64,000 nt of DNA, taken from positions 1-64,000 of the forward strand of contig NZ_JANQJQ010000010.1 of the NCBI RefSeq assembly GCF_028281565.1, given 5' to 3'. Within the stretch, counting starts at the first letter, position 1; every line of letters begins with the position of its first letter. A program made the translations under genes and the position numbers. Shown here piece by piece: positions 1-64,000 of the stretch. This DNA comes from Seonamhaeicola sp. GTDB lineage: Bacteria; Bacteroidota; Bacteroidia; Flavobacteriales; Flavobacteriaceae. The notes under the pieces were generated by a model. The model was not told the DNA's origin. It saw nothing but the letters and a program-made list of their open reading frames with translations, and did not search any database.

Positions 1-9
1 TAAAACTCA

Positions 10-966
10 TTATTCTTTATTGTTTTGTTCTTGTAATTGTTCTACTGCCTTAATTTGGTTTGCAAAGAAACTACTTTTTTCTGGATATTTCAAACTTAAA
101 ACCTTATAAGATTGAATTGCCTTTTTGTAGTTTTTTTGCTCTACATATATACGTGCTAAAGTCTCTGTCATTAAAGCCTCCGGCTTTATCATTTGTGCTT
201 TTGCCAGGTTGCCTTTTTTGTTTGAAGCAACCGACGGACTAATTTTAGGGTTTTTACTTATAAACTTATCAATCAGCTCAAACTTTTTGGCCTTATCCAG
301 GTCGGTTGCAGACGCTTTGTCTTCTTTTGCTTCCGGTTGTGTTTCAGGAGTTTTATGTTCCCTTTCAATAGGTTTAAACCTGGTAAGTTTTAGCCATTCG
401 TTGAAGGAGTGTTTTTCATTTTTGTCAAACTGAAGCGGTTTGCCTAAATTCAATATTTCTGTAGGCGATAATTCAGGTACTTCAGTGGTTTCTGCTGAGG
501 TTTCGATAACTTCAGATGCATCCAGGGCAAAACTGGTTGCCTTTTCAGGAAGGGGTTCCTTAGGCTCAAATAATGCCGGATCCAGAACACCTTTGGTTTC
601 TTTGATCTGTTGTTTTAAAGCGTCATCAACTTCAACACTTTTATTAACCGAAATATCTTCTACGGAAACATCAATATCTTTTAAATGTTCTGCGTTTTTC
701 TTTATGAATTGCGAAATTTCGTTTTGAATAAAGGCATCAGATGTAATAAAATCAAATAAGATACTGCGATCTGTGGTATAGGCAGCGGTTATTTTTAATT
801 CCTGATTGTACTTAAAACTACTTTGGTTTTTGAGCCCTTTAAGGTAAACGGCACGCGCCGATTGAAAATAAGGAAATTCATCAATAATAGCTCTTACAGC
901 TTCAGTTTGCTGATGTGTAATGTCTTGCGGATGCTGTAATATGTTTATAAAATCTGATGAATTCAT
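10..966 (-). CDS. TPR-like hypothetical protein
   Basis: About 318 residues with no signal peptide. The middle is acidic and low in complexity (roughly residues 115-230). The C-terminus (about 260-315) reads as a tetratricopeptide helical pair (ALMTETLARIYVEQKNYKKA followed by LKYPEKSSFFANQI), so protein-protein binding is plausible. I start at the ATG at 966; the reading frame also extends to a TTG at 978, which is less likely. It is the last of four minus-strand genes, downstream of lptE and a sigma-54 activator, which may hint at an envelope role. Its function is not recognised. The gene is complete, with a TAA stop. Confidence 0.75.
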   Translation of the reverse strand: MNSSDFINILQHPQDITHQQTEAVRAIIDEFPYFQSARAVYLKGLKNQSSFKYNQELKITAAYTTDRSILFDFITSDAFIQNEISQFIKKNAEHLKDIDVSVEDISVNKSVEVDDALKQQIKETKGVLDPALFEPKEPLPEKATSFALDASEVIETSAETTEVPELSPTEILNLGKPLQFDKNEKHSFNEWLKLTRFKPIEREHKTPETQPEAKEDKASATDLDKAKKFELIDKFISKNPKISPSVASNKKGNLAKAQMIKPEALMTETLARIYVEQKNYKKAIQSYKVLSLKYPEKSSFFANQIKAVEQLQEQNNKE

Positions 967-995
967 GGCTTTAGCCAAATGTAATCATTATTAAC

Positions 996-1023
996 GAGAT
1001 TCTTCACTTCGTTCAGAACGACA
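996..1023. repeat. REP-like intergenic repeat
   Basis: The core CTTCACTTCGTTCAGAACGA resembles a short element that I know as dispersed between genes of many Flavobacteriaceae. It lies between lptE and the TPR-like gene and contains the small palindrome GTTCAGAAC. It may act as a transcript-end hairpin. Recognition is from memory of the family, not from copies counted in this window. Confidence 0.4.
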
Positions 1024-1070
1024 ACGGCATTTAATGTTAACTGCCTATTTGGTAGCTGAGGCTCTCGAAG

Positions 1071-1577
1071 CTACCACCTGGCTAAAGTGGCATTAAAAAT
1101 ATCCTGTGTTAAACGATCTAAAATTTCCTCATGAGCCGTTTCTTTTTGAGCACCGACTAATTGGGAGCTACCGGGGAAATCATAGAAAAAAGAAAATGAT
1201 TGATCTAAATCGTCTTCTTCGTTATTTGTATTATAGAATCTCACTTTAACGGTAATGGTTAACCTGTTTTGAGCGGCTGTATTTTGAGCCGTAGCTGTTG
1301 TTGGCGCAATTCTATAATCTGTTATTTCTCCTTCGTAAATTAAATCGGCACCGGAAGGCTCTAACCTGTAATTTGTTTGATTTTGAATTAAATCTTGAAG
1401 CGTATTTTGAAATAGTAAATCCAAGCCGGGTTCAAATAACAAAGAGGTGTTTTCAAATCTGTCTACCTGAAATGTTTCTGCTATAATAGACGTTGGAGGC
1501 GTAAAGCTATATTGTACTTTACAGTTGGTGAAAGTTGAAAAGGTTAAAATTAAAAAGAGATATTTTATGTGTTTCAT
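1071..1577 (-). CDS. lptE: LptE-like LPS assembly lipoprotein
   Basis: 168 residues. The N-terminal signal peptide ends in a lipobox (FTNC, Cys19), so this is an outer-membrane lipoprotein. The body has the LptE pattern of a short beta-rich fold: a Y-x-F-T-P-P start, the strand ADLIYEGEITDYRI near the middle, and a C-terminal helix ending in DIFNATLARW. In this family it partners LptD, the beta-barrel that inserts lipopolysaccharide into the outer leaflet. The length is normal. The gene order sigma-54 activator-lptE-TPR protein is common in flavobacteria. A 7-bp inverted repeat (GGTAGCT/AGCTACC, 1051-1075) overlaps the stop codon. Confidence 0.88.
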   Translation of the reverse strand: MKHIKYLFLILTFSTFTNCKVQYSFTPPTSIIAETFQVDRFENTSLLFEPGLDLLFQNTLQDLIQNQTNYRLEPSGADLIYEGEITDYRIAPTTATAQNTAAQNRLTITVKVRFYNTNNEEDDLDQSFSFFYDFPGSSQLVGAQKETAHEEILDRLTQDIFNATLARW

Positions 1578-1587
1578 TCGATTTAAA

Positions 1588-1614
1588 AGACACTTCGACT
1601 GCGCTCAGTGTGAC
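1588..1614. repeat. REP-like palindromic repeat
   Basis: ACACT at 1590-1594 pairs with AGTGT at 1607-1611 around TCGACTGCGCTC. The ...CTTCGACTGCGCTCAG... core recurs in variant form at 17513, 20822 and 21063 in this window. It sits between lptE and the sigma-54 activator gene and is probably a dispersed intergenic repeat of flavobacteria. Confidence 0.55.
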
Positions 1615-1704
1615 ATTATGTTAGTTGTTTTAAAACGATTCCTTTTTTATAATGTTGTAATAGTTAGTTATACTGAATACTGCGACTGCCAACTGTATAC
1701 TGTT

Positions 1705-2973
1705 TTAAAGATCGTATTGTTTAATCTTCCTATATAAAGTACGTTCGCTGATGCCCAATTCGGCAGCTGCTAATTTACGCTTTCCATTGTGACGTTCAAG
1801 CGATTTTTTAATTAATTCCAGTTCTTTATCATGTAATGACAATGTTTCCTCTTCTTCAATCTCTTCGGCAAAATGATATTTGTCCTGGACATTTTCAACC
1901 TGCTCATGATTTGTAACGTGCTCCGGGATGGATAAAACTTCGGTTTCCTGAACCGGTTCTTCATAAACCGTATTATCAGTATCGTCCTCACCATAGATCT
2001 TTTGGATGAGGTGCTCGTGATCTTTCTCAACTTCTTTAACATTACCGCTTTTCATGAGTTCCATGGTGAGTTTCTTTAGATCGTTTAAATCGCTTTTCAT
2101 GTCGAATAAAACTTTATAAAGAATCTCACGTTCGCTGCTAAAATCACTTTCAGATTTTGATGTTTTAACAACCGCTGGCAAATTAGTGCCTGAAGTTGGT
2201 AAATAACTGCGAAGTGTCTCGGCTGAAATCGTTCTGTTTTGCTCCAAGACCGAAAGCTGTTCGGCTATATTTCGTAACTGACGGACATTACCGCTCCAAC
2301 GATATTTGGTTAAAATTTGAACTGCGTTATCAGTTAACTTAACAGTAGGCATCTTGTATTTCAAGGCAAAGTCACTGGCAAATTTCCTGAAAAGCAAATG
2401 AATATCTTCCTGTCTTTCACGCAGCGGTGGCAGATGAATTTCAACGGTGCTTAATCGATAGTACAGGTCTTCCCTGAACTTTTCTTTTTCAATGGCCTCA
2501 AACATATTCACGTTCGTGGCGGCCACAATACGTACATTGGTTTTTTGTACCTTACTGGAGCCTACTTTTATAAACTCGCCATTTTCTAAAACACGTAATA
2601 AACGCACTTGAGTGGTGAGTGGTAATTCCCCAACTTCATCAAGGAAAATGGTACCGCCATCGGCTACTTCAAAATAACCGCTACGGGTTTGTGTAGCACC
2701 TGTAAAAGCCCCTTTTTCATGACCAAAAAGTTCACTGTCTATGGTACCTTCAGGAATAGCGCCACAGTTTACAGCTATGTATTTATTGTGTTTTCTATGT
2801 GATAATTGATGTATTATTTTTGGAATACTTTCTTTACCTACACCACTTTCACCGGTGACCAACACCGAAATGTCTGTTGGTGCCACCTGGATGGCTTTTT
2901 CAATGGCACGATTTAGTGATGGCGTATTACCAATAATACCAAAACGTTGTTTTATTGCTTGAACTGATTCCAT
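1705..2973 (-). CDS. Sigma-54-interacting AAA+ transcriptional activator
   Basis: 422 residues. The AAA+ domain fills about residues 12-250: Walker A GESGVGKE (41-48), the GAFTGA sigma-54 contact loop (about 88-93) and Walker B GGTIFLDE (106-113). A Fis-type helix-turn-helix lies at the C-terminus (about 380-420, ELGISERTLYRKIK). There is no N-terminal receiver, GAF or PAS domain, so activity must be controlled by another protein, by abundance, or through the long acidic linker (about 270-380) between ATPase and HTH. It should activate RpoN-dependent promoters. Its position directly upstream of lptE suggests, without proving, a link to envelope functions. Confidence 0.93.
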   Translation of the reverse strand: MESVQAIKQRFGIIGNTPSLNRAIEKAIQVAPTDISVLVTGESGVGKESIPKIIHQLSHRKHNKYIAVNCGAIPEGTIDSELFGHEKGAFTGATQTRSGYFEVADGGTIFLDEVGELPLTTQVRLLRVLENGEFIKVGSSKVQKTNVRIVAATNVNMFEAIEKEKFREDLYYRLSTVEIHLPPLRERQEDIHLLFRKFASDFALKYKMPTVKLTDNAVQILTKYRWSGNVRQLRNIAEQLSVLEQNRTISAETLRSYLPTSGTNLPAVVKTSKSESDFSSEREILYKVLFDMKSDLNDLKKLTMELMKSGNVKEVEKDHEHLIQKIYGEDDTDNTVYEEPVQETEVLSIPEHVTNHEQVENVQDKYHFAEEIEEEETLSLHDKELELIKKSLERHNGKRKLAAAELGISERTLYRKIKQYDL

Positions 2974-3063
2974 TTATTTTTTTAAGATTTGAGATTGCAG
3001 AAAAAGAGAAAAGACATTCGTAGTCTTTGTTCTTTTATCTTTAGTCTTTATTCTTTTTTCTTT

Positions 3064-4512
3064 TTAGTTGTTTTCTGAATACCCAACTGCCTCACCAATT
3101 AAAGTGGCACTGGTGCAATCGGTTACTTTTACATTGACAAAATCACCTGCTTTATAGTGTTCTTTAGAGAAAACCACCACGGTGTTCTGGCTGTTTCTGC
3201 CGGCCCAATGTTCATTGGATTTTTTTGATTCCTTCTCAATCAGAACTTCTACAGTTTTTCCTAATTGGGCTTCGGTTCTTAATTTACTGTGCTTTTGTTG
3301 AAGCGCGATGATTTCATTTAATCGTCGTTTTTTAACTTCCAGAGGAATATCGTCTTCCAGCTTACGTTCAGCTAGTGTACCCGGCCTTTCGGAGTAGGCA
3401 AACATAAACCCGAAATCGTACTTCACATATGCCATCAAACTTAAGGTATCCTGATGATCTGCTTCCGTCTCCGTTGGGAAACCGGCAATCATATCCTGGC
3501 TTATGGCACAATCCGGAATAATACTTCTGATATTATCAATCAACTCAAAATACTCCTCACGGGTATGCTGACGATTCATTTCTTTTAGAATGCGATTGCT
3601 CCCGCTCTGCACAGGCAAATGAATGTACTTACAAATATTGTCGTACTTCGCCATGGTTTCAATAACATCTAAGGTCATATCTTGCGGATTAGATGTTGAA
3701 AAACGGAAACGCATTTTAGGCTGCGCCTCAGCACACATGGATAGTAATTGTGCAAAATTTACAGCAGTTGCTTTTTGGATATCGCCGGCTTTGTCGAAGT
3801 CTTTTTTAAGTCCGCCTCCATACCAAAGGAAACTGTCTACATTTTGCCCGAGGAGTGTTACTTCTTTATACCCTTTATTCCACAGATCGTTTACTTCTTC
3901 AATAATACTCTGAGGATCTCTGCTGCGCTCTCTGCCACGAGTAAACGGCACAACGCAAAACGTGCACATATTATCACAGCCACGGGTAATAGATACAAAA
4001 GCTGTAACACCGTTACTGTCTAAACGCACAGGAGAAATATCGCCATAAGTTTCCTCTTTTGAAAGGATCACATTAATTGCGTCTCTGCCTTCATCAACTT
4101 CAGCTAAAAGGTTAGGTAAGTCTTTGTAGGCATCCGGCCCCACCACCAGGTCCACAATTTTCTCTTCCTCAAGAAACTTACTTTTTAGGCGTTCTGCCAT
4201 ACAGCCCAGGACACCAACTTTCATATTCGGGTTGCTTTCCTGTTTAACAGCATTATATTTTTCCAAACGTTTACGAACCGTTTGTTCTGCTTTATCTCTA
4301 ATAGAGCAGGTGTTTACCAAAACCAAATCGGCTTCTTCTAAGTTTTGAGTCGTGTTGTAACCTTGTCCGTTAAGAATAGAGGCTACTATTTCACTATCAG
4401 AAAAATTCATTTGACAACCGTAACTTTCAATGAACAACTTACGTTTGTTGCCTTCCTTTTGCTCTAAAACTAAAGATTCGCCCTGTTTTTTTTCGTCTAT
4501 AATCTTTTCCAT
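3064..4512 (-). CDS. miaB: tRNA-2-methylthio-N6-dimethylallyladenosine synthase MiaB
   Basis: 482 residues. This radical-SAM methylthiotransferase converts i6A37 to ms2i6A37 in tRNAs reading UNN codons. The N-terminal MTTase domain carries the three cluster cysteines Cys33 ([13 protein letters not shown]), Cys69 ([10 protein letters not shown]) and Cys104 (LGCMAER). The radical-SAM cluster motif is CDNMCTFC (Cys179, Cys183, Cys186). A C-terminal TRAM domain covers about residues 410-478. The length is typical with a slightly long N-terminus, and all key residues are present. The next minus-strand gene, the sigma-54 activator, begins 90 bases downstream. Confidence 0.97.
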
Positions 4513-4544
4513 AATATACTTGAACCGGTTATGGTCAATATTCG

Positions 4545-4570
4545 TGCCTGCCTGCCGGAAGGCAGGTGCA
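4545..4570. repeat. Short GC-rich palindrome
   Basis: CCTGCC (4551-4556) and GGCAGG (4561-4566) form a stem around a GGAA loop in otherwise AT-rich DNA, upstream of miaB. The same TGCC/GGCA core appears in the palindrome at 16006. There is no T-run, so I call it a repeat and not a terminator. Confidence 0.5.
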
Positions 4571-4711
4571 AAGATACAATTAATTTAGGTTTTCTGACAA
4601 AGTGGCAGGTTCTAATTTTAAGTTAAATATTAAAATTTTGAATGGTTTTTCGCGCAACCATTTCAGAAATAAAGTATCTAGTAAATAAAAAAACCAGCTA
4701 TCCTGAGAATT

Positions 4712-5155
4712 ATGATCAAATTGACTAAAACTGTACTGTTCTTTTTTGTTATATCCTTTTGTTTTTTTAATACGCAATGTGAAGATGATGATGTAGTAGG
4801 GGATTTGATTTGTGATCTTTCTACTATTGTCAGTGCGTCTGAATACAATAATTTGAATTCAGACAATTTTGCGTTTATAGATGCTGAAATAGACGGCGAT
4901 TGTTTAGCGATTACCATCGGAGCTTCGGGTTGTGATGGCAATACCTGGGAATTCAGTTTAGTGGACTCGGGAGCTGTTGCCGAATCATCCCCTGAACAAC
5001 GGTACTTAAAATTGGATTTTGACAATAATGAAGACTGTCTGGCCTATTTTGAAAGAGTAATAACGTTTGACTTAAGCCCAATCAGAGTTGAAGGTAGTAG
5101 CAAAATAATACTTCATATTCATGGTTTGGACGAGTCCTTAGAGTATTCTTATTAA
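4712..5155 (+). CDS. Small hypothetical lipoprotein
   Basis: 147 residues. A hydrophobic signal segment (residues 1-20) is followed by a probable lipobox (NTQC) and then an acidic EDDD run, the usual surface-export-like signature of Bacteroidota lipoproteins. The mature part is beta-rich and has further cysteines (CDL, GDCL, SGCDG, EDCL) that could form disulfides. I do not recognise the family. It lies 36 bases upstream of the LVIVD-repeat lipoprotein on the same strand, so the two probably form an operon ending at the terminator at 6466. Confidence 0.75.
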   Translation: MIKLTKTVLFFFVISFCFFNTQCEDDDVVGDLICDLSTIVSASEYNNLNSDNFAFIDAEIDGDCLAITIGASGCDGNTWEFSLVDSGAVAESSPEQRYLKLDFDNNEDCLAYFERVITFDLSPIRVEGSSKIILHIHGLDESLEYSY

Positions 5156-5191
5156 TATCAACTATAAACAATCATACAAAAACTAAACGCT

Positions 5192-6445
5192 ATGAAACTA
5201 AACCGTATTTTTTTAACAGTTATCCTTTCCATCGTCTTATGCGCTTGTAATAATAACGATGATGAAGATTTAGACCTTGTTGCTGTAGCTACTCCAGAAT
5301 TTGTTAGTAAGACAGAATTTAGGAAAATGGTAGACATTGGGGCACCAAAACCAATTGTGCAAGCGGGTAAAATTTATGCCTATGGTCATTATATTTTTGT
5401 AAATGACGTTAATAAAGGGGTCCATATAATAGATAACACCAACCCGAAATCGCCAAGCGCTATTAAATATATAAACATACCGGGTAATGAAGATATTTCC
5501 ATAAAAAACAATTATTTATATGCCGATAGTGCTACGGATCTGGTAGTTTTTAATATTTCGGATATTAACAATATCACCCAGGTAGAGCGATTGGAAAACG
5601 TGTTTGAAATTTATAACTACAACATTCCGGAAGAAGCAGTAGCCACTGATTTTGGTGATTATGATTGGGAAACAGATATCATATTAGGTTGGAAACTTGA
5701 GCAAAAGCCTAGTGAAGAAGTTGATCCCAATATTTGGATAGAAAGAGGTATGATCTTTAATGATGCCGTTATGGCTGCTGCTGCCGAATCTAATGTAGGC
5801 GTGGGTGGCTCTTTGGCGCGTTTTCAAATAAAAGACAACTATTTATATACAGTGGGGTCTTATAGTATGGCCATTTTCAATATTCAGGACCTGGCAAACC
5901 CTGAATTAGAGAACACCCAATATGCAGGGTGGAATATTGAAACCATGTTTGAAGCCGATGATTACCTGTATTTGGGAAGTACCAACGGTATGTATATTTA
6001 TGACTTAAATAACCCGGCTGCACCGGCGTATGTGTCTGAATTTGTGCATTGGGAAGGCTGTGACCCGGTAGTTGTTGATGGTGATTATGCGTATTTAACA
6101 CTTAGAGGAGGTAACCTTTGCGGGCAATTGGAAAGCGTTCTGGAAGTCATAGATATTAGCGACAAAACTAATCCAACCTTAGCAAAACGCTATACGCTGG
6201 ATAACCCTTATGGCTTGGGGATAAAAGACAATATGCTCTTTGTGTGCGATGGTACTTCCGGCTTAAAACTTTTTGATAGAAATACACCCGTGGACCTAAA
6301 CTTGGTAAGAACCATAGGCAATATTCAGGCAACCGATGTTATTCCTTTAGAGAACAGTCTGGTAATGATAGGCGATAACACCCTGTATCAATATAAATAT
6401 ATAGGTGACAATATTAGCTTTTTAAGCTCATTTTCACTCAATTAA
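5192..6445 (+). CDS. LVIVD-repeat beta-propeller lipoprotein
   Basis: 417 residues. The signal peptide ends in LCAC followed by NNNDDEDLD, marking a lipoprotein with an acidic export-like tail. The mature chain consists of repeated strands of LVIVD type (GVHIIDNTNPKSPS, LVVFNISDINNITQ, MAIFNIQDLANPEL, MYIYDLNNPAAPA, LEVIDISDKTNPT), predicting a beta-propeller. Such proteins are cell-surface or periplasmic; no enzyme activity is indicated. It probably forms an operon with the small lipoprotein upstream. A strong terminator follows. Confidence 0.85.
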   Translation: MKLNRIFLTVILSIVLCACNNNDDEDLDLVAVATPEFVSKTEFRKMVDIGAPKPIVQAGKIYAYGHYIFVNDVNKGVHIIDNTNPKSPSAIKYINIPGNEDISIKNNYLYADSATDLVVFNISDINNITQVERLENVFEIYNYNIPEEAVATDFGDYDWETDIILGWKLEQKPSEEVDPNIWIERGMIFNDAVMAAAAESNVGVGGSLARFQIKDNYLYTVGSYSMAIFNIQDLANPELENTQYAGWNIETMFEADDYLYLGSTNGMYIYDLNNPAAPAYVSEFVHWEGCDPVVVDGDYAYLTLRGGNLCGQLESVLEVIDISDKTNPTLAKRYTLDNPYGLGIKDNMLFVCDGTSGLKLFDRNTPVDLNLVRTIGNIQATDVIPLENSLVMIGDNTLYQYKYIGDNISFLSSFSLN

Positions 6446-6465
6446 AACAACTAACACTATGAGAG

Positions 6466-6492
6466 AAAATCTGCCTTCGGGCAGATTTTTTT
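6466..6492 (+). terminator. Rho-independent terminator
   Basis: AAAATCTGC pairs with GCAGATTTT around CTTCGG and is followed by a T-run. It lies just after the LVIVD lipoprotein stop. Confidence 0.9.
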
Positions 6493-6566
6493 GTTTGCAC
6501 CTGTAACAAATTGTAAAAAACGGTTACCTTTATTGTATACAATATTTACTAACCAAAAACAATAAA

Positions 6567-7349
6567 ATGAATTCCGTTGACACTTTAATTGAAAAGATAA
6601 ATGGTGCCAAAGCCTTAGATTTTGGTGACATTTTTAGTAATTCTATTGAACTTTTTAAAAAGACCTGGCTTCAAGGGTTTTTACTCCAGGTATTCACTGT
6701 TATAGTCATGTTGCCTTTAATAATTGTTCTTTATATTCCTTTAATAGGAATGATCATAGCGCAGCAAGAAAGTGGTTATGCCAATACCGAAGCATTTGAG
6801 AGCTTTTTTGCAGGTATGTCCTTTCTATATGTATTGTTCATAATAGTTGGATCATTAGTGTTAGGTGCCGTTTCTGTTGCATTAAATGCCGGTTTTTATA
6901 GAATTATGAAGAAACTGGATCATGATGAACAAGTGTCTACTTCTGATTTTTTTCATTTCATCAAAGGAAAATATCTATCTAAAGTGTTTGTCTTAATGTT
7001 AGTGTCTTTTGGAATTGCAGTTTTAGCAACTTTGCTATGTTATTTGCCAATTTTTTATGTCATGGTGCCCTTATCATTGTTCGCCATTGTATTTGCTTTT
7101 AATCCCGATTTTAGTGTAGGTGACATTGTAAAAGTCAGTTTTAAACTGGGGAATAAAAAATGGTTATTGATCTTTGGGTTATTAATAGTTTCAGGATTAT
7201 TAGCAGAAATAGTTGGGATATTGTTATGCGGTATAGGGTTGTTGTTTACAGCTGCTTTTCCGTACCACCCAATTTATTTTGTATATAAAGAATCCATTGG
7301 ATTTGAAGAAACCACCGCCATTGAAGAAATAGGTACTATTACCGAATAA
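6567..7349 (+). CDS. Polytopic membrane protein, unknown function
   Basis: 260 residues with about five or six hydrophobic helices (roughly residues 38-66, 86-113, 140-185 in two segments, 200-235). A soluble N-terminus (ALDFGDIFSNSIELFKKTW) resembles the start of glycerophosphoryl-diester-phosphodiesterase-type or DUF4013-like membrane proteins of Bacteroidota. It has no catalytic motif and the function is unknown. It stands alone, bounded by a terminator on each side. Confidence 0.75.
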   Translation: MNSVDTLIEKINGAKALDFGDIFSNSIELFKKTWLQGFLLQVFTVIVMLPLIIVLYIPLIGMIIAQQESGYANTEAFESFFAGMSFLYVLFIIVGSLVLGAVSVALNAGFYRIMKKLDHDEQVSTSDFFHFIKGKYLSKVFVLMLVSFGIAVLATLLCYLPIFYVMVPLSLFAIVFAFNPDFSVGDIVKVSFKLGNKKWLLIFGLLIVSGLLAEIVGILLCGIGLLFTAAFPYHPIYFVYKESIGFEETTAIEEIGTITE

Positions 7350-7369
7350 AAATTTTTAACAATACATTT

Positions 7370-7408
7370 AAAAGCCCGTGTTTACTAAGTTTAACACGGG
7401 CTTTTTTT
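7370..7408 (+). terminator. Rho-independent terminator
   Basis: AAAGCCCGTGTT pairs with AACACGGGCTTT around a TACTAAGTTT-like loop, followed by T7. It separates the membrane-protein gene from topA. Confidence 0.92.
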
Positions 7409-7462
7409 GAAAATTATTATACAGATAATCTATAAAATGCAGCAGATAAACTTTTTTTCATA

Positions 7463-7470
7463 TACATTTG
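7463..7470 (+). promoter_or_regulatory. Candidate -7 box of topA
   Basis: TACATTTG matches the Bacteroidota -7 consensus TAnnTTTG and lies 19 bases before the topA ATG. No TTG is present at the expected -33 spacing, so this is a weak call. Confidence 0.4.
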
Positions 7471-7489
7471 TAGCTTCAAAAACGGATGT

Positions 7490-9979
7490 ATGGCGAAGAA
7501 TTTAGTGATAGTTGAGTCACCTGCAAAAGCAAAAACCATTGAGAAATTCCTGGGAAAAGATTTTAAAGTAGAGTCAAGCTTTGGGCATATCTCAGACCTA
7601 CCTTCAAAAGAATTGGGTGTAGATGTAGACGGTGATTTTAAACCGAAATATGAAGTTTCAAAAGATAAAAGAGCGGTTGTAAAAAAACTTAAAGAGCTGG
7701 CTAAAAAAGCAGAAATGGTTTGGTTAGCAAGTGATGAAGACCGTGAGGGAGAAGCTATTGCATGGCATTTGGCCGAGGCTTTAAAATTGGAAAAAGAAAA
7801 AACAAGACGTATTGTTTTTCATGAAATTACAAAGTCAGCTATTCAAAAGGCTATTGAAAACCCAAGAGGTATCGATTATGATCTGGTAGATGCACAACAA
7901 GCGCGTAGAGTATTGGATAGAATTGTGGGGTATGAGTTATCTCCGGTTTTATGGCGGAAAGTAAAAGGCGGTTTGTCGGCAGGTAGGGTACAATCGGTTT
8001 CAGTACGATTGATCGTAGAGAAAGAAAGGGAAATTAAAGATTTTAGACCTGTAGCATCCTATAGAATTGTTGCCGAATTTTCAAATGAGAACGGGCAGGC
8101 ATTCAAAGCCAAATTGCCAAAGAATTTTTCAACTAAAGAAAACGCCCAGGCATTTTTAGAACAAAATGCTTCCGCAAGTTTTAAAGTTTCAGATTTAGAA
8201 AAGAAGCCCGCAAAAAAATCGCCGGCGGCTCCGTTTACCACATCCACTTTACAGCAGGAAGCATCCCGTAAATTATATTTCTCGGTAAGTAAGACCATGA
8301 CTATGGCGCAACGCCTTTATGAAGCCGGTTTGATTACTTATATGAGAACCGATAGTACCAATTTATCTGATGAGGCCAGATATGGGGCACAGGCAGAAAT
8401 TGAAAAAACGTATGGTTCCAGTTATAGTAAACCAAGGAACTATACGGGAAAATCTAAAGGCGCACAAGAGGCGCACGAGGCTATCAGACCTACTGATTTT
8501 TCTAGACAGAGCGTAAATATTGATAGAGATCAGGCCCGTTTATATGAATTAATTTGGAAGCGCGCCATAGCATCGCAAATGAGTGAAGCGCAATTAGAGC
8601 GTACCAATGTGAAAATTAGTGCTTCAACACATAACGAGATTTTTATAGCCAACGGAGAAGTAATCACTTTTGACGGCTTTTTAAAAGTATATCTGGAAGG
8701 TACCGATGAAGAAGATGTAGAGCAAGAAGGGATGTTACCGGCTATGAAAACCGGGGAAGGACTTCTCAATAATTATATCACGGCTACCGAACGTTATACG
8801 CGTCCGCCATCGAGATTTACCGAAGCATCACTTGTTAAAAAGTTGGAAGAGTTAGGGATCGGGCGTCCGTCTACTTATGCACCAACCATTTCAACCATTC
8901 AAAACAGGAACTATGTTGAAAAAGGTTCGGTTGAAGGCGTAGAAAGAAAGTATTCACAACTTACTTTGAAAAACGGAAGTATTACTGATAAAGTACTTTC
9001 GGAAAAAGTGGGATCTGATAAAGGAAAATTAGTGCCTACAGATATTGGAATGATTGTAACCGACTTTTTGGTGAATCATTTTGATCAGATCTTAGATTAT
9101 AATTTTACTGCTAAAGTTGAAGAGGACTTTGACAGTATAGCCGATGGTGAAGAAGATTGGACTAAAATGATGAAATCGTTTTATAAGAACTTCCACCCAA
9201 AAGTTGAAGATGTAAAAGAGAATGCGGTAAGAGAATCCGGAGAACGTATTTTAGGAGTTGATCCAAACACCGGCAGACAAGTGAGTGTGCGTTTAGGTAG
9301 GTTTGGGCCGATGGTTCAGGTAGGAACCTTTGAAGATGATGAAAAACCGTTGTTTGCCAGTTTGAGTCCGGACCAGCAACTAAGCAGTATTACTTTTGAA
9401 GAGGCTATGGATTTATTCCAGCTCCCGAAAAGTTTGGGAACCTATGAAGGAGAAGATATTCAGGTTAATAATGGTCGCTTTGGACCGTATGTAAAATTCG
9501 GTAAAGCATTCGTATCTTTACCAAAAGGTGTAGATCCGTTAAGTGTGGATCTTGATGATGCTATAGTTTTAATTAAAGAAAAACAAAAAGCAGATGCACC
9601 TATATATATATATAAAGATTTACCGGTGCAAAAAGGTAAAGGTCGTTTTGGTCCGTTTATAAAATGGAACAATATGTTTATTAACGTAAACAAGAAATAC
9701 GACTGGGATAACCTGTCTGATGAAGACATTGTTGAGTTGATCGAAACAAAGATTCAGAAAGATATAGAGAAGGTTGTTCACAACTGGGAGGTCGAAGGCA
9801 TTAGAGTAGAAAAAGCCCGATGGGGCAGACATCATGTGTTAAAAGGAAAAACAAAAGTAGAATTAGCCAAAACCGTTGATGTTTCAGAAATGACTCTAGA
9901 AGAAGCCAAAGCCCTTATTGAAGCCAACGTACCAAAGAAAAAAACAACCCGAAAAAAAACAACAGCCAAAAAGAAGTAA
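7490..9979 (+). CDS. topA: DNA topoisomerase I
   Basis: 829 residues. This type IA topoisomerase relaxes negative supercoils. The N-terminal Toprim domain starts NLVIVESPAKAKTIEKFLG and includes SDEDREGEA (Asp82, Asp84, metal site). The active-site tyrosine is Tyr284 in GLITYMRTDSTN. Instead of Cys4 zinc fingers, the C-terminus has repeated GRFGPYVKFG/GRFGPFIKW modules (about residues 600-760), as in other Bacteroidota. It ends in a Lys-rich tail (KKKTTRKKTTAKKK) that probably binds DNA. The pseudo-ureohydrolase gene follows after only five bases, so the two are likely co-transcribed. Confidence 0.97.
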   Translation: MAKNLVIVESPAKAKTIEKFLGKDFKVESSFGHISDLPSKELGVDVDGDFKPKYEVSKDKRAVVKKLKELAKKAEMVWLASDEDREGEAIAWHLAEALKLEKEKTRRIVFHEITKSAIQKAIENPRGIDYDLVDAQQARRVLDRIVGYELSPVLWRKVKGGLSAGRVQSVSVRLIVEKEREIKDFRPVASYRIVAEFSNENGQAFKAKLPKNFSTKENAQAFLEQNASASFKVSDLEKKPAKKSPAAPFTTSTLQQEASRKLYFSVSKTMTMAQRLYEAGLITYMRTDSTNLSDEARYGAQAEIEKTYGSSYSKPRNYTGKSKGAQEAHEAIRPTDFSRQSVNIDRDQARLYELIWKRAIASQMSEAQLERTNVKISASTHNEIFIANGEVITFDGFLKVYLEGTDEEDVEQEGMLPAMKTGEGLLNNYITATERYTRPPSRFTEASLVKKLEELGIGRPSTYAPTISTIQNRNYVEKGSVEGVERKYSQLTLKNGSITDKVLSEKVGSDKGKLVPTDIGMIVTDFLVNHFDQILDYNFTAKVEEDFDSIADGEEDWTKMMKSFYKNFHPKVEDVKENAVRESGERILGVDPNTGRQVSVRLGRFGPMVQVGTFEDDEKPLFASLSPDQQLSSITFEEAMDLFQLPKSLGTYEGEDIQVNNGRFGPYVKFGKAFVSLPKGVDPLSVDLDDAIVLIKEKQKADAPIYIYKDLPVQKGKGRFGPFIKWNNMFINVNKKYDWDNLSDEDIVELIETKIQKDIEKVVHNWEVEGIRVEKARWGRHHVLKGKTKVELAKTVDVSEMTLEEAKALIEANVPKKKTTRKKTTAKKK

Positions 9980-9984
9980 CGTAA

Positions 9985-11151
9985 ATGAATTTTAATTTTC
10001 TTTCTCCGGTTTCAGATTTAGTGTTAGCTCATAACGAATTATTATCTGCCCAGGCTTTAGGAAGAAGACTAAAAATCCACTCAGAGCAAAACGGCATGCC
10101 GGATCTGGACGATGTTACCATTGCCATTATCGGTGTTTTGGAAAACAGGAACGATGTTAACTATATAGGCGAAGCGTTTCAGTTGGATGAAATCAGAAAG
10201 TCTTTTTATGGTCTTTTCCCGGGAAGCTGGAATATAACTATTGCAGATTTGGGTGATATTAATAAAGGTGAAAGTGTAGAAGATACCTACTTCGCATTAA
10301 AAACAGCCGTTAACATATTAGTTAAAAAGAATATCATACCTATTATATTAGGAGGCTCTCAGGATTTAACCTATGCAAACTACAGGGCCTATGATAATAT
10401 AATCCCCATGGTTAACATAGTGAACATAGACAGCAAGTTTGATTTGGGTGATTCTACCAAACCCATTAAGAACAACAGTTTTGTTGGAAAGATCATTTTA
10501 GACCAACCCTATAACCTGTTCAATTACGCAACGGTTGGTTATCAAACCTATTTCAATTCGCAGGAAGAAATAGATCTAATGGATAACCTCTATTTTGAAT
10601 CTTACAGGCTGGGAGACGTGTCAAGTAATATTTCAATTGTAGAGCCTGTTTTAAGAGATGCCAATATTGTGAGTGTTGATTTAACATCGGTAAGAAGTGC
10701 CGAGGTAAGTTTAAATCAAAAGTATTCGCCAAATGGTTTAGACGGAAAAGAAATTTGTGCCATAGCAAGGTATGCAGGCATAAGTAATAAGGTGTCGTCA
10801 TTTGGGGTCTATGAATATAAACCTTCAAAAGATGATGACATGACTTCCATGTTAGTATCTCAAATGTTGTGGTATTTCATTGAGGGTGTAAATTACAGGG
10901 TACAGGATGATGATTTTTCGGATGAAAGAAACTATCAAAAGTACATTACCCTGGTGGATTCGGAAGAACTCATCTTTTATAAAAGTAATAAAACTGGAAG
11001 ATGGTGGATTGAGATTCCTTTTTTATCTGAAGTAAATAATAAATTAAAAAGACATACGTTATTACCTTGCATGCATGAAGATTATCAGGATGCCTGTAAT
11101 AATAAGGTACCAGACCGCTGGTATAAGGCTTTCAGGAAGAATAGTATGTAA
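9985..11151 (+). CDS. Ureohydrolase-fold protein with degenerate metal site
   Basis: 388 residues with the arginase/agmatinase/formimidoylglutamase fold, probably cytoplasmic (no signal peptide). Family motifs are recognisable but altered. GGDH is GGSQ (His replaced by Gln126). DAHxD is DSKFD (Asp149 and Asp153 kept, His replaced by Lys151). SxDxD is SVDLT (Asp232 kept, second Asp replaced by Thr234). Three of the six canonical metal ligands are therefore lost, and binuclear Mn catalysis is unlikely. Automatic annotation as formimidoylglutamase would be misleading. It lies between topA (5 bases) and gldK (163 bases), suggesting a structural or accessory role, possibly linked to gliding/T9SS. 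Confidence 0.85.
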   Translation: MNFNFLSPVSDLVLAHNELLSAQALGRRLKIHSEQNGMPDLDDVTIAIIGVLENRNDVNYIGEAFQLDEIRKSFYGLFPGSWNITIADLGDINKGESVEDTYFALKTAVNILVKKNIIPIILGGSQDLTYANYRAYDNIIPMVNIVNIDSKFDLGDSTKPIKNNSFVGKIILDQPYNLFNYATVGYQTYFNSQEEIDLMDNLYFESYRLGDVSSNISIVEPVLRDANIVSVDLTSVRSAEVSLNQKYSPNGLDGKEICAIARYAGISNKVSSFGVYEYKPSKDDDMTSMLVSQMLWYFIEGVNYRVQDDDFSDERNYQKYITLVDSEELIFYKSNKTGRWWIEIPFLSEVNNKLKRHTLLPCMHEDYQDACNNKVPDRWYKAFRKNSM

Positions 11152-11314
11152 TAGGCAAAGTATAGCTAAAAGGGTAATTTCATCGGTGAAATGCTATTTT
11201 TTTACGATGAAATGTAATTTTTTTATGAAAAAAGTTGTTTTTAAAGAAATTTATAAATATGTTTACGCCACGAAAAATGAAGCTTAATTAATTAACCTCG
11301 AGTTTACTATAGAT

Positions 11315-12685
11315 ATGAAGAAGTTTATTTTATTAACCGCAGTAATAACAATACTAGCTAGTTGTGGCTCTAAAGATAGGGGCGAACTAGTGGGTGTTAA
11401 AGGAAAAAAATGGCACCCTGAAAAGCCTTATGGGATGGAGCTTATCCCCGGTGGTGCGTATATTATGGGTAAAGCAGACGATGATTTAGCGGGTGTAAAT
11501 GATGCACCGGCCAAAACAGTAACTGTAAGAGCCTTTTACATGGACGCCACCGAAATAACAAATAGCGAGTATCGCCAATTTGTGCATTGGGTTAGAGACT
11601 CCATAGTGAGAATGAAATTAGCAGTTCTTGCAGACGAAGTTGGTTTAACACAAGAAGATGATGGTACTATTGGTGAGTATGCATTTAGAGATGCAGACAC
11701 AACTGATATGTCCGTTTATGAGAAGTATATGTTTGAAAACTATACCGGCCTGGGACCTACTGGCTATGAAGGAAGAAAGATCAACAAGGATATTGACCTG
11801 GTTTACGATACTTCAGAATATATCGACGAGTATTATGCCGAAGTGATGGATACCATGTACCTGCCATTAGAAGAGTCTTATAATGGACAGCGTACCTGGG
11901 ATGTGAAGAAATTCAAATTCCAGTATAATTATATGGACATCAGAGAAGCGGCCAGAAACAGAGGCGTTGATAGAAAAGATGTTATAAGGAAAGAAGAAAT
12001 TGAAATTTATCCGGATACTACCGTTTGGATCAGAGATTTTGCTTACTCATATAATGAGCCGATGCACAATGATTATTTCTGGCATGATGCTTACAGTGAT
12101 TATCCGGTAGTAGGTGTTACCTGGAAGCAAGCCAAAGCATTTTGTGAGTGGCGAACTATTAACAAGAACTCTTATCAAAAATCTAAAAAAGGAGCTTCTA
12201 TGGTTAACAGATTTAGATTACCGTCGGAAGCTGAATGGGAATATGCCGCCAGAGGTGGTCTTCAGGCAGCAACTTACCCTTGGGGTGGTCCTTATACAAA
12301 AAGTGACAGAGGTTGTTTTATGGCAAACTTCAAACCGGTACGGGGAGATTATGCTGCAGACCAGGCTTTATATACTGTAGAGGCAAAATCTTATGAGCCT
12401 AATGACTATAACTTATACAATATGGCAGGTAACGTTGCAGAATGGGTAAATGCATCGTATGATCCGTCTTCTTATGAGTACACGTCAACCATTAATCCTA
12501 ACGTTAATGATCAGGACAACACACGTAAGGTTATTAGAGGCGGCTCCTGGAAAGATGTTGCATACTTCTTACAGGTAAGTTCAAGAGATTATGAGTATGC
12601 AGATTCTGCAAGAAGTTATATAGGTTTCAGAACCGTTCAGGATTACATGGGGACACAAGTAACAAAAAACGCTAGAAACAAATAA
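11315..12685 (+). CDS. gldK: T9SS ring lipoprotein GldK
   Basis: 456 residues. The signal peptide ends in ILASC (Cys17), an outer-membrane lipoprotein. The body has the formylglycine-generating-enzyme/sulfatase-modifying fold: IPGGAYIMG, MDATEITNSEYRQF, FRLPSEAEWEYAARGG, GNVAEWV and VIRGGSW. GldK (PorK) and GldN form the periplasmic ring under the outer membrane in type IX secretion and are required for gliding in Flavobacterium; no enzymatic role is known. It is the first gene of gldK-L-M-N on one strand, 84 bases before gldL. Confidence 0.95.
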   Translation: MKKFILLTAVITILASCGSKDRGELVGVKGKKWHPEKPYGMELIPGGAYIMGKADDDLAGVNDAPAKTVTVRAFYMDATEITNSEYRQFVHWVRDSIVRMKLAVLADEVGLTQEDDGTIGEYAFRDADTTDMSVYEKYMFENYTGLGPTGYEGRKINKDIDLVYDTSEYIDEYYAEVMDTMYLPLEESYNGQRTWDVKKFKFQYNYMDIREAARNRGVDRKDVIRKEEIEIYPDTTVWIRDFAYSYNEPMHNDYFWHDAYSDYPVVGVTWKQAKAFCEWRTINKNSYQKSKKGASMVNRFRLPSEAEWEYAARGGLQAATYPWGGPYTKSDRGCFMANFKPVRGDYAADQALYTVEAKSYEPNDYNLYNMAGNVAEWVNASYDPSSYEYTSTINPNVNDQDNTRKVIRGGSWKDVAYFLQVSSRDYEYADSARSYIGFRTVQDYMGTQVTKNARNK

Positions 12686-12769
12686 AATTTAATCAAATCA
12701 AATTTAAATATTATTAATTAACCTACTTAAGTAAATAACCTACTTAAAAAATTTAAAAACCGAGAAATT

Positions 12770-13402
12770 ATGGCACAGTCAAAAGCAAACAAAAAGTTTA
12801 TGAATTTAGCTTACGGATTAGGAGCATCGATTGTAATTATTGGAGCCCTTTTCAAAATCATTCACTTTGAAATTGGACCTTTAACGGGTAATGTTATGTT
12901 AACAATAGGTCTTGTAACCGAAGCTATTATTTTTGCAATATCAGCATTCGAACCAGTTGATGAAGATTTAGATTGGTCTTTAGTATATCCTGAATTAGCT
13001 GGAGGACAAAAAAGTAAAAAAGAAGAAAATCCTCAGGGATTATTATCTAAGAAATTAGACGAATTATTAAAAGAAGCTAAAATTGATGGCGAATTGATTT
13101 CAAGCTTAGGAGAAAGCATTAAGAATTTTGAAGGTGCCGCTAAAAATATGTCATCAACTGTAGATTCTATCGAAGCTACTAAAAAATATGGTGAAGAATT
13201 ATCATTGGCTGCCGCTCAGATGGAGTCCTTAAACAGCTTATACAAAGTACAGTTAGAAAGCATTAACAAGCAGGCAGAAATTAACGAAGAGTCTGTAGAA
13301 AATGCAGCTAAGTTAAAAGAGCAAATGCAATCATTAGCATCAAACCTTTCTTCATTAAATGGCGTTTACGGAGGTATGTTATCTGCTATGAGCAAAGACT
13401 AA
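12770..13402 (+). CDS. gldL: T9SS/gliding motor protein GldL
   Basis: 210 residues. Two N-terminal transmembrane helices (about residues 12-33 and 39-61) precede a cytoplasmic coiled coil (about 85-205). Lys29 in helix 1 and Glu51 in helix 2 (GLVTEAIIF) match, by position and context, the charged residues described as essential for the proton-driven GldLM motor in F. johnsoniae (Lys27 and Glu49). GldL forms the inner-membrane stator ring around a GldM dimer and powers T9SS and gliding. A short direct repeat (two copies of AACCTACTTAA) precedes the gene. Confidence 0.95.
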   Translation: MAQSKANKKFMNLAYGLGASIVIIGALFKIIHFEIGPLTGNVMLTIGLVTEAIIFAISAFEPVDEDLDWSLVYPELAGGQKSKKEENPQGLLSKKLDELLKEAKIDGELISSLGESIKNFEGAAKNMSSTVDSIEATKKYGEELSLAAAQMESLNSLYKVQLESINKQAEINEESVENAAKLKEQMQSLASNLSSLNGVYGGMLSAMSKD

Positions 13403-13450
13403 TTAGGGTTTGCCCAAATTAATATTAATTAACCAAAACCTAATTAGAAA

Positions 13451-15010
13451 ATGGCAGCAAATAATTTATCACCAAGACAGAAGATGATTAATCTGATGTA
13501 TTTAATCTTCATTGCGATGTTAGCATTAAATATGTCTAAAGAAGTGCTTTCGGCCTTCGGATTAATGAATGAAAAGCTTACGGAGTCTAACGAGGCTGCA
13601 ACAGTGCGTAACGAAGCCTTTGTTGCAAGTTTAGACCAAAAAGCTACAGATCAACCAGAGAAATATGAGCCTTTAAAAGATAAGGCGCATCAAATAGACG
13701 TTTTAGCTACTAACTTTAATAATTATCTTGAAGGGTTAAAGTCTAAAATGGAAAAGACCGTTGATGATCCTACCGATTATGAGATCATGGATAAAGGGGA
13801 TTACCTGGATGAAAACTTTTTCAAAGGCGATGTTTTAAAACCTGAAGGGAAAGAGTTTTTAAATCAGATAGCCACTTTTAGAGACGGTGTGTCTGAAATT
13901 TTATCCGATGAAGAAGGGATGGAAGACATCATTAAGGATGTTCAGACAAACTTTAATACAGATGACATCAAGCGTGGAGCTGGAAAGCAACCGTGGTTAG
14001 ACTATCATTATAAAGGATTCCCATTAGTAGCATCATTAACAAAAATGACGCAATTACAAGCCGATATTAAAACTACAGAGTCTCAGATATTATCTGCTAT
14101 GTTACAAGGTACACTTTCCAGTGAGGTGTCTATGACAAACTATACTACTTTAATGGAAACATCAAAATCTGCTTATTTCAATGGAGAAAAATTTGATGGC
14201 GAAATTGTGTTGGGTAGAAAAGATGCCACCACAAAACCAAAAAGAGTTGAGTTGACTTTAGATGGCAGACCTTTAACAGAAAATCAATACACCATTGAAG
14301 ATGGTAAAGTGAAATTAAATGTGAATTCGGGAGCTGCAGGTGAGCATAAGATTGAAGGAAAATTAATTTTCGGTGAAGATGGAGAAGAAATTGAAGTACC
14401 GGTTAGTCAAACTTTTGCAACCGTGCCAAAACCAAACGCGGCAACTATTTCTGCAGACAAAATGAATGTAGTGTACCGCGGTGTTAAAAACCCAATGACT
14501 ATTTCATTTGCCGGAGTATCTGATAATAAAGTGTCAGCTAATGCCCAAGGTTTATCAAGAATATCCGGTAGTAAATACGTTATGGATGTAACCAAGGTTA
14601 AAGGACGTGAAGTTACTATTAATGTAACAGGTACATTACCTGACGGACAAAGAGTAAATGATAATGCTAAATTCAGAATTAAAGATTTACCAAAACCATT
14701 AGGAACATTCAGAGGAGAAGACGGCACTTTAAAAATGCCTAGAAACTCTATTGAGATCTCTACTATTGGTGCAAAATTTGATGATTTTGATTTTGAGTTA
14801 CCATTAACCGTTAGAGAATTTAAATTTAAAGTTCCTGGTCAACCAACCATTGTTGTAAAAGGAAATAAATTAGACAGTAGAGCAAAAGGTGCTTTACGTA
14901 AAGCTAAAAGAGGTTCTACCATTCAAATAATTGACATACAGGCAAAAGCTAAAGGTGTTGATATCAAGCTTAAAAAGATATCACCTGTACTGGTTGAAGT
15001 TGCTAATTAA
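13451..15010 (+). CDS. gldM: T9SS/gliding motor protein GldM
   Basis: 519 residues. One N-terminal transmembrane helix (about residues 15-36, NLMYLIFIAMLALNMS) preceded by Arg9 (NLSPRQK), the position reported as functionally important in F. johnsoniae GldM. The rest is a long periplasmic arm: a helical first domain (about 45-220), then beta-sandwich domains to the C-terminus. GldM dimers pass through the GldL ring and transmit energy to the GldK/GldN ring. The length is usual. It lies 48 bases after gldL and 43 bases before gldN. Confidence 0.95.
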   Translation: MAANNLSPRQKMINLMYLIFIAMLALNMSKEVLSAFGLMNEKLTESNEAATVRNEAFVASLDQKATDQPEKYEPLKDKAHQIDVLATNFNNYLEGLKSKMEKTVDDPTDYEIMDKGDYLDENFFKGDVLKPEGKEFLNQIATFRDGVSEILSDEEGMEDIIKDVQTNFNTDDIKRGAGKQPWLDYHYKGFPLVASLTKMTQLQADIKTTESQILSAMLQGTLSSEVSMTNYTTLMETSKSAYFNGEKFDGEIVLGRKDATTKPKRVELTLDGRPLTENQYTIEDGKVKLNVNSGAAGEHKIEGKLIFGEDGEEIEVPVSQTFATVPKPNAATISADKMNVVYRGVKNPMTISFAGVSDNKVSANAQGLSRISGSKYVMDVTKVKGREVTINVTGTLPDGQRVNDNAKFRIKDLPKPLGTFRGEDGTLKMPRNSIEISTIGAKFDDFDFELPLTVREFKFKVPGQPTIVVKGNKLDSRAKGALRKAKRGSTIQIIDIQAKAKGVDIKLKKISPVLVEVAN

Positions 15011-15053
15011 TAATTGGTAGAGACGCCCTAAATAATAATAAATTTATAGAAAA

Positions 15054-15944
15054 ATGAAATTAAGAAGTTTTTTATTAACCGTAGCAACTGTTTTTACAGC
15101 TACCGGCCTGTTTGCGCAAGCCAACATTCTAAATGCTAAAAGCCCTGAAGAAATTGGTGTAAGAACAGCAGCGCAAAAGTCTGTAGATAATGATAAACCT
15201 TTAGAGTACGGTTATGTAGATGATAGAGATGTGTTGTTTGCCAAAATGACCTGGGAACGTGTAGTTCTTGATGAGCGTGTAAACTTCCCATTATATTATC
15301 CCATAGATACGAACAACATTGGTAAAGACAGACGTTGTTTATATGACGTTCTTATGAAGAATGTTAAAAACGGAAAGATAAAAAACATCTATGATGACTC
15401 CTATTTTTCTACAAAGCGTACTTTAAAAGATATTGAAGCGGCCTTAGTAAGAGTGGATACCACTGAGTTAGGTATTGAACAGTATAATGCCGGTGAGGAA
15501 GTATCTAAAGAGTACATTGTTAAAACACAAATTACAGCGGCTGACATTGTGGAATACCGCATTAAAGGACTTTGGTATTTCGATAAGCGCCAGGCTGAAA
15601 TGAAATACAGGTTGTTAGCATTAGCGCCTGTAGCTCCGGATGTTAACTTTATTGATACGGATAGTCCTGATTTAGTGCCTTTATTCTGGGTGTTCTTCCC
15701 GGATGCCAGAGAGGTATTACATGAGGCAAAGTCGTTCAATACTAAAAATAGCTCCCTACCTTATTCTTTTGATCATGTATTAAACTCAAGACGATTTAAC
15801 GGTTTCATTTACAAAGAAGAAAATGTACATGGCGACCGACAAATCAGTGAGTATGTATCAGACAACTCTTTGATGCAGTTACTGGAGTCTGAAAGAATAA
15901 AGGATAAAATCAGAGATTTTGAACTGGATATGTGGACCTACTAG
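15054..15944 (+). CDS. gldN: T9SS ring protein GldN
   Basis: 296 residues with a cleavable signal peptide (FTATGLFAQA). The conserved region includes ERVVLDERVNFPLYYP and VEYRIKGLWYFDKRQAEM, followed by LVPLFWVFFPDAREVLHEAK, typical of GldN/PorN. It partners GldK in the periplasmic ring that GldM touches. Last gene of the gldKLMN set; a clear terminator follows 22 bases after the stop. Confidence 0.95.
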   Translation: MKLRSFLLTVATVFTATGLFAQANILNAKSPEEIGVRTAAQKSVDNDKPLEYGYVDDRDVLFAKMTWERVVLDERVNFPLYYPIDTNNIGKDRRCLYDVLMKNVKNGKIKNIYDDSYFSTKRTLKDIEAALVRVDTTELGIEQYNAGEEVSKEYIVKTQITAADIVEYRIKGLWYFDKRQAEMKYRLLALAPVAPDVNFIDTDSPDLVPLFWVFFPDAREVLHEAKSFNTKNSSLPYSFDHVLNSRRFNGFIYKEENVHGDRQISEYVSDNSLMQLLESERIKDKIRDFELDMWTY

Positions 15945-15966
15945 TCCGTATATTTGACCATAATTT

Positions 15967-16000
15967 AAAAACGCTCACTTTTTTAGTGAGCGTTTTTTAT
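15967..16000 (+). terminator. Rho-independent terminator after gldN
   Basis: AAAACGCTCACT pairs with AGTGAGCGTTTT around TTTTT, followed by Ts. It closes the gldKLMN unit. Confidence 0.92.
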
Positions 16001-16005
16001 TTGTT

Positions 16006-16025
16006 ATTCCTGCCCGGGCAGGAAT
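16006..16025. repeat. Perfect 20-bp palindrome
   Basis: ATTCCTGCCC is followed directly by its exact reverse complement GGGCAGGAAT, between gldN and the FAD oxidoreductase gene. It has no loop and no T-run. It shares the TGCC/GGCA core with the palindrome at 4545, which suggests a dispersed element; an operator is the alternative. Confidence 0.6.
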
Positions 16026-16046
16026 CCATTTTCTATCTTCGCAGCT

Positions 16047-17087
16047 ATGCAAGTAGATTATATAGTTGTAGGCATCGGGTTGGCCGGTATTAGTTTTTGC
16101 GAACAATTAAGAACTAACGATAAAAGTTTTGTGGTTTTTGATAACGGTTCACAGCAATCTTCCACGGTTGCCGGCGGACTTTATAACCCGGTAGTTTTAA
16201 AGCGATTTACTTCCGTTTGGAAAAGTAAAGAACAGTTGGGAATAGCTTTACCTATGTACCACGCTTTAGAAGCATTGTTAAACATCAAGCTGGATTATAA
16301 AATACCGGTTTACCGAAAATTTGCATCAACCGAAGAGCAAAATAATTGGTTTGCAGCTTCAGACAACCCGTCGTTATCCGAATTTCTTTCAGATACCATT
16401 GTTAAAAATACCAATGCCGGTATTGAGGCGCCTTTCGGTTTTGGTGAGGTTTTTAAAACCGGAAGAATTGATGTGAAAACATTGGTCAATACTTATAAAG
16501 ACCACTTGCTGAAAGACCACCGATTTTTTGAAGAAGGTTTTGATCATAACATTTTGAAAACAGATCCTGAAGCGATTCAATATAAGTACATAAAAGCCAA
16601 GTATATTGTATTCTCTGAAGGCTTTGGTGTTAGGGGGAATCCTTTTTTTAAAGACTTGCCACTGGTGCCTGCAAAAGGGGAGTTGCTAATCATTCAAGCA
16701 CCGGAATTAAAAATTGATTTTGTTTTAAAGTCGGCAGCTTTTTTAATTCCGCTAGGCGATGATTTATACATTGTAGGTGCCACCTACGAATGGAAAGATT
16801 TAACCAATAAAATATCCCAGGCTGCCCGGGAAGTACTCTTAGAGAAGCTTGAAAAGCTCATTAAATGCCCTTTTAAGGTAGTAGATCAGGTGGCAGGTGT
16901 AAGACCCACGGTTAAAGACAGAAGACCGCTTGTAGGCCGGCATAATACCCATAAAAATATGTTTGTATTAAACGGTTTAGGTACCAGAGGTGTGATGATC
17001 GGGCCTTATGTGGCACAACAGCTTTATAATTTTATTGAAAATAATGTGCCGTTAGAAAAGGAAATTAATATTAGCAGATTCCGTTAA
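16047..17087 (+). CDS. FAD-dependent oxidoreductase (DAO family)
   Basis: 346 residues. The N-terminal Rossmann motif VGIGLAGISFCE (about residues 8-19) binds FAD. The C-terminal stretch VAGVRPTVKDRRPLVGRH and NGLGTRGVMIGPYVAQQL is typical of D-amino-acid/glycine-oxidase-like (DAO) enzymes. No signal peptide, so cytoplasmic. The substrate cannot be told from sequence; a deaminating amine or amino-acid oxidase is the default. It ends 10 bases from the convergent DUF983 gene. Confidence 0.85.
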   Translation: MQVDYIVVGIGLAGISFCEQLRTNDKSFVVFDNGSQQSSTVAGGLYNPVVLKRFTSVWKSKEQLGIALPMYHALEALLNIKLDYKIPVYRKFASTEEQNNWFAASDNPSLSEFLSDTIVKNTNAGIEAPFGFGEVFKTGRIDVKTLVNTYKDHLLKDHRFFEEGFDHNILKTDPEAIQYKYIKAKYIVFSEGFGVRGNPFFKDLPLVPAKGELLIIQAPELKIDFVLKSAAFLIPLGDDLYIVGATYEWKDLTNKISQAAREVLLEKLEKLIKCPFKVVDQVAGVRPTVKDRRPLVGRHNTHKNMFVLNGLGTRGVMIGPYVAQQLYNFIENNVPLEKEINISRFR

Positions 17088-17097
17088 ACTTGAAGAG

Positions 17098-17481
17098 TCA
17101 TTTCTTAACCAGCGACTCATCGTAATGCATAAAAAAATTGATCCAGATATTCCTGGAAAGGCGCATGATTATTGGCATAAATACAACCAATGTGCCAACA
17201 ATAGAGATGAAAGTAACCTTTAAACTGGCATTAAAAATAAGATTACTGATAACAAAAGCAGCCACCGCAAAGGCAATACCTACGGCATAACTTACATACA
17301 TGGCCCCGTAAAAAAAGGAGGGCTCTATACGGTATTTAGTATCGCATTTAGAGCAACGTTCGTTTACTTTTAAAGTATCGGTTATCACATAAGCATTTTT
17401 ATTGCTGTACATGGATTCCTGATGACATTTAGGGCAACTCCCGGTAATGATACTATAAAGTTTGGTTCCTTTTTTAAACAT
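17098..17481 (-). CDS. DUF983 membrane protein with zinc ribbon
   Basis: 127 residues. Two CxxC pairs near the N-terminus (GSCPKCHQ about residue 14, ERCSKCD about residue 42) form a predicted zinc ribbon. Two transmembrane helices follow (about residues 56-80 and 86-106, the first containing the typical SFFYGAMYVSYAVG). This is the DUF983 family, of unknown function. It is convergent with the FAD oxidoreductase and divergent from the ABC-F gene. Confidence 0.88.
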   Translation of the reverse strand: MFKKGTKLYSIITGSCPKCHQESMYSNKNAYVITDTLKVNERCSKCDTKYRIEPSFFYGAMYVSYAVGIAFAVAAFVISNLIFNASLKVTFISIVGTLVVFMPIIMRLSRNIWINFFMHYDESLVKK

Positions 17482-17512
17482 TTATTTTAGTGTATTTTTC
17501 TTCTGTAACCAT

Positions 17513-17534
17513 CTTTCGACAGGTTCAGGACATC
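17513..17534. repeat. REP-like repeat fragment
   Basis: The TTTCGACAGGTTCAGGACA stretch is a variant of the CTTCGAC...CTCAG core seen at 1591 and 20822. It lies between the divergent DUF983 and ABC-F genes. Confidence 0.4.
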
Positions 17535-17595
17535 ATTTTATTAGTACATTTTTTTTAATTGCGTTTGTGTAAATTTCTCAATAAAAAAATTCATG

Positions 17596-17627
17596 TACTT
17601 TTGCTTGCGCTTTTATAATGCAAAAGT
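17596..17627 (+). promoter_or_regulatory. Candidate -7 box and inverted repeat before ABC-F gene
   Basis: TACTTTTG (17596-17603) matches TAnnTTTG. It overlaps an 8-bp inverted repeat, ACTTTTGC (17597-17604) with GCAAAAGT (17620-17627). The ABC-F start lies 66 bases after the -7 box, leaving a leader that could fold. No TTG stands at the optimal spacing. Regulatory meaning is inferred only. Confidence 0.35.
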
Positions 17628-17669
17628 AGTTGTATTAGTTTAAAAATCCGTAACTAAAGTCACATTTCT

Positions 17670-19580
17670 ATGCTTAATATTCATAATTTATCAATCTCAT
17701 TTCAGGGAGAATATCTGTTTGAAGATATTACGTTTAAGCTGGGAAATGGTGACAGTGTGGGGCTTATTGGTAAAAACGGTGCCGGTAAGTCTACCATGCT
17801 CAAAATTCTATCGAAAGAATTAGAACCGGATTCCGGGCAGATTGCTACGGATAAAGCGCTTAAAATAGGGTTTTTAAAACAGGACATCGATTTTGTTTTT
17901 GGAAGAACGGTCGTTGAAGAAGCCTACGAAGCTTTTACGGAAATAAAACTTCTGGAAGCTAAAATGGAAACCATTAATACCCAGTTAGCTGAGCGTACCG
18001 ATTATGAAAGTGAAGGATACAACCAGTTAATGATTGACATTAACGAGCTTCAACATCAATACGAAATACTTGGTGGTTATAACTATCAGGGTGATACTGA
18101 AAAGATCTTACAAGGACTTGGTTTTCAGCGGAGTGAATTTAATAAACTAACCGATACCTTTTCGGGGGGCTGGCGCATGCGTATTGAGTTGGCTAAATTA
18201 TTACTTCAGAATAATGATGTATTACTATTGGATGAGCCTACCAACCATTTGGATATTGAATCTATTATTTGGTTAGAGCAGTTTTTGAAAAATTATGCCG
18301 GTGCTGTGGTGATCGTATCACATGATAAAATGTTCCTGGATAATGTAACCAACAGGACCATTGAGATCTCTTTAGGGCGGATCTACGATTATCCTAAACC
18401 GTACTCAAAATATTTAATACTTCGTGAAGAGTTAAGAACACAACAATTAGCATCACAGAAAAATCAGCAAAAGCATATTGAGCATACCGAAAAACTGATT
18501 GAAAAGTTTCGAGCCAAGGCGTCTAAAGCAACCATGGCGCAATCCCTTATAAAAAAGCTGGATAGGATTGAGCGTATTGAAGTTGATGAGGATGATAACA
18601 GTGTCATGACACTTAATTTTCCGGTATCGGTAACTCCCGGTAAAGTGGTTATTGAAGCGGAGGCTGTTTCAAAAAATTATGGAGAAAAAGAGGTGCTTAA
18701 AAATATCGATTTGCTATTAGAGCGTGATAGTAAAACGGCTTTTGTTGGTCAGAACGGACAAGGAAAATCTACTTTGGCAAAGATCATTGTTGGTGATATA
18801 CGTTTTGATGGCCATTTAAAATTAGGACATAATGTACAGCTAGGGTATTTTGCTCAAAACCAGGCAGAGTATTTAGACGGCAATAAAACCGTTTTAGATA
18901 CTATGATCGATGCTGCTAACGAAACTAACAGAAGCAAAGTAAGGGATATTTTAGGCTCGTTTTTGTTTAGAGGTGATGAGGTTGAAAAGTATGTTAGAGT
19001 GCTATCCGGAGGGGAACGTAACCGTCTGGCTTTGGCCAAATTAATGTTACAGCCGTTCAACGTGTTGATCATGGATGAGCCTACAAATCACCTGGATATT
19101 AAGTCGAAAAACGTATTAAAAGAAGCCTTAAAACGATACGAAGGCACTTTGATTTTGGTGTCTCATGATCGTGATTTTTTACAGGGACTAACCAATAAAG
19201 TCTATGAATTTAAAGACCATAAGATAAAAGAATATTTAGGTGATATAGATTACTATTTGGAGCAACGAAAAGTTGAGAATTTACGTGAGGTGGAAAAGCG
19301 AACTGTTGTCAAAGAAGCACCTAAAAAGAAGAAGCACCAATCCTATGAGGAGCAGAAAAAATTAAAGTCTTTAAATAACAAATTGAGCAATGTGGAGGCT
19401 AAGATCAATCAGCTGGAAAAAGCGATCAAAGCCATTGATTTAGAGCTTGAAATTAATTACGAAGAAGCCACTTCAGCGCCTGATTTCTTTGATAATTATC
19501 ACCAAAAAAAGTCGGATTTAGAAGCATTGATGGAGAAATGGGAAGCAATCCAGCTCGAAATCGAGCAGTTTACCGACTAG
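17670..19580 (+). CDS. ABC-F family ATPase
   Basis: 636 residues and no membrane segments. Two ABC domains: Walker A GLIGKNGAGKS (about residue 33) with signature SGGWRMR and Walker B LLLDEPTNHLD; then VGQNGQGKST (about 354) with LSGGERNRLALAK and LIMDEPTNHLD. An interdomain linker with basic helices lies at about 245-310, and a C-terminal coiled coil at about 545-636. ABC-F proteins act on the ribosome E site to relieve stalled translation (EttA/Uup/YbiT relatives) or give ribosome protection. The C-terminal coiled coil favours a Uup-like subgroup. Nothing marks it as a resistance determinant. Confidence 0.93.
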   Translation: MLNIHNLSISFQGEYLFEDITFKLGNGDSVGLIGKNGAGKSTMLKILSKELEPDSGQIATDKALKIGFLKQDIDFVFGRTVVEEAYEAFTEIKLLEAKMETINTQLAERTDYESEGYNQLMIDINELQHQYEILGGYNYQGDTEKILQGLGFQRSEFNKLTDTFSGGWRMRIELAKLLLQNNDVLLLDEPTNHLDIESIIWLEQFLKNYAGAVVIVSHDKMFLDNVTNRTIEISLGRIYDYPKPYSKYLILREELRTQQLASQKNQQKHIEHTEKLIEKFRAKASKATMAQSLIKKLDRIERIEVDEDDNSVMTLNFPVSVTPGKVVIEAEAVSKNYGEKEVLKNIDLLLERDSKTAFVGQNGQGKSTLAKIIVGDIRFDGHLKLGHNVQLGYFAQNQAEYLDGNKTVLDTMIDAANETNRSKVRDILGSFLFRGDEVEKYVRVLSGGERNRLALAKLMLQPFNVLIMDEPTNHLDIKSKNVLKEALKRYEGTLILVSHDRDFLQGLTNKVYEFKDHKIKEYLGDIDYYLEQRKVENLREVEKRTVVKEAPKKKKHQSYEEQKKLKSLNNKLSNVEAKINQLEKAIKAIDLELEINYEEATSAPDFFDNYHQKKSDLEALMEKWEAIQLEIEQFTD

Positions 19581-19678
19581 AATTTGTTAAAATTTTATGC
19601 ATTTCATCGATTAAAATGGGTTTTTGTCTTAATTTCCTTTAGTTTCGTAGTAGAATTAATCCCAAATCTATTCTAACA

Positions 19679-20500
19679 ATGAAAACCTTAAAGCTACTTG
19701 CAATTTGTTTTTTAACAACTGCTTATTCATTCGCTAATATTTCCTCTACCGAAAAGGATGCCCTTATTGCAATATACAATGCCACGAATGGTGACCAATG
19801 GAACACTTCGTGGGATTTAAACGCAGCCATCGATTCATGGTATGGCATAACGGTAGAAGATAACATGATAGTTGAAATTAACTTACCGTTCAACAACCTT
19901 CAGGGGGAGTTGCCACAAGACATTGGAAATCTTTCTAACCTAAGAAAGATCAATTTAGGTTTTAATAAAATATCAGGAACCATTCCTGCGTCATTAAGTA
20001 ATTTAAAAGAGTTAACTTCTTTAGAATTATTTATGAATGCTTTAGAAGGTAATATCCCTTCAGAACTAGGCGAGTTAAAGAAATTAGAATCTTTAAAACT
20101 GTATAGTAATAAATTGTCCGGAGATATTCCTAATGAACTTATGGGTTTAACTAACTTAAAAGAGCTTTTATTAGGAAGTAACTTTTTAACAGGAACCATT
20201 CCTACAGATATTTATGCGTTATCAAAGCTTCAGAAGTTAAGCTTAATGGACAATAAACTGGAAGGAGAAATTCCGGTTGAAATTGCACAATTAACAGATT
20301 TAGAAGAGTTATTATTATCCACCAATAATCTTACCGGAGACTTACCGATAGAGTTTATGAGCTTAACCAAATTAACTACTATTATGGTAAGTGATAATAA
20401 TTTAAATCAGGAATACATTAGTGTGTCAGGTAAAAACCCTCCGGGAATTATGACTGTGAACCCAACAGCTACAGCTGTATTAGATATTGAAAAAGAATAA
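19679..20500 (+). CDS. Secreted plant-type leucine-rich-repeat protein
   Basis: 273 residues with a signal peptide (to about SFANIS). A capping segment like the plant LRR N-terminal domain (EKDALIAIYNATNGDQWNTS...WYGI) leads into about seven 24-residue repeats of the plant-type consensus LxxLxxLxLxxNxLxGxIP (NKISGTIP, NALEGNIP, NKLSGDIP, NFLTGTIP, NKLEGEIP, NNLTGDLP). It has no catalytic domain, anchor or T9SS sorting domain. It is probably an extracellular or periplasmic binding protein; the ligand is unknown. A single gene ending at a terminator. Confidence 0.88.
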   Translation: MKTLKLLAICFLTTAYSFANISSTEKDALIAIYNATNGDQWNTSWDLNAAIDSWYGITVEDNMIVEINLPFNNLQGELPQDIGNLSNLRKINLGFNKISGTIPASLSNLKELTSLELFMNALEGNIPSELGELKKLESLKLYSNKLSGDIPNELMGLTNLKELLLGSNFLTGTIPTDIYALSKLQKLSLMDNKLEGEIPVEIAQLTDLEELLLSTNNLTGDLPIEFMSLTKLTTIMVSDNNLNQEYISVSGKNPPGIMTVNPTATAVLDIEKE

Positions 20501-20527
20501 TTTCAGTAAAGTTTTTTATGTTTGTCT

Positions 20528-20559
20528 AAAAGTGGCTAATTAAATTAGCCACTTTTTTT
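20528..20559 (+). terminator. Rho-independent terminator
   Basis: AAAGTGGCTAATT pairs with the complementary TTAGCCACTTT across a 3-base loop, followed by T-run. It ends the LRR gene. Confidence 0.9.
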
Positions 20560-20570
20560 AGTTTTAGGGT

Positions 20571-20753
20571 ATGTTAGAACATTATTTTACCTGCCCGCAT
20601 TGTTGGCAAACCGTTTCGGTGTTGTTAGATAATAGTATTAGCGTTCAAAGCTATATTGAAGATTGTGAAGTGTGTTGTAATCCTATTCAAATTAAAGTGG
20701 TGTTTTTCAATTTGGAATTATCGGAGTTTCAGGCTACTAGTTTGGAACAATAA
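20571..20753 (+). CDS. CPXCG-motif cysteine-rich protein
   Basis: 60 residues. Paired cysteines CPHC (about residues 8-11) and CEVC (about 32-35) form a predicted zinc ribbon. The overall pattern (YFTCPHCW...DCEVCCNPI...) fits the small CPXCG-motif family of unknown function. It starts 11 bases after a terminator, so it should have its own promoter, and it precedes the tRNA-fMet promoter. Confidence 0.85.
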   Translation: MLEHYFTCPHCWQTVSVLLDNSISVQSYIEDCEVCCNPIQIKVVFFNLELSEFQATSLEQ

Positions 20754-20771
20754 TATTTTTGGGGATAATAG

Positions 20772-20801
20772 TTGTTAAAATTAAAAAGGATTGTATATTT
20801 G
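20772..20801 (+). promoter_or_regulatory. Bacteroidota-type promoter for tRNA-fMet
   Basis: A TTG (-33 element, 20772-20774) and TATATTTG (-7 element, 20794-20801) are separated by 19 bases, an exact match to the TTG-N19-TAnnTTTG promoter described for this phylum. Transcription would start near 20808, about 105 bases before the mature tRNA. Confidence 0.75.
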
Positions 20802-20810
20802 CAGTCCTAT

Positions 20811-20845
20811 ATCGCGGGACGCTTCGACAAGCTCAGCGCGAGATT
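20811..20845. repeat. REP-like hairpin in tRNA leader
   Basis: The CGCTTCGACAAGCTCAGCG core forms a stem, flanked by TCGCG and CGCGA. The first bases, TCGCGGGA (20812-20819), repeat exactly the 5' end of the tRNA at 20912-20919. This could be a dispersed repeat or a remnant of the tRNA 5' end. It lies inside the predicted tRNA precursor. Confidence 0.5.
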
Positions 20846-20912
20846 TGAAAAAATGAAATGAAATTTTGGGTGAGGTATTTGAAAGTTTAGCTTACTCATT
20901 AAAAATATACAT

Positions 20913-20968
<56 letters not shown>

Positions 20969-20985
<17 letters not shown>

Positions 20986-21028
20986 CTAAGAAGAAAGTCA
21001 TGACTAAATACTAGTTGTGACTTTTTTT
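20969..21028. repeat. Direct repeat copy 1 (tRNA 3' end plus terminator)
   Basis: Copy 1 begins GAGTCCAGTTCC in the tRNA T-arm and runs through the acceptor end and downstream hairpin to the T-run. It is nearly identical to 21080-21138, including an uninterrupted match from GTCATGACT to GTTGTGACTT. Confidence 0.85.
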
Positions 21029-21079
21029 ATTTAATGGATTAAGTCTGGACGAGAAGTTTACCCTGAGCCCAGTCGAAGG

Positions 21080-21138
21080 GAGTCCAGTTCCTGCTACTAG
21101 AATGAAGGTCATGACTAAATACTAGTTGTGACTTTTTT
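21080..21138. repeat. Direct repeat copy 2, overlapping the sigma gene 3' end
   Basis: Second copy, 111 bases from the first. The tRNA acceptor is mutated (CCCGCT to CCTGCT) and the rest of the tRNA is missing. On the minus strand it supplies the last residues (KKVTTSI) and the stop codon of the ECF sigma gene. It resembles an attachment-site scar or an unequal-crossover duplication. Confidence 0.85.
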
Positions 21139-21711
21139 ACTTTTAGCCATCAAAACCTGTGAAATAAAAATCAAAATCGAAGTGTCATTCTCAAAACCTT
21201 CGCGTATTTTCTGGTAGGCAATGCGCATCTGAGATTCAACGGTTTTAATTGAAACGCCTAAATGATTAGCAATTTCCTGATACCTAAGTCCGGATAATTT
21301 ATTCAACTCTAAAACTTCTCTGCATTTAGGAGGTAAGGTTTCAACAATTTGTTTCAGTTTGTTAATCCTTTGCTGCGCAGCGTCTTTATTTTCTGTAATA
21401 GAATCTCTTAAAGCCTTCTCTTTTAATTCATCAAAAAAAGCATCTCTTCGCTTATTACTTCGGTAATGATCTATATAGGCTCTATGGGCAACCGTGTACA
21501 AATAGCCTTTAACAGATTTGGTAACATTTAATTCGTTTCGCTTCACCCAAAGGGTTACAAATAATTGTTGCACAATATCTTCGGCGGCAGGTTTACGTCC
21601 GGTATAAGTTGTTATATAGCTCACAAGATCACCATAATACTTTTTAAATAACATTTTAAAAGCACTTCTGTCATCTTTTTTAATGGCAATAATGAGCTCT
21701 AAATCTTGCAT
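21115..21711 (-). CDS. ECF sigma-70 family RNA polymerase sigma factor
   Basis: About 198 residues from the ATG at 21711 (a TTG 24 bases earlier is possible). Region 2 includes AFKMLFKKYYGDLVSYI and DIVQQLFVTLW...VKGYLYTVAHRAYIDHYR; region 4 includes LPPKCREVLELNKLSGLRYQEIANHLGVSIKTVESQM (only key parts). This is the FecI-like ECF type that pairs with FecR anti-sigma factors and STN-containing SusC transducers, both encoded next door. It is transcribed divergently from fecR, not ahead of it as usual. Its last seven codons lie in a repeat derived from the tRNA-fMet 3' end, so its C-terminus may have been altered by that event. Confidence 0.93.
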   Translation of the reverse strand: MQDLELIIAIKKDDRSAFKMLFKKYYGDLVSYITTYTGRKPAAEDIVQQLFVTLWVKRNELNVTKSVKGYLYTVAHRAYIDHYRSNKRRDAFFDELKEKALRDSITENKDAAQQRINKLKQIVETLPPKCREVLELNKLSGLRYQEIANHLGVSIKTVESQMRIAYQKIREGFENDTSILIFISQVLMAKSKKVTTSI

Positions 21712-21775
21712 TAAATGGTTGGTTGTATAGTACAAATGTGAAAATATATCGGCTAAAAAAAAAATTTTAAAAAAA

Positions 21776-22990
21776 ATGTTAATTTCTTTAAGGGTTTTTA
21801 TAAAAGCCGTTCGACATTTAAATATAACACCACAAAATTTTGCAGAATTGAAAAAAATAATTTTAAAATACTTAACCGACTCTATCTCTGAAATAGAACT
21901 GACTAAACTACAAGATTGGTTAAGTAAGCCGAAGAATCAAAATAAGTTCAAGTCATATATTAAAGATGATTACAATCTGAATAAATTGTACGATACGGTT
22001 GATGCTGATATGGCTTTTGATAAGGTTTGGAGCGGTATAGAAAAACAAACCAGGGTGATGCCATTATACAAAAGAAATGTATTCAGGTATGCTGTAGTCG
22101 CCTCTGTGGTGTTATTAATTTCATTGACTTTTATTTTTAAGAAAGAAACCCCTGTAGTTAATACCCCAATCATTGTAAACAACAATATTGAAACCGGAAC
22201 TGATAAGGCTACTTTAACATTGGCAGATGGTACGAATATAACTTTAGAAAAAGGACAAAACTATATTGCCAATAATATTACAAGCAACGGAGAAGAAATA
22301 GTTTATGAAACACCTAATACGGCTAAAAAGGACATAGCTTACAACTATTTGACTATTCCCAGAGGCGGTCAATACTATATTAAACTGGAAGACGGTACCC
22401 AGGTGTGGCTGAACTCAGAATCGCGACTTAAATATCCGGTAAGTTTTATTGACGGTGAAACCAGGCAAGTTGAGTTGGTCTATGGTGAAGCCTATTTTGA
22501 TGTATCACCAAGCACCGATCATAACGGTTCCAGGTTTAAAGTCTTAACCGGTGATCAGAACATTGAGGTTTTAGGAACCGAATTCAACATTAAAGCATAT
22601 CAGGATGAAGTTTTAGTGTATTCAACCTTAATTGAGGGTAAAGTATTAATGACCACTGATACTTATAGTACCGAGTTATCTCCTAACCAACAAACGGTTT
22701 TAAACGTAAACAACAATAATGTTGAGCTACTTACCGTAGCAGACACTTACAGTATTACCTCCTGGCGAAACGGCGTATTTAGTTTTAAAGACATGCCGTT
22801 AAATAAGATCATGAAAGTCCTGTCCAGATGGTATGATGCAGATATTGTTTTTGTAAATAAAGAAGTTGAAAATATTCATTTTACGGGGGTTTTGGGTAAA
22901 GAGCAATCTATAGAAAATATACTGTCAGCCATTTATAACACCAATAATATTATGTATGAAATAAATGATAAAACCATAATATTCAGATAA
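21776..22990 (+). CDS. FecR-family anti-sigma factor
   Basis: 404 residues. The cytoplasmic N-terminal domain (about residues 20-95, ILKYLTDSISEIELTKLQDWL) would bind the ECF sigma. One transmembrane helix (about 106-122, YAVVASVVLLISLTFIF) follows, then the periplasmic FecR domain (about 195-300, TIPRGGQYYIKLEDGTQVWLN, GEAYFDV, VLGTEFNIKAY) and a C-terminal DUF4974 module (about 330-404). It relays the signal from the SusC transducer to the sigma factor. The start region is AT-rich and the ATG at 21776 is the first plausible one. The divergent spacing to the sigma gene is only 64 bases. Confidence 0.93.
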   Translation: MLISLRVFIKAVRHLNITPQNFAELKKIILKYLTDSISEIELTKLQDWLSKPKNQNKFKSYIKDDYNLNKLYDTVDADMAFDKVWSGIEKQTRVMPLYKRNVFRYAVVASVVLLISLTFIFKKETPVVNTPIIVNNNIETGTDKATLTLADGTNITLEKGQNYIANNITSNGEEIVYETPNTAKKDIAYNYLTIPRGGQYYIKLEDGTQVWLNSESRLKYPVSFIDGETRQVELVYGEAYFDVSPSTDHNGSRFKVLTGDQNIEVLGTEFNIKAYQDEVLVYSTLIEGKVLMTTDTYSTELSPNQQTVLNVNNNNVELLTVADTYSITSWRNGVFSFKDMPLNKIMKVLSRWYDADIVFVNKEVENIHFTGVLGKEQSIENILSAIYNTNNIMYEINDKTIIFR

Positions 22991-23094
22991 AAAAGAAAGG
23001 GAACTGAGGTTCGGAATTCTCACAACGCAAACCTTATGTCCCCTTGTATAGAATTAATCAATTAAATGTTTAACTAATTAACTCAAGCAAATTT

Positions 23095-26000
23095 ATGGAA
23101 ATTAAATTAACCCGTGTTCTTTTCTTTTTTAGAAAAAAACTCTTAAAAATCATTATGAGAACGCTTATATTCTTGTTGTGTACTGCAGTTTTTAGCTTTA
23201 CTTCAGAAAATATGCTTTCACAGAATGTGAAGATTGAAATTTTAGAAGATAAAACGATTACTGTTGATCAGGTTTTCGACATTATCAAAGCACAGACAGA
23301 TTATAGATTCATCTATAGGTCTGATATGTTCAAAGACTTCCCTAAAGTATCTGTTAAAAAGGGTATTATAAAAGTCAACAAGCTGCTTGAAGAAAGTCTT
23401 TCAAGGGGTAGTTTCAATTTTAATTTTGCAAACAACAACACTATTATCATTAAGGAAAAAGTGTTGCAGGAAGTAACTATTTCAGGTGTCGTTCTAGATA
23501 AAAACGGCGTGCCTATACCAGGTATAACGGTCTATGTAACTAACCGGGAACCATCAGGAGAGCGTATAAATAGTGATTTCTTAGTAAGAGGTACTGCTAG
23601 CGATTTTGATGGAAAGTTTTCCCTTGTTGCAGAAGTTGGTTATTATTTGGTTGCTTCCGGGATTGGATATGAATTTCACACCGAACAGGTTACAGCCGAA
23701 AAAACAGTTTACAACATCACACTTCTGGAAAGGATAAGTGCCCTTGAGGAAGTAGTTATTGTAGGATACGGAAGCACGGTAAGAAAAGATTTAACAGGAT
23801 CTGTTGGTTCAGTGAAATCTGAAGAGATTCAACAAATTAAATCTCAGACCATAGATCAGGCCCTGGTAGGTCAATTAACAGGGGTATACGTTAATGCGCA
23901 ATCCAGTGGTCCTGGTGGTGGCGCTCTAGTTAATGTTAGGGGGTTGAGCCAGTTAATTGGCGACAACCAGCCACTTTATGTAGTTGATGGTGTACCTATT
24001 GTCACAAATCCGCTTTTTTCCAATGTAGGTAGTATTGGCGCTTTCGGTGATCGGGAAAATCCGTTACTGTCTATAAACCCAAATGATATTGAGCGTGTTG
24101 ATGTTTTAAAAGATGCTTCATCAGCCGCCATATATGGTTCCAGGGCAGCTAACGGGGTTATTGTTATAACTACTAAACGAGGTAAAAGAAATAGTAGAAC
24201 CCGTTTTAATTTTGCCTACAACACTACTATTCAAAATCCTTTAAATACTTATGATGTGATTAGTGCCAGCGAATGGCAACAAGTAATCACTGACTTTGGT
24301 TTAGATAATCTTATAACCTTTGGTGATGAAGATACGGACTGGCAGGAGAAAGGGCTTAATAATAATGCTCTATGGAATCAGTACGATTTTAGTGTATCCG
24401 GAGGCTCAGATAAAATTAATTTCCTGGTATCAGCCCGAGTATCAGATCAGGAAGGTATCATGATAGGTAATAAATTTAAACAATATAGTTTTACAAGTAA
24501 TATTGATGCGGATCTGTCAAAGCGATTAAAAGCCGGAGCTAATATTAGCTATAATTATTCGTTAAACAGGCGTTCTGGTTTAACCAGCTTAAATCCTTTG
24601 GCTATGTATAGACCGGATATAGGCGTATTTAATGAGGATGGCTCTTATACTGGTAGAACAAGTTTCCTTGGATTTGAGAGAAATCCACTGGGAGATCAGG
24701 CAAAAATTAAAAACAGAGCCAGATATCAAGGGCTTATAGGGTCTGTTTACGGACAATATGAAATTTTGGAAGGCTTAAACTTTAGATCGCAATTAAGCAT
24801 TAACTTGAGTAACGACAGAAGCTCTGACTTTTCCCCTTCCTTTACAGGCAACGCCTTGTTTGGAGCATTTAGAGGTACCCAAGGCGCCTTATTAGATGTA
24901 CAACATTCAACGCTAAGAAGCTCTTCATGGGCCAATACCTTAAACTTTAACAAAACAATAGCAGAAGACCATACTATTAACGCAGTAGTTGGGGTTTCAT
25001 GGGATCATTCCCGGTTAGATTTAGAGTCTCAAGGCTATGCGGGCTTTCCGGACGACGAGGTTTTAATCAATATCCAATCGGCTCAAGATGCCTATCAATG
25101 GAATAGTGACGTGAGTGAAACCGCTTTAAACTCAATCTTCGGAAGGGTGAACTATAACTACAAAGACCGTTACTTAGTAACATTTACCGCCAGATCTGAT
25201 GGGTCTATTAAGTTTGGACCCGATAACCAGCGAGGATTTTTCCCTTCCGGAGCTTTAGCATGGAATGTACACAACGAAGACTTTTTAAGCAATAATAACT
25301 TAATTAGTCAATTAAAATTACGTGCCAGTTTAGGACGTACCGGATCTGATAACTTACCTGCGTTTTCCTATATTTCAAATTATGCCTCATTGGGTAATGG
25401 CGATTCTTTTTATGACGGAATTAATGGTATAGCCGTAGAAGGCGTACCTAATACGGAGATTAGATGGGAAGAGACAGACCAGTTAGATTTAGGTGTTGAG
25501 TTTGGGTTGTTTAACGGCCGGTTAAATGGAGAAGTGGTATACTTTGAAAAGAAAACCAGTGACATCATTCTGTTAGTACCCCTTCCCGCACAAACCGGCA
25601 GTTCGTTTTGGAATGCCAATATCGCCGATGTAACTAATAAAGGTTGGGAAATTGCCTTAGGCGGGGACATCGTTAGAAGTAAAGATCTTAGATGGAACTC
25701 ATCGTTTAATATTTCCTTTGTAGATAACAACGTGGATGCTTTGAATGGTGGTAGCACCACAGCATTTGGCAGTGCCGGTATACAAGAAGGGTCACCAATT
25801 GGGTTCCACTTAGGTTATGAGGTTGTTGGTATAGCACAAACACAGGAAGAAATAGATGCTTTGAACGCCGGAGCTCCGGATGGCAACTATTTTAATCAGT
25901 TGCAACAACCGGGAGATTATATATTTAGGGATTTAAACGGAGATGGAGAAATTAACCCTGCAGACGACAGAAAAGATTTAGGTAGTATTAACCCGGAATT

Positions 26001-26508
26001 CTTTGGGGGCTGGAACAACATAATATCTTGTAAAAACTTCGATTTCACCTTCAATTTCAATTTTGTTGATGGCAACAAGAGATATTGGCGAGAAGGTGCA
26101 GAAAACATGCAGTTTGTTAATGTAAACAAGAACTATTTTAGATCGTCATTAGATGATACCTGGACACCGGACAACCCTAATGCTACGTATGCGAGACTAG
26201 GTTCCGGAACCCATGGTGGTAATTTTGATGAAAACTCAAAGGTTGTTGTAGATGGATCTTATATAAAATTAAGGTCGGCTTCCATAGCTTATAATATACC
26301 TAAAGAGATATTAAAAAAGACTGGCATTAACAATGCTAAAATTACAGTCACCGGCAACAATTTATTTGTAATCACTGATTATCCGGGGCTTGACCCGGAA
26401 AATGTAGGGCCGCAACGAGGTGGTGCTACTGTAGACTTAGTAAGTGACCAGGGATTTTCATATCCACAGGCAAGAACCTTTACTATAGGAGTTAATATAG
26501 GCTTATAA
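23095..26508 (+). CDS. SusC-like TonB-dependent transducer with STN domain
   Basis: 1137 residues. After a signal segment (about residues 20-42) comes an STN (secretin/TonB short N-terminal) domain (about 45-122), the part that contacts FecR in transducing receptors. A carboxypeptidase-regulatory-like domain (about 127-220), the plug (EEVVIVGYGSTVRKDLTGSV; VNVRGLSQLIGDNQPLYVVDG) and the beta-barrel to ARTFTIGVNIGL follow. It imports a large ligand across the outer membrane with the SusD encoded 24 bases downstream, and probably triggers the ECF/FecR switch. The ligand is unknown; no glycoside hydrolase lies in this cluster. An ATG at 23155 is an alternative start. Confidence 0.95.
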   Translation: MEIKLTRVLFFFRKKLLKIIMRTLIFLLCTAVFSFTSENMLSQNVKIEILEDKTITVDQVFDIIKAQTDYRFIYRSDMFKDFPKVSVKKGIIKVNKLLEESLSRGSFNFNFANNNTIIIKEKVLQEVTISGVVLDKNGVPIPGITVYVTNREPSGERINSDFLVRGTASDFDGKFSLVAEVGYYLVASGIGYEFHTEQVTAEKTVYNITLLERISALEEVVIVGYGSTVRKDLTGSVGSVKSEEIQQIKSQTIDQALVGQLTGVYVNAQSSGPGGGALVNVRGLSQLIGDNQPLYVVDGVPIVTNPLFSNVGSIGAFGDRENPLLSINPNDIERVDVLKDASSAAIYGSRAANGVIVITTKRGKRNSRTRFNFAYNTTIQNPLNTYDVISASEWQQVITDFGLDNLITFGDEDTDWQEKGLNNNALWNQYDFSVSGGSDKINFLVSARVSDQEGIMIGNKFKQYSFTSNIDADLSKRLKAGANISYNYSLNRRSGLTSLNPLAMYRPDIGVFNEDGSYTGRTSFLGFERNPLGDQAKIKNRARYQGLIGSVYGQYEILEGLNFRSQLSINLSNDRSSDFSPSFTGNALFGAFRGTQGALLDVQHSTLRSSSWANTLNFNKTIAEDHTINAVVGVSWDHSRLDLESQGYAGFPDDEVLINIQSAQDAYQWNSDVSETALNSIFGRVNYNYKDRYLVTFTARSDGSIKFGPDNQRGFFPSGALAWNVHNEDFLSNNNLISQLKLRASLGRTGSDNLPAFSYISNYASLGNGDSFYDGINGIAVEGVPNTEIRWEETDQLDLGVEFGLFNGRLNGEVVYFEKKTSDIILLVPLPAQTGSSFWNANIADVTNKGWEIALGGDIVRSKDLRWNSSFNISFVDNNVDALNGGSTTAFGSAGIQEGSPIGFHLGYEVVGIAQTQEEIDALNAGAPDGNYFNQLQQPGDYIFRDLNGDGEINPADDRKDLGSINPEFFGGWNNIISCKNFDFTFNFNFVDGNKRYWREGAENMQFVNVNKNYFRSSLDDTWTPDNPNATYARLGSGTHGGNFDENSKVVVDGSYIKLRSASIAYNIPKEILKKTGINNAKITVTGNNLFVITDYPGLDPENVGPQRGGATVDLVSDQGFSYPQARTFTIGVNIGL

Positions 26509-26531
26509 AAAATCTTAAAAAGGAAAAAACA

Positions 26532-28010
26532 ATGAATACAATAAAATATATCTATATAATCATGATAAGCCTATTGCTAGTAAGCTTATCATCTTGTGAG
26601 ATTGCAAAAGACTTAGATGAATATGAACCAAATTTTGCACTACCGGCCGAAGGTGCTATTACTAACGGAGAAACAGCCGAATTAGCGTTAGCCGGAGTAT
26701 ATGCCGGTTTCCGGCAAAGAAGTGCTGGTGGAGGAAATCCGGACCTGTATTTATTACCATCGGTACTAAGTGGTACGATGGAAAGAAGCCCGTTTAGTAG
26801 AAACCCTGATATTCTTAGCTGGCAACAAAACAACCCTGATGTCACCGGAACTACTAACTTAGGGGCTTATACCCGTATGTACGATTTAATAAATAGAGCT
26901 AACTGGCTACTTCAAGAAATTGATAATGCACCTGCCGACAGCTTTTCTTCCGAAACTAGAAAAGCCGAAGTTATTGCAGAAACCAAAGCCTTAAGAGCCA
27001 CTGCCCATTTATATTTATTACGTCTTTGGGGACAGTTTTATGATACCAACTCAGAATATGGTATTGTTATAAAAACCGAACCATCCCTTTCTGATGAGGT
27101 ATTCCCAAGAAACACTGTCGCAGAAACATACGCAGCTATTATTGCCGACTTAGATGATGCCATTGCTGACGCTCCGGACTTAAGAGCAAAATATTACACC
27201 AATAAAACCTACGCTAAGGGGCTGAAAGCTAAAGTGCTTTTATACATGGGTGATTATGCCGGTGCCGCCACATTGGCAAAAGATGTTTTGGACAACTCAG
27301 GAGCAAGCTTCGCTTTAGCGCCAACCTATCAGGAAATATTTCTAGACCACACCACCCCGGCTTTATTTGAAAGCACTGAAGTGGTATTTGGTTCAAGAGG
27401 TGCTCCCGGAGAAGGTTTGGGAATTGGAAACTTCACTGACTTTGCTTATGCTTTAGGAGCTGGTTTTATTGATTTTGGGGCCGGTTCATGGCAAATAGGG
27501 TCTCAAAATATAACCTATGATAGCGATCGTATATCTTCAATGGTTACCTTGGCTTTTGGTTTTATACCGGATACGCGTAAATATACAACCCGCGAACCAG
27601 GGCAGGATTACGAAATGATCTATCACTTAAGAATGGCAGAAGTGTATTTAATTTATGCTGAGGCAGATGCACGCGCTAACGGCAGTGTTTCTTCAGATGC
27701 CTTAGATGCCTTAAACACGGTGCGTTTAAGAGCCGGGGCAACTACAACCGGAGGTGATGGATTCGAAACCTACCCTGCTACTATCACTTATGATCAGTTT
27801 ATTGAAGCGGTTCGTTTAGAAAAATATGTAGAATTGGGAGGGGAATCTGGTGAAGAATGGTTCGATTTGGTTCGTTACCATTTTGTTGATGGTTTTGATG
27901 TGACTACTGTAAAACCAAGCGCTACGGATCCTGATAAATATATACTACCTATCAATCAAAACAATATTGAAGTTGGCGGTAATATTGTAGTACAAAACCC
28001 AAGTTACTAA
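26532..28010 (+). CDS. SusD/RagB-family outer-membrane lipoprotein
   Basis: 492 residues with lipobox LSSC (Cys22). The helical TPR-like SusD core includes YTRMYDLINRANWLLQEI, AETKALRATAHLYLLRLWG and, near the C-terminus, MAEVYLIYAEADARANG and EEWFDLVRYHF. SusD proteins form the lid over the SusC barrel and bind the ligand. It pairs with the STN-SusC immediately upstream. A strong stem-loop follows the stop. Confidence 0.95.
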   Translation: MNTIKYIYIIMISLLLVSLSSCEIAKDLDEYEPNFALPAEGAITNGETAELALAGVYAGFRQRSAGGGNPDLYLLPSVLSGTMERSPFSRNPDILSWQQNNPDVTGTTNLGAYTRMYDLINRANWLLQEIDNAPADSFSSETRKAEVIAETKALRATAHLYLLRLWGQFYDTNSEYGIVIKTEPSLSDEVFPRNTVAETYAAIIADLDDAIADAPDLRAKYYTNKTYAKGLKAKVLLYMGDYAGAATLAKDVLDNSGASFALAPTYQEIFLDHTTPALFESTEVVFGSRGAPGEGLGIGNFTDFAYALGAGFIDFGAGSWQIGSQNITYDSDRISSMVTLAFGFIPDTRKYTTREPGQDYEMIYHLRMAEVYLIYAEADARANGSVSSDALDALNTVRLRAGATTTGGDGFETYPATITYDQFIEAVRLEKYVELGGESGEEWFDLVRYHFVDGFDVTTVKPSATDPDKYILPINQNNIEVGGNIVVQNPSY

Positions 28011-28020
28011 TCACATTAAA

Positions 28021-28056
28021 TCCCCAACCTCATATTTTGAGGTTGGGGAATATTTT
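28021..28056 (+). terminator. Rho-independent terminator after susD
   Basis: CCCCAACCTCA and TGAGGTTGGGG form an 11-bp stem around a five-base AT loop, followed by AATATTTT. It should cut expression of the MORN and thioredoxin genes relative to susCD. Confidence 0.85.
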
Positions 28057-28075
28057 AATCCATTTTTTTCTTATT

Positions 28076-28744
28076 ATGAAACGGTATGTGCCATTATTCC
28101 TTGTCTTTTTGACTCTAAACCTTACTTACGCCCAAAACTGTAAAGTTTTATTAAAAACGATTAATGAAACCTATAACGGAGACTGTAAAAAAGGAAAAGC
28201 CGACGGTGAAGGTACGGCTAAAGGAGTAGATACTTACCAAGGGCAATTTAAAAAGGGGTGGCCGCATGGTAAGGGCACCTATACCTGGCGTGATGGAAAA
28301 ACCTTTACAGGTGAGTTCAAAAATGGTAAAAAAGACGGACAAGGTAAATTAACCTTTAAAGCAGACAGTATCATTACCGGTTTTTGGAAAAAAGACCTGT
28401 ACATAGGGTTATTTGAAAAGCCGTATAAAACCTCAAATAAGTCTCAAAATATTTCGGGTATTAACTTAAGGAAAACACAAAACGATCTTAATAATTTACG
28501 TTTCTACCTTAGAATAGACCAGGCGTATGAAAAGTACCCGCAGTTAAATTTTGTATTGATCTCCGGGCAATACCAGGACGTAATCAATAATAATGATTTT
28601 ACTGAGCTTACCAATGTAACATTCCCCGTAAAACTAAAAGTCTTGTACAAACAGGAATATTTTGAAGTAGAGATCTTTCGGCCCGGACTTTGGGAAATAA
28701 CTACAAATATCACGTATATAAAAGGATTAAACACAAATAATTAA
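28076..28744 (+). CDS. Secreted MORN-repeat protein
   Basis: 222 residues from the ATG at 28076; the frame opens earlier, inside the terminator, which is not a credible start. A signal peptide (to about TYAQN) is followed by about four MORN repeats (YNGDCKKGKADGEGTAKG, YQGQFKKGWPHGKGTYTW, FTGEFKNGKKDGQGKLTF, ITGFWKKDLYIG) and a beta-rich C-terminal part (about residues 125-222) that I do not recognise. Located between SusD and three thioredoxin lipoproteins on the same strand, 18 bases before the first. Function unknown. Confidence 0.85.
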   Translation: MKRYVPLFLVFLTLNLTYAQNCKVLLKTINETYNGDCKKGKADGEGTAKGVDTYQGQFKKGWPHGKGTYTWRDGKTFTGEFKNGKKDGQGKLTFKADSIITGFWKKDLYIGLFEKPYKTSNKSQNISGINLRKTQNDLNNLRFYLRIDQAYEKYPQLNFVLISGQYQDVINNNDFTELTNVTFPVKLKVLYKQEYFEVEIFRPGLWEITTNITYIKGLNTNN

Positions 28745-28762
28745 ATCAATCAAAATAAGCAT

Positions 28763-29971
28763 ATGAAATATATACTCAAAATTCTCGCAATAACTTTACT
28801 GGTAGCAGGCTGTAAAACAGAAAAAACCTTAGAACCGAATCACTATAGAATTAAAGGTACTGTGAACGGATTAGACCAGGGAGAAATTTACTTATTAAGT
28901 TTTCCAAATTCGATAGATACCATCCCAATAAAAAACGGAACATTTACTATTGAAAAAGCGCTTGAAAATATTGTTGGGTCAGTTTATTTAAGCAAGGATG
29001 CCAACCTAAGAAATATGGATCAAAAGTTAGCAGCTTCCTTTTTTGTAGAGCCGGTTATCATGGAATTAAATTTAGATTATAATAACTTTTCAATGTCTAA
29101 ATTATCAGGCTCCAAAACACAGGATGATCAATATAGATTGGATGCCATAAGAAAGGAGATTGCAGCAAACTATAAAGAAGAGCAAGCCCATTTTGAAGCT
29201 GTTAGAAAAAAATATAATGAAGCAGCTGCGGCAGGAGCCAGTGAAGAGGAGTTAGAAAAAATTAAATATGAAGACAATGACGCCAGAGGCCAATTAGCCC
29301 CAATGTGGGAAAAACAAGGTGAAGCCACTTTGCAATTTATTAAAGACAACCCTAAGTCCTTTGTGAGTGTGCAATCCTTAATGTTTCAACTAAGTGATAT
29401 GACCTATGATGAAGCGAAAGCTTTGTTTGACCAATTCAATCCGGAACACTTAAAAGTAGGATTCGGTATTCGACTTGCTAACGAGATTGAAAATATGCAA
29501 AAAGGGATTCCGGGGGCCGTGGCAGGCAACTTCAACACTGTAGATATTAATGGAAACCCTTTAACACTTGCCGATTTTAAGGGCAAATATTTATTGATCG
29601 ATTTCTGGGCCTCCTGGTGTGTCCCCTGTAGAAAAGGGAATCCACATTTAATAGAACTGTATAAAAAATACCATCTTAAAGGCCTGGAAATTTTAGGAGT
29701 TTCTGATGATGATCGTAACCACGACAAATGGCGTAAAGCTGTTGAAAAAGATCAAATTGGAATTTGGCATCATGTGTTGAGAGGCCTGGAGTTGGATCCA
29801 AATACACGTCAACAAATAAACAAACATAAAGATATAAGTGAAGGTTACAACATTAGCTCCCTACCAACTAAAATATTAGTAGACCCGGATGGCATTATTA
29901 TTGGCCGCTATGGCAGTGGTGGTGGGACTGATGCAGATATGGATCGTGATCTGGCCGAATTGTTCAAATAA
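28763..29971 (+). CDS. DUF4369-thioredoxin lipoprotein (TlpA/ResA-like), copy 1
   Basis: 402 residues. Lipobox VAGC (Cys18) anchors it in the envelope. An N-terminal DUF4369 beta domain (about residues 28-125, YRIKGTVNGLDQGEIYLLSF) is followed by a charged helical region, then a TlpA/ResA-type thioredoxin domain (about 250-402) with the active-site motif WASWCVPCRK (Cys286, Cys289) and a cis-Pro region SSLPTK. It should reduce or isomerise disulfides of envelope proteins. First of three paralogues in a row; the next starts eight bases after its stop. Confidence 0.92.
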   Translation: MKYILKILAITLLVAGCKTEKTLEPNHYRIKGTVNGLDQGEIYLLSFPNSIDTIPIKNGTFTIEKALENIVGSVYLSKDANLRNMDQKLAASFFVEPVIMELNLDYNNFSMSKLSGSKTQDDQYRLDAIRKEIAANYKEEQAHFEAVRKKYNEAAAAGASEEELEKIKYEDNDARGQLAPMWEKQGEATLQFIKDNPKSFVSVQSLMFQLSDMTYDEAKALFDQFNPEHLKVGFGIRLANEIENMQKGIPGAVAGNFNTVDINGNPLTLADFKGKYLLIDFWASWCVPCRKGNPHLIELYKKYHLKGLEILGVSDDDRNHDKWRKAVEKDQIGIWHHVLRGLELDPNTRQQINKHKDISEGYNISSLPTKILVDPDGIIIGRYGSGGGTDADMDRDLAELFK

Positions 29972-29978
29972 AACTAGT

Positions 29979-31226
29979 ATGATGAAAAACGTATATTTAT
30001 TATTGGCATCCCTGGTGTTATTAGCAGGGTGCAAAACCGCAAAAGAAGAGCCAACTTCCTATGTCATTTCCGGAACAATTGAAGGAGCTGCAGATGGTAT
30101 GATTGTTAAACTAAGGGCTAGTGATACCGATGCTATGAATGCTGTTTTTAGCAAGCCCATAGACAGTACTGTTATAAATGAAGGTAAATTTGAATTCGAA
30201 GGAACTTTTGATTACGCTCACCTAGTATCAGTTTCTATTGAAAAACCGGAAGATCAAAATAAACCCTATACTTACCACCCGGCAATCCCAATTTTTATGG
30301 GTAATGAAACTGTTACGCTTACAGGTACCTTAGACAGCTTATCTACTCAAAGAGCTTTATTTTCGGAGGGTAGCTATAACTACGACCAAGTAAAAATTGA
30401 AGGAGCTACTATACACAAAATATATAAAAAATATCTAGATGGTGTAAAAGACGTCAATGCACGACGAAATAAAATCCGTCAGGAAAGAATGGCTTGGTAT
30501 GGTTATAATCCAGATGGTACCAAGGGAGAAAAAGGGACTGTTTCAGAGGGTATCGCGCTTAGTAAGAAAGAAAACAAGATTTCTGATGAAAAAATGGATT
30601 TTACCTTTAATTTCATTAAAACTAATGCCTCCAATGAAATAGGGTTAAACCTGGCTTATAATGCTGCTTCAAGCCTTAGCGTATCTCAAATTGATGAATT
30701 ACTAAACCTCATACCAGAAGCGATAAAAACATCTCCTTACGGAATTAAAGTGGTACAAAAGGCTAATGAGCATAAAAGAGTAGCAGAAGGGGCCAACTAT
30801 GTAGATCTGCCCTTTAAAGATATACAGGGAAACCCTTTAAAGTTATCAGATTATGTTGGTAAGGGCAAATATGTACTCTTAGAGTTTTGGGCATCCTGGT
30901 GTGGTCCTTGCAGAGCTGATATTCCTCATTTAAAAGAAGTGTACGAGTTATATCACCCGGAAGGTTTTGAAATTATAAGTATTTCTATGGACGAAGCACA
31001 TGATAAATGGTTAGAAGCTGTTGAAGAAGAACAAATGTCATGGTTGCAAGTATCAGACGGAAAAGCCTTTAAAGGGGATTTGGCAGAAATCTATAAAATA
31101 AGGGGTATACCAACTTGTGTGCTGGTAGACCCTAACGGAAAAATAGTGACTAGAAATATGAGAGGCTCCGAAATGGATCGGCGCCTAATAGACATGTATG
31201 GTAATAAGTTTGGAGAGAAGTTTTAA
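29979..31226 (+). CDS. DUF4369-thioredoxin lipoprotein, copy 2
   Basis: 415 residues from the ATG at 29979; the open frame extends 90 bases further upstream into copy 1, but the signal peptide (MMKNVYLLLASLVLLAGC) fixes the start. DUF4369-type domain at about residues 28-140, helical linker, then a thioredoxin domain with WASWCGPCRAD (Cys308, Cys311) and RGIPTCVLVDPNG. The active-site dipeptide is GP instead of the VP of copies 1 and 3, which should shift its redox potential. Its stop overlaps the next start by one base (TAATG). Confidence 0.92.
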   Translation: MMKNVYLLLASLVLLAGCKTAKEEPTSYVISGTIEGAADGMIVKLRASDTDAMNAVFSKPIDSTVINEGKFEFEGTFDYAHLVSVSIEKPEDQNKPYTYHPAIPIFMGNETVTLTGTLDSLSTQRALFSEGSYNYDQVKIEGATIHKIYKKYLDGVKDVNARRNKIRQERMAWYGYNPDGTKGEKGTVSEGIALSKKENKISDEKMDFTFNFIKTNASNEIGLNLAYNAASSLSVSQIDELLNLIPEAIKTSPYGIKVVQKANEHKRVAEGANYVDLPFKDIQGNPLKLSDYVGKGKYVLLEFWASWCGPCRADIPHLKEVYELYHPEGFEIISISMDEAHDKWLEAVEEEQMSWLQVSDGKAFKGDLAEIYKIRGIPTCVLVDPNGKIVTRNMRGSEMDRRLIDMYGNKFGEKF

Positions 31227-32389
31227 TGAAAAACGGAATGAAATTGATATTAAAATATGCAGCTATTTTTTTAACTCTGATTTTAACCTTTAATTGTAAA
31301 TTGGAAAAAAAAGAGACTGGTAAAGAAACGGGCTTTGAAATAACCGGGACCATTATTGGTGTAGATAACGGTACGTTAACAAGTAACAAAGACACTATAA
31401 CCATTACAAATGGTAGTTTTACCCTAAAAGGTAAAGTGGATGGCACAAGAAATCAGTATTTTAGAATTAATGACACATTTGGTTTTGGCCTGTTGCTTCC
31501 TAACGAAACCTTCAGTATTTCGGTAGATGTTAACAAAGCGGATGAAAGAGGTCAAATCAATGATATTGATATTACAGGTTCTCCCACTAACAATGAATTG
31601 AAAAGGGTCCGGGAATATTTACAAAACATGCCGGAGTCTAAAAAACTAAGTGAATTGTTTGAACATGGCAAAACGCTTGAAAAAGGCAGCGATGCTTATA
31701 AAATGAACTATGAGGCCGTTTCCAATGCCAGAGAAGCCACAAGAAAAGTAAGGACTTCCTATATTAAAGATTATGCGTTAAACAATCCCAATTCTGTGGT
31801 TGCCGCATTTTATATGCGGATGCAAGCCAATGAAGTAGATCAAACTTTTGAGGAGTTTGAGCAAATTGTTGAGGGCTTTGGTGAAGAGGTGAAAAAATCC
31901 AATTTTTACAAACCTTTAAAAGATGAATTAGAAGCCCTCAAACGAGTCGCCATTGGTGAAATAGCTCCGGACTTCACTTTAAAAACAGATTATGGTGAAG
32001 ACTTTACGTTATCATCCTTAAGAGGCAAAAAAGTTGTTTTAGTTGATTTTTGGGCCAGTTGGTGTGTGCCTTGTAGGAAATCATACCCACACTTAAAAGA
32101 AGTTTATAGCAAATACAAAGACAAAGATTTTGAAATAGTAGCAGTAACCAATGACAGTAATCATGAAGCCTGGAAAAAAGCCATTGAAGAAGACCAAACC
32201 AGGTGGATCCAGGTAGCGGATATATTCCCGCCAAGAGGCAGTGACGTTATGACCGCCAAGGTTATTACTGCGTACGCAGCTCCTTATTTACCTTCAACAT
32301 ATTTACTTGACAAGAACGGTGTGATCTTAGCCAAAAATTTGCATGCCGACGAGCTGGATAAAAAGTTGGAAGACATCTTTGGGTTTTAG
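31226..32389 (+). CDS. DUF4369-thioredoxin lipoprotein, copy 3
   Basis: 387 residues. Signal peptide with Cys at FNC (about residue 25). A shorter DUF4369 domain (about 33-115) is followed by a helical linker and a thioredoxin domain with WASWCVPCRKS (Cys280, Cys283). The cis-Pro region is APYLPSTYLLDKNG. Translationally coupled to copy 2 through a one-base overlap. The tandem set downstream of an ECF/FecR-controlled SusCD suggests processing of a thiol-containing ligand or maintenance of surface proteins. Confidence 0.92.
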   Translation: MKNGMKLILKYAAIFLTLILTFNCKLEKKETGKETGFEITGTIIGVDNGTLTSNKDTITITNGSFTLKGKVDGTRNQYFRINDTFGFGLLLPNETFSISVDVNKADERGQINDIDITGSPTNNELKRVREYLQNMPESKKLSELFEHGKTLEKGSDAYKMNYEAVSNAREATRKVRTSYIKDYALNNPNSVVAAFYMRMQANEVDQTFEEFEQIVEGFGEEVKKSNFYKPLKDELEALKRVAIGEIAPDFTLKTDYGEDFTLSSLRGKKVVLVDFWASWCVPCRKSYPHLKEVYSKYKDKDFEIVAVTNDSNHEAWKKAIEEDQTRWIQVADIFPPRGSDVMTAKVITAYAAPYLPSTYLLDKNGVILAKNLHADELDKKLEDIFGF

Positions 32390-32542
32390 CAGAATTTGTT
32401 AGTTTTTAAAAGATTCAAATTTTTCCAATGCCTTAACTAAAAAGTTTGATATTTTTTCTGTACCGGCCACACCGGTGAAATTTATAACCTTTTTGATAGT
32501 TTTTTTTTGATTATATGATAAATACGCGATAACATTAATAAT

Positions 32543-32572
32543 AAGAAAGGTGCTTAAGTAAGCACCTTTCTT
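32543..32572. terminator. Bidirectional terminator between convergent units
   Basis: AAGAAAGGTGCTTA and TAAGCACCTTTCTT form a 14-bp stem with a two-base loop. It lies between the plus-strand thioredoxin genes and the minus-strand GH81 gene and can serve both. Confidence 0.85.
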
Positions 32573-32601
32573 CGTCAACTAAACATAAACCAATTAAACT
32601 A

Positions 32602-35600
32602 CTACTGTTTAACCAGCTTTAAGCTATTAATCCCCGAGAGTGTTTTTATTTGAGCAAAATACAGACCTGTTTTTAAATTGGAAGCATCTATTTCAACTTC
32701 GTTTGCATTTGGGGTTAACGATAACACCGCTTTGCCTAAAATGTCAAATACTTGAATAGACTCCATGTTTTGTCTGTTTGTTTTAATGGTCCAGCTATAT
32801 TTTGTCGGGTTAGGATAGATTTTAAAAATACTGGTTGGGCTATCTTCTGTAGATAAACTGGTAACTTGTTTTACATCATCAAAGTAAAAGGTAGACGATG
32901 CCGTACCATCACCTAAGTTTCCAATGTCAAACATAAAAACTAACTTATCAAAAGAACTCGCTCCCAAAGCTGAAAAATCCCAACTTAATGTTTCCCATTG
33001 TCCGGTAACAGTCGTAGGCGTGGCTAACTCGGTAGCAGCGCCACCACTTTGCTGTTCAAGCTTGATTTGCATTTGGGTACCAACAGGAGCCTCGGTCCAA
33101 ACTCTTAGTGTTATATATTTGTTAGTTGAAAAGTTTAAAGCATCATTTAAATTCAGATAAGCTCCTGCCCAGGCCTGGCCGCCATTTCTAACTATTTTAG
33201 CCAAATTACTACTGGTATTGCCGGTACTCTGAGGAGCGGATACAGCCTCTACGGTTGCTGTACCTCCATCAAAATTATTAAAGTCTGCTGTAGTAGGAGA
33301 GGTCTCAAAGTCAAATGGCAAGCCAGTGTTTTCTCCCGGAGGTGTGCATGCTACGGCATTATAACTAAAGGTCATTCTACCCAGATTAACCTCTCCGTTA
33401 GTAACCACCAACCTTAATACATGTGTGCCTGCAGTTAGATCCACATTACTTGTTGCTTTGGTGTTCCACGTACCCCAGTCTCCCGTATAGGAAAAAGCAA
33501 TATCCTGGCTTACTTTAACTCCATCAATTTCAAAATAAATGGGGCCACCGCCACTGGTGTTTCCCGAAGCGTAGCGAATACTTAGATCATAACATCCGGT
33601 GGTTTGTACGTCAATGGTATACTCTAACCATTCGCCTCCGGAAATCCAACCTACCGTATCGCCTTCTGAACCATCTGAAACGGCGTCAACATATTCACCG
33701 GTTCTAAAATCCCCCTGATTATCTATTGATGAATCAAAATAGGCAATATTCTGTCCATTACCTCCTTCAAATGCATCATAATGGCCGGCTTCTATGGTTC
33801 CGGGGATGGCATTTGCTGAACCGGAGTAAGGCACTTGACTGCCTATCTGGATGCTAATGATATTGGTAACGTTAAAACTTGTTCCTGCATATACTTTAGC
33901 ATACATACTGTGAATACCAAATGGCAGTGCCCCCGTGTTAATCTCATAGGGCGCTGTGGTATCTTCCCCTAAAAGGGTATCACCGTTATAAAATGCTACT
34001 TTGGTTATGCCGCTACCAGTTGTTGTGGCCGTAAGATTGGCACTGTCATTTTCATTGGCTTCATAAACATCAGAGGCGATGATGCCCGATACACTGACAT
34101 CTTTACTGGTTGCCATTTCATTAGCCGGCACATCCAGCATAAAGCCATCGGAAAAAGTAACTGTGATGGGAGCATCTGAATAGTTGTGTGCTACATACGT
34201 TTTATCGCCGCCATCATTAAATACAGCCGCAATGGGATGATTGGCTGTAATTGTGGCGTCTAATTGTCCCATAGCATTCATGGCGTGCAACCAATGGTAG
34301 GTTTGCGCATCCGAAACGCCAAATTTTAAAATCCTGTCAGGGTCAGCATCATAAAGTGTAATGGCTTCTGCCGGGTCTAAAAAAGATAAATATTTCCAGA
34401 TGGTATCATGCCATAAATTGGGATTGGTATCATTGGGATCTAAAATACCTGTATGAAGTTTAAGTTCGTCCCATATTTTTTGAACATAACTTGTATTCTG
34501 CCCCAGATATAAGGACCCGCCATGCATAGGATAAAGCTCAATCACATAGGAGGCTGTGATGTCTGATGTCCAGAACGTACCATTGTCATAAGAATTTCCC
34601 CAAACCCGGGATACTAAACTGTATGGGTGTGATGGCTGAAAATTGCGCTCATGCATATCAAACCAATATTCTTCTACAGCCTTTTGTTCGGTGGTGTATA
34701 AATAAATACCCAGATCCCTAATCGCATCATTTCCGGTAATGGTGCCCCAGTGAATTAGTGATGAGTTAAATTGCATACTTTCCGAGGTGGACTCCTGGTC
34801 ATTACCCTGTGGGAAGGATGCGGTTCCATTAGCCCAGCAGTGACCTGCGTATGGGCTGAAATTTCTCAAGAACGGAAATAATGTATCACTTCTGTTTGAA
34901 GAAGCGGCATCCCTGATCAACAGGTTAACCATGTCACCCCAATCATCTGCCCAACCGGGTTCAAACTGTTCCATAAAGGCAGCGGCATGTATAAAATAGC
35001 CCCAATGAAAATGGTGGTCGTTAATATTAGTGTCCTGACCATGTCCTGCCGGATAGCCTAACATGGCTGTCCAATCACTGTTATAGTAAAATAAAAAAGC
35101 CACTTCACCACTTTCGTAGGTGAGCCAGTCTTCCAGGCGCTCTTTAATGGTAGCAACCATTTTGTCTCTGGCTACAGTATTACCCATTTGATCTGCTATT
35201 CTGGCGGTTTGGATCAATCGGTTCATGACTTGTCCTTCATTGTATGAGTCTGTCCAGGTCGCTAAAGCATCATTTTCAATTTGTGCAATTTTAGTGTGTA
35301 AATTGGCCGGACTAAAGCTTGAGCTATAATTAGCTAAGTAGGGTAGTGTAGGCAAGATGCCCTTAAAGATATTTTCAGTCGTAAAGGTATTGCCATCCAG
35401 TGTTTTTATTTCGCCTCTAACTGAACTATAACTGTAACCGCCGGGCGTAGCTGAGCCTGAAGATAAGTTATCCCATTGATGCGGTAATAACCCTTGAAGC
35501 AAGTTAGTATTGGTTACAGAGCCGTCTTTAACATCCACAGTGACATCAAAGGTTGTAGTCAGGGCCGAGGAACTCTCATTAAAACTCCAGGATACTTCAG

Positions 35601-36342
35601 TATTAGAGGGAAACACATAGGCATATTTTTTATACTCATTGGCTACGGTTGCCACACTTGATGCTGTTAACGGGATCATAGCCATAGACCAATAGTTGTT
35701 GCCATTGAGTGTAGAGGTATATGTATTCCCATTTTGGACCCAGGCACTTCCCGGAGGTGCGTAAATAGCAAAATCGCCACCATTTCTCGCATCCGTAACA
35801 GTGATCATTTCTCCGGAAACGCTAACAGTTCCGGAATTTATAGTTATGGATGCTGTTTCGGAGGATGCTTTTTCAAAATAAATAAAAGGCATCCCAATAC
35901 CGGCAGTGGCGTTAAATTTTGCTCCCCAGTCCATAGTTACGGTCCAGTCCGAATAGTCAGACACTGTAGCCTGATTTTCATTAAGGCCCTGAACCCCTAC
36001 AATAATGGGTTGAATATCATCTATAACGCCCCATGGAATATAGGTGACAATTAAACCACTGTTAATGGTTTTCATTGTCATGGGATAATTAAATAAATTA
36101 TCGGCGTGATTATTCTTGATGAGCGCAGACCACCAATCATTTGTCGGTACCGGTTTTCCAGCTGCAGTTCCTGATAATTGTGGTGTTCCGGAAGGAAACC
36201 CGTTTCTTCCTGCTGAGTCGGTACCGGGAAATGATGTTGTATAGCTGCCATTTCCAACTGTAACCTGTCCGTAAGACTGTATATAAGCAAATAGGAATAA
36301 TGCGATTAAAAGCCTAAATGCTGAAAAATATGTTCTATTCAT
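32602..36342 (-). CDS. T9SS-secreted GH81 endo-beta-1,3-glucanase with CBM6
   Basis: 1246 residues. Signal peptide (to about residue 25), then a GH81 catalytic module (about 27-735). The signature regions are NDHHFHWGYF with Asp442 and NDQESTSESMQ with Glu517 and Glu521, the acidic residues expected of this inverting endo-beta-1,3-glucanase family. After it come an Ig-like domain (about 755-835), a CBM6-like module (about 845-995), a second beta-sandwich binding-type module (about 1005-1160) and a T9SS type A sorting domain (about 1172-1246, IYPNPTKYSW...TGLYFAQIKT). The enzyme should be released or attached outside the cell. It is transcribed after the 528-residue binding protein, with a terminator between them. 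Confidence 0.95.
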   Translation of the reverse strand: MNRTYFSAFRLLIALFLFAYIQSYGQVTVGNGSYTTSFPGTDSAGRNGFPSGTPQLSGTAAGKPVPTNDWWSALIKNNHADNLFNYPMTMKTINSGLIVTYIPWGVIDDIQPIIVGVQGLNENQATVSDYSDWTVTMDWGAKFNATAGIGMPFIYFEKASSETASITINSGTVSVSGEMITVTDARNGGDFAIYAPPGSAWVQNGNTYTSTLNGNNYWSMAMIPLTASSVATVANEYKKYAYVFPSNTEVSWSFNESSSALTTTFDVTVDVKDGSVTNTNLLQGLLPHQWDNLSSGSATPGGYSYSSVRGEIKTLDGNTFTTENIFKGILPTLPYLANYSSSFSPANLHTKIAQIENDALATWTDSYNEGQVMNRLIQTARIADQMGNTVARDKMVATIKERLEDWLTYESGEVAFLFYYNSDWTAMLGYPAGHGQDTNINDHHFHWGYFIHAAAFMEQFEPGWADDWGDMVNLLIRDAASSNRSDTLFPFLRNFSPYAGHCWANGTASFPQGNDQESTSESMQFNSSLIHWGTITGNDAIRDLGIYLYTTEQKAVEEYWFDMHERNFQPSHPYSLVSRVWGNSYDNGTFWTSDITASYVIELYPMHGGSLYLGQNTSYVQKIWDELKLHTGILDPNDTNPNLWHDTIWKYLSFLDPAEAITLYDADPDRILKFGVSDAQTYHWLHAMNAMGQLDATITANHPIAAVFNDGGDKTYVAHNYSDAPITVTFSDGFMLDVPANEMATSKDVSVSGIIASDVYEANENDSANLTATTTGSGITKVAFYNGDTLLGEDTTAPYEINTGALPFGIHSMYAKVYAGTSFNVTNIISIQIGSQVPYSGSANAIPGTIEAGHYDAFEGGNGQNIAYFDSSIDNQGDFRTGEYVDAVSDGSEGDTVGWISGGEWLEYTIDVQTTGCYDLSIRYASGNTSGGGPIYFEIDGVKVSQDIAFSYTGDWGTWNTKATSNVDLTAGTHVLRLVVTNGEVNLGRMTFSYNAVACTPPGENTGLPFDFETSPTTADFNNFDGGTATVEAVSAPQSTGNTSSNLAKIVRNGGQAWAGAYLNLNDALNFSTNKYITLRVWTEAPVGTQMQIKLEQQSGGAATELATPTTVTGQWETLSWDFSALGASSFDKLVFMFDIGNLGDGTASSTFYFDDVKQVTSLSTEDSPTSIFKIYPNPTKYSWTIKTNRQNMESIQVFDILGKAVLSLTPNANEVEIDASNLKTGLYFAQIKTLSGINSLKLVKQ

Positions 36343-36356
36343 TTTGATAAGGTTAT

Positions 36357-36385
36357 AAAAAAAGGTGCCTGGTCAGCACCTTTTT
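36357..36385 (-). terminator. Terminator between 528-residue protein and GH81
   Basis: On the minus strand AAAAAGGTGC pairs with GCACCTTTTT around TGACCAG, then Ts. The stem sequence AAAGGTGC/GCACCTTT is the same as in the terminator after GH81. It would allow partial read-through or make GH81 a separate unit. Confidence 0.8.
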
Positions 36386-36409
36386 CACATCAACTAAACT
36401 AAACAACTA

Positions 36410-37996
36410 TTAGTTCTTTACTAATCTGAGCGATTGCAAACCATCAGTTGTTTTTACTTGGGCAAAATATAATCCTGATATTAAATCAGAGCCATCAATT
36501 ACCGCTTGAGAACTATTGGGTTTAAAGCTTTTTACTGCTTTACCTAATAAATCAAACACTTCAATAGTTTCTATTTGTGTGTTGTTTTTGGATTTAATGG
36601 TCCAGTTATCTATTGTTGGGTTAGGGTAAGCTTTAAAGCTCACCAATTTATTATCTTCAACTCCTAAAGTGGTATTTTTGTGAAAATACAGGTTATCAAA
36701 ATAGAAAGGGCCATAGACATCCGGTCCTGCTGTTTGAAGTATAATCTGCTGAATTTCATCTCTGGCGTAACCCGGATTGCCATCAAAATCGGCAAAGGCT
36801 ATATCCATCTCATGCCATGTGTCAGGAGATAAAGATGTTACATCAAAATTCTCCTGAATATTTGTCCCATCAGAATATTGTACAATTACTATAAAAATTG
36901 TTCCAGCTGTAGTTGGAGATCCCTCAAAGTAAAAATCAATATGCATGTAATCAAAATCTGTTAAGTCAAGATATTGGGGACTAACTCCAAAGTATTGGTA
37001 TTGAAGCCCTGCACCTGAGACCGGAGAAGTTGCCTTTAAAATAGTATTGCCGGAATAATCAAGTTCGGTAACCACAGAACCTCCAAAAGTTTGATACCCA
37101 TCTGTTGGGGCAGTTGTATACATATTGCTATAAACAGATCTAACATCATTCACATCTCTTGCAGGCGGTGTTGTAGGTGCAGCTGCCGGTCCTTCTTCTT
37201 TTATTGAAACTGTGTATGTCTTTGTTGTAGTGTTGTCACTTGCCGTAACAACTACAGTAGCATCACCAGGAATGGCGGATGCCTGTGTGATTACAGTAGA
37301 AGCTCCGGCCTGGGTTGTGGTTGCTGCTGTTATTTGAGGCACAACAACAGTTCCTGTAGGTACCGTGTATGTATAGTCCTCCGTTGCTGGGCCAAAACCA
37401 TCTATGGTGGTGCCATCAACTTTTAAATCACTTAACGTAGCATCTGTAGTAGGATCGGCGGGTGCCTTCCAAAAATATAAATTATCTACATAGATTGCAT
37501 CGGTAGTACCGTTGCCTCCATCAAACTTAAACTGTATAGCGTTTGAGGTATCACCGGTTATTCCAGAAACAGCGATATCTACACTAATCCACGTGTTTGC
37601 TCCTGTATTTGTAATAGGGTGGGCTATTTCTGCTCCCGAACTAATGACAAATACATTAGGGTTAAATGAACCATTAATATAAATGTCTACATGCAAAAAT
37701 TCCATTGCTGCAATATTTTGAGTACTTCCAAACTGAACCCCCTGGTAGTTAAAATTAGGATAGCCTAAAACCAGGTTGCCTGAGCCTGTATCTAATGCAG
37801 TATTTGCTGAGCCAAAACCACTTTGTCCCCAATTAGGGTTAAAATCTGATCCTACAACATCTGTATATTCCGCACAAAATATGGAAATAACATCTCCCGC
37901 GTCTCGTGTCGGAGGCGTGGTCGGATCCGTCGTTGGTTGCGCATATCCGAAATATGCCGTAAGTAAAAACAGTAATAATGTAATTTTTTTAGTCAT
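36410..37996 (-). CDS. T9SS-secreted glucan-binding candidate (non-catalytic)
   Basis: 528 residues. Signal peptide (to about residue 19). Module 1 (about 26-177) and module 2 (about 275-440) are homologous: each begins PTTPPxRDxxDV, has an aromatic, strand-rich body and ends in (V/F)DNLYF. Between them is a cadherin-like beta-sandwich domain (about 183-268, TDATLSDLKVDGTTIDGF). A T9SS sorting domain (about 452-528) closes it. No catalytic residues are apparent. The same module ends the surface lipoprotein encoded at 52675. Context points to extracellular beta-glucan binding; this is inferred, not shown. Confidence 0.85.
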   Translation of the reverse strand: MTKKITLLLFLLTAYFGYAQPTTDPTTPPTRDAGDVISIFCAEYTDVVGSDFNPNWGQSGFGSANTALDTGSGNLVLGYPNFNYQGVQFGSTQNIAAMEFLHVDIYINGSFNPNVFVISSGAEIAHPITNTGANTWISVDIAVSGITGDTSNAIQFKFDGGNGTTDAIYVDNLYFWKAPADPTTDATLSDLKVDGTTIDGFGPATEDYTYTVPTGTVVVPQITAATTTQAGASTVITQASAIPGDATVVVTASDNTTTKTYTVSIKEEGPAAAPTTPPARDVNDVRSVYSNMYTTAPTDGYQTFGGSVVTELDYSGNTILKATSPVSGAGLQYQYFGVSPQYLDLTDFDYMHIDFYFEGSPTTAGTIFIVIVQYSDGTNIQENFDVTSLSPDTWHEMDIAFADFDGNPGYARDEIQQIILQTAGPDVYGPFYFDNLYFHKNTTLGVEDNKLVSFKAYPNPTIDNWTIKSKNNTQIETIEVFDLLGKAVKSFKPNSSQAVIDGSDLISGLYFAQVKTTDGLQSLRLVKN

Positions 37997-38567
37997 AATA
38001 ATTTAGTTTTATGTTTAAACAATGGTATTTGAAATACGGAATTGGGGCTAACGAATTTCTGGTTTTCTAAAGATAAAGGATAAGATTGCAGGAGTCTATA
38101 TGTTGTACCACTACAAAAAACATACATGTTGTCGATTTTGTGTTTTTCAAATGACCTGTATTTCGTCTTTGTATTTGTGTTTTTCATCGATTTTTTTGAG
38201 ATTTTAGATCAATTTTTTCCCTCTTTTTTTGTTTTGTTTTTAGAAGTGTAGGGGTAATGTTGTGGTAAAATAGAGCAGTGTTGTATTTGTTGAGAAAGGT
38301 GGGTTTCTTATAAGCTTAAATGTTTAGGTACATTTTGACTTAATTCAGGAAATAATTGGAAAAATACGCTTAAGATATACTTGTTTTTAAGCGTTAGAAG
38401 AGAACTTTTTAGAGAGTAAAGTATTGATGTTTAATTAATTATGATTATAGGTAGTTTCGTTTTGACTAATAACCTCTGCTTTAAGTATATTTCAGACCTT
38501 CAAGTTATGATGAAAGGCCAGAGCAGTTTATTGATTAATTATTCCATATGAAAACTCCTGGAAGCTG
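37997..38567. other. AT-rich intergenic region, probable promoter region
   Basis: No convincing gene. It separates the terminator of the main PUL operon from the 528-residue/GH81 unit and should hold the promoter of the latter. A near-perfect 10-bp direct repeat, TATATGTTGT (38097-38106) and TACATGTTGT (38123-38132), spaced 26 bases start to start, is the only candidate operator I see. I found no good minus-strand TAnnTTTG box. Confidence 0.5.
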
Positions 38568-38610
38568 AAAAAAGAAGAGGCTTAAATTCACAAACAGAAT
38601 AAAAGCCTCT
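38568..38610 (-). terminator. Terminator of the main PUL operon
   Basis: AAGCCTCT (minus strand, from 38610) and AGAGGCTT (ending at 38576) form an 8-bp stem around an AT-rich loop, followed by TCTTTTTT. It lies about 70 bases downstream of the last GH17 gene. Confidence 0.75.
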
Positions 38611-38678
38611 AATTAAAAAAAGAAAGCTAAAATAGCAGGGAAATAGAGTTAGTCAACTTGTTATTTGTTGTTGTTTTT

Positions 38679-39563
38679 TTAATATTTTAAACGTTCATTG
38701 GTATCCCATAGCCCCCAATAGGCACCTACATCACCTTCGGAGCCTACCTTCCAATTCTCATCAAAAGACGAAAAGTAGAACATAGGAATAGCTTCTTCCG
38801 TGCTCCATTTTTGCGAGCCGATAAAGTATTTAATGGCGTTCTCTTCCGATGGGAATGCGCCTTTTAAAGCTGTTCCCTGGCTGGGCCATCCGGTTTCAGT
38901 TATGATCACCGGTTTTCCGTTTCCGGCCCGTTTGGCGCGGTTGTACATATCTTTCATGTAAAGTACGGCATAATCCTGATCACAACCTTCCCAGAACGGG
39001 TAACAGTTGGCAAGAATAATATCGCAGGCTTCTGTGATCTCAAACCTGTCCATAAACTCATAATAGGCATCTACATAACCCACGGGTACATAGTCTATTT
39101 TTGATTTGGCGTAATAAATGAAATCCAATAGTTCCTGTTGGGTTAAATCGCCACGGTACATCACTTCGTTTCCAACGGCTGCTATGTCTACATACCCGTC
39201 ATTGCAAAGTTTTATAAGGTTGGCTACTTCTAAATTATTGGTTTTCTTATTTTCTCCCAACCAGGCACCTACCAATGTTTTAATACCGTATTCTTTGGCT
39301 ATAACCGGAATGAGTTCGTTCCCTTCGGTGCAGGAAAATGACCGGATCCATTTGGTGTATGGCTTAACAATTTCCAAACGTCTCCTGATTTGTGCTTCAG
39401 ATAGTTGATCGCCGGGTTTCTGCCATTGGGTATAAGGGCTAAAGCATAAGCCATGCATACCGTTGTCAAGTGTTTCCTGAAGTAATTCCTTTAGCTCATC
39501 AAGTGATTTATTTTGAAAATCCATTGATGATAGCGCTAGAAACTTTTCTGATCTTCTTGACAT
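38679..39563 (-). CDS. Cytoplasmic GH17 family enzyme (copy B)
   Basis: 294 residues and no signal peptide, so cytoplasmic. GH17-type TIM barrel with acid/base Glu133 in AAVGNEVMYR and nucleophile Glu223 in IITETGWPSQG; the late barrel motif MFYFSSFDENWK is also kept. GH17 enzymes cleave or transglycosylate beta-1,3-glucans with retention. A cytoplasmic form in a glucan PUL suggests trimming or remodelling of imported laminari-oligosaccharides, perhaps to feed the phosphorylase. Last gene of the operon, 12 bases after the MFS gene. Closely related to copy A at 41043. Confidence 0.9.
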   Translation of the reverse strand: MSRRSEKFLALSSMDFQNKSLDELKELLQETLDNGMHGLCFSPYTQWQKPGDQLSEAQIRRRLEIVKPYTKWIRSFSCTEGNELIPVIAKEYGIKTLVGAWLGENKKTNNLEVANLIKLCNDGYVDIAAVGNEVMYRGDLTQQELLDFIYYAKSKIDYVPVGYVDAYYEFMDRFEITEACDIILANCYPFWEGCDQDYAVLYMKDMYNRAKRAGNGKPVIITETGWPSQGTALKGAFPSEENAIKYFIGSQKWSTEEAIPMFYFSSFDENWKVGSEGDVGAYWGLWDTNERLKY

Positions 39564-39575
39564 CTGTTTTTTTGG

Positions 39576-41003
39576 TTAAAGTTCTTTTTTTCTTTTGTCT
39601 AACTCAGCTCTAATGTCATTGGCCCGTGCTTCTGTAACATCATAATTGCGCATAATATACATGGCAAGGAGTGTCCCTATCATAGGGAAAAAACAAAAGA
39701 AAGCGTGCAGACCATCTACGGCAGATTGCTGATCTGTAGTAACCAGGTCCGGGTCAAACCCAACAACGGCAATAATAACGCCACTTAAACCACCTGCAAT
39801 GGCAAAACCAACCTTGACCATCCACCAATAAATGGCACCAAATATCCCTTCTCTGCGTAAACCGGAGTTTAATTCGTCTATATCAATGACATCGGCGGTC
39901 ATTGACATCATTATAGTAAACAGGCTACCTATGCCGAAGGAGAAAAACGGTAATGCTATAATGTACATCCATGGCTTACCGGGAACAAAAAGAAACCATA
40001 GCATGATGTATCCAACAACTGAGATTCCTTGAGACAACAAAAATGCCTTTTTCTTGCCCATTACCCTGGACATCCAGGTTACGGCTGGAATAACAATAAA
40101 TGTGGTGCCCAATGCTCCCAAACAGCCAAATAAGGCAACCCAAATTCCGGTAGCGGCCACATCACCGTTGAATAATTTATAAACAATGACAAAATAGGTA
40201 AGGGCTGCCACCGTATTGAAAGCATTAAATATTAAGAACGTGGCCGCACACAATTTTCTAAATTCCTTAATCTTGAATGCTTCCTTAAAGCTTTCAAGGA
40301 TTTTCTCTAAGCTACCTCCAATATTGGATAGCGTAAGTGGCTCATAATCTTCATCAGCTGTAGATTTACTTTTTATAAATAATGCCGGAACCATAGCGCA
40401 TATGGTGCATGGAATTGCTACCCAATATGCGAGTTCCCGAACAGCGACATCCGAAGAGGGGAATAAATCCTTATCATCCATAATAACCCAAAACCAAGGT
40501 GCAATAACCCAGGCCCATTGCCCAATCCATTGGGCCACTGCCATAATATTGGTACGCTCATGAAAATCGTCACTCATTTCATAGCCCATGGCTACATAAG
40601 GGACACTAAAAAAAGTAAGTCCGAGATAAAACACAATAGACCACAGGAAGAAATACCAAAAATTGTAATTAAGTGTATTTTCCTTAAATAGCTGCCACAT
40701 GAATATATAGGCAATGCCCATCATGATGGCGCCAATAAAAACATATTGTCTGCGCCTTCCCCATTTAGATTTAGTGTTATCCGATATAAATCCCATTATC
40801 GGATCGGTTATGGCATCGAAAATTCTTGGGAAAAAATAAACAAGAGACCACATCCAGCCATTAAACCCCAGGGATTTCACAAGAACCACCATGAAAATAC
40901 CAAGAATAGCAGGAAACATTTGGTTGGCTAACATGCCTATGCCAAAGGCTACCTTTTGTCCGGTTGATACTTTATTTCTTGTTATCGTTTTGGTTATCGA
41001 CAT
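39576..41003 (-). CDS. GPH-family sugar:cation symporter (copy B)
   Basis: 475 residues from the ATG at 41003 (the frame extends to a TTG at 41024). About 12 transmembrane helices of MFS_2/GPH type, the MelB family. Key features are the helix 2-3 loop region FDAITDPIMGFISDNTKSKWGRRR and SMTADVIDIDEL in the second half, both typical of the family. It should co-import an oligosaccharide with Na+ or H+ across the inner membrane. Paired with a GH17 gene on each side; the substrate is most likely a laminari-oligosaccharide, by context. Confidence 0.92.
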   Translation of the reverse strand: MSITKTITRNKVSTGQKVAFGIGMLANQMFPAILGIFMVVLVKSLGFNGWMWSLVYFFPRIFDAITDPIMGFISDNTKSKWGRRRQYVFIGAIMMGIAYIFMWQLFKENTLNYNFWYFFLWSIVFYLGLTFFSVPYVAMGYEMSDDFHERTNIMAVAQWIGQWAWVIAPWFWVIMDDKDLFPSSDVAVRELAYWVAIPCTICAMVPALFIKSKSTADEDYEPLTLSNIGGSLEKILESFKEAFKIKEFRKLCAATFLIFNAFNTVAALTYFVIVYKLFNGDVAATGIWVALFGCLGALGTTFIVIPAVTWMSRVMGKKKAFLLSQGISVVGYIMLWFLFVPGKPWMYIIALPFFSFGIGSLFTIMMSMTADVIDIDELNSGLRREGIFGAIYWWMVKVGFAIAGGLSGVIIAVVGFDPDLVTTDQQSAVDGLHAFFCFFPMIGTLLAMYIMRNYDVTEARANDIRAELDKRKKEL

Positions 41004-41042
41004 AGTTTTGAGAGATACTTCCAAGATTGATTTTTATTACTA

Positions 41043-41957
41043 TTAAAACTTTAAATTTTCATGCTTGTCCCATAATCCCCAATAGGCGCCAACATCTCCT
41101 TCATTTCCTGTTTTCCAGGACTCATCAAAAGATGAGAAATAGAAGATGGGTATATCATTTTCCTTGGTCCATCTAATAGTGTCAATGAAATACTTCATGG
41201 CTGCCTCTCCTGTTGCAATGGCACCGTTAAGCCCACCACCTTCACTAGGCCAGCCTGTTTCTGTAATGATAATGGGTTTTCCCTGAGCGGCATCTACCAC
41301 CGAGCCATACATAGCCTGCATGTGCCCTAAGGCATATTCTATAGGGCAGCCTTCCCAATAGGGGTATAGATTTGCCAAAACCACGTCGGTACTTTCAACT
41401 AAAATGGGGTGTCTTGAAAATTCGTAATAGGCATCTACATAACCTACCGGAATGTCTAATCCTGCTAAAGCTTCCTTAACGCGATTTATATACCCAACCA
41501 GTTCATCCAGGGTCAAATCATTTCTGTATAAAACTTCGTTGCCTACGGCTGCTACATCTACATTACCGGATTTGGCAAGTTCGATCAGACCTGCTATTTC
41601 CCTTTCATTATCTTCTTTATCATTGCCAAGCCATGCCCCAACCAAAGTTTTAAGGCCATGCTTTTTTGCCATTATTGGCACAAATTCGTTTCCTTCTATA
41701 CATGAAAACGAGCGTATAGCCTGAACATAAGGTTTTAATATGTTGACACGCTGCTCCACTTGTTCCATGCTTATTTCATCACCAGGGGATTGTCCGTCCC
41801 TGTACATACTAAAGCATATACCGTGAAAACCTTCCCGGAGGGTTTTATGCCATAATGCTTTTAATTCCTCTAATGAATACTCTGCTAAGTTTATACCCTG
41901 GGTAGCTATTTGGCTATACCCTTTTGGCTTATAATAGGATTCTTCTCTGTAAGACAT
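41043..41957 (-). CDS. Cytoplasmic GH17 family enzyme (copy A)
   Basis: 304 residues and no signal peptide. Acid/base Glu141 (AAVGNEVLYR) and nucleophile Glu233 (IITETGWPSEG). Like copy B it has the segment VGYVDAYYEF and (I/M)FYFSSFDE, so the two are paralogues. The N-terminal extension (YYKPKGYSQIATQGINLAEY) is slightly longer. Expected to act on imported beta-1,3-linked oligosaccharides in the cytoplasm, either hydrolysing them or transferring glycosyl units. It lies 39 bases upstream of MFS copy B. Confidence 0.9.
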   Translation of the reverse strand: MSYREESYYKPKGYSQIATQGINLAEYSLEELKALWHKTLREGFHGICFSMYRDGQSPGDEISMEQVEQRVNILKPYVQAIRSFSCIEGNEFVPIMAKKHGLKTLVGAWLGNDKEDNEREIAGLIELAKSGNVDVAAVGNEVLYRNDLTLDELVGYINRVKEALAGLDIPVGYVDAYYEFSRHPILVESTDVVLANLYPYWEGCPIEYALGHMQAMYGSVVDAAQGKPIIITETGWPSEGGGLNGAIATGEAAMKYFIDTIRWTKENDIPIFYFSSFDESWKTGNEGDVGAYWGLWDKHENLKF

Positions 41958-42022
41958 CTTTAATTCTCTTTTTATTTAGTTAACTGTTTCGTGATTAATA
42001 CTGCCACCGGACTCTGTTTTGT

Positions 42023-42658
42023 TTAAAACACGCCTCTGCAGTTTTTCCTTGTATATATCTTGATTCTGTCTACTTCTTTTGCTCCGGCAGGCATTTCTTC
42101 AAGTGTTAAGCCCGGATAATCTTCGGTTTCTTTCCAGTTTGCTATAGTTTCGCTAAAGAAACCTGAAGCTGATGCATCTGTTTCATAAACAATTAGGTCA
42201 TATGCCTCGCCTAAATCGCCTCCAAAACGAGTTACCACTTGCCACTCCCCATCTCTTTTATAAGACGTATTGGTATGGTCTGACTGCGGATAGTATTTAT
42301 CATCCGTAGGTCTAATAACAACCCATATATCTTTGGTGTGGGACTCAGGGTATACTCCCATGGTTAAAATCCGACAATCCACAGAATCCTGATCAATGGG
42401 AGAAACTACTTTAACCGTTTCTACAGGACCTGTTATGTTTAATTTTTTACCAATAGAAACTTGTTCAATTTGACTATTGTAGCTTACCAGATCAGATGAA
42501 TAGCTTCCATATATCATCATTAAGACACCGATGATACCAAAAGGTATTATTAGTTTGGTGTTAAGCAAGCTATTTCCGGAGCTTCCTTTTTTACTGCCGA
42601 ATACCGCGATTAGCGTTAATAAGGCTCCTATTATTAGTATTACTATTTTTGTTGACAT
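42023..42658 (-). CDS. Unknown membrane-anchored protein in the PUL
   Basis: 211 residues. Two N-terminal transmembrane helices (about residues 3-21 and 35-53) flank a short GSKKGSSGN linker, followed by a soluble beta-rich domain (about 60-211) with a conserved-looking centre (GPVETVKVVSPIDQDSVDCRI, PTDDKYYPQSDH) and two cysteines. With two helices, the soluble domain faces the same side as the N-terminus. I do not recognise the family. Placed between an MFS gene and a GH17 gene, it may be a transporter partner or sensor. Confidence 0.75.
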   Translation of the reverse strand: MSTKIVILIIGALLTLIAVFGSKKGSSGNSLLNTKLIIPFGIIGVLMMIYGSYSSDLVSYNSQIEQVSIGKKLNITGPVETVKVVSPIDQDSVDCRILTMGVYPESHTKDIWVVIRPTDDKYYPQSDHTNTSYKRDGEWQVVTRFGGDLGEAYDLIVYETDASASGFFSETIANWKETEDYPGLTLEEMPAGAKEVDRIKIYTRKNCRGVF

Positions 42659-42699
42659 TTTGATGTTTTTTTAGTTATGATATCTATTTAGCCTTGCTG

Positions 42700-44130
42700 C
42701 TATAACACACCTCTTCTTTCTTCTAATTGCGCTTTAATCTCTTTGGCTCTTTCTTCAGACAAACTGTATTTCCACATGATCCAAATAGCCAAAGCTGCTG
42801 TTACTACAGGAATGATGATATCGGCGATCCTTAATTTTGTTAAAGTATCAACAGTCTGTGTGGCTGCGTTACCGTCAAATCCTATTAACTTTAATACCAG
42901 GCCTCCTAAAACCAACGCCAATCCTTGCCCGAGTTTTACAACCCACCAGTATAATGCGCCGAAAGTCCCCTCTTTCCTTGGCATACCATTACGAAGTTCA
43001 TCTAAATCACAAACATCAGCCGTCATACTCATCATCAGAGTGAATAAACTTCCTAAACCAAACGACATTAGAGGAATTGGAATAAAGGAAAGCCAAATAT
43101 TATCAGGAGTGAAAGCCCACCACTTCATAAGGTATCCAACAATAGAAAGTGCCGTGGAAATAATGAAAGCTTTCTTTTTGCCCCATTTGGTAGACATTGC
43201 CGATACAATCGGGATCACTAAAAATGCTGAAACCAATGCACCCACAGAGCTAAACCAGGCCGGCCATGTTGCTGTGGCTTCATAGCTTCCGTTAAAAATG
43301 TAAAAAACGAAAATAAAGAAACTAAAGGATGCCACAATTTGGTAACCGTTGAACACCAAAAACGTGGCGCCGCATAATTTCATAAAAGGCCTGTTCTTTA
43401 CAGCTTCTTTTATACTACTGAATAGATCTTTTAGATTGCTAAAGATAGAGGTTAACGTTAGTTTTTTCCTGTTTCCCATATGAGAGGCATCTATACCTCT
43501 ACAAAAAATGGCGGGTAAAAGGCCCAATACCAAACAAGCTGCACCAACATAAATGGCCATGGTTCTTACACCTTCAGCCTGATTGCTAAAAATATCAGGG
43601 TCCGCAATAATGACCCAAAACCAGGGTACAATAACCCAGGCCAACAGACCTACCGTTTGCGAAAAGGCCATAAGACGGGTCCGTTCATTATAGTCGGAAG
43701 TCATTTCATATCCCAGGCCTACCAACGGCGTGGCAAACATGGTGTTCCCAATAAGGAAAACCATGGACATGATCAGGAAGTACCAGAAGTTATAATCTGA
43801 TGAATTATTTTCATTAAGTTGCCAAAGCAGTACAAATGTTATGGCACTTAAAATACCACCAACCAAAATATACGGCCTCCTTCGGCCCCATTTTGAACTG
43901 GTGTTGTCTGAGATGAATCCCATAATAGGATCGGTGATCGCATCAAAAAACCGGGGCAATCCACCTAAAAGGCCTGCTAAAAAGGGATCCATCCCAAAAG
44001 CAGTCAGTAAGAAGAACATAAAGAACCCCAGGGCTCCCGGATATAGGTTCAAAACCAAATGACCGGCACCAAAAGCGGCTTTTTGACCAATAGGGACTCT
44101 GTCCTTTGCAGCTGTTTTTACGTTTGACAT
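42700..44130 (-). CDS. GPH-family sugar:cation symporter (copy A)
   Basis: 476 residues, about 12 transmembrane helices, MFS_2/GPH type. It shares with copy B the segments FDAITDPIMGFISDNTSSKWG and SFGLGSLFTLMMSMTADV, and a conserved Asp-rich stretch (CDLDELRNG). Predicted inner-membrane importer for glucan oligosaccharides released in the periplasm. It lies directly downstream of the GH30 gene and, through the unknown 211-residue protein, upstream of cytoplasmic GH17 copy A. Confidence 0.92.
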   Translation of the reverse strand: MSNVKTAAKDRVPIGQKAAFGAGHLVLNLYPGALGFFMFFLLTAFGMDPFLAGLLGGLPRFFDAITDPIMGFISDNTSSKWGRRRPYILVGGILSAITFVLLWQLNENNSSDYNFWYFLIMSMVFLIGNTMFATPLVGLGYEMTSDYNERTRLMAFSQTVGLLAWVIVPWFWVIIADPDIFSNQAEGVRTMAIYVGAACLVLGLLPAIFCRGIDASHMGNRKKLTLTSIFSNLKDLFSSIKEAVKNRPFMKLCGATFLVFNGYQIVASFSFFIFVFYIFNGSYEATATWPAWFSSVGALVSAFLVIPIVSAMSTKWGKKKAFIISTALSIVGYLMKWWAFTPDNIWLSFIPIPLMSFGLGSLFTLMMSMTADVCDLDELRNGMPRKEGTFGALYWWVVKLGQGLALVLGGLVLKLIGFDGNAATQTVDTLTKLRIADIIIPVVTAALAIWIMWKYSLSEERAKEIKAQLEERRGVL

Positions 44131-44169
44131 AATTAATTTAATTTTTTAGTTAGTTGAGTTTGTACATTC

Positions 44170-45657
44170 TTATGGAATTACAATAGTTTGAATAGCCTGC
44201 GCATCTATTGAAAATTCTACATGCTTGTCGTTTAGCGTTAGGTTTATGGTTTTTGGGGTATTAAACTCATTAAAAAGGACCACCGCCATGGAGCCATCAG
44301 GATTCTGAGCAGCAGCAGCCAGTAATTTTTCGTCGGTGTTTTCTAATCCAATGACTTTAGCTTCCGGCCTGATGTATTTACTAAAGTGTGCCATGGTGTA
44401 ATACAGTGGGGTAAAGTACACCTCGTCTTTATCCGGATCTACAATCACAGGGGCAATACACCAGTTTTTAAACCAGTTGGGGCCTCCTTTGGTATCAAGT
44501 ACCATATTCCAGTCAACCCATCCGTCCACCCAGTTATTCAGGCAGCCAATAATATCTCTGGCGTATCTGTTCACAGGGGCATATTTGGGATGAAAGTGTT
44601 TGTCTTCTTCCGGAGCCCAATCCCAACCCCAATCTGTGGCTTCTTTTTTCCAATACCAGGCATCGTCTTGCCACACAGGAACTTCGGCGTCCACGCAAGC
44701 TTCCGACTGAATTAAAAGTTTGTCTGGTGCTTTATTATGGGCATATTGCAGTTCTTCCGGGAACACATGAAATGTGCTTGCATACCAGTGGATAGCCGTG
44801 CCATCAAAATATTTGGATGTTTCTTCATTTTTATATTGAGAATCAACCCATTCTTTTAAATGTTCCCTATTTTGATCGTAACCTAAAATTTTAAGGTCCC
44901 CTTTTCCGTCTGCTTCCAGTTTGGGTCCTAAATGATTCTGAACAAAGTTGGTCATTTCATCGGGTGTGTAGTGCATACTTTCCCAATTGTTACCATTACC
45001 CAAAGGTTCGTTTTCCACGGTAAAACCCCAGATATCAATCCCTTCTGCTTTGTAAGCATCTGCAAACTTAGAGAAAAACAAGGCCCATGTATCATAGTAT
45101 TCCGGGAGCAGTTTGCCGCCCACCCAATGGTTATTGTCTTTCATCCAGGGCGCCGCGGTCCATGGCGAACCAAAGATTTTAAAACCGTCCGTTGAAGCTG
45201 CCATAGCATCTTTTATGAATGGGATTAAATCCTCTTTATCTTCTTCAATAGTAAAATGCTCCAGGTTTTTATCGCCTTCCACGGGTGTGTAAGAGTAATT
45301 GCTTACAGAAAAATCGCAGGAGTTCATATGGGTTCTGGTTAAAGAATAGTGGGCGCCTTCTTTTGAAAAGTAAGCTTTTATTATGGTGTCTCTATTCTTT
45401 TTACTTAGTTTATTAAGTAAGTACGCTGAAGATTCTGTAAAAGCCCCTCCAAAGCCTGTTATGGTTTGAAAGGTTTGTTCCGGTGTAAGCTTAATTGTTA
45501 CTTTTTCATCAGAGTTATTAAACTCGGTAATTTTTGAAAGTTTATTACCGGCTGCTGATGTTTCAAAAACTTCAACATTAAGTTTTTTATCTTCTTTATT
45601 ACAGCTTATCATCATCAAGATTACTACCACTAATGCTATATGTTTTAATGTTTTCAT
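44170..45657 (-). CDS. GH30 lipoprotein, candidate beta-1,6-glucanase
   Basis: 495 residues. Lipobox MISC (Cys19). GH30 TIM barrel plus side beta domain: QTITGFGGAFTESSAYLL near the start, IFGSPWTAAPWMKDN, acid/base Glu217 in FTVENEPLG and nucleophile Glu319 in LLIQSEACVD. GH30 subfamilies include beta-1,6-glucanases and glucosidases. In a beta-1,3-glucan PUL it would remove beta-1,6 branches of laminarin. A periplasm-facing or surface lipoprotein. It starts 23 bases after the GH17 lipoprotein gene. Confidence 0.92.
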   Translation of the reverse strand: MKTLKHIALVVVILMMISCNKEDKKLNVEVFETSAAGNKLSKITEFNNSDEKVTIKLTPEQTFQTITGFGGAFTESSAYLLNKLSKKNRDTIIKAYFSKEGAHYSLTRTHMNSCDFSVSNYSYTPVEGDKNLEHFTIEEDKEDLIPFIKDAMAASTDGFKIFGSPWTAAPWMKDNNHWVGGKLLPEYYDTWALFFSKFADAYKAEGIDIWGFTVENEPLGNGNNWESMHYTPDEMTNFVQNHLGPKLEADGKGDLKILGYDQNREHLKEWVDSQYKNEETSKYFDGTAIHWYASTFHVFPEELQYAHNKAPDKLLIQSEACVDAEVPVWQDDAWYWKKEATDWGWDWAPEEDKHFHPKYAPVNRYARDIIGCLNNWVDGWVDWNMVLDTKGGPNWFKNWCIAPVIVDPDKDEVYFTPLYYTMAHFSKYIRPEAKVIGLENTDEKLLAAAAQNPDGSMAVVLFNEFNTPKTINLTLNDKHVEFSIDAQAIQTIVIP

Positions 45658-45680
45658 TTAGTTAGTTTTTATTGCTATTG

Positions 45681-46964
45681 CTATTGCTTATTGGCATGCC
45701 ATGCTTCGGCAGTGGGCGGTACCTCAACATCTTTCATTAATGCTTCTTTATCTCCATTGTAAGTTTTGGTAATTGGATTGCCGTTTCGGGTTAATCCCTT
45801 AAAGGTTCCCTTGTCAACTTCATCCCAAAGGGCAAATTTTGCTTTTCCGTCAACTTTAAATAGCCCAAAGTGTTTTTCAGAATTTCCCGAATTAGTTCCG
45901 CCTTTCCAGGGTTCATCAAATCCTTCAAAGTAAAAACATGACATACCGGCTTCATTGGTCCAGTCTCTCATGTGCTTGTAGTAAAGGGCTTCCTTGTATT
46001 CATCACAGGCTTTAGAACCTTTGGTTCCGTAATGGCCTGAAGAAAAACTGGCCCATCCGGTCTCTCCTATATGAATAGGTTTATTCACACCAAGGCTTTC
46101 CATATACTTCCTGACGTTTTCATATTGCATCATGGCATATTCCTTGGCCCTTAGCATGGAGATTTCGATTTTCTCCAAATCTGTTTTGCCTTCCAGGCCT
46201 TCGGATTTCAACCAAAACTCCGGTTGGTAATGGGTGTCATGCATAGGGTAGGTGTGAACGGAAAGAAAATCTACGGCCTTGATGAGTTTATTAAGATCTT
46301 CAACATGGTATTCTTCATCACCGCCACCCCAGGACGCAAAATTATCTGAGCTTGTAACCCATAAATCTTTGGAAAGTTTGCCCTCTTTCTTTAAGTCTTG
46401 AAGGTAATTCACCCATTTTAGGATGACCCAGGGTTCTACATAGTATGAGGCTGCCCATTTCACCATAGCTTCGTTACCAACAGCGATAACTTTTACGATA
46501 TCCGGATATTGATTAGCAAGGGCAACGGCTTTTTCCATTTGTGGTTTGTTGTCCTCGCTTTCTTCGTTGTGAATGGGTTCTTTATCAGTCCAGGCATTTT
46601 TACAGTCAATCCAGGCGCCAAGCATCACATACATTTCAAAATCCGGATCCTTTTGTTTTATTTCGCTAATAGCCTTCAAAAGATTTTCAGCCTGAGGTTT
46701 GTGTACTTTATAGGTTCTAACCAATCTTATTCCTAAGGCATGCAAAAGATGCATGTCTTCCTTTAACTCATCCAGAGTGGGTTCAATGCTGTGATCAGCA
46801 TGTCTATAGCCGCCGTAGGACATAGCCTGGTATTTGGAGTTACCCAAAATATCTTTCGCAGTTAATTGATTTTTTTCTGCAACTTGATTCGTAGTGTTGT
46901 TTTTTGTTTTATTACAAGACCACATAACACATATTAAGATGATTAACAGATACTTTTTTTTCAT
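45681..46964 (-). CDS. GH17-like lipoprotein (copy 2)
   Basis: 427 residues. Lipobox MWSC (Cys17). TIM-barrel glycosidase with acid/base Glu165 in IAVGNEAMVKWA and nucleophile Glu301 in IHIGETGWASF, the GH17 arrangement. Larger than the cytoplasmic GH17 pair, with extra segments around TSSDNFASWGGGDEEYH and a late FDEPWKGGTNSGN motif. Probably a beta-1,3-glucanase or exo-acting relative on the periplasmic or outer-membrane side. It begins only two bases after the stop of copy 1, and the two are clear tandem paralogues. Confidence 0.88.
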   Translation of the reverse strand: MKKKYLLIILICVMWSCNKTKNNTTNQVAEKNQLTAKDILGNSKYQAMSYGGYRHADHSIEPTLDELKEDMHLLHALGIRLVRTYKVHKPQAENLLKAISEIKQKDPDFEMYVMLGAWIDCKNAWTDKEPIHNEESEDNKPQMEKAVALANQYPDIVKVIAVGNEAMVKWAASYYVEPWVILKWVNYLQDLKKEGKLSKDLWVTSSDNFASWGGGDEEYHVEDLNKLIKAVDFLSVHTYPMHDTHYQPEFWLKSEGLEGKTDLEKIEISMLRAKEYAMMQYENVRKYMESLGVNKPIHIGETGWASFSSGHYGTKGSKACDEYKEALYYKHMRDWTNEAGMSCFYFEGFDEPWKGGTNSGNSEKHFGLFKVDGKAKFALWDEVDKGTFKGLTRNGNPITKTYNGDKEALMKDVEVPPTAEAWHANKQ

Positions 46965-46966
46965 AA

Positions 46967-48256
46967 CTAATAGTTTAATACAATGTCTTCTTTCAGATGA
47001 GGTATATCAACCGTATTCATTAACTCATCTTTATTGCCATTATAGGTTTTAGTGATTGGATGTCCACCTCTGTTCAAACCTTTGAACAAACCGGCATCAA
47101 CCAAATCCCAAAGCGCATATTTGGCCTCACCCTCAACGGTAAACAAACCAAAATGATTTTCAGAACCCTTTTTATTATGGGCATCTTTCCACGGTTCATC
47201 AAAAGCTTCAAAATAAAAGCATGAGATCTTATTTTCTTTGGTCCAGGCTCTCATATGATTGTAATAAAGCGCTTCTTTATACTCATCTGTGGCTTTGGAA
47301 CCATTGGTGCCATAATGTCCATTTGATAGGGTGGCCCAACCTGTTTCACCAATATGTACTGGTTTGTTGACTCCCAAATCTTTCAAATAATTGCATACAC
47401 TGTCATATTGCTTCACAGCAAACTCCTTGGATCGTTTCATGGCAGCTTCTATTTGTTCCTCTTTAGATAAATGACTTTCTTCTCCCAGTACGCCCCAAAA
47501 CTCCGGGTTGTAATGGGTATTGTGCATAGGGTAGGTGTGCATAGATATATAATCTACCGCTTCAATAATCTTTTCCAAATCAGGTGTACGGTAGGAAGGG
47601 TCTCCGCCTCCCCAGGAAGCAAAATCATCTGAACTTGTAATCCATAAGTCTTTTGGTAATTTCCCTGCTTTTTTAAGGTTTTGCAGATGATTGACCCATT
47701 TTAAAATAACTTCCGGTTGTACATAATAACTTGTTGCCCAACGTACCATAGCTTCATTACCAACTGCAATTATTTTTACAATATCCGGGTATTGTTTTGC
47801 CAGGGCCACGGCTCTGTCTATTTCAGCAGCATTTAGAGGGCTTTCAACATTGTGATCAGGTTCAAGCTCGGTCCATGCGTTTAAGCAATCAATCCAGGCA
47901 CCTAACATCACATACATTTCAAATTGTTCATTTTCCTTTTTTAACTCAGAAATAGCCTTAAGTACATTTGAAGCATGCTTTAACTGCACATTGTATGTGC
48001 GCAGTATCTTGATGCCCATGGCATTAAGAATTTTTAAGTCTTCTTTTAGTTCTAAAACTGTTGGTTGAATATCGCGGGTATTCTTTCTGTAACCCCCATA
48101 AGAAATTGCCAAATATTCCGGATTTCCCAAGATATCTTTAGCCGTTTTATTCCTATCTAAATGCATGGATTCTTCTTTTGTCTTTGGTTTGTTAGTGCAG
48201 GACAATAGGACTGTCACTACAGCTATAATGGTTGCTATTTTTTTTAAAGTTTTCAT
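46967..48256 (-). CDS. GH17-like lipoprotein (copy 1)
   Basis: 429 residues. Lipobox LLSC (Cys20). Acid/base Glu168 (AVGNEAMVRWA) and nucleophile Glu304 (HIGETGWATL). It aligns with copy 2 over its whole length (AKDILGNPEYLAISYGGYR versus AKDILGNSKYQAMSYGGYR). The split of activity between the two copies cannot be read from sequence. It starts three bases after the phosphorylase gene, so expression is tightly coupled. Confidence 0.88.
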   Translation of the reverse strand: MKTLKKIATIIAVVTVLLSCTNKPKTKEESMHLDRNKTAKDILGNPEYLAISYGGYRKNTRDIQPTVLELKEDLKILNAMGIKILRTYNVQLKHASNVLKAISELKKENEQFEMYVMLGAWIDCLNAWTELEPDHNVESPLNAAEIDRAVALAKQYPDIVKIIAVGNEAMVRWATSYYVQPEVILKWVNHLQNLKKAGKLPKDLWITSSDDFASWGGGDPSYRTPDLEKIIEAVDYISMHTYPMHNTHYNPEFWGVLGEESHLSKEEQIEAAMKRSKEFAVKQYDSVCNYLKDLGVNKPVHIGETGWATLSNGHYGTNGSKATDEYKEALYYNHMRAWTKENKISCFYFEAFDEPWKDAHNKKGSENHFGLFTVEGEAKYALWDLVDAGLFKGLNRGGHPITKTYNGNKDELMNTVDIPHLKEDIVLNY

Positions 48257-48259
48257 TTT

Positions 48260-51200
48260 TTAGCGAACAATATTGTTCAGTTTGACCTCTATACGCCTGA
48301 TGACGGCAGTTCGTTCAAATAACAGATCTGAAGTTTCAAGATCTAATTCAAGGTCATTAAATACCTTTTCGGTGTTATCATTAAAAAACACATGGATTTC
48401 CTGGTTGTCAGACAATTTATAAATGATCGGAACCTGGCAATGTGTAAAGGCCAAAGCGTTTTCCGGTAAATCTATTTGCTGTTTTTCACCGGTAATGTCA
48501 ATGTAATTAAATACCGAAGGTTCGCTAATGAACTCTATACGTCTTAATAACCCCGGTTTAAACGTTAATTTGCCGTCTTTAACTGTGATGCCTAATTCCC
48601 CAATTCTGCTTAAGATATCTTCCTTTACCTGTCCTGTCATGCCCGGTTGCTGGGCCCCTTTGGTTGCCGGTGTATGAGAATAGGGGTCGGTAGGGAAGGC
48701 ACCATACAGTTCAGGAGATTTATGGGCGCCTATTCCGGCCTGAATTTCATAATAGTGTTCTAACAATCTACCAATAACCGCTTCGGTTTCGTTCCGGTTT
48801 ATGGCCGCTATACAATTTTCCTGAACCGCCAGTAATAACTTGGAAACCATATGCCAATAAATAGACCCAAGGCCTTCAAAACCAAAGAACGTCCCGGATC
48901 GTCCGGTGAATTCTTTGTGATTGAACACGTCCTCAAAAATTTCTAAAATGTTAATCTCTTCTTTGGTTTTTAAATCAGTGTAAGTTTCCGGAAGCTGTTC
49001 CAGGGCGGCTTTTAGACTATTGGCATTGTTGAAATTTCCATTAAAGTGATACTTGCCACGACAGTCTTTTTCAATGATCTGAGTATTGCCGTCATTGATG
49101 AGCTTTGTCAACAAATCCGAACTTTTAACAGAGGTCTCAGGTATGACGTTTTTCTTTGTAAACCTGGGAAGTTCCTTGTCAGGATATAATATATAGCTGT
49201 ACTGGTCCGGTCTGAATAAAGCGCTGTCTTTTAAACCGTCCAGTAAAGCCAGGGCTTCTTTAGGGGTGAGGTAACCGGCACTTAGGGCTGCTACCTGGCC
49301 CTCAAGCATTTCAGACAAGTAATCAATAGAAACTTCTTTGTCACTTTTAAGGGTCATGATGTTATAGGCATGATACATATGATCGTGCCTTTTATTGGCT
49401 CTTATGGTGTGTTCCAGGTATAGTTTGGTAACCTTTATGAAATTTAAAAGGCTGGCTTTTGTGATCGTACTTTTTTTACCTGTAAAGCTATTTTCATAAA
49501 TATTGAGTCGGTAATCACTTGCAGGTTTAGCCAGGCCATCCAGAACTGTTTTTCTGTCTGTATCACTAATGGCGCCTTCAAGGATATCTGTATTATTTAT
49601 TAATGTGTCCACCACATCATTATAAAATGCCAACAGTTCTACTGAAATTTGAAGGTTTTCGGTGTTAGCGTTTTCTATGATGGTCTCAAAGAAGTTAAGG
49701 AAACGTTGCAGGTAACAAAGTGTTACCATAGACACTCCATTCCCAACTAGAGCATTATTAGCATCATTCCACTCGGGGCGCTGGGTATTCAACCAGATAC
49801 CACCTTCCGGAATAAAGTTTGATACTTTGGCAAGTACCGTTGCTAATAATTTTTCTATCAGGTTAACATGATAGATCTGTCCGTTGGCATCTTTTAGAAG
49901 TGCTGCGTCTGCACCTAAAACAGTTCTTTCGTTATTGATTTCCTGGTCCAGATCATGGTTAAAATCTATTGTGTCCTTTGAGTTTTTGAGTATATCACTG
50001 TATGATTTGATCTTGTAAGGCACATTGGCGTATACAAAAACATCCTGTTCAAAAAGGTTTTCTAAAGTTTTAGGATAATGGTCTTCTATAAATTCCAAAA
50101 ACTTTAATAGATAGATGATCTGATGGTCTCCCCAGTATCCTATGTAAGACCAGGGATCATCCGGTTCTATGATCTCCCAATCAAAGCCATCTTTGGTCAC
50201 TCTGTATGGGTTATAACCATCAAATGTTGTGGCATTTAAAAACTTATGGATCATACTTTCCATAAACTGTGGATAGGCATGCGCCAAGGCTTCCCAGTTT
50301 TGGAATATATCGCGCCAGTTACCCTCGTAATCAAGAATTTTAGAGCCATCTTCACTGGTAGTGTTTATTGAGAATCTATTCCAGGGCCTGCTTGGGTCAC
50401 CGTGTCTTCTGCTGAATTTTAAAGGTAGATATTCATAACACAAACGTTTAAAATCAGGATCTTTATGATTATTAGCCATAGATCTGACCGTTTTAACCGT
50501 GAATGTTTCATCTAAGGCTTCTAAGACGGATGCTTCTCTTTGGAAAACCACTTTGTTAGCTTTTTCAAGATACTTTATGAAGTCGTCTTTCTCTATGATA
50601 TAGTTGTCATCAAAAATACCACCGCGCATAATATTAAACAGCGTATTGGCAAAATGCCTGGTATTGGTTATAGCATCAGCTGTTTTCTGTAATCCATCGG
50701 ATGAAGCTGTTAGATTCACCAGATTTGTTGTGCCTAATGCGATATCAGCTTCCAACTTAGTAACCAATTGCATGTCTTCTAAAATACTTTTTTCCAGTGC
50801 GTGTACCTGACTCGCACTTTGATTAACATTAGCTACAAAGCCCCAGTGCGTTTCGGCATTAGCACCTATTTGAATGGAGCTGTTAATAAAGTAAGCACCT
50901 TTTTCCGCTTTAATGTCTTCTTCCTGATTAACCGCCTCTCCTTGCCTGAAGTTATCTAATTGCGTAGACGACAGGAGGTATTTGGGATGTTGTAAACCAA
51001 AAGACCAAACGGTATTTGCTTTTAGAGCTTCGCTGGGTTCAGCTTTATCTACAATGATGGCACTTAAAGTGAACAGACCAATACCTGATTCAGAAAGCAA
51101 TTCCGTTCTTTTGTAAGCATCAACTAAGTTACTTCTTGTGTTTTGAAGGTTGGATTCTACACCCCAGGGCAATATGTTTTGTAAACCATCCAACACATTC

Positions 51201-51712
51201 AAACTGATACTATTGGTATTCGAGTTTATTAGTTTGGACTGTTTTACAAATCCGTATTTGTCGGAGTTATTCCATGCATACCTGAATGTTAATCCCAGGT
51301 CGTGATTTATCTCTTCAAAAACAAGTTTATTTCCGTAAATGTTCTTGTAAAGGTTTTGTTCTATGTTATAGACTCCTATTTGCCTTATACTGAACGGCTC
51401 CCAAATTTTAAGTTGATCATTATGAATCACCTGAAAAATGGTTTTACTACCGGTGATATCAGCAGATTCGGTTATTTTGTCATCCGTATAATAGGGGAAT
51501 AAGGCGTATTCCGAGTTTTTTCTACCCGCCGATAATCCACCGTTACTTGAAATAAACATCCAATGGTTTGCATCTGAAACAATGCTCATAAAAAACGGAC
51601 GCATTTTATTACTGTTGGATATTTTGTAATACGTCTCGTTTTCAAAAGTCACCAATGCTCCTTTTATCTCCTTTGTTTCCATAGAAACCTTTTGTATTTC
51701 TGTAGCTGTCAT
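48260..51712 (-). CDS. Beta-1,3-oligoglucan phosphorylase (GH149/GH161-type)
   Basis: 1150 residues and no signal peptide, so cytoplasmic. The architecture is that of the GH94-related inverting phosphorylases: N-terminal beta-sandwich (about 20-330, GALVTFENETYYKISNSN), helical linker and an (alpha/alpha)6 barrel. The catalytic Asp650 is in RPEWNDANNALVG, followed by a C-terminal beta layer. The length and this motif fit the beta-1,3-glucan phosphorylase families GH149 and GH161 better than the ~800-residue GH94 cellobiose enzymes. I lean to GH149 because the host is Gram-negative. It would release glucose 1-phosphate from laminari-oligosaccharides. Confidence 0.82.
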   Translation of the reverse strand: MTATEIQKVSMETKEIKGALVTFENETYYKISNSNKMRPFFMSIVSDANHWMFISSNGGLSAGRKNSEYALFPYYTDDKITESADITGSKTIFQVIHNDQLKIWEPFSIRQIGVYNIEQNLYKNIYGNKLVFEEINHDLGLTFRYAWNNSDKYGFVKQSKLINSNTNSISLNVLDGLQNILPWGVESNLQNTRSNLVDAYKRTELLSESGIGLFTLSAIIVDKAEPSEALKANTVWSFGLQHPKYLLSSTQLDNFRQGEAVNQEEDIKAEKGAYFINSSIQIGANAETHWGFVANVNQSASQVHALEKSILEDMQLVTKLEADIALGTTNLVNLTASSDGLQKTADAITNTRHFANTLFNIMRGGIFDDNYIIEKDDFIKYLEKANKVVFQREASVLEALDETFTVKTVRSMANNHKDPDFKRLCYEYLPLKFSRRHGDPSRPWNRFSINTTSEDGSKILDYEGNWRDIFQNWEALAHAYPQFMESMIHKFLNATTFDGYNPYRVTKDGFDWEIIEPDDPWSYIGYWGDHQIIYLLKFLEFIEDHYPKTLENLFEQDVFVYANVPYKIKSYSDILKNSKDTIDFNHDLDQEINNERTVLGADAALLKDANGQIYHVNLIEKLLATVLAKVSNFIPEGGIWLNTQRPEWNDANNALVGNGVSMVTLCYLQRFLNFFETIIENANTENLQISVELLAFYNDVVDTLINNTDILEGAISDTDRKTVLDGLAKPASDYRLNIYENSFTGKKSTITKASLLNFIKVTKLYLEHTIRANKRHDHMYHAYNIMTLKSDKEVSIDYLSEMLEGQVAALSAGYLTPKEALALLDGLKDSALFRPDQYSYILYPDKELPRFTKKNVIPETSVKSSDLLTKLINDGNTQIIEKDCRGKYHFNGNFNNANSLKAALEQLPETYTDLKTKEEINILEIFEDVFNHKEFTGRSGTFFGFEGLGSIYWHMVSKLLLAVQENCIAAINRNETEAVIGRLLEHYYEIQAGIGAHKSPELYGAFPTDPYSHTPATKGAQQPGMTGQVKEDILSRIGELGITVKDGKLTFKPGLLRRIEFISEPSVFNYIDITGEKQQIDLPENALAFTHCQVPIIYKLSDNQEIHVFFNDNTEKVFNDLELDLETSDLLFERTAVIRRIEVKLNNIVR

Positions 51713-51741
51713 AGTTGATTAAATAGTCTGTAAAAAACTTT

Positions 51742-51778
51742 AAGGGCTAGCTAGCTATTTACTATGTAGCTAACCCTT
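51742..51778 (-). terminator. Intra-operon stem-loop between GH16 and phosphorylase
   Basis: On the minus strand AAGGGTTAGCTA pairs with TAGCTAGCCCTT (one G-T pair), then AAAGTTTTTT. It could act as a partial terminator or an RNA-stability hairpin, separating the outer-membrane part of the operon from the intracellular part. Confidence 0.55.
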
Positions 51779-51791
51779 TTAAAAGTTGATT

Positions 51792-52661
51792 TTATTCTTC
51801 ATCTGCTGAATACACTCTCACGTAGTCAACATACATTGTTTGAGGGAATACGGTTTCTGGTGTTGGATTTCCATCAAAGTTGCCACCAACAGCCAGGTTT
51901 ATAATCATAAAAAATGGACCATTATCATAGACCCAGTTGGATCTATTTACATCTTCCTCTTCAAGGGTGTCCGGTGTTATTTGAAAATATAACACGTCAT
52001 CGATGTAGTAATTAATGTACTGTGGGCCCCATTCAATGCCATAGATATGGAATTCAGTGTCTACTCGAGACATTTCAAACTCGAACTCCTTTTTAATGGC
52101 ATCTCCACCTGAATGTCCTGGTCCATGAATAGCGCCACTGGCCACTGTTGGATTGGAACCACCATTTTCCATGACATCAATTTCGCCGCAGAAAGGCCAC
52201 CCAATCTCATCAATATTAGCACCTAATAACCAAAAGGCAGGCCACATGCCTTTACCGAATGGTAATTTCATTCTGGCCTCAAACCTTCCATACTGCTGCT
52301 CAAATAACCCTTTTGTTAAGAGTCTGGCTGAAGTGTAGCCGGAACCTTCAAAAGATTCCTGAATTGCAGTAATTTTAAGCATGCCATCTTCTACAACTAC
52401 ATTTTCAGGTCTGTCCGTATAATATTGCAACTCGTTATTTCCCCAGCCATTATCCCCGGTTCCTATGTCAAAGCCCCATATGGCACTGTTTGGTGCTCCA
52501 TCAACATCGAACTCATCACTCATGGTTAAAGTTTCAAAGTTTGTAACGACTTGTGTCTCATCTGTGTAGCAACTTAAAACGGTGCTTCCAATTATGACTA
52601 ATGTCAACAAAGCACAAAGTGATTTAAGTTGCGTTGATTTTATTCTATTCTTAAATTTCAT
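51792..52661 (-). CDS. GH16 laminarinase lipoprotein
   Basis: 289 residues from the ATG at 52661; the longer frame reaches back into the upstream gene. Signal segment with VLSC (Cys31) as lipobox. The GH16 beta-jelly-roll has the catalytic motif GEIDVMENGG: Glu160 nucleophile, Glu165 acid/base, the EIDxxE form with Met insertion of endo-beta-1,3-glucanases. Also WGNNELQYYTDR and WPAFWLLGANI, typical of laminarinases. A surface or outer-membrane endo-acting enzyme that shortens the glucan for SusCD. It has no extra binding domain. Confidence 0.94.
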   Translation of the reverse strand: MKFKNRIKSTQLKSLCALLTLVIIGSTVLSCYTDETQVVTNFETLTMSDEFDVDGAPNSAIWGFDIGTGDNGWGNNELQYYTDRPENVVVEDGMLKITAIQESFEGSGYTSARLLTKGLFEQQYGRFEARMKLPFGKGMWPAFWLLGANIDEIGWPFCGEIDVMENGGSNPTVASGAIHGPGHSGGDAIKKEFEFEMSRVDTEFHIYGIEWGPQYINYYIDDVLYFQITPDTLEEEDVNRSNWVYDNGPFFMIINLAVGGNFDGNPTPETVFPQTMYVDYVRVYSADEE

Positions 52662-52674
52662 TTTTTCTTTGTTT

Positions 52675-54108
52675 TTAATTTTCAGCATAGTAGTATATGT
52701 TATCAAGAGATACATTAGCTATAGTGCCATCTGATACAAATAGCATCATCCCAATGGCATCCCTAACACTTAATCCATCAAAACTAGATAGCGGTATATC
52801 GAATTCTACCCACTCATTACTTAATAAATCGGATGCACTAAAAGTAAATGCTCCTGAAACTTCGCTAGGCTGTGTAAAATTGTTATGTAACGACATTGTA
52901 ATGAAATCATCAGGATCCAGACCTTCATTTACCCTAATATCTATGTGAAGATGCGTCATCTCAGTTGCATCAACAGGTTGGATACCACTGCCTTCTCGTC
53001 CATAATACTCAATGGCTACAAAATTCAACATGGTATAATCTATAATGTTGTTTCCGTTCTCAACAATTGCTCCTCCCAGGGTAGTTTGAAATGGTTCATA
53101 GAACCCGTTATAATTATCAACGGGGATATTGGCGAATACATCGCTAAAAATGGAAATCACATCAATGTTTACTGCCTCAACTGTTAATGAGCCGGCAGCT
53201 TCAATACCTCCAAGGCTTGCTGTAATTGTAGCTTTATTGTCTCTTTCTCCTGTATCCGGATCGATGTTGCCAATGCCGTCAATTGTGATTATACCGGCAT
53301 CGCTTACCGAGGCTACGAAAGGGTTAGAAGTTTCAAAGTCAAAATAAAAAGGTGTAGTGGTTACCGTTATATCCCCGCCATTAGGACCATTTAAGGTTTG
53401 TGTAAGGCCAATAATTGGAATCTGACTGTCTACGTTGGCTTGTGCCGTTTGATCTTGTCCACCTAGAATTGCCGGCCTTGGCTGACCGATGGTTCCTAAT
53501 TTTTCAAATCTAAGTTCATCTATCCAAAATGTGAAACCTTCACCATTGGTGCTTTGGGTTCCTGCTGAAAATTTGAACATCCCTTTTTCCTGAACCAACT
53601 TTGAAGGGTCTGGTATAGGTATTATTATTTTTTTCCAGTCTGTAGACAATTCTACATTATTAATGTCAGCAACATATTTATTTTCCTCAAAATCGGTTCC
53701 AAAACCGAATGTTTCAACTATCGCAGTAGTAGAACCCTTTAACCAAAAGGTAAGAGCATCATACCCTGTTAAATTCCTTCCTGCTCCTCTGTCGGTAAAT
53801 ATTCCACCTATATAAGCACCGTTAGGGTCAGTTGGTGTTGGCACATCAACTCTTATTGAAGTGGTTCCCGCGTATGCTTCATTTTCGTCAGTACTAAAGC
53901 CTTCTGTATTGGCTCCTGTGGCTGGATCAAAAGACTCAAAAAATTCATCTGTAAGACCAACAGGAGCATCAGTGAATATATCTGGTGTGTTTGGAAAAGT
54001 GGCAAAATCGATGTCATCGGAAAAGCCTCTTTCGCAACTTGCCATTACGACACATATTAATCCTAAAAGAGGAAAAACAATGTGATATTTTAAATTTAAT
54101 TTCTTCAT
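52675..54108 (-). CDS. Surface glycan-binding lipoprotein candidate
   Basis: 477 residues. Lipobox MASC (Cys25). Three parts and no glycosidase residues: a beta-sandwich CBM-like domain (about 46-203, ending TFWIDELRFEKLG), an Ig-like BIG2-type domain (about 211-313, FVASVSDAGIITIDG) and a C-terminal module (about 314-477, starting DVISIFSDVFANIPV and ending SLDNIYYYAEN). The last is homologous to both repeated modules of the 528-residue T9SS protein. By position (after the barrel fusion, before GH16) it is likely a surface glycan-binding protein. Confidence 0.8.
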   Translation of the reverse strand: MKKLNLKYHIVFPLLGLICVVMASCERGFSDDIDFATFPNTPDIFTDAPVGLTDEFFESFDPATGANTEGFSTDENEAYAGTTSIRVDVPTPTDPNGAYIGGIFTDRGAGRNLTGYDALTFWLKGSTTAIVETFGFGTDFEENKYVADINNVELSTDWKKIIIPIPDPSKLVQEKGMFKFSAGTQSTNGEGFTFWIDELRFEKLGTIGQPRPAILGGQDQTAQANVDSQIPIIGLTQTLNGPNGGDITVTTTPFYFDFETSNPFVASVSDAGIITIDGIGNIDPDTGERDNKATITASLGGIEAAGSLTVEAVNIDVISIFSDVFANIPVDNYNGFYEPFQTTLGGAIVENGNNIIDYTMLNFVAIEYYGREGSGIQPVDATEMTHLHIDIRVNEGLDPDDFITMSLHNNFTQPSEVSGAFTFSASDLLSNEWVEFDIPLSSFDGLSVRDAIGMMLFVSDGTIANVSLDNIYYYAEN

Positions 54109-54121
54109 AATTAAAGCTTTG

Positions 54122-57100
54122 TTATTTTCCTATGTTAATATGTATGTATGTTCTAATTTCCCATTCTGAGCCATCGGGAAATCCAACCGGGCTTAGAAGT
54201 GGTGGTGAATTAGGGTTAGTCGCATTCGGATCGGCAGCGAGCGGCGAATACCTTGGTGAATTCGCATCTAAAGAACGCCACATCCCTCTAATTCCAATTT
54301 GTGTACTAGGTAAAATGAACCAATCTGGTTTTCCTATAGTAGTAGACACATCTAACATCATTTGTAGTGGAAAGGTCAAGTTAAAATCACGATGGTAATC
54401 AAAAGGTCCCCAATCATTTACTTTAAAGTGCGACATTATTTTAACTCTATCCATTAATATTCTTAAATCTGCACCAAAGCGTGTGATGGTTCTTTTTGAA
54501 TCACCATTGGCTTGACCGTTACCATAGTAAAGGTTGCTAACAAGTCCGAAGTCGCGACTCATCTTTGACACCACGCGGGCATGAGCTTCCCATAGGTCTA
54601 CCGCCGGAGCAGATTCCCCAAAGGCGAAGAATGTACGATCGGCAAAGAACCCGATGTGTCCATCCATAGTTGTTGGCAAGTGTTTATACACAAAACCTGC
54701 GCTAAATGCTAATTTTGCATCTTCTGATCTATCGCTGTCCCAGGCATACATCCAGGTACCCGGCGTAGGGTCGAAGGTGAATAATATCTCACCAGCGGCT
54801 GTTTCCCTGTTACCATTTCTAACTGCAAATGGGTCGTCAATTACATTTCTTAAACGACCGGGACCAGGAACTCCATTAGGCATTGGATCTATCAACGGCT
54901 TTTGATACATGAAGTTAGGTGCGATTTGTAAATTTCCAGCCGAAAATGTTAAACCTGTCAGGAAGTTTGACATATTACCGCTTCCCGAATCTTTAAGTTT
55001 CCACCCCGTGAAGGTTCTGGTTTGGTCAACACCACCGTTGGCTACAAGACCCATATAAGATCCCTGGGCGTACCAGTTAAAGGCACCTTTTTGATAGGTG
55101 ATTTTAGCTTTTGCACCCCAGTTGTCATCACTATTGATTTTATCTACTAAAACAACATCGGTATCCGGTTCAAATACCTGGAATGAACTGCCGTTTAGAG
55201 GTCTACCGCCCCAAATACCACCAAGGGTAATTCCAAAATTGCCAAACTCTCTTTCAAGAGCAATGGTTGCTCTTTCAGTCGGCCAGGCAGGAATGATACC
55301 CGAACGTACTTGATTTTGGTTTAAAACACGTCTTCCGGTTTCGTCAAATTGAAGATTTGTGTTTAAATCTCGGTGATATATACCGGTGACGTCCCATTTG
55401 GCTATATGTCTGGAATATTTTAATAGCACGGTTGGGTTTGCTCCCCACCATAATTGTGGTCCAAACGCTGCTTTAAGTCCTTTTAAAGAACCTTTGGCAT
55501 CTACTTCAACACCTAAAATTTCACCGTTGTAGATATCTAAGTTAGGTCCGTAATTTGCTTCAGGATAAAGATTAAAGAAATCTCCTTCATAGGCCCAATG
55601 GTAGTGCCCTGTTCTGTAAAATCCTCTTAAATCAAAATCTTTGGCATTCCATTCAAATTCTGCTTGATACACACGAACCCGATTATTATCGGCAAGCGTT
55701 ACCTGATCACCATCGGTGTTCGTAACAGTCACCGGTCGACCCACATTCTCATAAAAGATTTCATTTATCGGGTTACCGGCTACATTACCTAAAATATTGA
55801 AATCTACATTAGCTTTCATTTTTGAGGTTGGTTTTCCTTCGATTCCTACGAAATAGGATTGCATATGATCAAACCCCAGTTGATTGGGAAATGTTTGAGC
55901 ATCATCAGGATTTGCTGTATCAGGCGTTCTAATTAAAGTACCTCCCGTATTGAACGTAGTAAACTTGGCAGTCAATCTGCTAATACTTAGTTTTTCCGAA
56001 TCCCTTCCTCCAAGAGCGGCTTTATCACCACGCGCTCTTAAAACGGCATCCGTAATATTGATATTCTCAAAGTAGTTTTGAATGAAGTCCAGATCTACAC
56101 CTTCGCCATAAGGATTTACGGCATGCGCCTCTTTTAGTGTATAATATGAGGCACGAGGGTACAGGTCATATAAACCACGTTGATCCGTTGGCCCTTTGGC
56201 ACAAATACCAAACCATTCCTCATTCATGTTGTTAGAACCGTCTTTGGTATCGTGGTAGTAACCACCGTTACTCCAGGATGCTCCGGTTTCATGTGAGTCG
56301 GCATTCTCTCTATCATCAAAGCCCAACTTCCACCAGCCATCACTGAATTGGAATGTGAAACCTCCTATGGAGTTCCCCACTTTTCCTAATCCGGCAGCAT
56401 TTTCATAAATCTCTTTCCAGTTCAACAGATTATAATGGGCCTGCCAGTATTGATCTTCTTTATCGGCTAACGCATTATAGGCATCTGCACCAAATTCAGT
56501 AAACATGACCGGTATATCCAATTGGTCTTTTACTACCTGGAAGAAATCGCCAAAAGACTCTCCCCTGTATGTATTGGCACCATATACATCAACGTCCTTA
56601 CATTCTTCCGCAATGATATCAATGAATAATACGTCACCATTACAAATAGCAACCGGGTGGTTTGGATCCATGGCTTTCATTTTCAGAGCGACTTCATTCA
56701 TCAATTTATACATGGGTCTTCCCCTTTTTTCTCCAACGGCTCTTTTTTGTTCTTCGCCTTCCGGAAAATCTTCGGTTTCAGCGCCTTGCCAAAAGAGTCC
56801 GTAGTTGTTCTCGTTACCCATCATATACATCAAAATCCCGGGAACATCTTTATAGTCTTCAACTAATTTGATCATTTCTGATACTAGCTGTTCCTGCGTT
56901 TTTTCATCTGAGTATATTGTAACCGGTGTCCAAACACCATCAATAGTTAGCCCATAGCGTCCAAATGAGTGATTTAACAGGGTATAAATACCGTATTTTT
57001 CATAGATATAGGTAACCCACTTAGCCGGTACACCAACGTATTGTCTAATACAGTTGACGTTCATATTCTTTAAAAGGCTCATTTCGGTATCCAATCCCGC

Positions 57101-57316
57101 CCTAATAACGTCATCGGATTGTTTGTAGAAGTTGGCATTGGTTACATCGGTACCAATTGGAACATAATCCCAATTCATACCATTGATCATAAAGTCCTTG
57201 CCATCTACGACTAATTTGGTTCCCTGGTCATTCTTTACTATCTCAACTTTGTTGGCCTGAGCAAAAATTGCAGAAGTAAATAAGAGAAACACTAATTGTA
57301 ATAAATTGTTTTTCAT
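54122..57316 (-). CDS. Clan GH-A glycosidase fused to outer-membrane beta-barrel
   Basis: 1064 residues. Signal peptide (to about residue 20). A TIM-barrel glycosidase domain (about 24-400), related to GH2/GH5-type enzymes, starts DFMINGMNWDYVPIG. Acid/base candidate Glu169 in MMGNENNYG; nucleophile candidate Glu274 in VMFTEFGADAYN. From about residue 430 to the end the chain consists of alternating amphipathic, aromatic-bounded strands with turns (FEWNAKDFDLRGFYRTGHYHW, LLKYSRHIAKWDVTGIYHRDL; TYIHINIGK at the end), as in a beta-barrel of 16 or more strands. There is no TonB plug. Fourth gene of the PUL; the substrate should be the beta-glucan. I know no characterised enzyme with this layout. 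Confidence 0.8.
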   Translation of the reverse strand: MKNNLLQLVFLLFTSAIFAQANKVEIVKNDQGTKLVVDGKDFMINGMNWDYVPIGTDVTNANFYKQSDDVIRAGLDTEMSLLKNMNVNCIRQYVGVPAKWVTYIYEKYGIYTLLNHSFGRYGLTIDGVWTPVTIYSDEKTQEQLVSEMIKLVEDYKDVPGILMYMMGNENNYGLFWQGAETEDFPEGEEQKRAVGEKRGRPMYKLMNEVALKMKAMDPNHPVAICNGDVLFIDIIAEECKDVDVYGANTYRGESFGDFFQVVKDQLDIPVMFTEFGADAYNALADKEDQYWQAHYNLLNWKEIYENAAGLGKVGNSIGGFTFQFSDGWWKLGFDDRENADSHETGASWSNGGYYHDTKDGSNNMNEEWFGICAKGPTDQRGLYDLYPRASYYTLKEAHAVNPYGEGVDLDFIQNYFENINITDAVLRARGDKAALGGRDSEKLSISRLTAKFTTFNTGGTLIRTPDTANPDDAQTFPNQLGFDHMQSYFVGIEGKPTSKMKANVDFNILGNVAGNPINEIFYENVGRPVTVTNTDGDQVTLADNNRVRVYQAEFEWNAKDFDLRGFYRTGHYHWAYEGDFFNLYPEANYGPNLDIYNGEILGVEVDAKGSLKGLKAAFGPQLWWGANPTVLLKYSRHIAKWDVTGIYHRDLNTNLQFDETGRRVLNQNQVRSGIIPAWPTERATIALEREFGNFGITLGGIWGGRPLNGSSFQVFEPDTDVVLVDKINSDDNWGAKAKITYQKGAFNWYAQGSYMGLVANGGVDQTRTFTGWKLKDSGSGNMSNFLTGLTFSAGNLQIAPNFMYQKPLIDPMPNGVPGPGRLRNVIDDPFAVRNGNRETAAGEILFTFDPTPGTWMYAWDSDRSEDAKLAFSAGFVYKHLPTTMDGHIGFFADRTFFAFGESAPAVDLWEAHARVVSKMSRDFGLVSNLYYGNGQANGDSKRTITRFGADLRILMDRVKIMSHFKVNDWGPFDYHRDFNLTFPLQMMLDVSTTIGKPDWFILPSTQIGIRGMWRSLDANSPRYSPLAADPNATNPNSPPLLSPVGFPDGSEWEIRTYIHINIGK

Positions 57317-57365
57317 ATTTTATTTAGTTATGTTGATACGAGTTAATTGCATCTGTTTTTAGGCT

Positions 57366-57398
57366 GCAAAGGGCATCTTTATACAGATACCCCTTTGC
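57366..57398 (-). other. Intra-operon hairpin
   Basis: GCAAAGGG (57366-57373) and CCCTTTGC (57391-57398), with inner pairing ATCT/AGAT, form a strong stem-loop between the triplicated lipoprotein and the barrel-fusion genes. No T-run follows on the minus strand, so an RNA-processing or stability role is more likely than termination. Confidence 0.6.
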
Positions 57399-57425
57399 AT
57401 CTAAATCAGTTTTATAGGTTAACTG

Positions 57426-59288
57426 TTACTGTCTTACTAATTTGAAAGACCAGTGACCGTCTCCACCTACCTGGATATCCAGTTCCAGGGTATCACCATC
57501 AAGGTTAGCAATGTAAGTAATGGAATCTGCGGCTTCAGAAGGGCTGCCTAATTCAGCACCATTGACTACTTTGGCCAGGCCTAAGAAGGCTCCTTTTCCA
57601 TTTAAGGTTATAGTACCTCCTGATTCATCATATACGTATGTTGCCGAAGCTGTACCATCATGAGGGAATACAGGTGCCCCACATTCCTCAGCTGAAGCGC
57701 CTTGCCAAGGTTCTATCCATGTTTGATCTCCTAAAATATTTTGGAATGTACCATCATTATTAAACACATATTCATCATCAAATAAACAGGCTCTTGTAGT
57801 CACGTCCTCTGAAGAATTAGACCACCATGAGATATTATCTAGCCCAGGGCCAACACCTAAAGCAGCGGCTTCAGGAGCTAATTTCCAGGTACCTACTAAT
57901 GGATTTGCCGGTGGTTCCTGTTTGATAAATTTAAATGACCAGTGACCATCGCCACCTACCTGAATATCCAATTCCATGGTATTACCGTCTATCTTGGCTA
58001 TATATGTTATAGATTCTGCTGCTTCTGCCGGACTTGCCAACTCTGCACCATTTACTACTTTAGCTAAGCCCATAAATGCGCCTTTGCCGTTAATAGTTAA
58101 AGTTCCTGCACTTTCATCATAGGAGTAAGTGGCCGTAGCCGTACCATCATGCGGGAATACAGGAGTACCACATTCCTCGGCTGATGCTCCTTGCCACGGT
58201 TCTACCCATGTTTGATCTCCTAAAATATTTTGGAACGTACCATCCGCATTAAATACGTACTCATCATCAAATAAACAGGCTCTTGTAGTCACATCTTCCG
58301 ATGAATTAGACCACCAAGAAATATTATCCAGACCAGGCCCAACACCTAATGCCGCAGCCTCCGGAGCTAGTTTCCATGTACCAACGATGGCGTTAGATAC
58401 TTCTTCCTTAATAAGTTTGAAAGACCAGTGTCCATCTCCGGCAACCTGGATATCCAACTCCATAGTGTTGCCATCAATTTTAGCGATATAAGTAATAGCA
58501 TCTGCTGCTTCCGCCGGACTGGCAATTTCCGCACCATTGATTACTTTTGCCAAACCTAAGAAGGCCCCTTTACCTGTAATTGTAACTGTTCCTCCGGCTT
58601 CGTCATATGCATAGGTTGCTGATGCGGTTCCATCATGAGGGAATACAGGCGCACCACATTCCTCGGCAGAAGCTCCTTGCCATGGTTCTATCCATGTTTG
58701 ATCTCCAAGAACGTTTTGGAACGTTCCATCTTCCTTGAAAATGTATAAATCATCAAATAAACAAGCTCTTGTTGTTACATCCGCCTCATTATTGGACCAC
58801 CAGGACACATTGTCTAATCCAGGGCCAACACCAAGCGCACCGGCTTCCGGAGCTAATTTCCAGGTACCAACTATCGGCGAAGCACCTCCACCGCCAGGGC
58901 CCGGGTTTACAACAGGAGTATAAATAACCGTAACATCTTTTGTAATGGTCACATCTTCCCGACCGGCTAAAGACGCCGTTACGGTGATTGTGTATGTCAC
59001 TGATTCTTCAACCTCCGGATACGTATAAGTCACCATAGGGCCACTTGTTTTAAAAACATCTTCCGCATCGTCAGGATTACCAAAGTCTATGGTGTAAACA
59101 ATTCTACCATCCGGTGGTACGGTTGTTGCAATGACCCCGAATTTGGTTCCTTCAGGATTTAATTCTGCAATATTAAAGTCTAATCCCGCAATGATATTTA
59201 ATTGATCATCTTCTTCGCAAGCTGTGGTAATACTTAATAAAAGTATCAGCGCTAAGAGTTTGTATGCTACTTTTTTTAATAAATCCAT
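57426..59288 (-). CDS. Lipoprotein with PKD-like domain and three tandem modules
   Basis: 620 residues. Lipobox TTAC (Cys24), then EEDDQ. A PKD-like Ig domain (about 35-125, TYTYPEVEESVTYTITVTA) is followed by a Gly/Pro hinge (PGPGGGGASP). Three near-identical ~157-residue modules come next (about 139-295, 301-457, 464-620). Each starts VGTWKLAPEA, contains WWSN, TRACLFDD, GDQTW(I/V)EPWQGASAEECG and PHDGTA, and ends GDGHWSFK. The many exposed-type Trp residues and two Cys per module suggest a lipocalin-like sugar-binding fold. Third gene after SusC/SusD, the usual place of a surface glycan-binding protein. Confidence 0.85.
   Translation of the reverse strand: MDLLKKVAYKLLALILLLSITTACEEDDQLNIIAGLDFNIAELNPEGTKFGVIATTVPPDGRIVYTIDFGNPDDAEDVFKTSGPMVTYTYPEVEESVTYTITVTASLAGREDVTITKDVTVIYTPVVNPGPGGGGASPIVGTWKLAPEAGALGVGPGLDNVSWWSNNEADVTTRACLFDDLYIFKEDGTFQNVLGDQTWIEPWQGASAEECGAPVFPHDGTASATYAYDEAGGTVTITGKGAFLGLAKVINGAEIASPAEAADAITYIAKIDGNTMELDIQVAGDGHWSFKLIKEEVSNAIVGTWKLAPEAAALGVGPGLDNISWWSNSSEDVTTRACLFDDEYVFNADGTFQNILGDQTWVEPWQGASAEECGTPVFPHDGTATATYSYDESAGTLTINGKGAFMGLAKVVNGAELASPAEAAESITYIAKIDGNTMELDIQVGGDGHWSFKFIKQEPPANPLVGTWKLAPEAAALGVGPGLDNISWWSNSSEDVTTRACLFDDEYVFNNDGTFQNILGDQTWIEPWQGASAEECGAPVFPHDGTASATYVYDESGGTITLNGKGAFLGLAKVVNGAELGSPSEAADSITYIANLDGDTLELDIQVGGDGHWSFKLVRQ
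57429..58874 (-). repeat. Three tandem coding repeats of about 487 bp
   Basis: Repeat units at about 58404-58874, 57918-58388 and 57429-57899 (minus-strand order 1 to 3), spaced 486 and 489 bases. They are highly similar at nucleotide as well as protein level, pointing to recent duplication or gene conversion. Confidence 0.9.
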
Positions 59289-59324
59289 TTTATTTTTTTT
59301 TAGTTTATTGTTTTTAGTTTAGTA

Positions 59325-60881
59325 TTAATATCCAGGGTTTTGTCCCCATCTTTCTTCAGCATTGGCTAATTCCAATTCTATTAGTGGTATAGGGAATAAT
59401 TCATGTTTGTTTTCAACAAAGGTTATAGCCACAAAGTCATCAGGTTTTGTGGTATTGTAGTTGTCAAATGCGGCCTTAGCTCTTCCGGTTCTTACCAGAT
59501 CAAAGAACCTGTGGCCTTCGCCTGCCAGCTCTTTACGGCGTTCGGCAAATATGGCATCTGCTAAAGCCCCTTCACCTGAAGTATAATCATGACTGTTGTC
59601 GCCATAGGCTCTGGCTCTTACCTGGTTTAAGTAATTTTCAGCATTACTGCCACCGCTCTGAGCTTCTGCTTCTGCAGCCATTAACAGGACATCGGCATAA
59701 CGAATAGATCTGTAATTGTGCGGGTGTGTCAATTCTGCGGTTGCAGCACCTTTGTCTGCTTTACGAGGCATGTATTTATGATTATAGAAACCGGTATCTT
59801 CTCTTGGTGGGGAATACGAAGAGTTATCGCCTGCTTCTTTTAAATCTGTTAAATCAAAAATGGTAACAGCTCTTCTCATGTCATCATCATCAAAGGCATC
59901 ATAAAGTTGTTGTGTAGGTAAACAAAAGCCCCATCCGGATGCATAAACAGGATCGTCATAAGGCGATCTTGGTCCGTTAAATTGTACAAAATACGAGCCT
60001 TCACTACAGGCCAGGCAGCCCCATCCGGCACCTTCTAAATTGGTATATTGAATTTCAAATACGGATTCCGGGCCATTTTCACCATCTATAGTAAACAAGT
60101 TGGTGTAATCATCACCGGTTACCAAACTGTATTGGTTGCTTGAAATAACCTGGTTTAAGACTGCAGCAGCTTCGGCGTGTTTGCCATCAAATAGATATAC
60201 TTTTCCCAGCAATGCCTGGGCAGCGCCTTTGGTGGCTTCATAAGGCAAGTCCTGAGTTACCGGTAAGGCGGGAATGGCTGCTTTCAGATCTTCCTGAATC
60301 AGACCATAAATAGCCGAAACACTTGCCGTTCTTTCCATAGTGAACTGGTCTCCCGGGATCACTCTTTCGTCCTTGATTCTATTAACACCATTCCGATCTT
60401 CAATCTTTAGCGGTACATTACCAAAGAATTTGGCAAGCTCAAAAGTGTAATAGGCTCTTAAGAAATAAGCTTCCGCAATGATTTCTTCTTTACCGGCAAA
60501 GTCTAATTTATCTTTGTTCTCCAACAGATAGTTGGTACGATTGATACCGGCGTACATCAGCGTCCATATATCCCTTAATTGGTTATTGTCTGACGGTGTT
60601 TGTGTCAGGTAATTTACATTTTGAAGGGTCGGCTGGTCAATGGTAAATGAATCCCCGCCGGCAATGATATCATCTGAAGCCACCACACTGGTGAGTACAT
60701 TCCAAAACGTGGCTTGCAACAGATCATAAGCTCCTATTAAAGCGTCTTCGTATTCTTCAGGCGAATTGAAAAAATCCTCATCGGTCTTTCCTGCCGGTTC
60801 TACTTCAACAAAATCATCACATGAAGGATAAATAAAAAGAAGCAGTATCAATAAATACTTTAATGTTTCTATTCTTTTCAT
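59325..60881 (-). CDS. SusD-family glycan-binding lipoprotein
   Basis: 518 residues. Signal peptide with PSC (Cys21) as acylation site. SusD helical core: YAGINRTNYLLENKDKL, EEIIAEAYFLRAYYTFELAK, YADVLLMAAEAEAQSG, and a C-terminal RRKELAGEGHRFFDLVRTG. It forms the lid of the SusC encoded seven bases upstream and would bind beta-1,3-glucan. A CLAC pair at about residues 292-295 (GWGCLACSEGSYF) is unusual and might bind metal or form a disulfide. Confidence 0.95.
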   Translation of the reverse strand: MKRIETLKYLLILLLFIYPSCDDFVEVEPAGKTDEDFFNSPEEYEDALIGAYDLLQATFWNVLTSVVASDDIIAGGDSFTIDQPTLQNVNYLTQTPSDNNQLRDIWTLMYAGINRTNYLLENKDKLDFAGKEEIIAEAYFLRAYYTFELAKFFGNVPLKIEDRNGVNRIKDERVIPGDQFTMERTASVSAIYGLIQEDLKAAIPALPVTQDLPYEATKGAAQALLGKVYLFDGKHAEAAAVLNQVISSNQYSLVTGDDYTNLFTIDGENGPESVFEIQYTNLEGAGWGCLACSEGSYFVQFNGPRSPYDDPVYASGWGFCLPTQQLYDAFDDDDMRRAVTIFDLTDLKEAGDNSSYSPPREDTGFYNHKYMPRKADKGAATAELTHPHNYRSIRYADVLLMAAEAEAQSGGSNAENYLNQVRARAYGDNSHDYTSGEGALADAIFAERRKELAGEGHRFFDLVRTGRAKAAFDNYNTTKPDDFVAITFVENKHELFPIPLIELELANAEERWGQNPGY

Positions 60882-60888
60882 AGCTTGT

Positions 60889-63800
60889 TTAAAATTTTAA
60901 ATTAACTCCTAATAAATAAGATTTGGCTACCGGATAAAATCCTTTATCTATACCGTTTCCAATGGGTTCGTTAGATGCGGCAGAAGGGTCAAAACCTTTG
61001 TAATCCGTAATGGTAAATAAGTTGTTACCTGATACGTATATGCGCAGTCTGTCTATACCTAAACTTTCCAGAACATCCTGATTAACGGTATACCCTAATT
61101 GCGCATTCTGCAGACGTACAAAAGAGGCGTCTTCAACAAAAAAGTCTGATAATAAGTTGGTGTTAATAGAACCTCCTGAAGTCACTCTGGGGACTGAATT
61201 ACTGGTTCCGGTTCCCTGCCATCTGTGCAGGATATAATCTCCAATATTTCCTGTAGGGTCCTTACGCTCATAATCCCTGATCATATCATTCCCTATGGAA
61301 GCAAATGCATTGGCACTAAAGTCAATGTTCTTGTACGTAAACCCGATATTAAAGCCCATAGTTAATTCAGCAATAGGATCGCCTATTACGGTTCTGTCAT
61401 CCGGGGTGATCTCGCCATCGCCATTTAAGTCAACAAAGATCAGGTCACCTACCTGTGCACCGCCATTATCGCTATGATAAACACCGCTAGGAGCCGTAGC
61501 ATTCAGGGCATCTAATTCTGCTTGTGTCTGGTATACGCCATTGGTTTTGTAACCGTAAAAATGACCTAGCGGTAATCCCGGTACCATACGTGAAATACCG
61601 GTTTGACTGATACCTACTCCAAATTCGCCACCTACGGGTGGAATTTCACCATTCACTGAAACCACTTCATTATCTAATGTTGTCAGATTGAAACCTATAT
61701 TGAATTCAAAATCATCAGAAAAATTGTCGTTGTAAGAAATGCTGAACTCAAGCCCCTTGTTCTCAACGGTTCCCGCATTAACCAATGGGAAGCTCGATGG
61801 ATTTAAACTTGGGTTGATGACCCCGGACGCCTGTGGTGCAAATAATAAGTCTTTTGTTCTTTTTCTATAAGCATCTGCGGAGAATCTTACCTTGCTATTA
61901 AACAACCTGGCATCTAAACCTACATTGGTTGATTCCTGCTCCTCCCATTTTAGATCGGGGTTACCGGGTACACCAGATGCAATTCCGAAAATCAAATCAT
62001 CTAAAGTAGTGGCATTTCCCGGTGCTATAGTAGCTTCTCCGTTAAGTCTGGTGATAAAACCAAAAGAACCTATTCGGTCATTTCCAATGATACCGTAACT
62101 TGTTCTTAATTTTAACGAGTTTATTATACCGTCCTGGTTCCAGAAGTCTTCGTCAGAAATATTCCAACCTATAGAGCCTGAAGGGAAGTATCCAAACTTA
62201 TTGTTTGGTCCAAAATTACTGGATCCGTCCCTACGTAACACAGCGGATAACAAATATTTTCCCTTGTAGTTATATTGTACCCTGGTAAAGAATGATTGTA
62301 AGCGACTATCAAAGAAGTCGGCACCGGAGGCCAAAGCAGCCTCATCAAAGCGCGGTACTATACGTCCGTCAACTCTATCACCAACCCAGCCGTCAACAAA
62401 GGCATCGGATACCGAATTACTGCCATTTGCTAAATTGAACCCGGTATTTCCATAATAGTGACCTCTTGTTCTGAAGGCTGAGGCTCCCAATAAAACTGTA
62501 AGATTGTGATCTTCTGCAAACGTGTTATTATAGGTGATATAACTGTCCCAGGTGTAATCAGTGAATATAGCATTAAAATCCTGTACTTCATTTTCTGTTC
62601 TTGAATTTGATTTACTACCACCGTTACCGAAATCAACTACAGGCCTGAACACGTCATCTAATACGTTGGCATAGTTAATTTGAAACTTGGAACTTACCGT
62701 GAAGTTTTCTAGAAATGTATAGTCTAAACCTATAGTAGCACTATATCTGTCTACCCGTGTAATGTTATGATTGTTAGTAATTTGTGCTACAGGGTTGATG
62801 ATCTCAATACTTGAAACACTTTCTGCTAAAGAAAAATCGCCATTTTCATCATATACGGGTAGATCCGGATTGATATTTACCGCATTGTAAAGCGGGGTTC
62901 CTATACCACCTTCCGGCAAGTTATTCTTTTTAGAATTGGTATATAGTCCGGTAGTGGTTAACTTTAAGTTTTCCAGAATATCATAATTGTATGATAATCT
63001 GGCCGTGGTTCTTCGGAAATTGGATTTGCCGCCACCAACAATACCGTCCTGGTCTAAATTTGAGATACCGAAACTGTAGGCAGATTTTTCTCCACCGCCA
63101 CTGGCACTAAGATTAATATCGCTAATAGAGGCCGTTTGAAATACCTCATCCTGCCAGTCGGTACCTTCCTGAGGATACACAAAATACCTGGTCTCATCAA
63201 AAGCGTCATTTACATAAATAGCAAAATCCAGAGGACCTAACAGGTCAATCTCTTTACTTGTAGACTGAAACCCGGTAAAGGCATCTAAAGTGAATTTAAG
63301 TTCAGATCCTTTGCGTCCGGTCTTTGTCGTGATGATGATTACCCCATTGGCACCCCGAACTCCATAGATACCGGCAGTGGCATCTTTAAGTACATTAATA
63401 CTCTTAATGTCGTTAGGGTTTAAAACAGAAAGGTCTGAAATGACGTTTCCGTCCACCAAAATTAAAGGTTGGTTGTCACCGTTTGTAGTGATACCCCTGA
63501 TCCTGATATTAGAACCGGCACCCGGTGAACCGGAATTAGAAGCAATATTTACACCGGCTATCTGGCCCTGTAAAGCCTGTTCTACCCTTGTTGGGTTTAA
63601 CTTTTCAATAGCTTCTGTGTCTAATACAGCAACTGCTCCCGTTACTTCTTTTTTCTTCTGCGTACCATAACCAACTACGACCACTTCGCTCAATTGCGCA
63701 ACGTCAGGGTCTAATTGAACGGTAATAGCGTCAGAATTTTGTACTGTAATCTCCTTAGTTATATAGCCTATATAACTAATTGATAAAACTGCACCAACAT

Positions 63801-63990
63801 CAATGCCTGATAATGTAAAATTACCATCAAAGTCAGTAACAGTTCCGGTTGTAGTGTTTTTTACTATGACATTAGCACCCGGTATTGGCATCCCAGTATC
63901 ATCTACTACGGTACCATTTACATCTGTTGTTTGAGCATAAACAGAAAGGGAAAGGCATAATGCCAGAATAAACATTAGTTTGTCTTTCAT
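60889..63990 (-). CDS. SusC-like TonB-dependent glucan transporter
   Basis: 1033 residues. Cleavable signal peptide (to about VYAQ), carboxypeptidase-regulatory-like domain (about 22-105, VNGTVVDDTGMPIPGANVIV), plug (EVVVVGYGTQKKKEVTGAVA; RIRGITTNGDNQPLILVDG) and barrel ending AKSYLLGVNLKF. It lacks the N-terminal STN domain present in the other SusC of this window, so it should not signal through FecR. First visible gene of the PUL operon; its start lies 10 bases from the right edge, so the promoter and any upstream regulator are outside the window. Confidence 0.95.
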   Translation of the reverse strand: MKDKLMFILALCLSLSVYAQTTDVNGTVVDDTGMPIPGANVIVKNTTTGTVTDFDGNFTLSGIDVGAVLSISYIGYITKEITVQNSDAITVQLDPDVAQLSEVVVVGYGTQKKKEVTGAVAVLDTEAIEKLNPTRVEQALQGQIAGVNIASNSGSPGAGSNIRIRGITTNGDNQPLILVDGNVISDLSVLNPNDIKSINVLKDATAGIYGVRGANGVIIITTKTGRKGSELKFTLDAFTGFQSTSKEIDLLGPLDFAIYVNDAFDETRYFVYPQEGTDWQDEVFQTASISDINLSASGGGEKSAYSFGISNLDQDGIVGGGKSNFRRTTARLSYNYDILENLKLTTTGLYTNSKKNNLPEGGIGTPLYNAVNINPDLPVYDENGDFSLAESVSSIEIINPVAQITNNHNITRVDRYSATIGLDYTFLENFTVSSKFQINYANVLDDVFRPVVDFGNGGSKSNSRTENEVQDFNAIFTDYTWDSYITYNNTFAEDHNLTVLLGASAFRTRGHYYGNTGFNLANGSNSVSDAFVDGWVGDRVDGRIVPRFDEAALASGADFFDSRLQSFFTRVQYNYKGKYLLSAVLRRDGSSNFGPNNKFGYFPSGSIGWNISDEDFWNQDGIINSLKLRTSYGIIGNDRIGSFGFITRLNGEATIAPGNATTLDDLIFGIASGVPGNPDLKWEEQESTNVGLDARLFNSKVRFSADAYRKRTKDLLFAPQASGVINPSLNPSSFPLVNAGTVENKGLEFSISYNDNFSDDFEFNIGFNLTTLDNEVVSVNGEIPPVGGEFGVGISQTGISRMVPGLPLGHFYGYKTNGVYQTQAELDALNATAPSGVYHSDNGGAQVGDLIFVDLNGDGEITPDDRTVIGDPIAELTMGFNIGFTYKNIDFSANAFASIGNDMIRDYERKDPTGNIGDYILHRWQGTGTSNSVPRVTSGGSINTNLLSDFFVEDASFVRLQNAQLGYTVNQDVLESLGIDRLRIYVSGNNLFTITDYKGFDPSAASNEPIGNGIDKGFYPVAKSYLLGVNLKF

Positions 63991-64000
63991 ATTTAGTATA

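Follow-up and report, generated by a model that had tools for sequence, protein, structure and literature searches.

A clan GH-A glycosidase fused to a predicted 24-stranded outer-membrane barrel in beta-glucan loci of Bacteroidota

Introduction

The SusCD importers resemble the system reported here in having a large outer-membrane barrel and a partner surface lipoprotein in a PUL, but in our locus the barrel has no plug or TonB domain, its partner is CBM30-like instead of SusD, and an enzyme is fused to it. A second relative in kind is the atypical PUL CHU_1276-1280 of Cytophaga hutchinsonii, which in the available text of PMC12016534 serves cellulose use without SusCD, and in which the presence of an SGBP-B-like protein matters more than its binding. 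It shares with our system one or more outer-membrane proteins, of which one is predicted to be a beta-barrel, an outer-membrane glycan-binding protein (bimodular and CBM-like), an endoglucanase and, as far as that text goes, independence of SusCD, whereas its substrate is cellulose and its barrel and enzyme are encoded by separate genes (PMC12016534). The predicted structure of CHU_1276 matches TonB-dependent transporters in the same text, and our comparison of it with the fusion is by description only; the locus can be regarded as a functional analogue. The third case is FbGH17b of Formosa, an MFS-GH17 fusion of the laminarin pathway for which the authors, in the text available, propose simultaneous cleavage and transport (PMC6246565). 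As a transporter-CAZyme fusion in which cutting is coupled to laminarin uptake it would parallel our protein, but it joins the enzyme to an alpha-helical MFS protein of the inner membrane and not to an outer-membrane beta-barrel, and the MFS and GH17 proteins of our locus, unlike FbGH17b, are encoded by separate genes.

The gene described below lies in a window of 64,000 nucleotides of Seonamhaeicola sp. DNA, this being the whole stretch analysed. A sequence-only reading of the window had taken its product for a signal peptide, a TIM-barrel glycosidase and a C-terminal membrane barrel in one protein, and knew of no characterised glucanase of this build; our search of the open-access literature, outside which most subscription papers lie, agrees with the latter statement, since it returned no characterised fusion of a glycosidase with an outer-membrane barrel. 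The parts are each of a known kind, and what is new is their combination, the lipoprotein partner and the occurrence in genomes in which no SusD was detected.

Results and discussion

The locus

The fusion gene belongs to a run of genes in one direction: SusC, SusD, a lipoprotein of three lipocalin-like repeats, the fusion, a CBM30-like lipoprotein, GH16 and an 1150-aa protein, then GH17, GH17, GH30, MFS, a 211-aa protein, GH17, MFS and GH17, and finally a T9SS-tailed protein and a GH81-CBM6 protein with a T9SS tail (Table 1). The context of a beta-glucan PUL, proposed from the sequence, is thereby borne out by GH16, four GH17, GH30, GH81, a phosphorylase, MFS transporters and SusCD. The phosphorylase, whose structural relative 6hq6 we take to be of family GH149, gave no Pfam match and has no visible signal peptide, so it is probably cytoplasmic. 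The CBM30-like gene starts 13 bp downstream of the fusion; its product carries acidic residues after the Cys, and only two weak, unrelated matches came up among PDB sequences.

Table 1. Coordinates of the fusion gene, its parts and its neighbours in the window
Feature	Position	Strand	Basis or remark
Fused gene (putative porin-glycosidase)	54122..57316	-	ORF, ATG start, 1064 aa; full-length relatives exist
Signal peptide, SPI type, residues 1-20, no lipobox	57257..57316	-	read from sequence (...AIFAQ|A)
Clan GH-A TIM-barrel domain (by model), residues ~21-404	56105..57256	-	Pfam, fold matches, model
Candidate catalytic E169 codon	56810-56812	-	
Candidate catalytic E274 codon	56495-56497	-	
Linker, residues 405-439, helices 409-417 and 421-436	56000..56104	-	model, alignment
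Predicted 24-stranded outer-membrane beta-barrel, residues 440-1064	54125..55999	-	model
CBM30-like surface-type lipoprotein partner, 477 aa	52675..54108	-	PF21582 E 4e-4, below its cut-off
GH16 (SKN1/KRE6-like) glucanase	51792..52715	-	Pfam; surface-type lipoprotein in most relatives
GH149-type beta-1,3-oligosaccharide phosphorylase, 1150 aa	48260..51712	-	6hq6, 1617 bits
GH17 lipoprotein	46967..48256	-	Pfam, sequence
GH17	45681..46964	-	Pfam
GH30	44170..45657	-	Pfam
MFS_2 sugar transporter	42700..44130	-	Pfam
MFS_2 sugar transporter	39576..41024	-	between GH17 genes 41043-41957 and 38679-39563
SusD of the same PUL as the fusion	59325..60881	-	Pfam
SusC of the same PUL as the fusion	60889..63990	-	Pfam

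Polysaccharide export typically pairs large barrels with periplasmic glycosidases, and GH17 enzymes can transglycosylate. On these grounds the protein could join a glycosidase of the periplasm to a pore for secretion, and serve to export or remodel beta-glucan made by the cell itself, as in alginate, Pel and cellulose export. It is consistent with this that the fold matches of the enzyme domain include PslG, which is an exopolysaccharide glycosidase, and that the GH16 protein also matches the glucan-synthesis-associated SKN1/KRE6 model. The locus is however catabolic in content (SusCD, MFS transporters, phosphorylase, GH30, GH81 with T9SS tail) and a Pfam scan of 20 window proteins (the window holds 41 ORFs of at least 150 aa) found no glucan synthase, so that we consider export highly improbable.

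A glycosidase and a membrane barrel in one protein

The three-part build read from the sequence was recovered in the ORF, the signal peptide by eye and the two domains by Pfam, fold matches and AlphaFold. No lipobox follows the signal peptide in 104 of 106 fused relatives (regex), and the two remaining matches look spurious. The TIM barrel scores 21.4 bits with Pfam PF02836, whose cut-off is 21, and residues ~15-420 match the folds of GH157, GH2 and GH158. Membership in GH2 was rejected because the other domains of that family, the sugar-binding and jelly-roll domains, are absent and the TIM domain begins directly after the signal peptide. The nearest enzymes are the clan GH-A endo-beta-1,3-glucanases of GH158 and GH157 (BuGH158 6pal, GH158(Pro) 9oro, LaGH157 9g4n). 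A laminarin variant of GH5_46 was also considered, which in the available text of PMC6794258 is a CBM6-containing enzyme with no barrel fusion.

In clan GH-A the acid/base Glu, with an Asn before it, comes after strand 4, and strand 7 ends with the nucleophile Glu. In the model, E169 follows strand 161-166 (TIM strand 4) and E274 lies inside strand 270-275 (TIM strand 7). Neither varies across 81 aligned rows or among the barrel-less homologues (23/23), all of which also keep the Asn before the acid/base candidate (N168-E169). The two residues named as catalytic candidates from the sequence are thus upheld by strand position and by invariance, and the domain, as modelled, is a (beta/alpha)8 barrel with the Glu pair placed as in clan GH-A.

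Only ~40 residues separate the TIM domain from the first strand of the C-terminal barrel. This linker is less conserved (0.63) than the barrel (0.76) and the enzyme domain (0.79), and within it L426, A428, R429, D431, A433 and A434 are invariant and A424 nearly so. The full-length model has a pTM of 0.52, with low confidence for the placement of the TIM domain relative to the barrel. Modelling and conservation together support a fused architecture of enzyme and membrane barrel and, with it, the proposal that the enzyme is fixed at a plug-less outer-membrane pore.

The C-terminal barrel

Folded alone, the barrel region reached a pLDDT of 74 and a pTM of 0.72 in AlphaFold, and 24 long strands were counted by hand both with the enzyme and alone, two short loop hairpins being left out. 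Hydropathy alternates along the strands by 2.63, whereas 2,000 shuffles within strands gave 1.42 on average and never more than 2.19, and neighbouring strand pairs covary more than non-neighbours (p 7e-6); the pair of strands 1 and 24, which would close the barrel, does not stand out by covariation (rank 124 of 253). The inward face is more conserved than the outward face, and aromatic outer loops are conserved at residues 570-598, 621-627 and 970-980. All 50 structural matches listed by VIA are, by title, membrane barrels or complexes round one, with the PapC/FimD ushers first. The C-terminal region is therefore predicted to be an outer-membrane beta-barrel with an even number of amphipathic antiparallel strands, as had been suggested for the sequence after residue 430, and soluble beta-sandwiches in that place are rejected on the VIA titles for the model.

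In the window protein the C-terminal part had no Pfam match at E <= 1, 21 barrels scanned with Pfam gave a few weak, unrelated matches (best E 0.017), no PDB sequence relative was found at E <= 10, and 10 pattern matches in viral contigs included no relative. A TonB-dependent receptor of SusC type is rejected, since PF07715 is missing from the fusion whereas the SusC of the window has it; a C-terminal region of ~630 residues without a TonB plug had been described from the sequence as well. Foldseek listed many TonB receptors for the barrel model, but with a TM of about 0.3-0.4 and an rmsd of 12-17 A, and VIA has the ushers first; descent from a TonB receptor that lost its plug is therefore possible but not favoured. 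For the usher family itself (PapC/FimD) there is no Pfam match at E <= 1 and the scanned neighbours are glucan genes; the likeness lies only in strand number and size. No match to PF19313 was found at E <= 1 in the fusion or in the 21 barrels, which argues against a DUF5916 barrel, and in a weak further test, an hhalign comparison with a single DUF5916 protein from the same genome, the probability was 0.2%. The translocator of a classical autotransporter has 12 strands. With 24 strands, and with no autotransporter Pfam match, the predicted barrel does not fit a type Va translocator, and it is indeed far larger than one, as the sequence-only reading had held.

Distribution and loss of the barrel

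The fusion is confirmed as real, conserved and widespread in Bacteroidota. A scan of GTDB genomes returned at least 588 related stretches, and the best 80, all from Flavobacteriaceae, were kept; they are 66-86% identical and cover the query from residue 1-29 to 1059-1064, and one of them (L038) is from Maribacter flavus, a marine flavobacterium in culture. In a phylum sample of 296 genomes, our own included, the whole profile matched in 36 (in some cases to the enzyme part only), the barrel in 30 and the enzyme in 37, while an order sample gave a match in 7/196 genomes, one of them partial. The enzyme without the barrel was met repeatedly. In the 296 genomes the barrel was never found without the enzyme, except as pieces at breaks or at the ends of contigs, and the pore thus seems to need its enzyme.

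For comparison we took 20 barrel-less and 20 fused loci (not all of the 52 places) and 15 more from the phylum sample; L139 (interrupted), L140-L143 (remote) and L206 (truncated) were left out before counting, which leaves 26 fused and 23 barrel-less loci. A tree of 63 enzyme domains calls for at least 7 changes between the fused and the barrel-less state, 5 of them on well-supported branches, and 7 were again needed in a second tree of 56 rows from which two long rows had been removed. In 4/26 barrel-less loci examined, the enzyme is followed by what is left of the first 40-65 residues of a barrel, and in L139 the barrel is cut short; L138, L190 and L191 have an uninterrupted enzyme frame, and that of L209 contains a stop. 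The barrel has been lost repeatedly among the homologues and, given the remnants and the shortened barrel, some of these losses are recent.

Linkage of the barrel with the CBM-like lipoprotein

The CBM-like gene adjoins the fusion in 77 of the best 80 Flavobacteriaceae loci (of at least 588): in 65 within 300 bp, in 11 overlapping, with the first ATG of the CBM-like ORF inside the fusion, and in one at 536 bp. The three misses have just 2, 75 and 228 bp of downstream sequence. It also accompanies the fusion in 26/26 further loci (23 within 300 bp downstream, two overlapping, one upstream) and is found in 0/23 barrel-less loci, 19 of which have at least 2.5 kb downstream. The gene follows the barrel in 5/5 independent pairs, for which the sign test gives a p of 0.0625, the least possible with five pairs. 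The CBM-like gene and the barrel are linked, and their coming and going together suggests a complex.

This linkage bears on the view that the protein is a passive porin for short laminari-oligosaccharides, with an enzyme that only trims, a CBM-like lipoprotein that is a mere glycan-binding neighbour and a fusion that fixes stoichiometry. The barrel is large and plug-less, as such a porin would be, and barrel-less enzymes persist in 23 loci, from which it follows that the enzyme works without the pore. We nevertheless find a passive porin quite unlikely, given the co-occurrence of barrel and CBM-like gene described above and the lack of a barrel-only gene in the 296 genomes.

Side of the enzyme and a possible uptake route

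An enzyme held outside, as in an autotransporter, and a periplasmic enzyme guarding its own channel had both been offered from the sequence; the periplasmic option is favoured here by loop lengths, export signals and the missing autotransporter signature, and outside display has lost ground. By the short-turn rule the N-terminus of the barrel is periplasmic. A lipobox was found by regex in 14/23 barrel-less enzymes, and in L136 too, where the strict pattern had missed it; the other 8, by eye and regex, look like plain signal peptides of the soluble type. In the available text of PMC5080379, lipoproteins on the surface of Bacteroidetes have an acidic export signal close to the N-terminus, which in Capnocytophaga canimorsus is K-(D/E)2 or Q-A-(D/E)2. 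Taking at least two acidic residues within +2..+6 as a proxy for the signature, we obtained positives in 25/27 SusD, 94/116 CBM-like and 77/90 GH16 proteins, against 6/63 GH17 proteins and 3/18 barrel-less enzymes (the 18 lipoproteins scored include the remote L140-L142), with GH30 in between (8/24). Outside Flavobacteriaceae the counts were 3/3 for SusD, 18/24 for CBM-like, 11/18 for GH16, 3/23 for GH17 and 3/18 for the enzyme. This proxy therefore points to the cell surface for the CBM-like partner and GH16 and to the periplasm for the enzyme, and together with the barrel topology the barrel-less enzymes favour an enzyme at the inner mouth of the pore.

Autotransporter-like display would make of the barrel a mere anchor, through whose pore the helix pair 409-436 would run and whose surface enzyme would pre-digest glucan for SusCD. 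An N-terminal passenger before a C-terminal barrel, a helical linker with invariant residues and a length sufficient to cross the membrane, neighbours (CBM-like and GH16) that are surface-type lipoproteins, and the SusCD pair of the window would all suit it. The strand number and the Pfam result do not, nor do barrel-less homologues that are soluble-looking or mostly without the surface-export signature, nor hosts in which no SusD was detected; furthermore the barrel falls little short of the enzyme in conservation, and is more conserved on its inward than on its outward face, which a mere anchor would not need. We regard display as unlikely.

On balance, we think it probable by a small measure that the protein is a TonB-independent outer-membrane porin with its own glucanase and a surface lipoprotein partner, through which pieces of beta-1,3-glucan enter and are then cut. 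The GH16 lipoprotein would cut the glucan into pieces at the cell surface, where the CBM30-like lipoprotein would bind beta-1,3-glucan and feed chains to the aromatic outer loops of the pore. The 24-stranded barrel would offer a wide, plug-less passage independent of TonB, and the GH-A domain at its periplasmic mouth may cut the chains on arrival, which would hinder the back-diffusion of the pieces. GH17 and GH30, the MFS transporters and the cytoplasmic phosphorylase would complete the breakdown; the steps after entry are deduced from annotated families, and capture by cutting is what we infer. Were this route true, then together with the inner-membrane MFS-GH17 fusion it would be a sign that in the laminarin pathway cutting is tied to transport at the outer and the inner membrane alike.

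Relation to SusCD

A SusC gene is close by in 26 of the best 80 Flavobacteriaceae loci (of at least 588), as it is in the window, and there the barrel would therefore share the task of import. A same-strand SusC was found in 0/26 other fused loci, 19 of which have at least 7 kb upstream; in L220 and L223 SusC is on the other strand. Among the barrel-less loci, SusC and SusD stand just upstream in L135 and L200 and SusD in L195, and 20/23 hold neither a barrel nor a same-strand SusD within the fetched stretch; the enzyme hence does not need a linked importer.

SusD proteins of PF07980 are present in 22/26 chosen fusion-bearing genomes. The model found nothing in G144, G255, G066 and G051, nor did PF14322 (two controls positive), and PF12771 (SusD-like_2) found one protein in G144 and none in the other three. 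G255, G066 and G051, which are 99-100% complete and carry the fusion, are accordingly free of SusD by three Pfam models. The putative porin may then represent a new class of importer, in which a 24-stranded TonB-independent porin, a periplasmic glucanase acting as catalytic ratchet and a CBM lipoprotein in the part of SusD replace SusCD for beta-1,3-glucan in SusD-free Bacteroidota, a proposal that we hold tentatively and as possible rather than probable. If it is true, Bacteroidota would have a second principle of polysaccharide uptake beside SusCD, and the use of beta-glucan by SusD-free relatives would be explained; the fusion and its lipoprotein neighbour suggest a route by which algal beta-glucan may be taken up with no need of the usual SusC/SusD pump. 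The missing SusD may leave room for another TonB-dependent transporter in these genomes. In all three the fusion has the CBM-like gene next to it (L146, L144 and L107).

Barrel loss and the company of the fusion

In the barrel-less homologue loci L138, L190, L191 and L209, the first 40-65 residues of the barrel survive as remnants directly after the enzyme, and the barrel has thus been lost recently. The enzyme frame is open in L138, L190 and L191 and carries a stop in L209, and no gene for the CBM30-like lipoprotein that partners the glycosidase-barrel fusion was found in the fetched locus of any of them. As for the fused loci, a search with three Pfam models found no SusD protein in G255, G066 and G051, near-complete Bacteroidota genomes that carry the fusion (loci L146, L144 and L107).

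Neighbouring genes of the PUL

Genes accompanying the fusion in the window
Feature	Position	Strand	Location or note
T9SS-tailed GH81-CBM6 protein	32602-36342	-	PUL end
T9SS-tailed protein with repeated domains	36410-37996	-	PUL end
GH17-MFS-GH17 gene trio	38679-41957	-	three separate genes
211-aa membrane-type protein	42023-42658	-	within PUL, MFS gene on one side, GH17 on the other
Lipoprotein, three lipocalin-like repeats	57426-59288	-	between SusD gene and fusion

The comparison of loci shows that the repeated domains match CBM-like relatives, and the two T9SS-tailed proteins would provide secreted glucan binding and cutting alongside the surface system. According to PMC6246565, MFS and GH17 occur in Formosa as one fused protein, whereas in the window they are separate genes. 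A Pfam scan of the 211-aa protein gave no match.

The lipocalin-like repeats, closely alike and of about 150 residues each, gave a weak Pfam match under the cut-off (PF13648). This lipoprotein, present in 14 of the 114 loci compared (the window's own included), is possibly a third surface glycan-binding protein.
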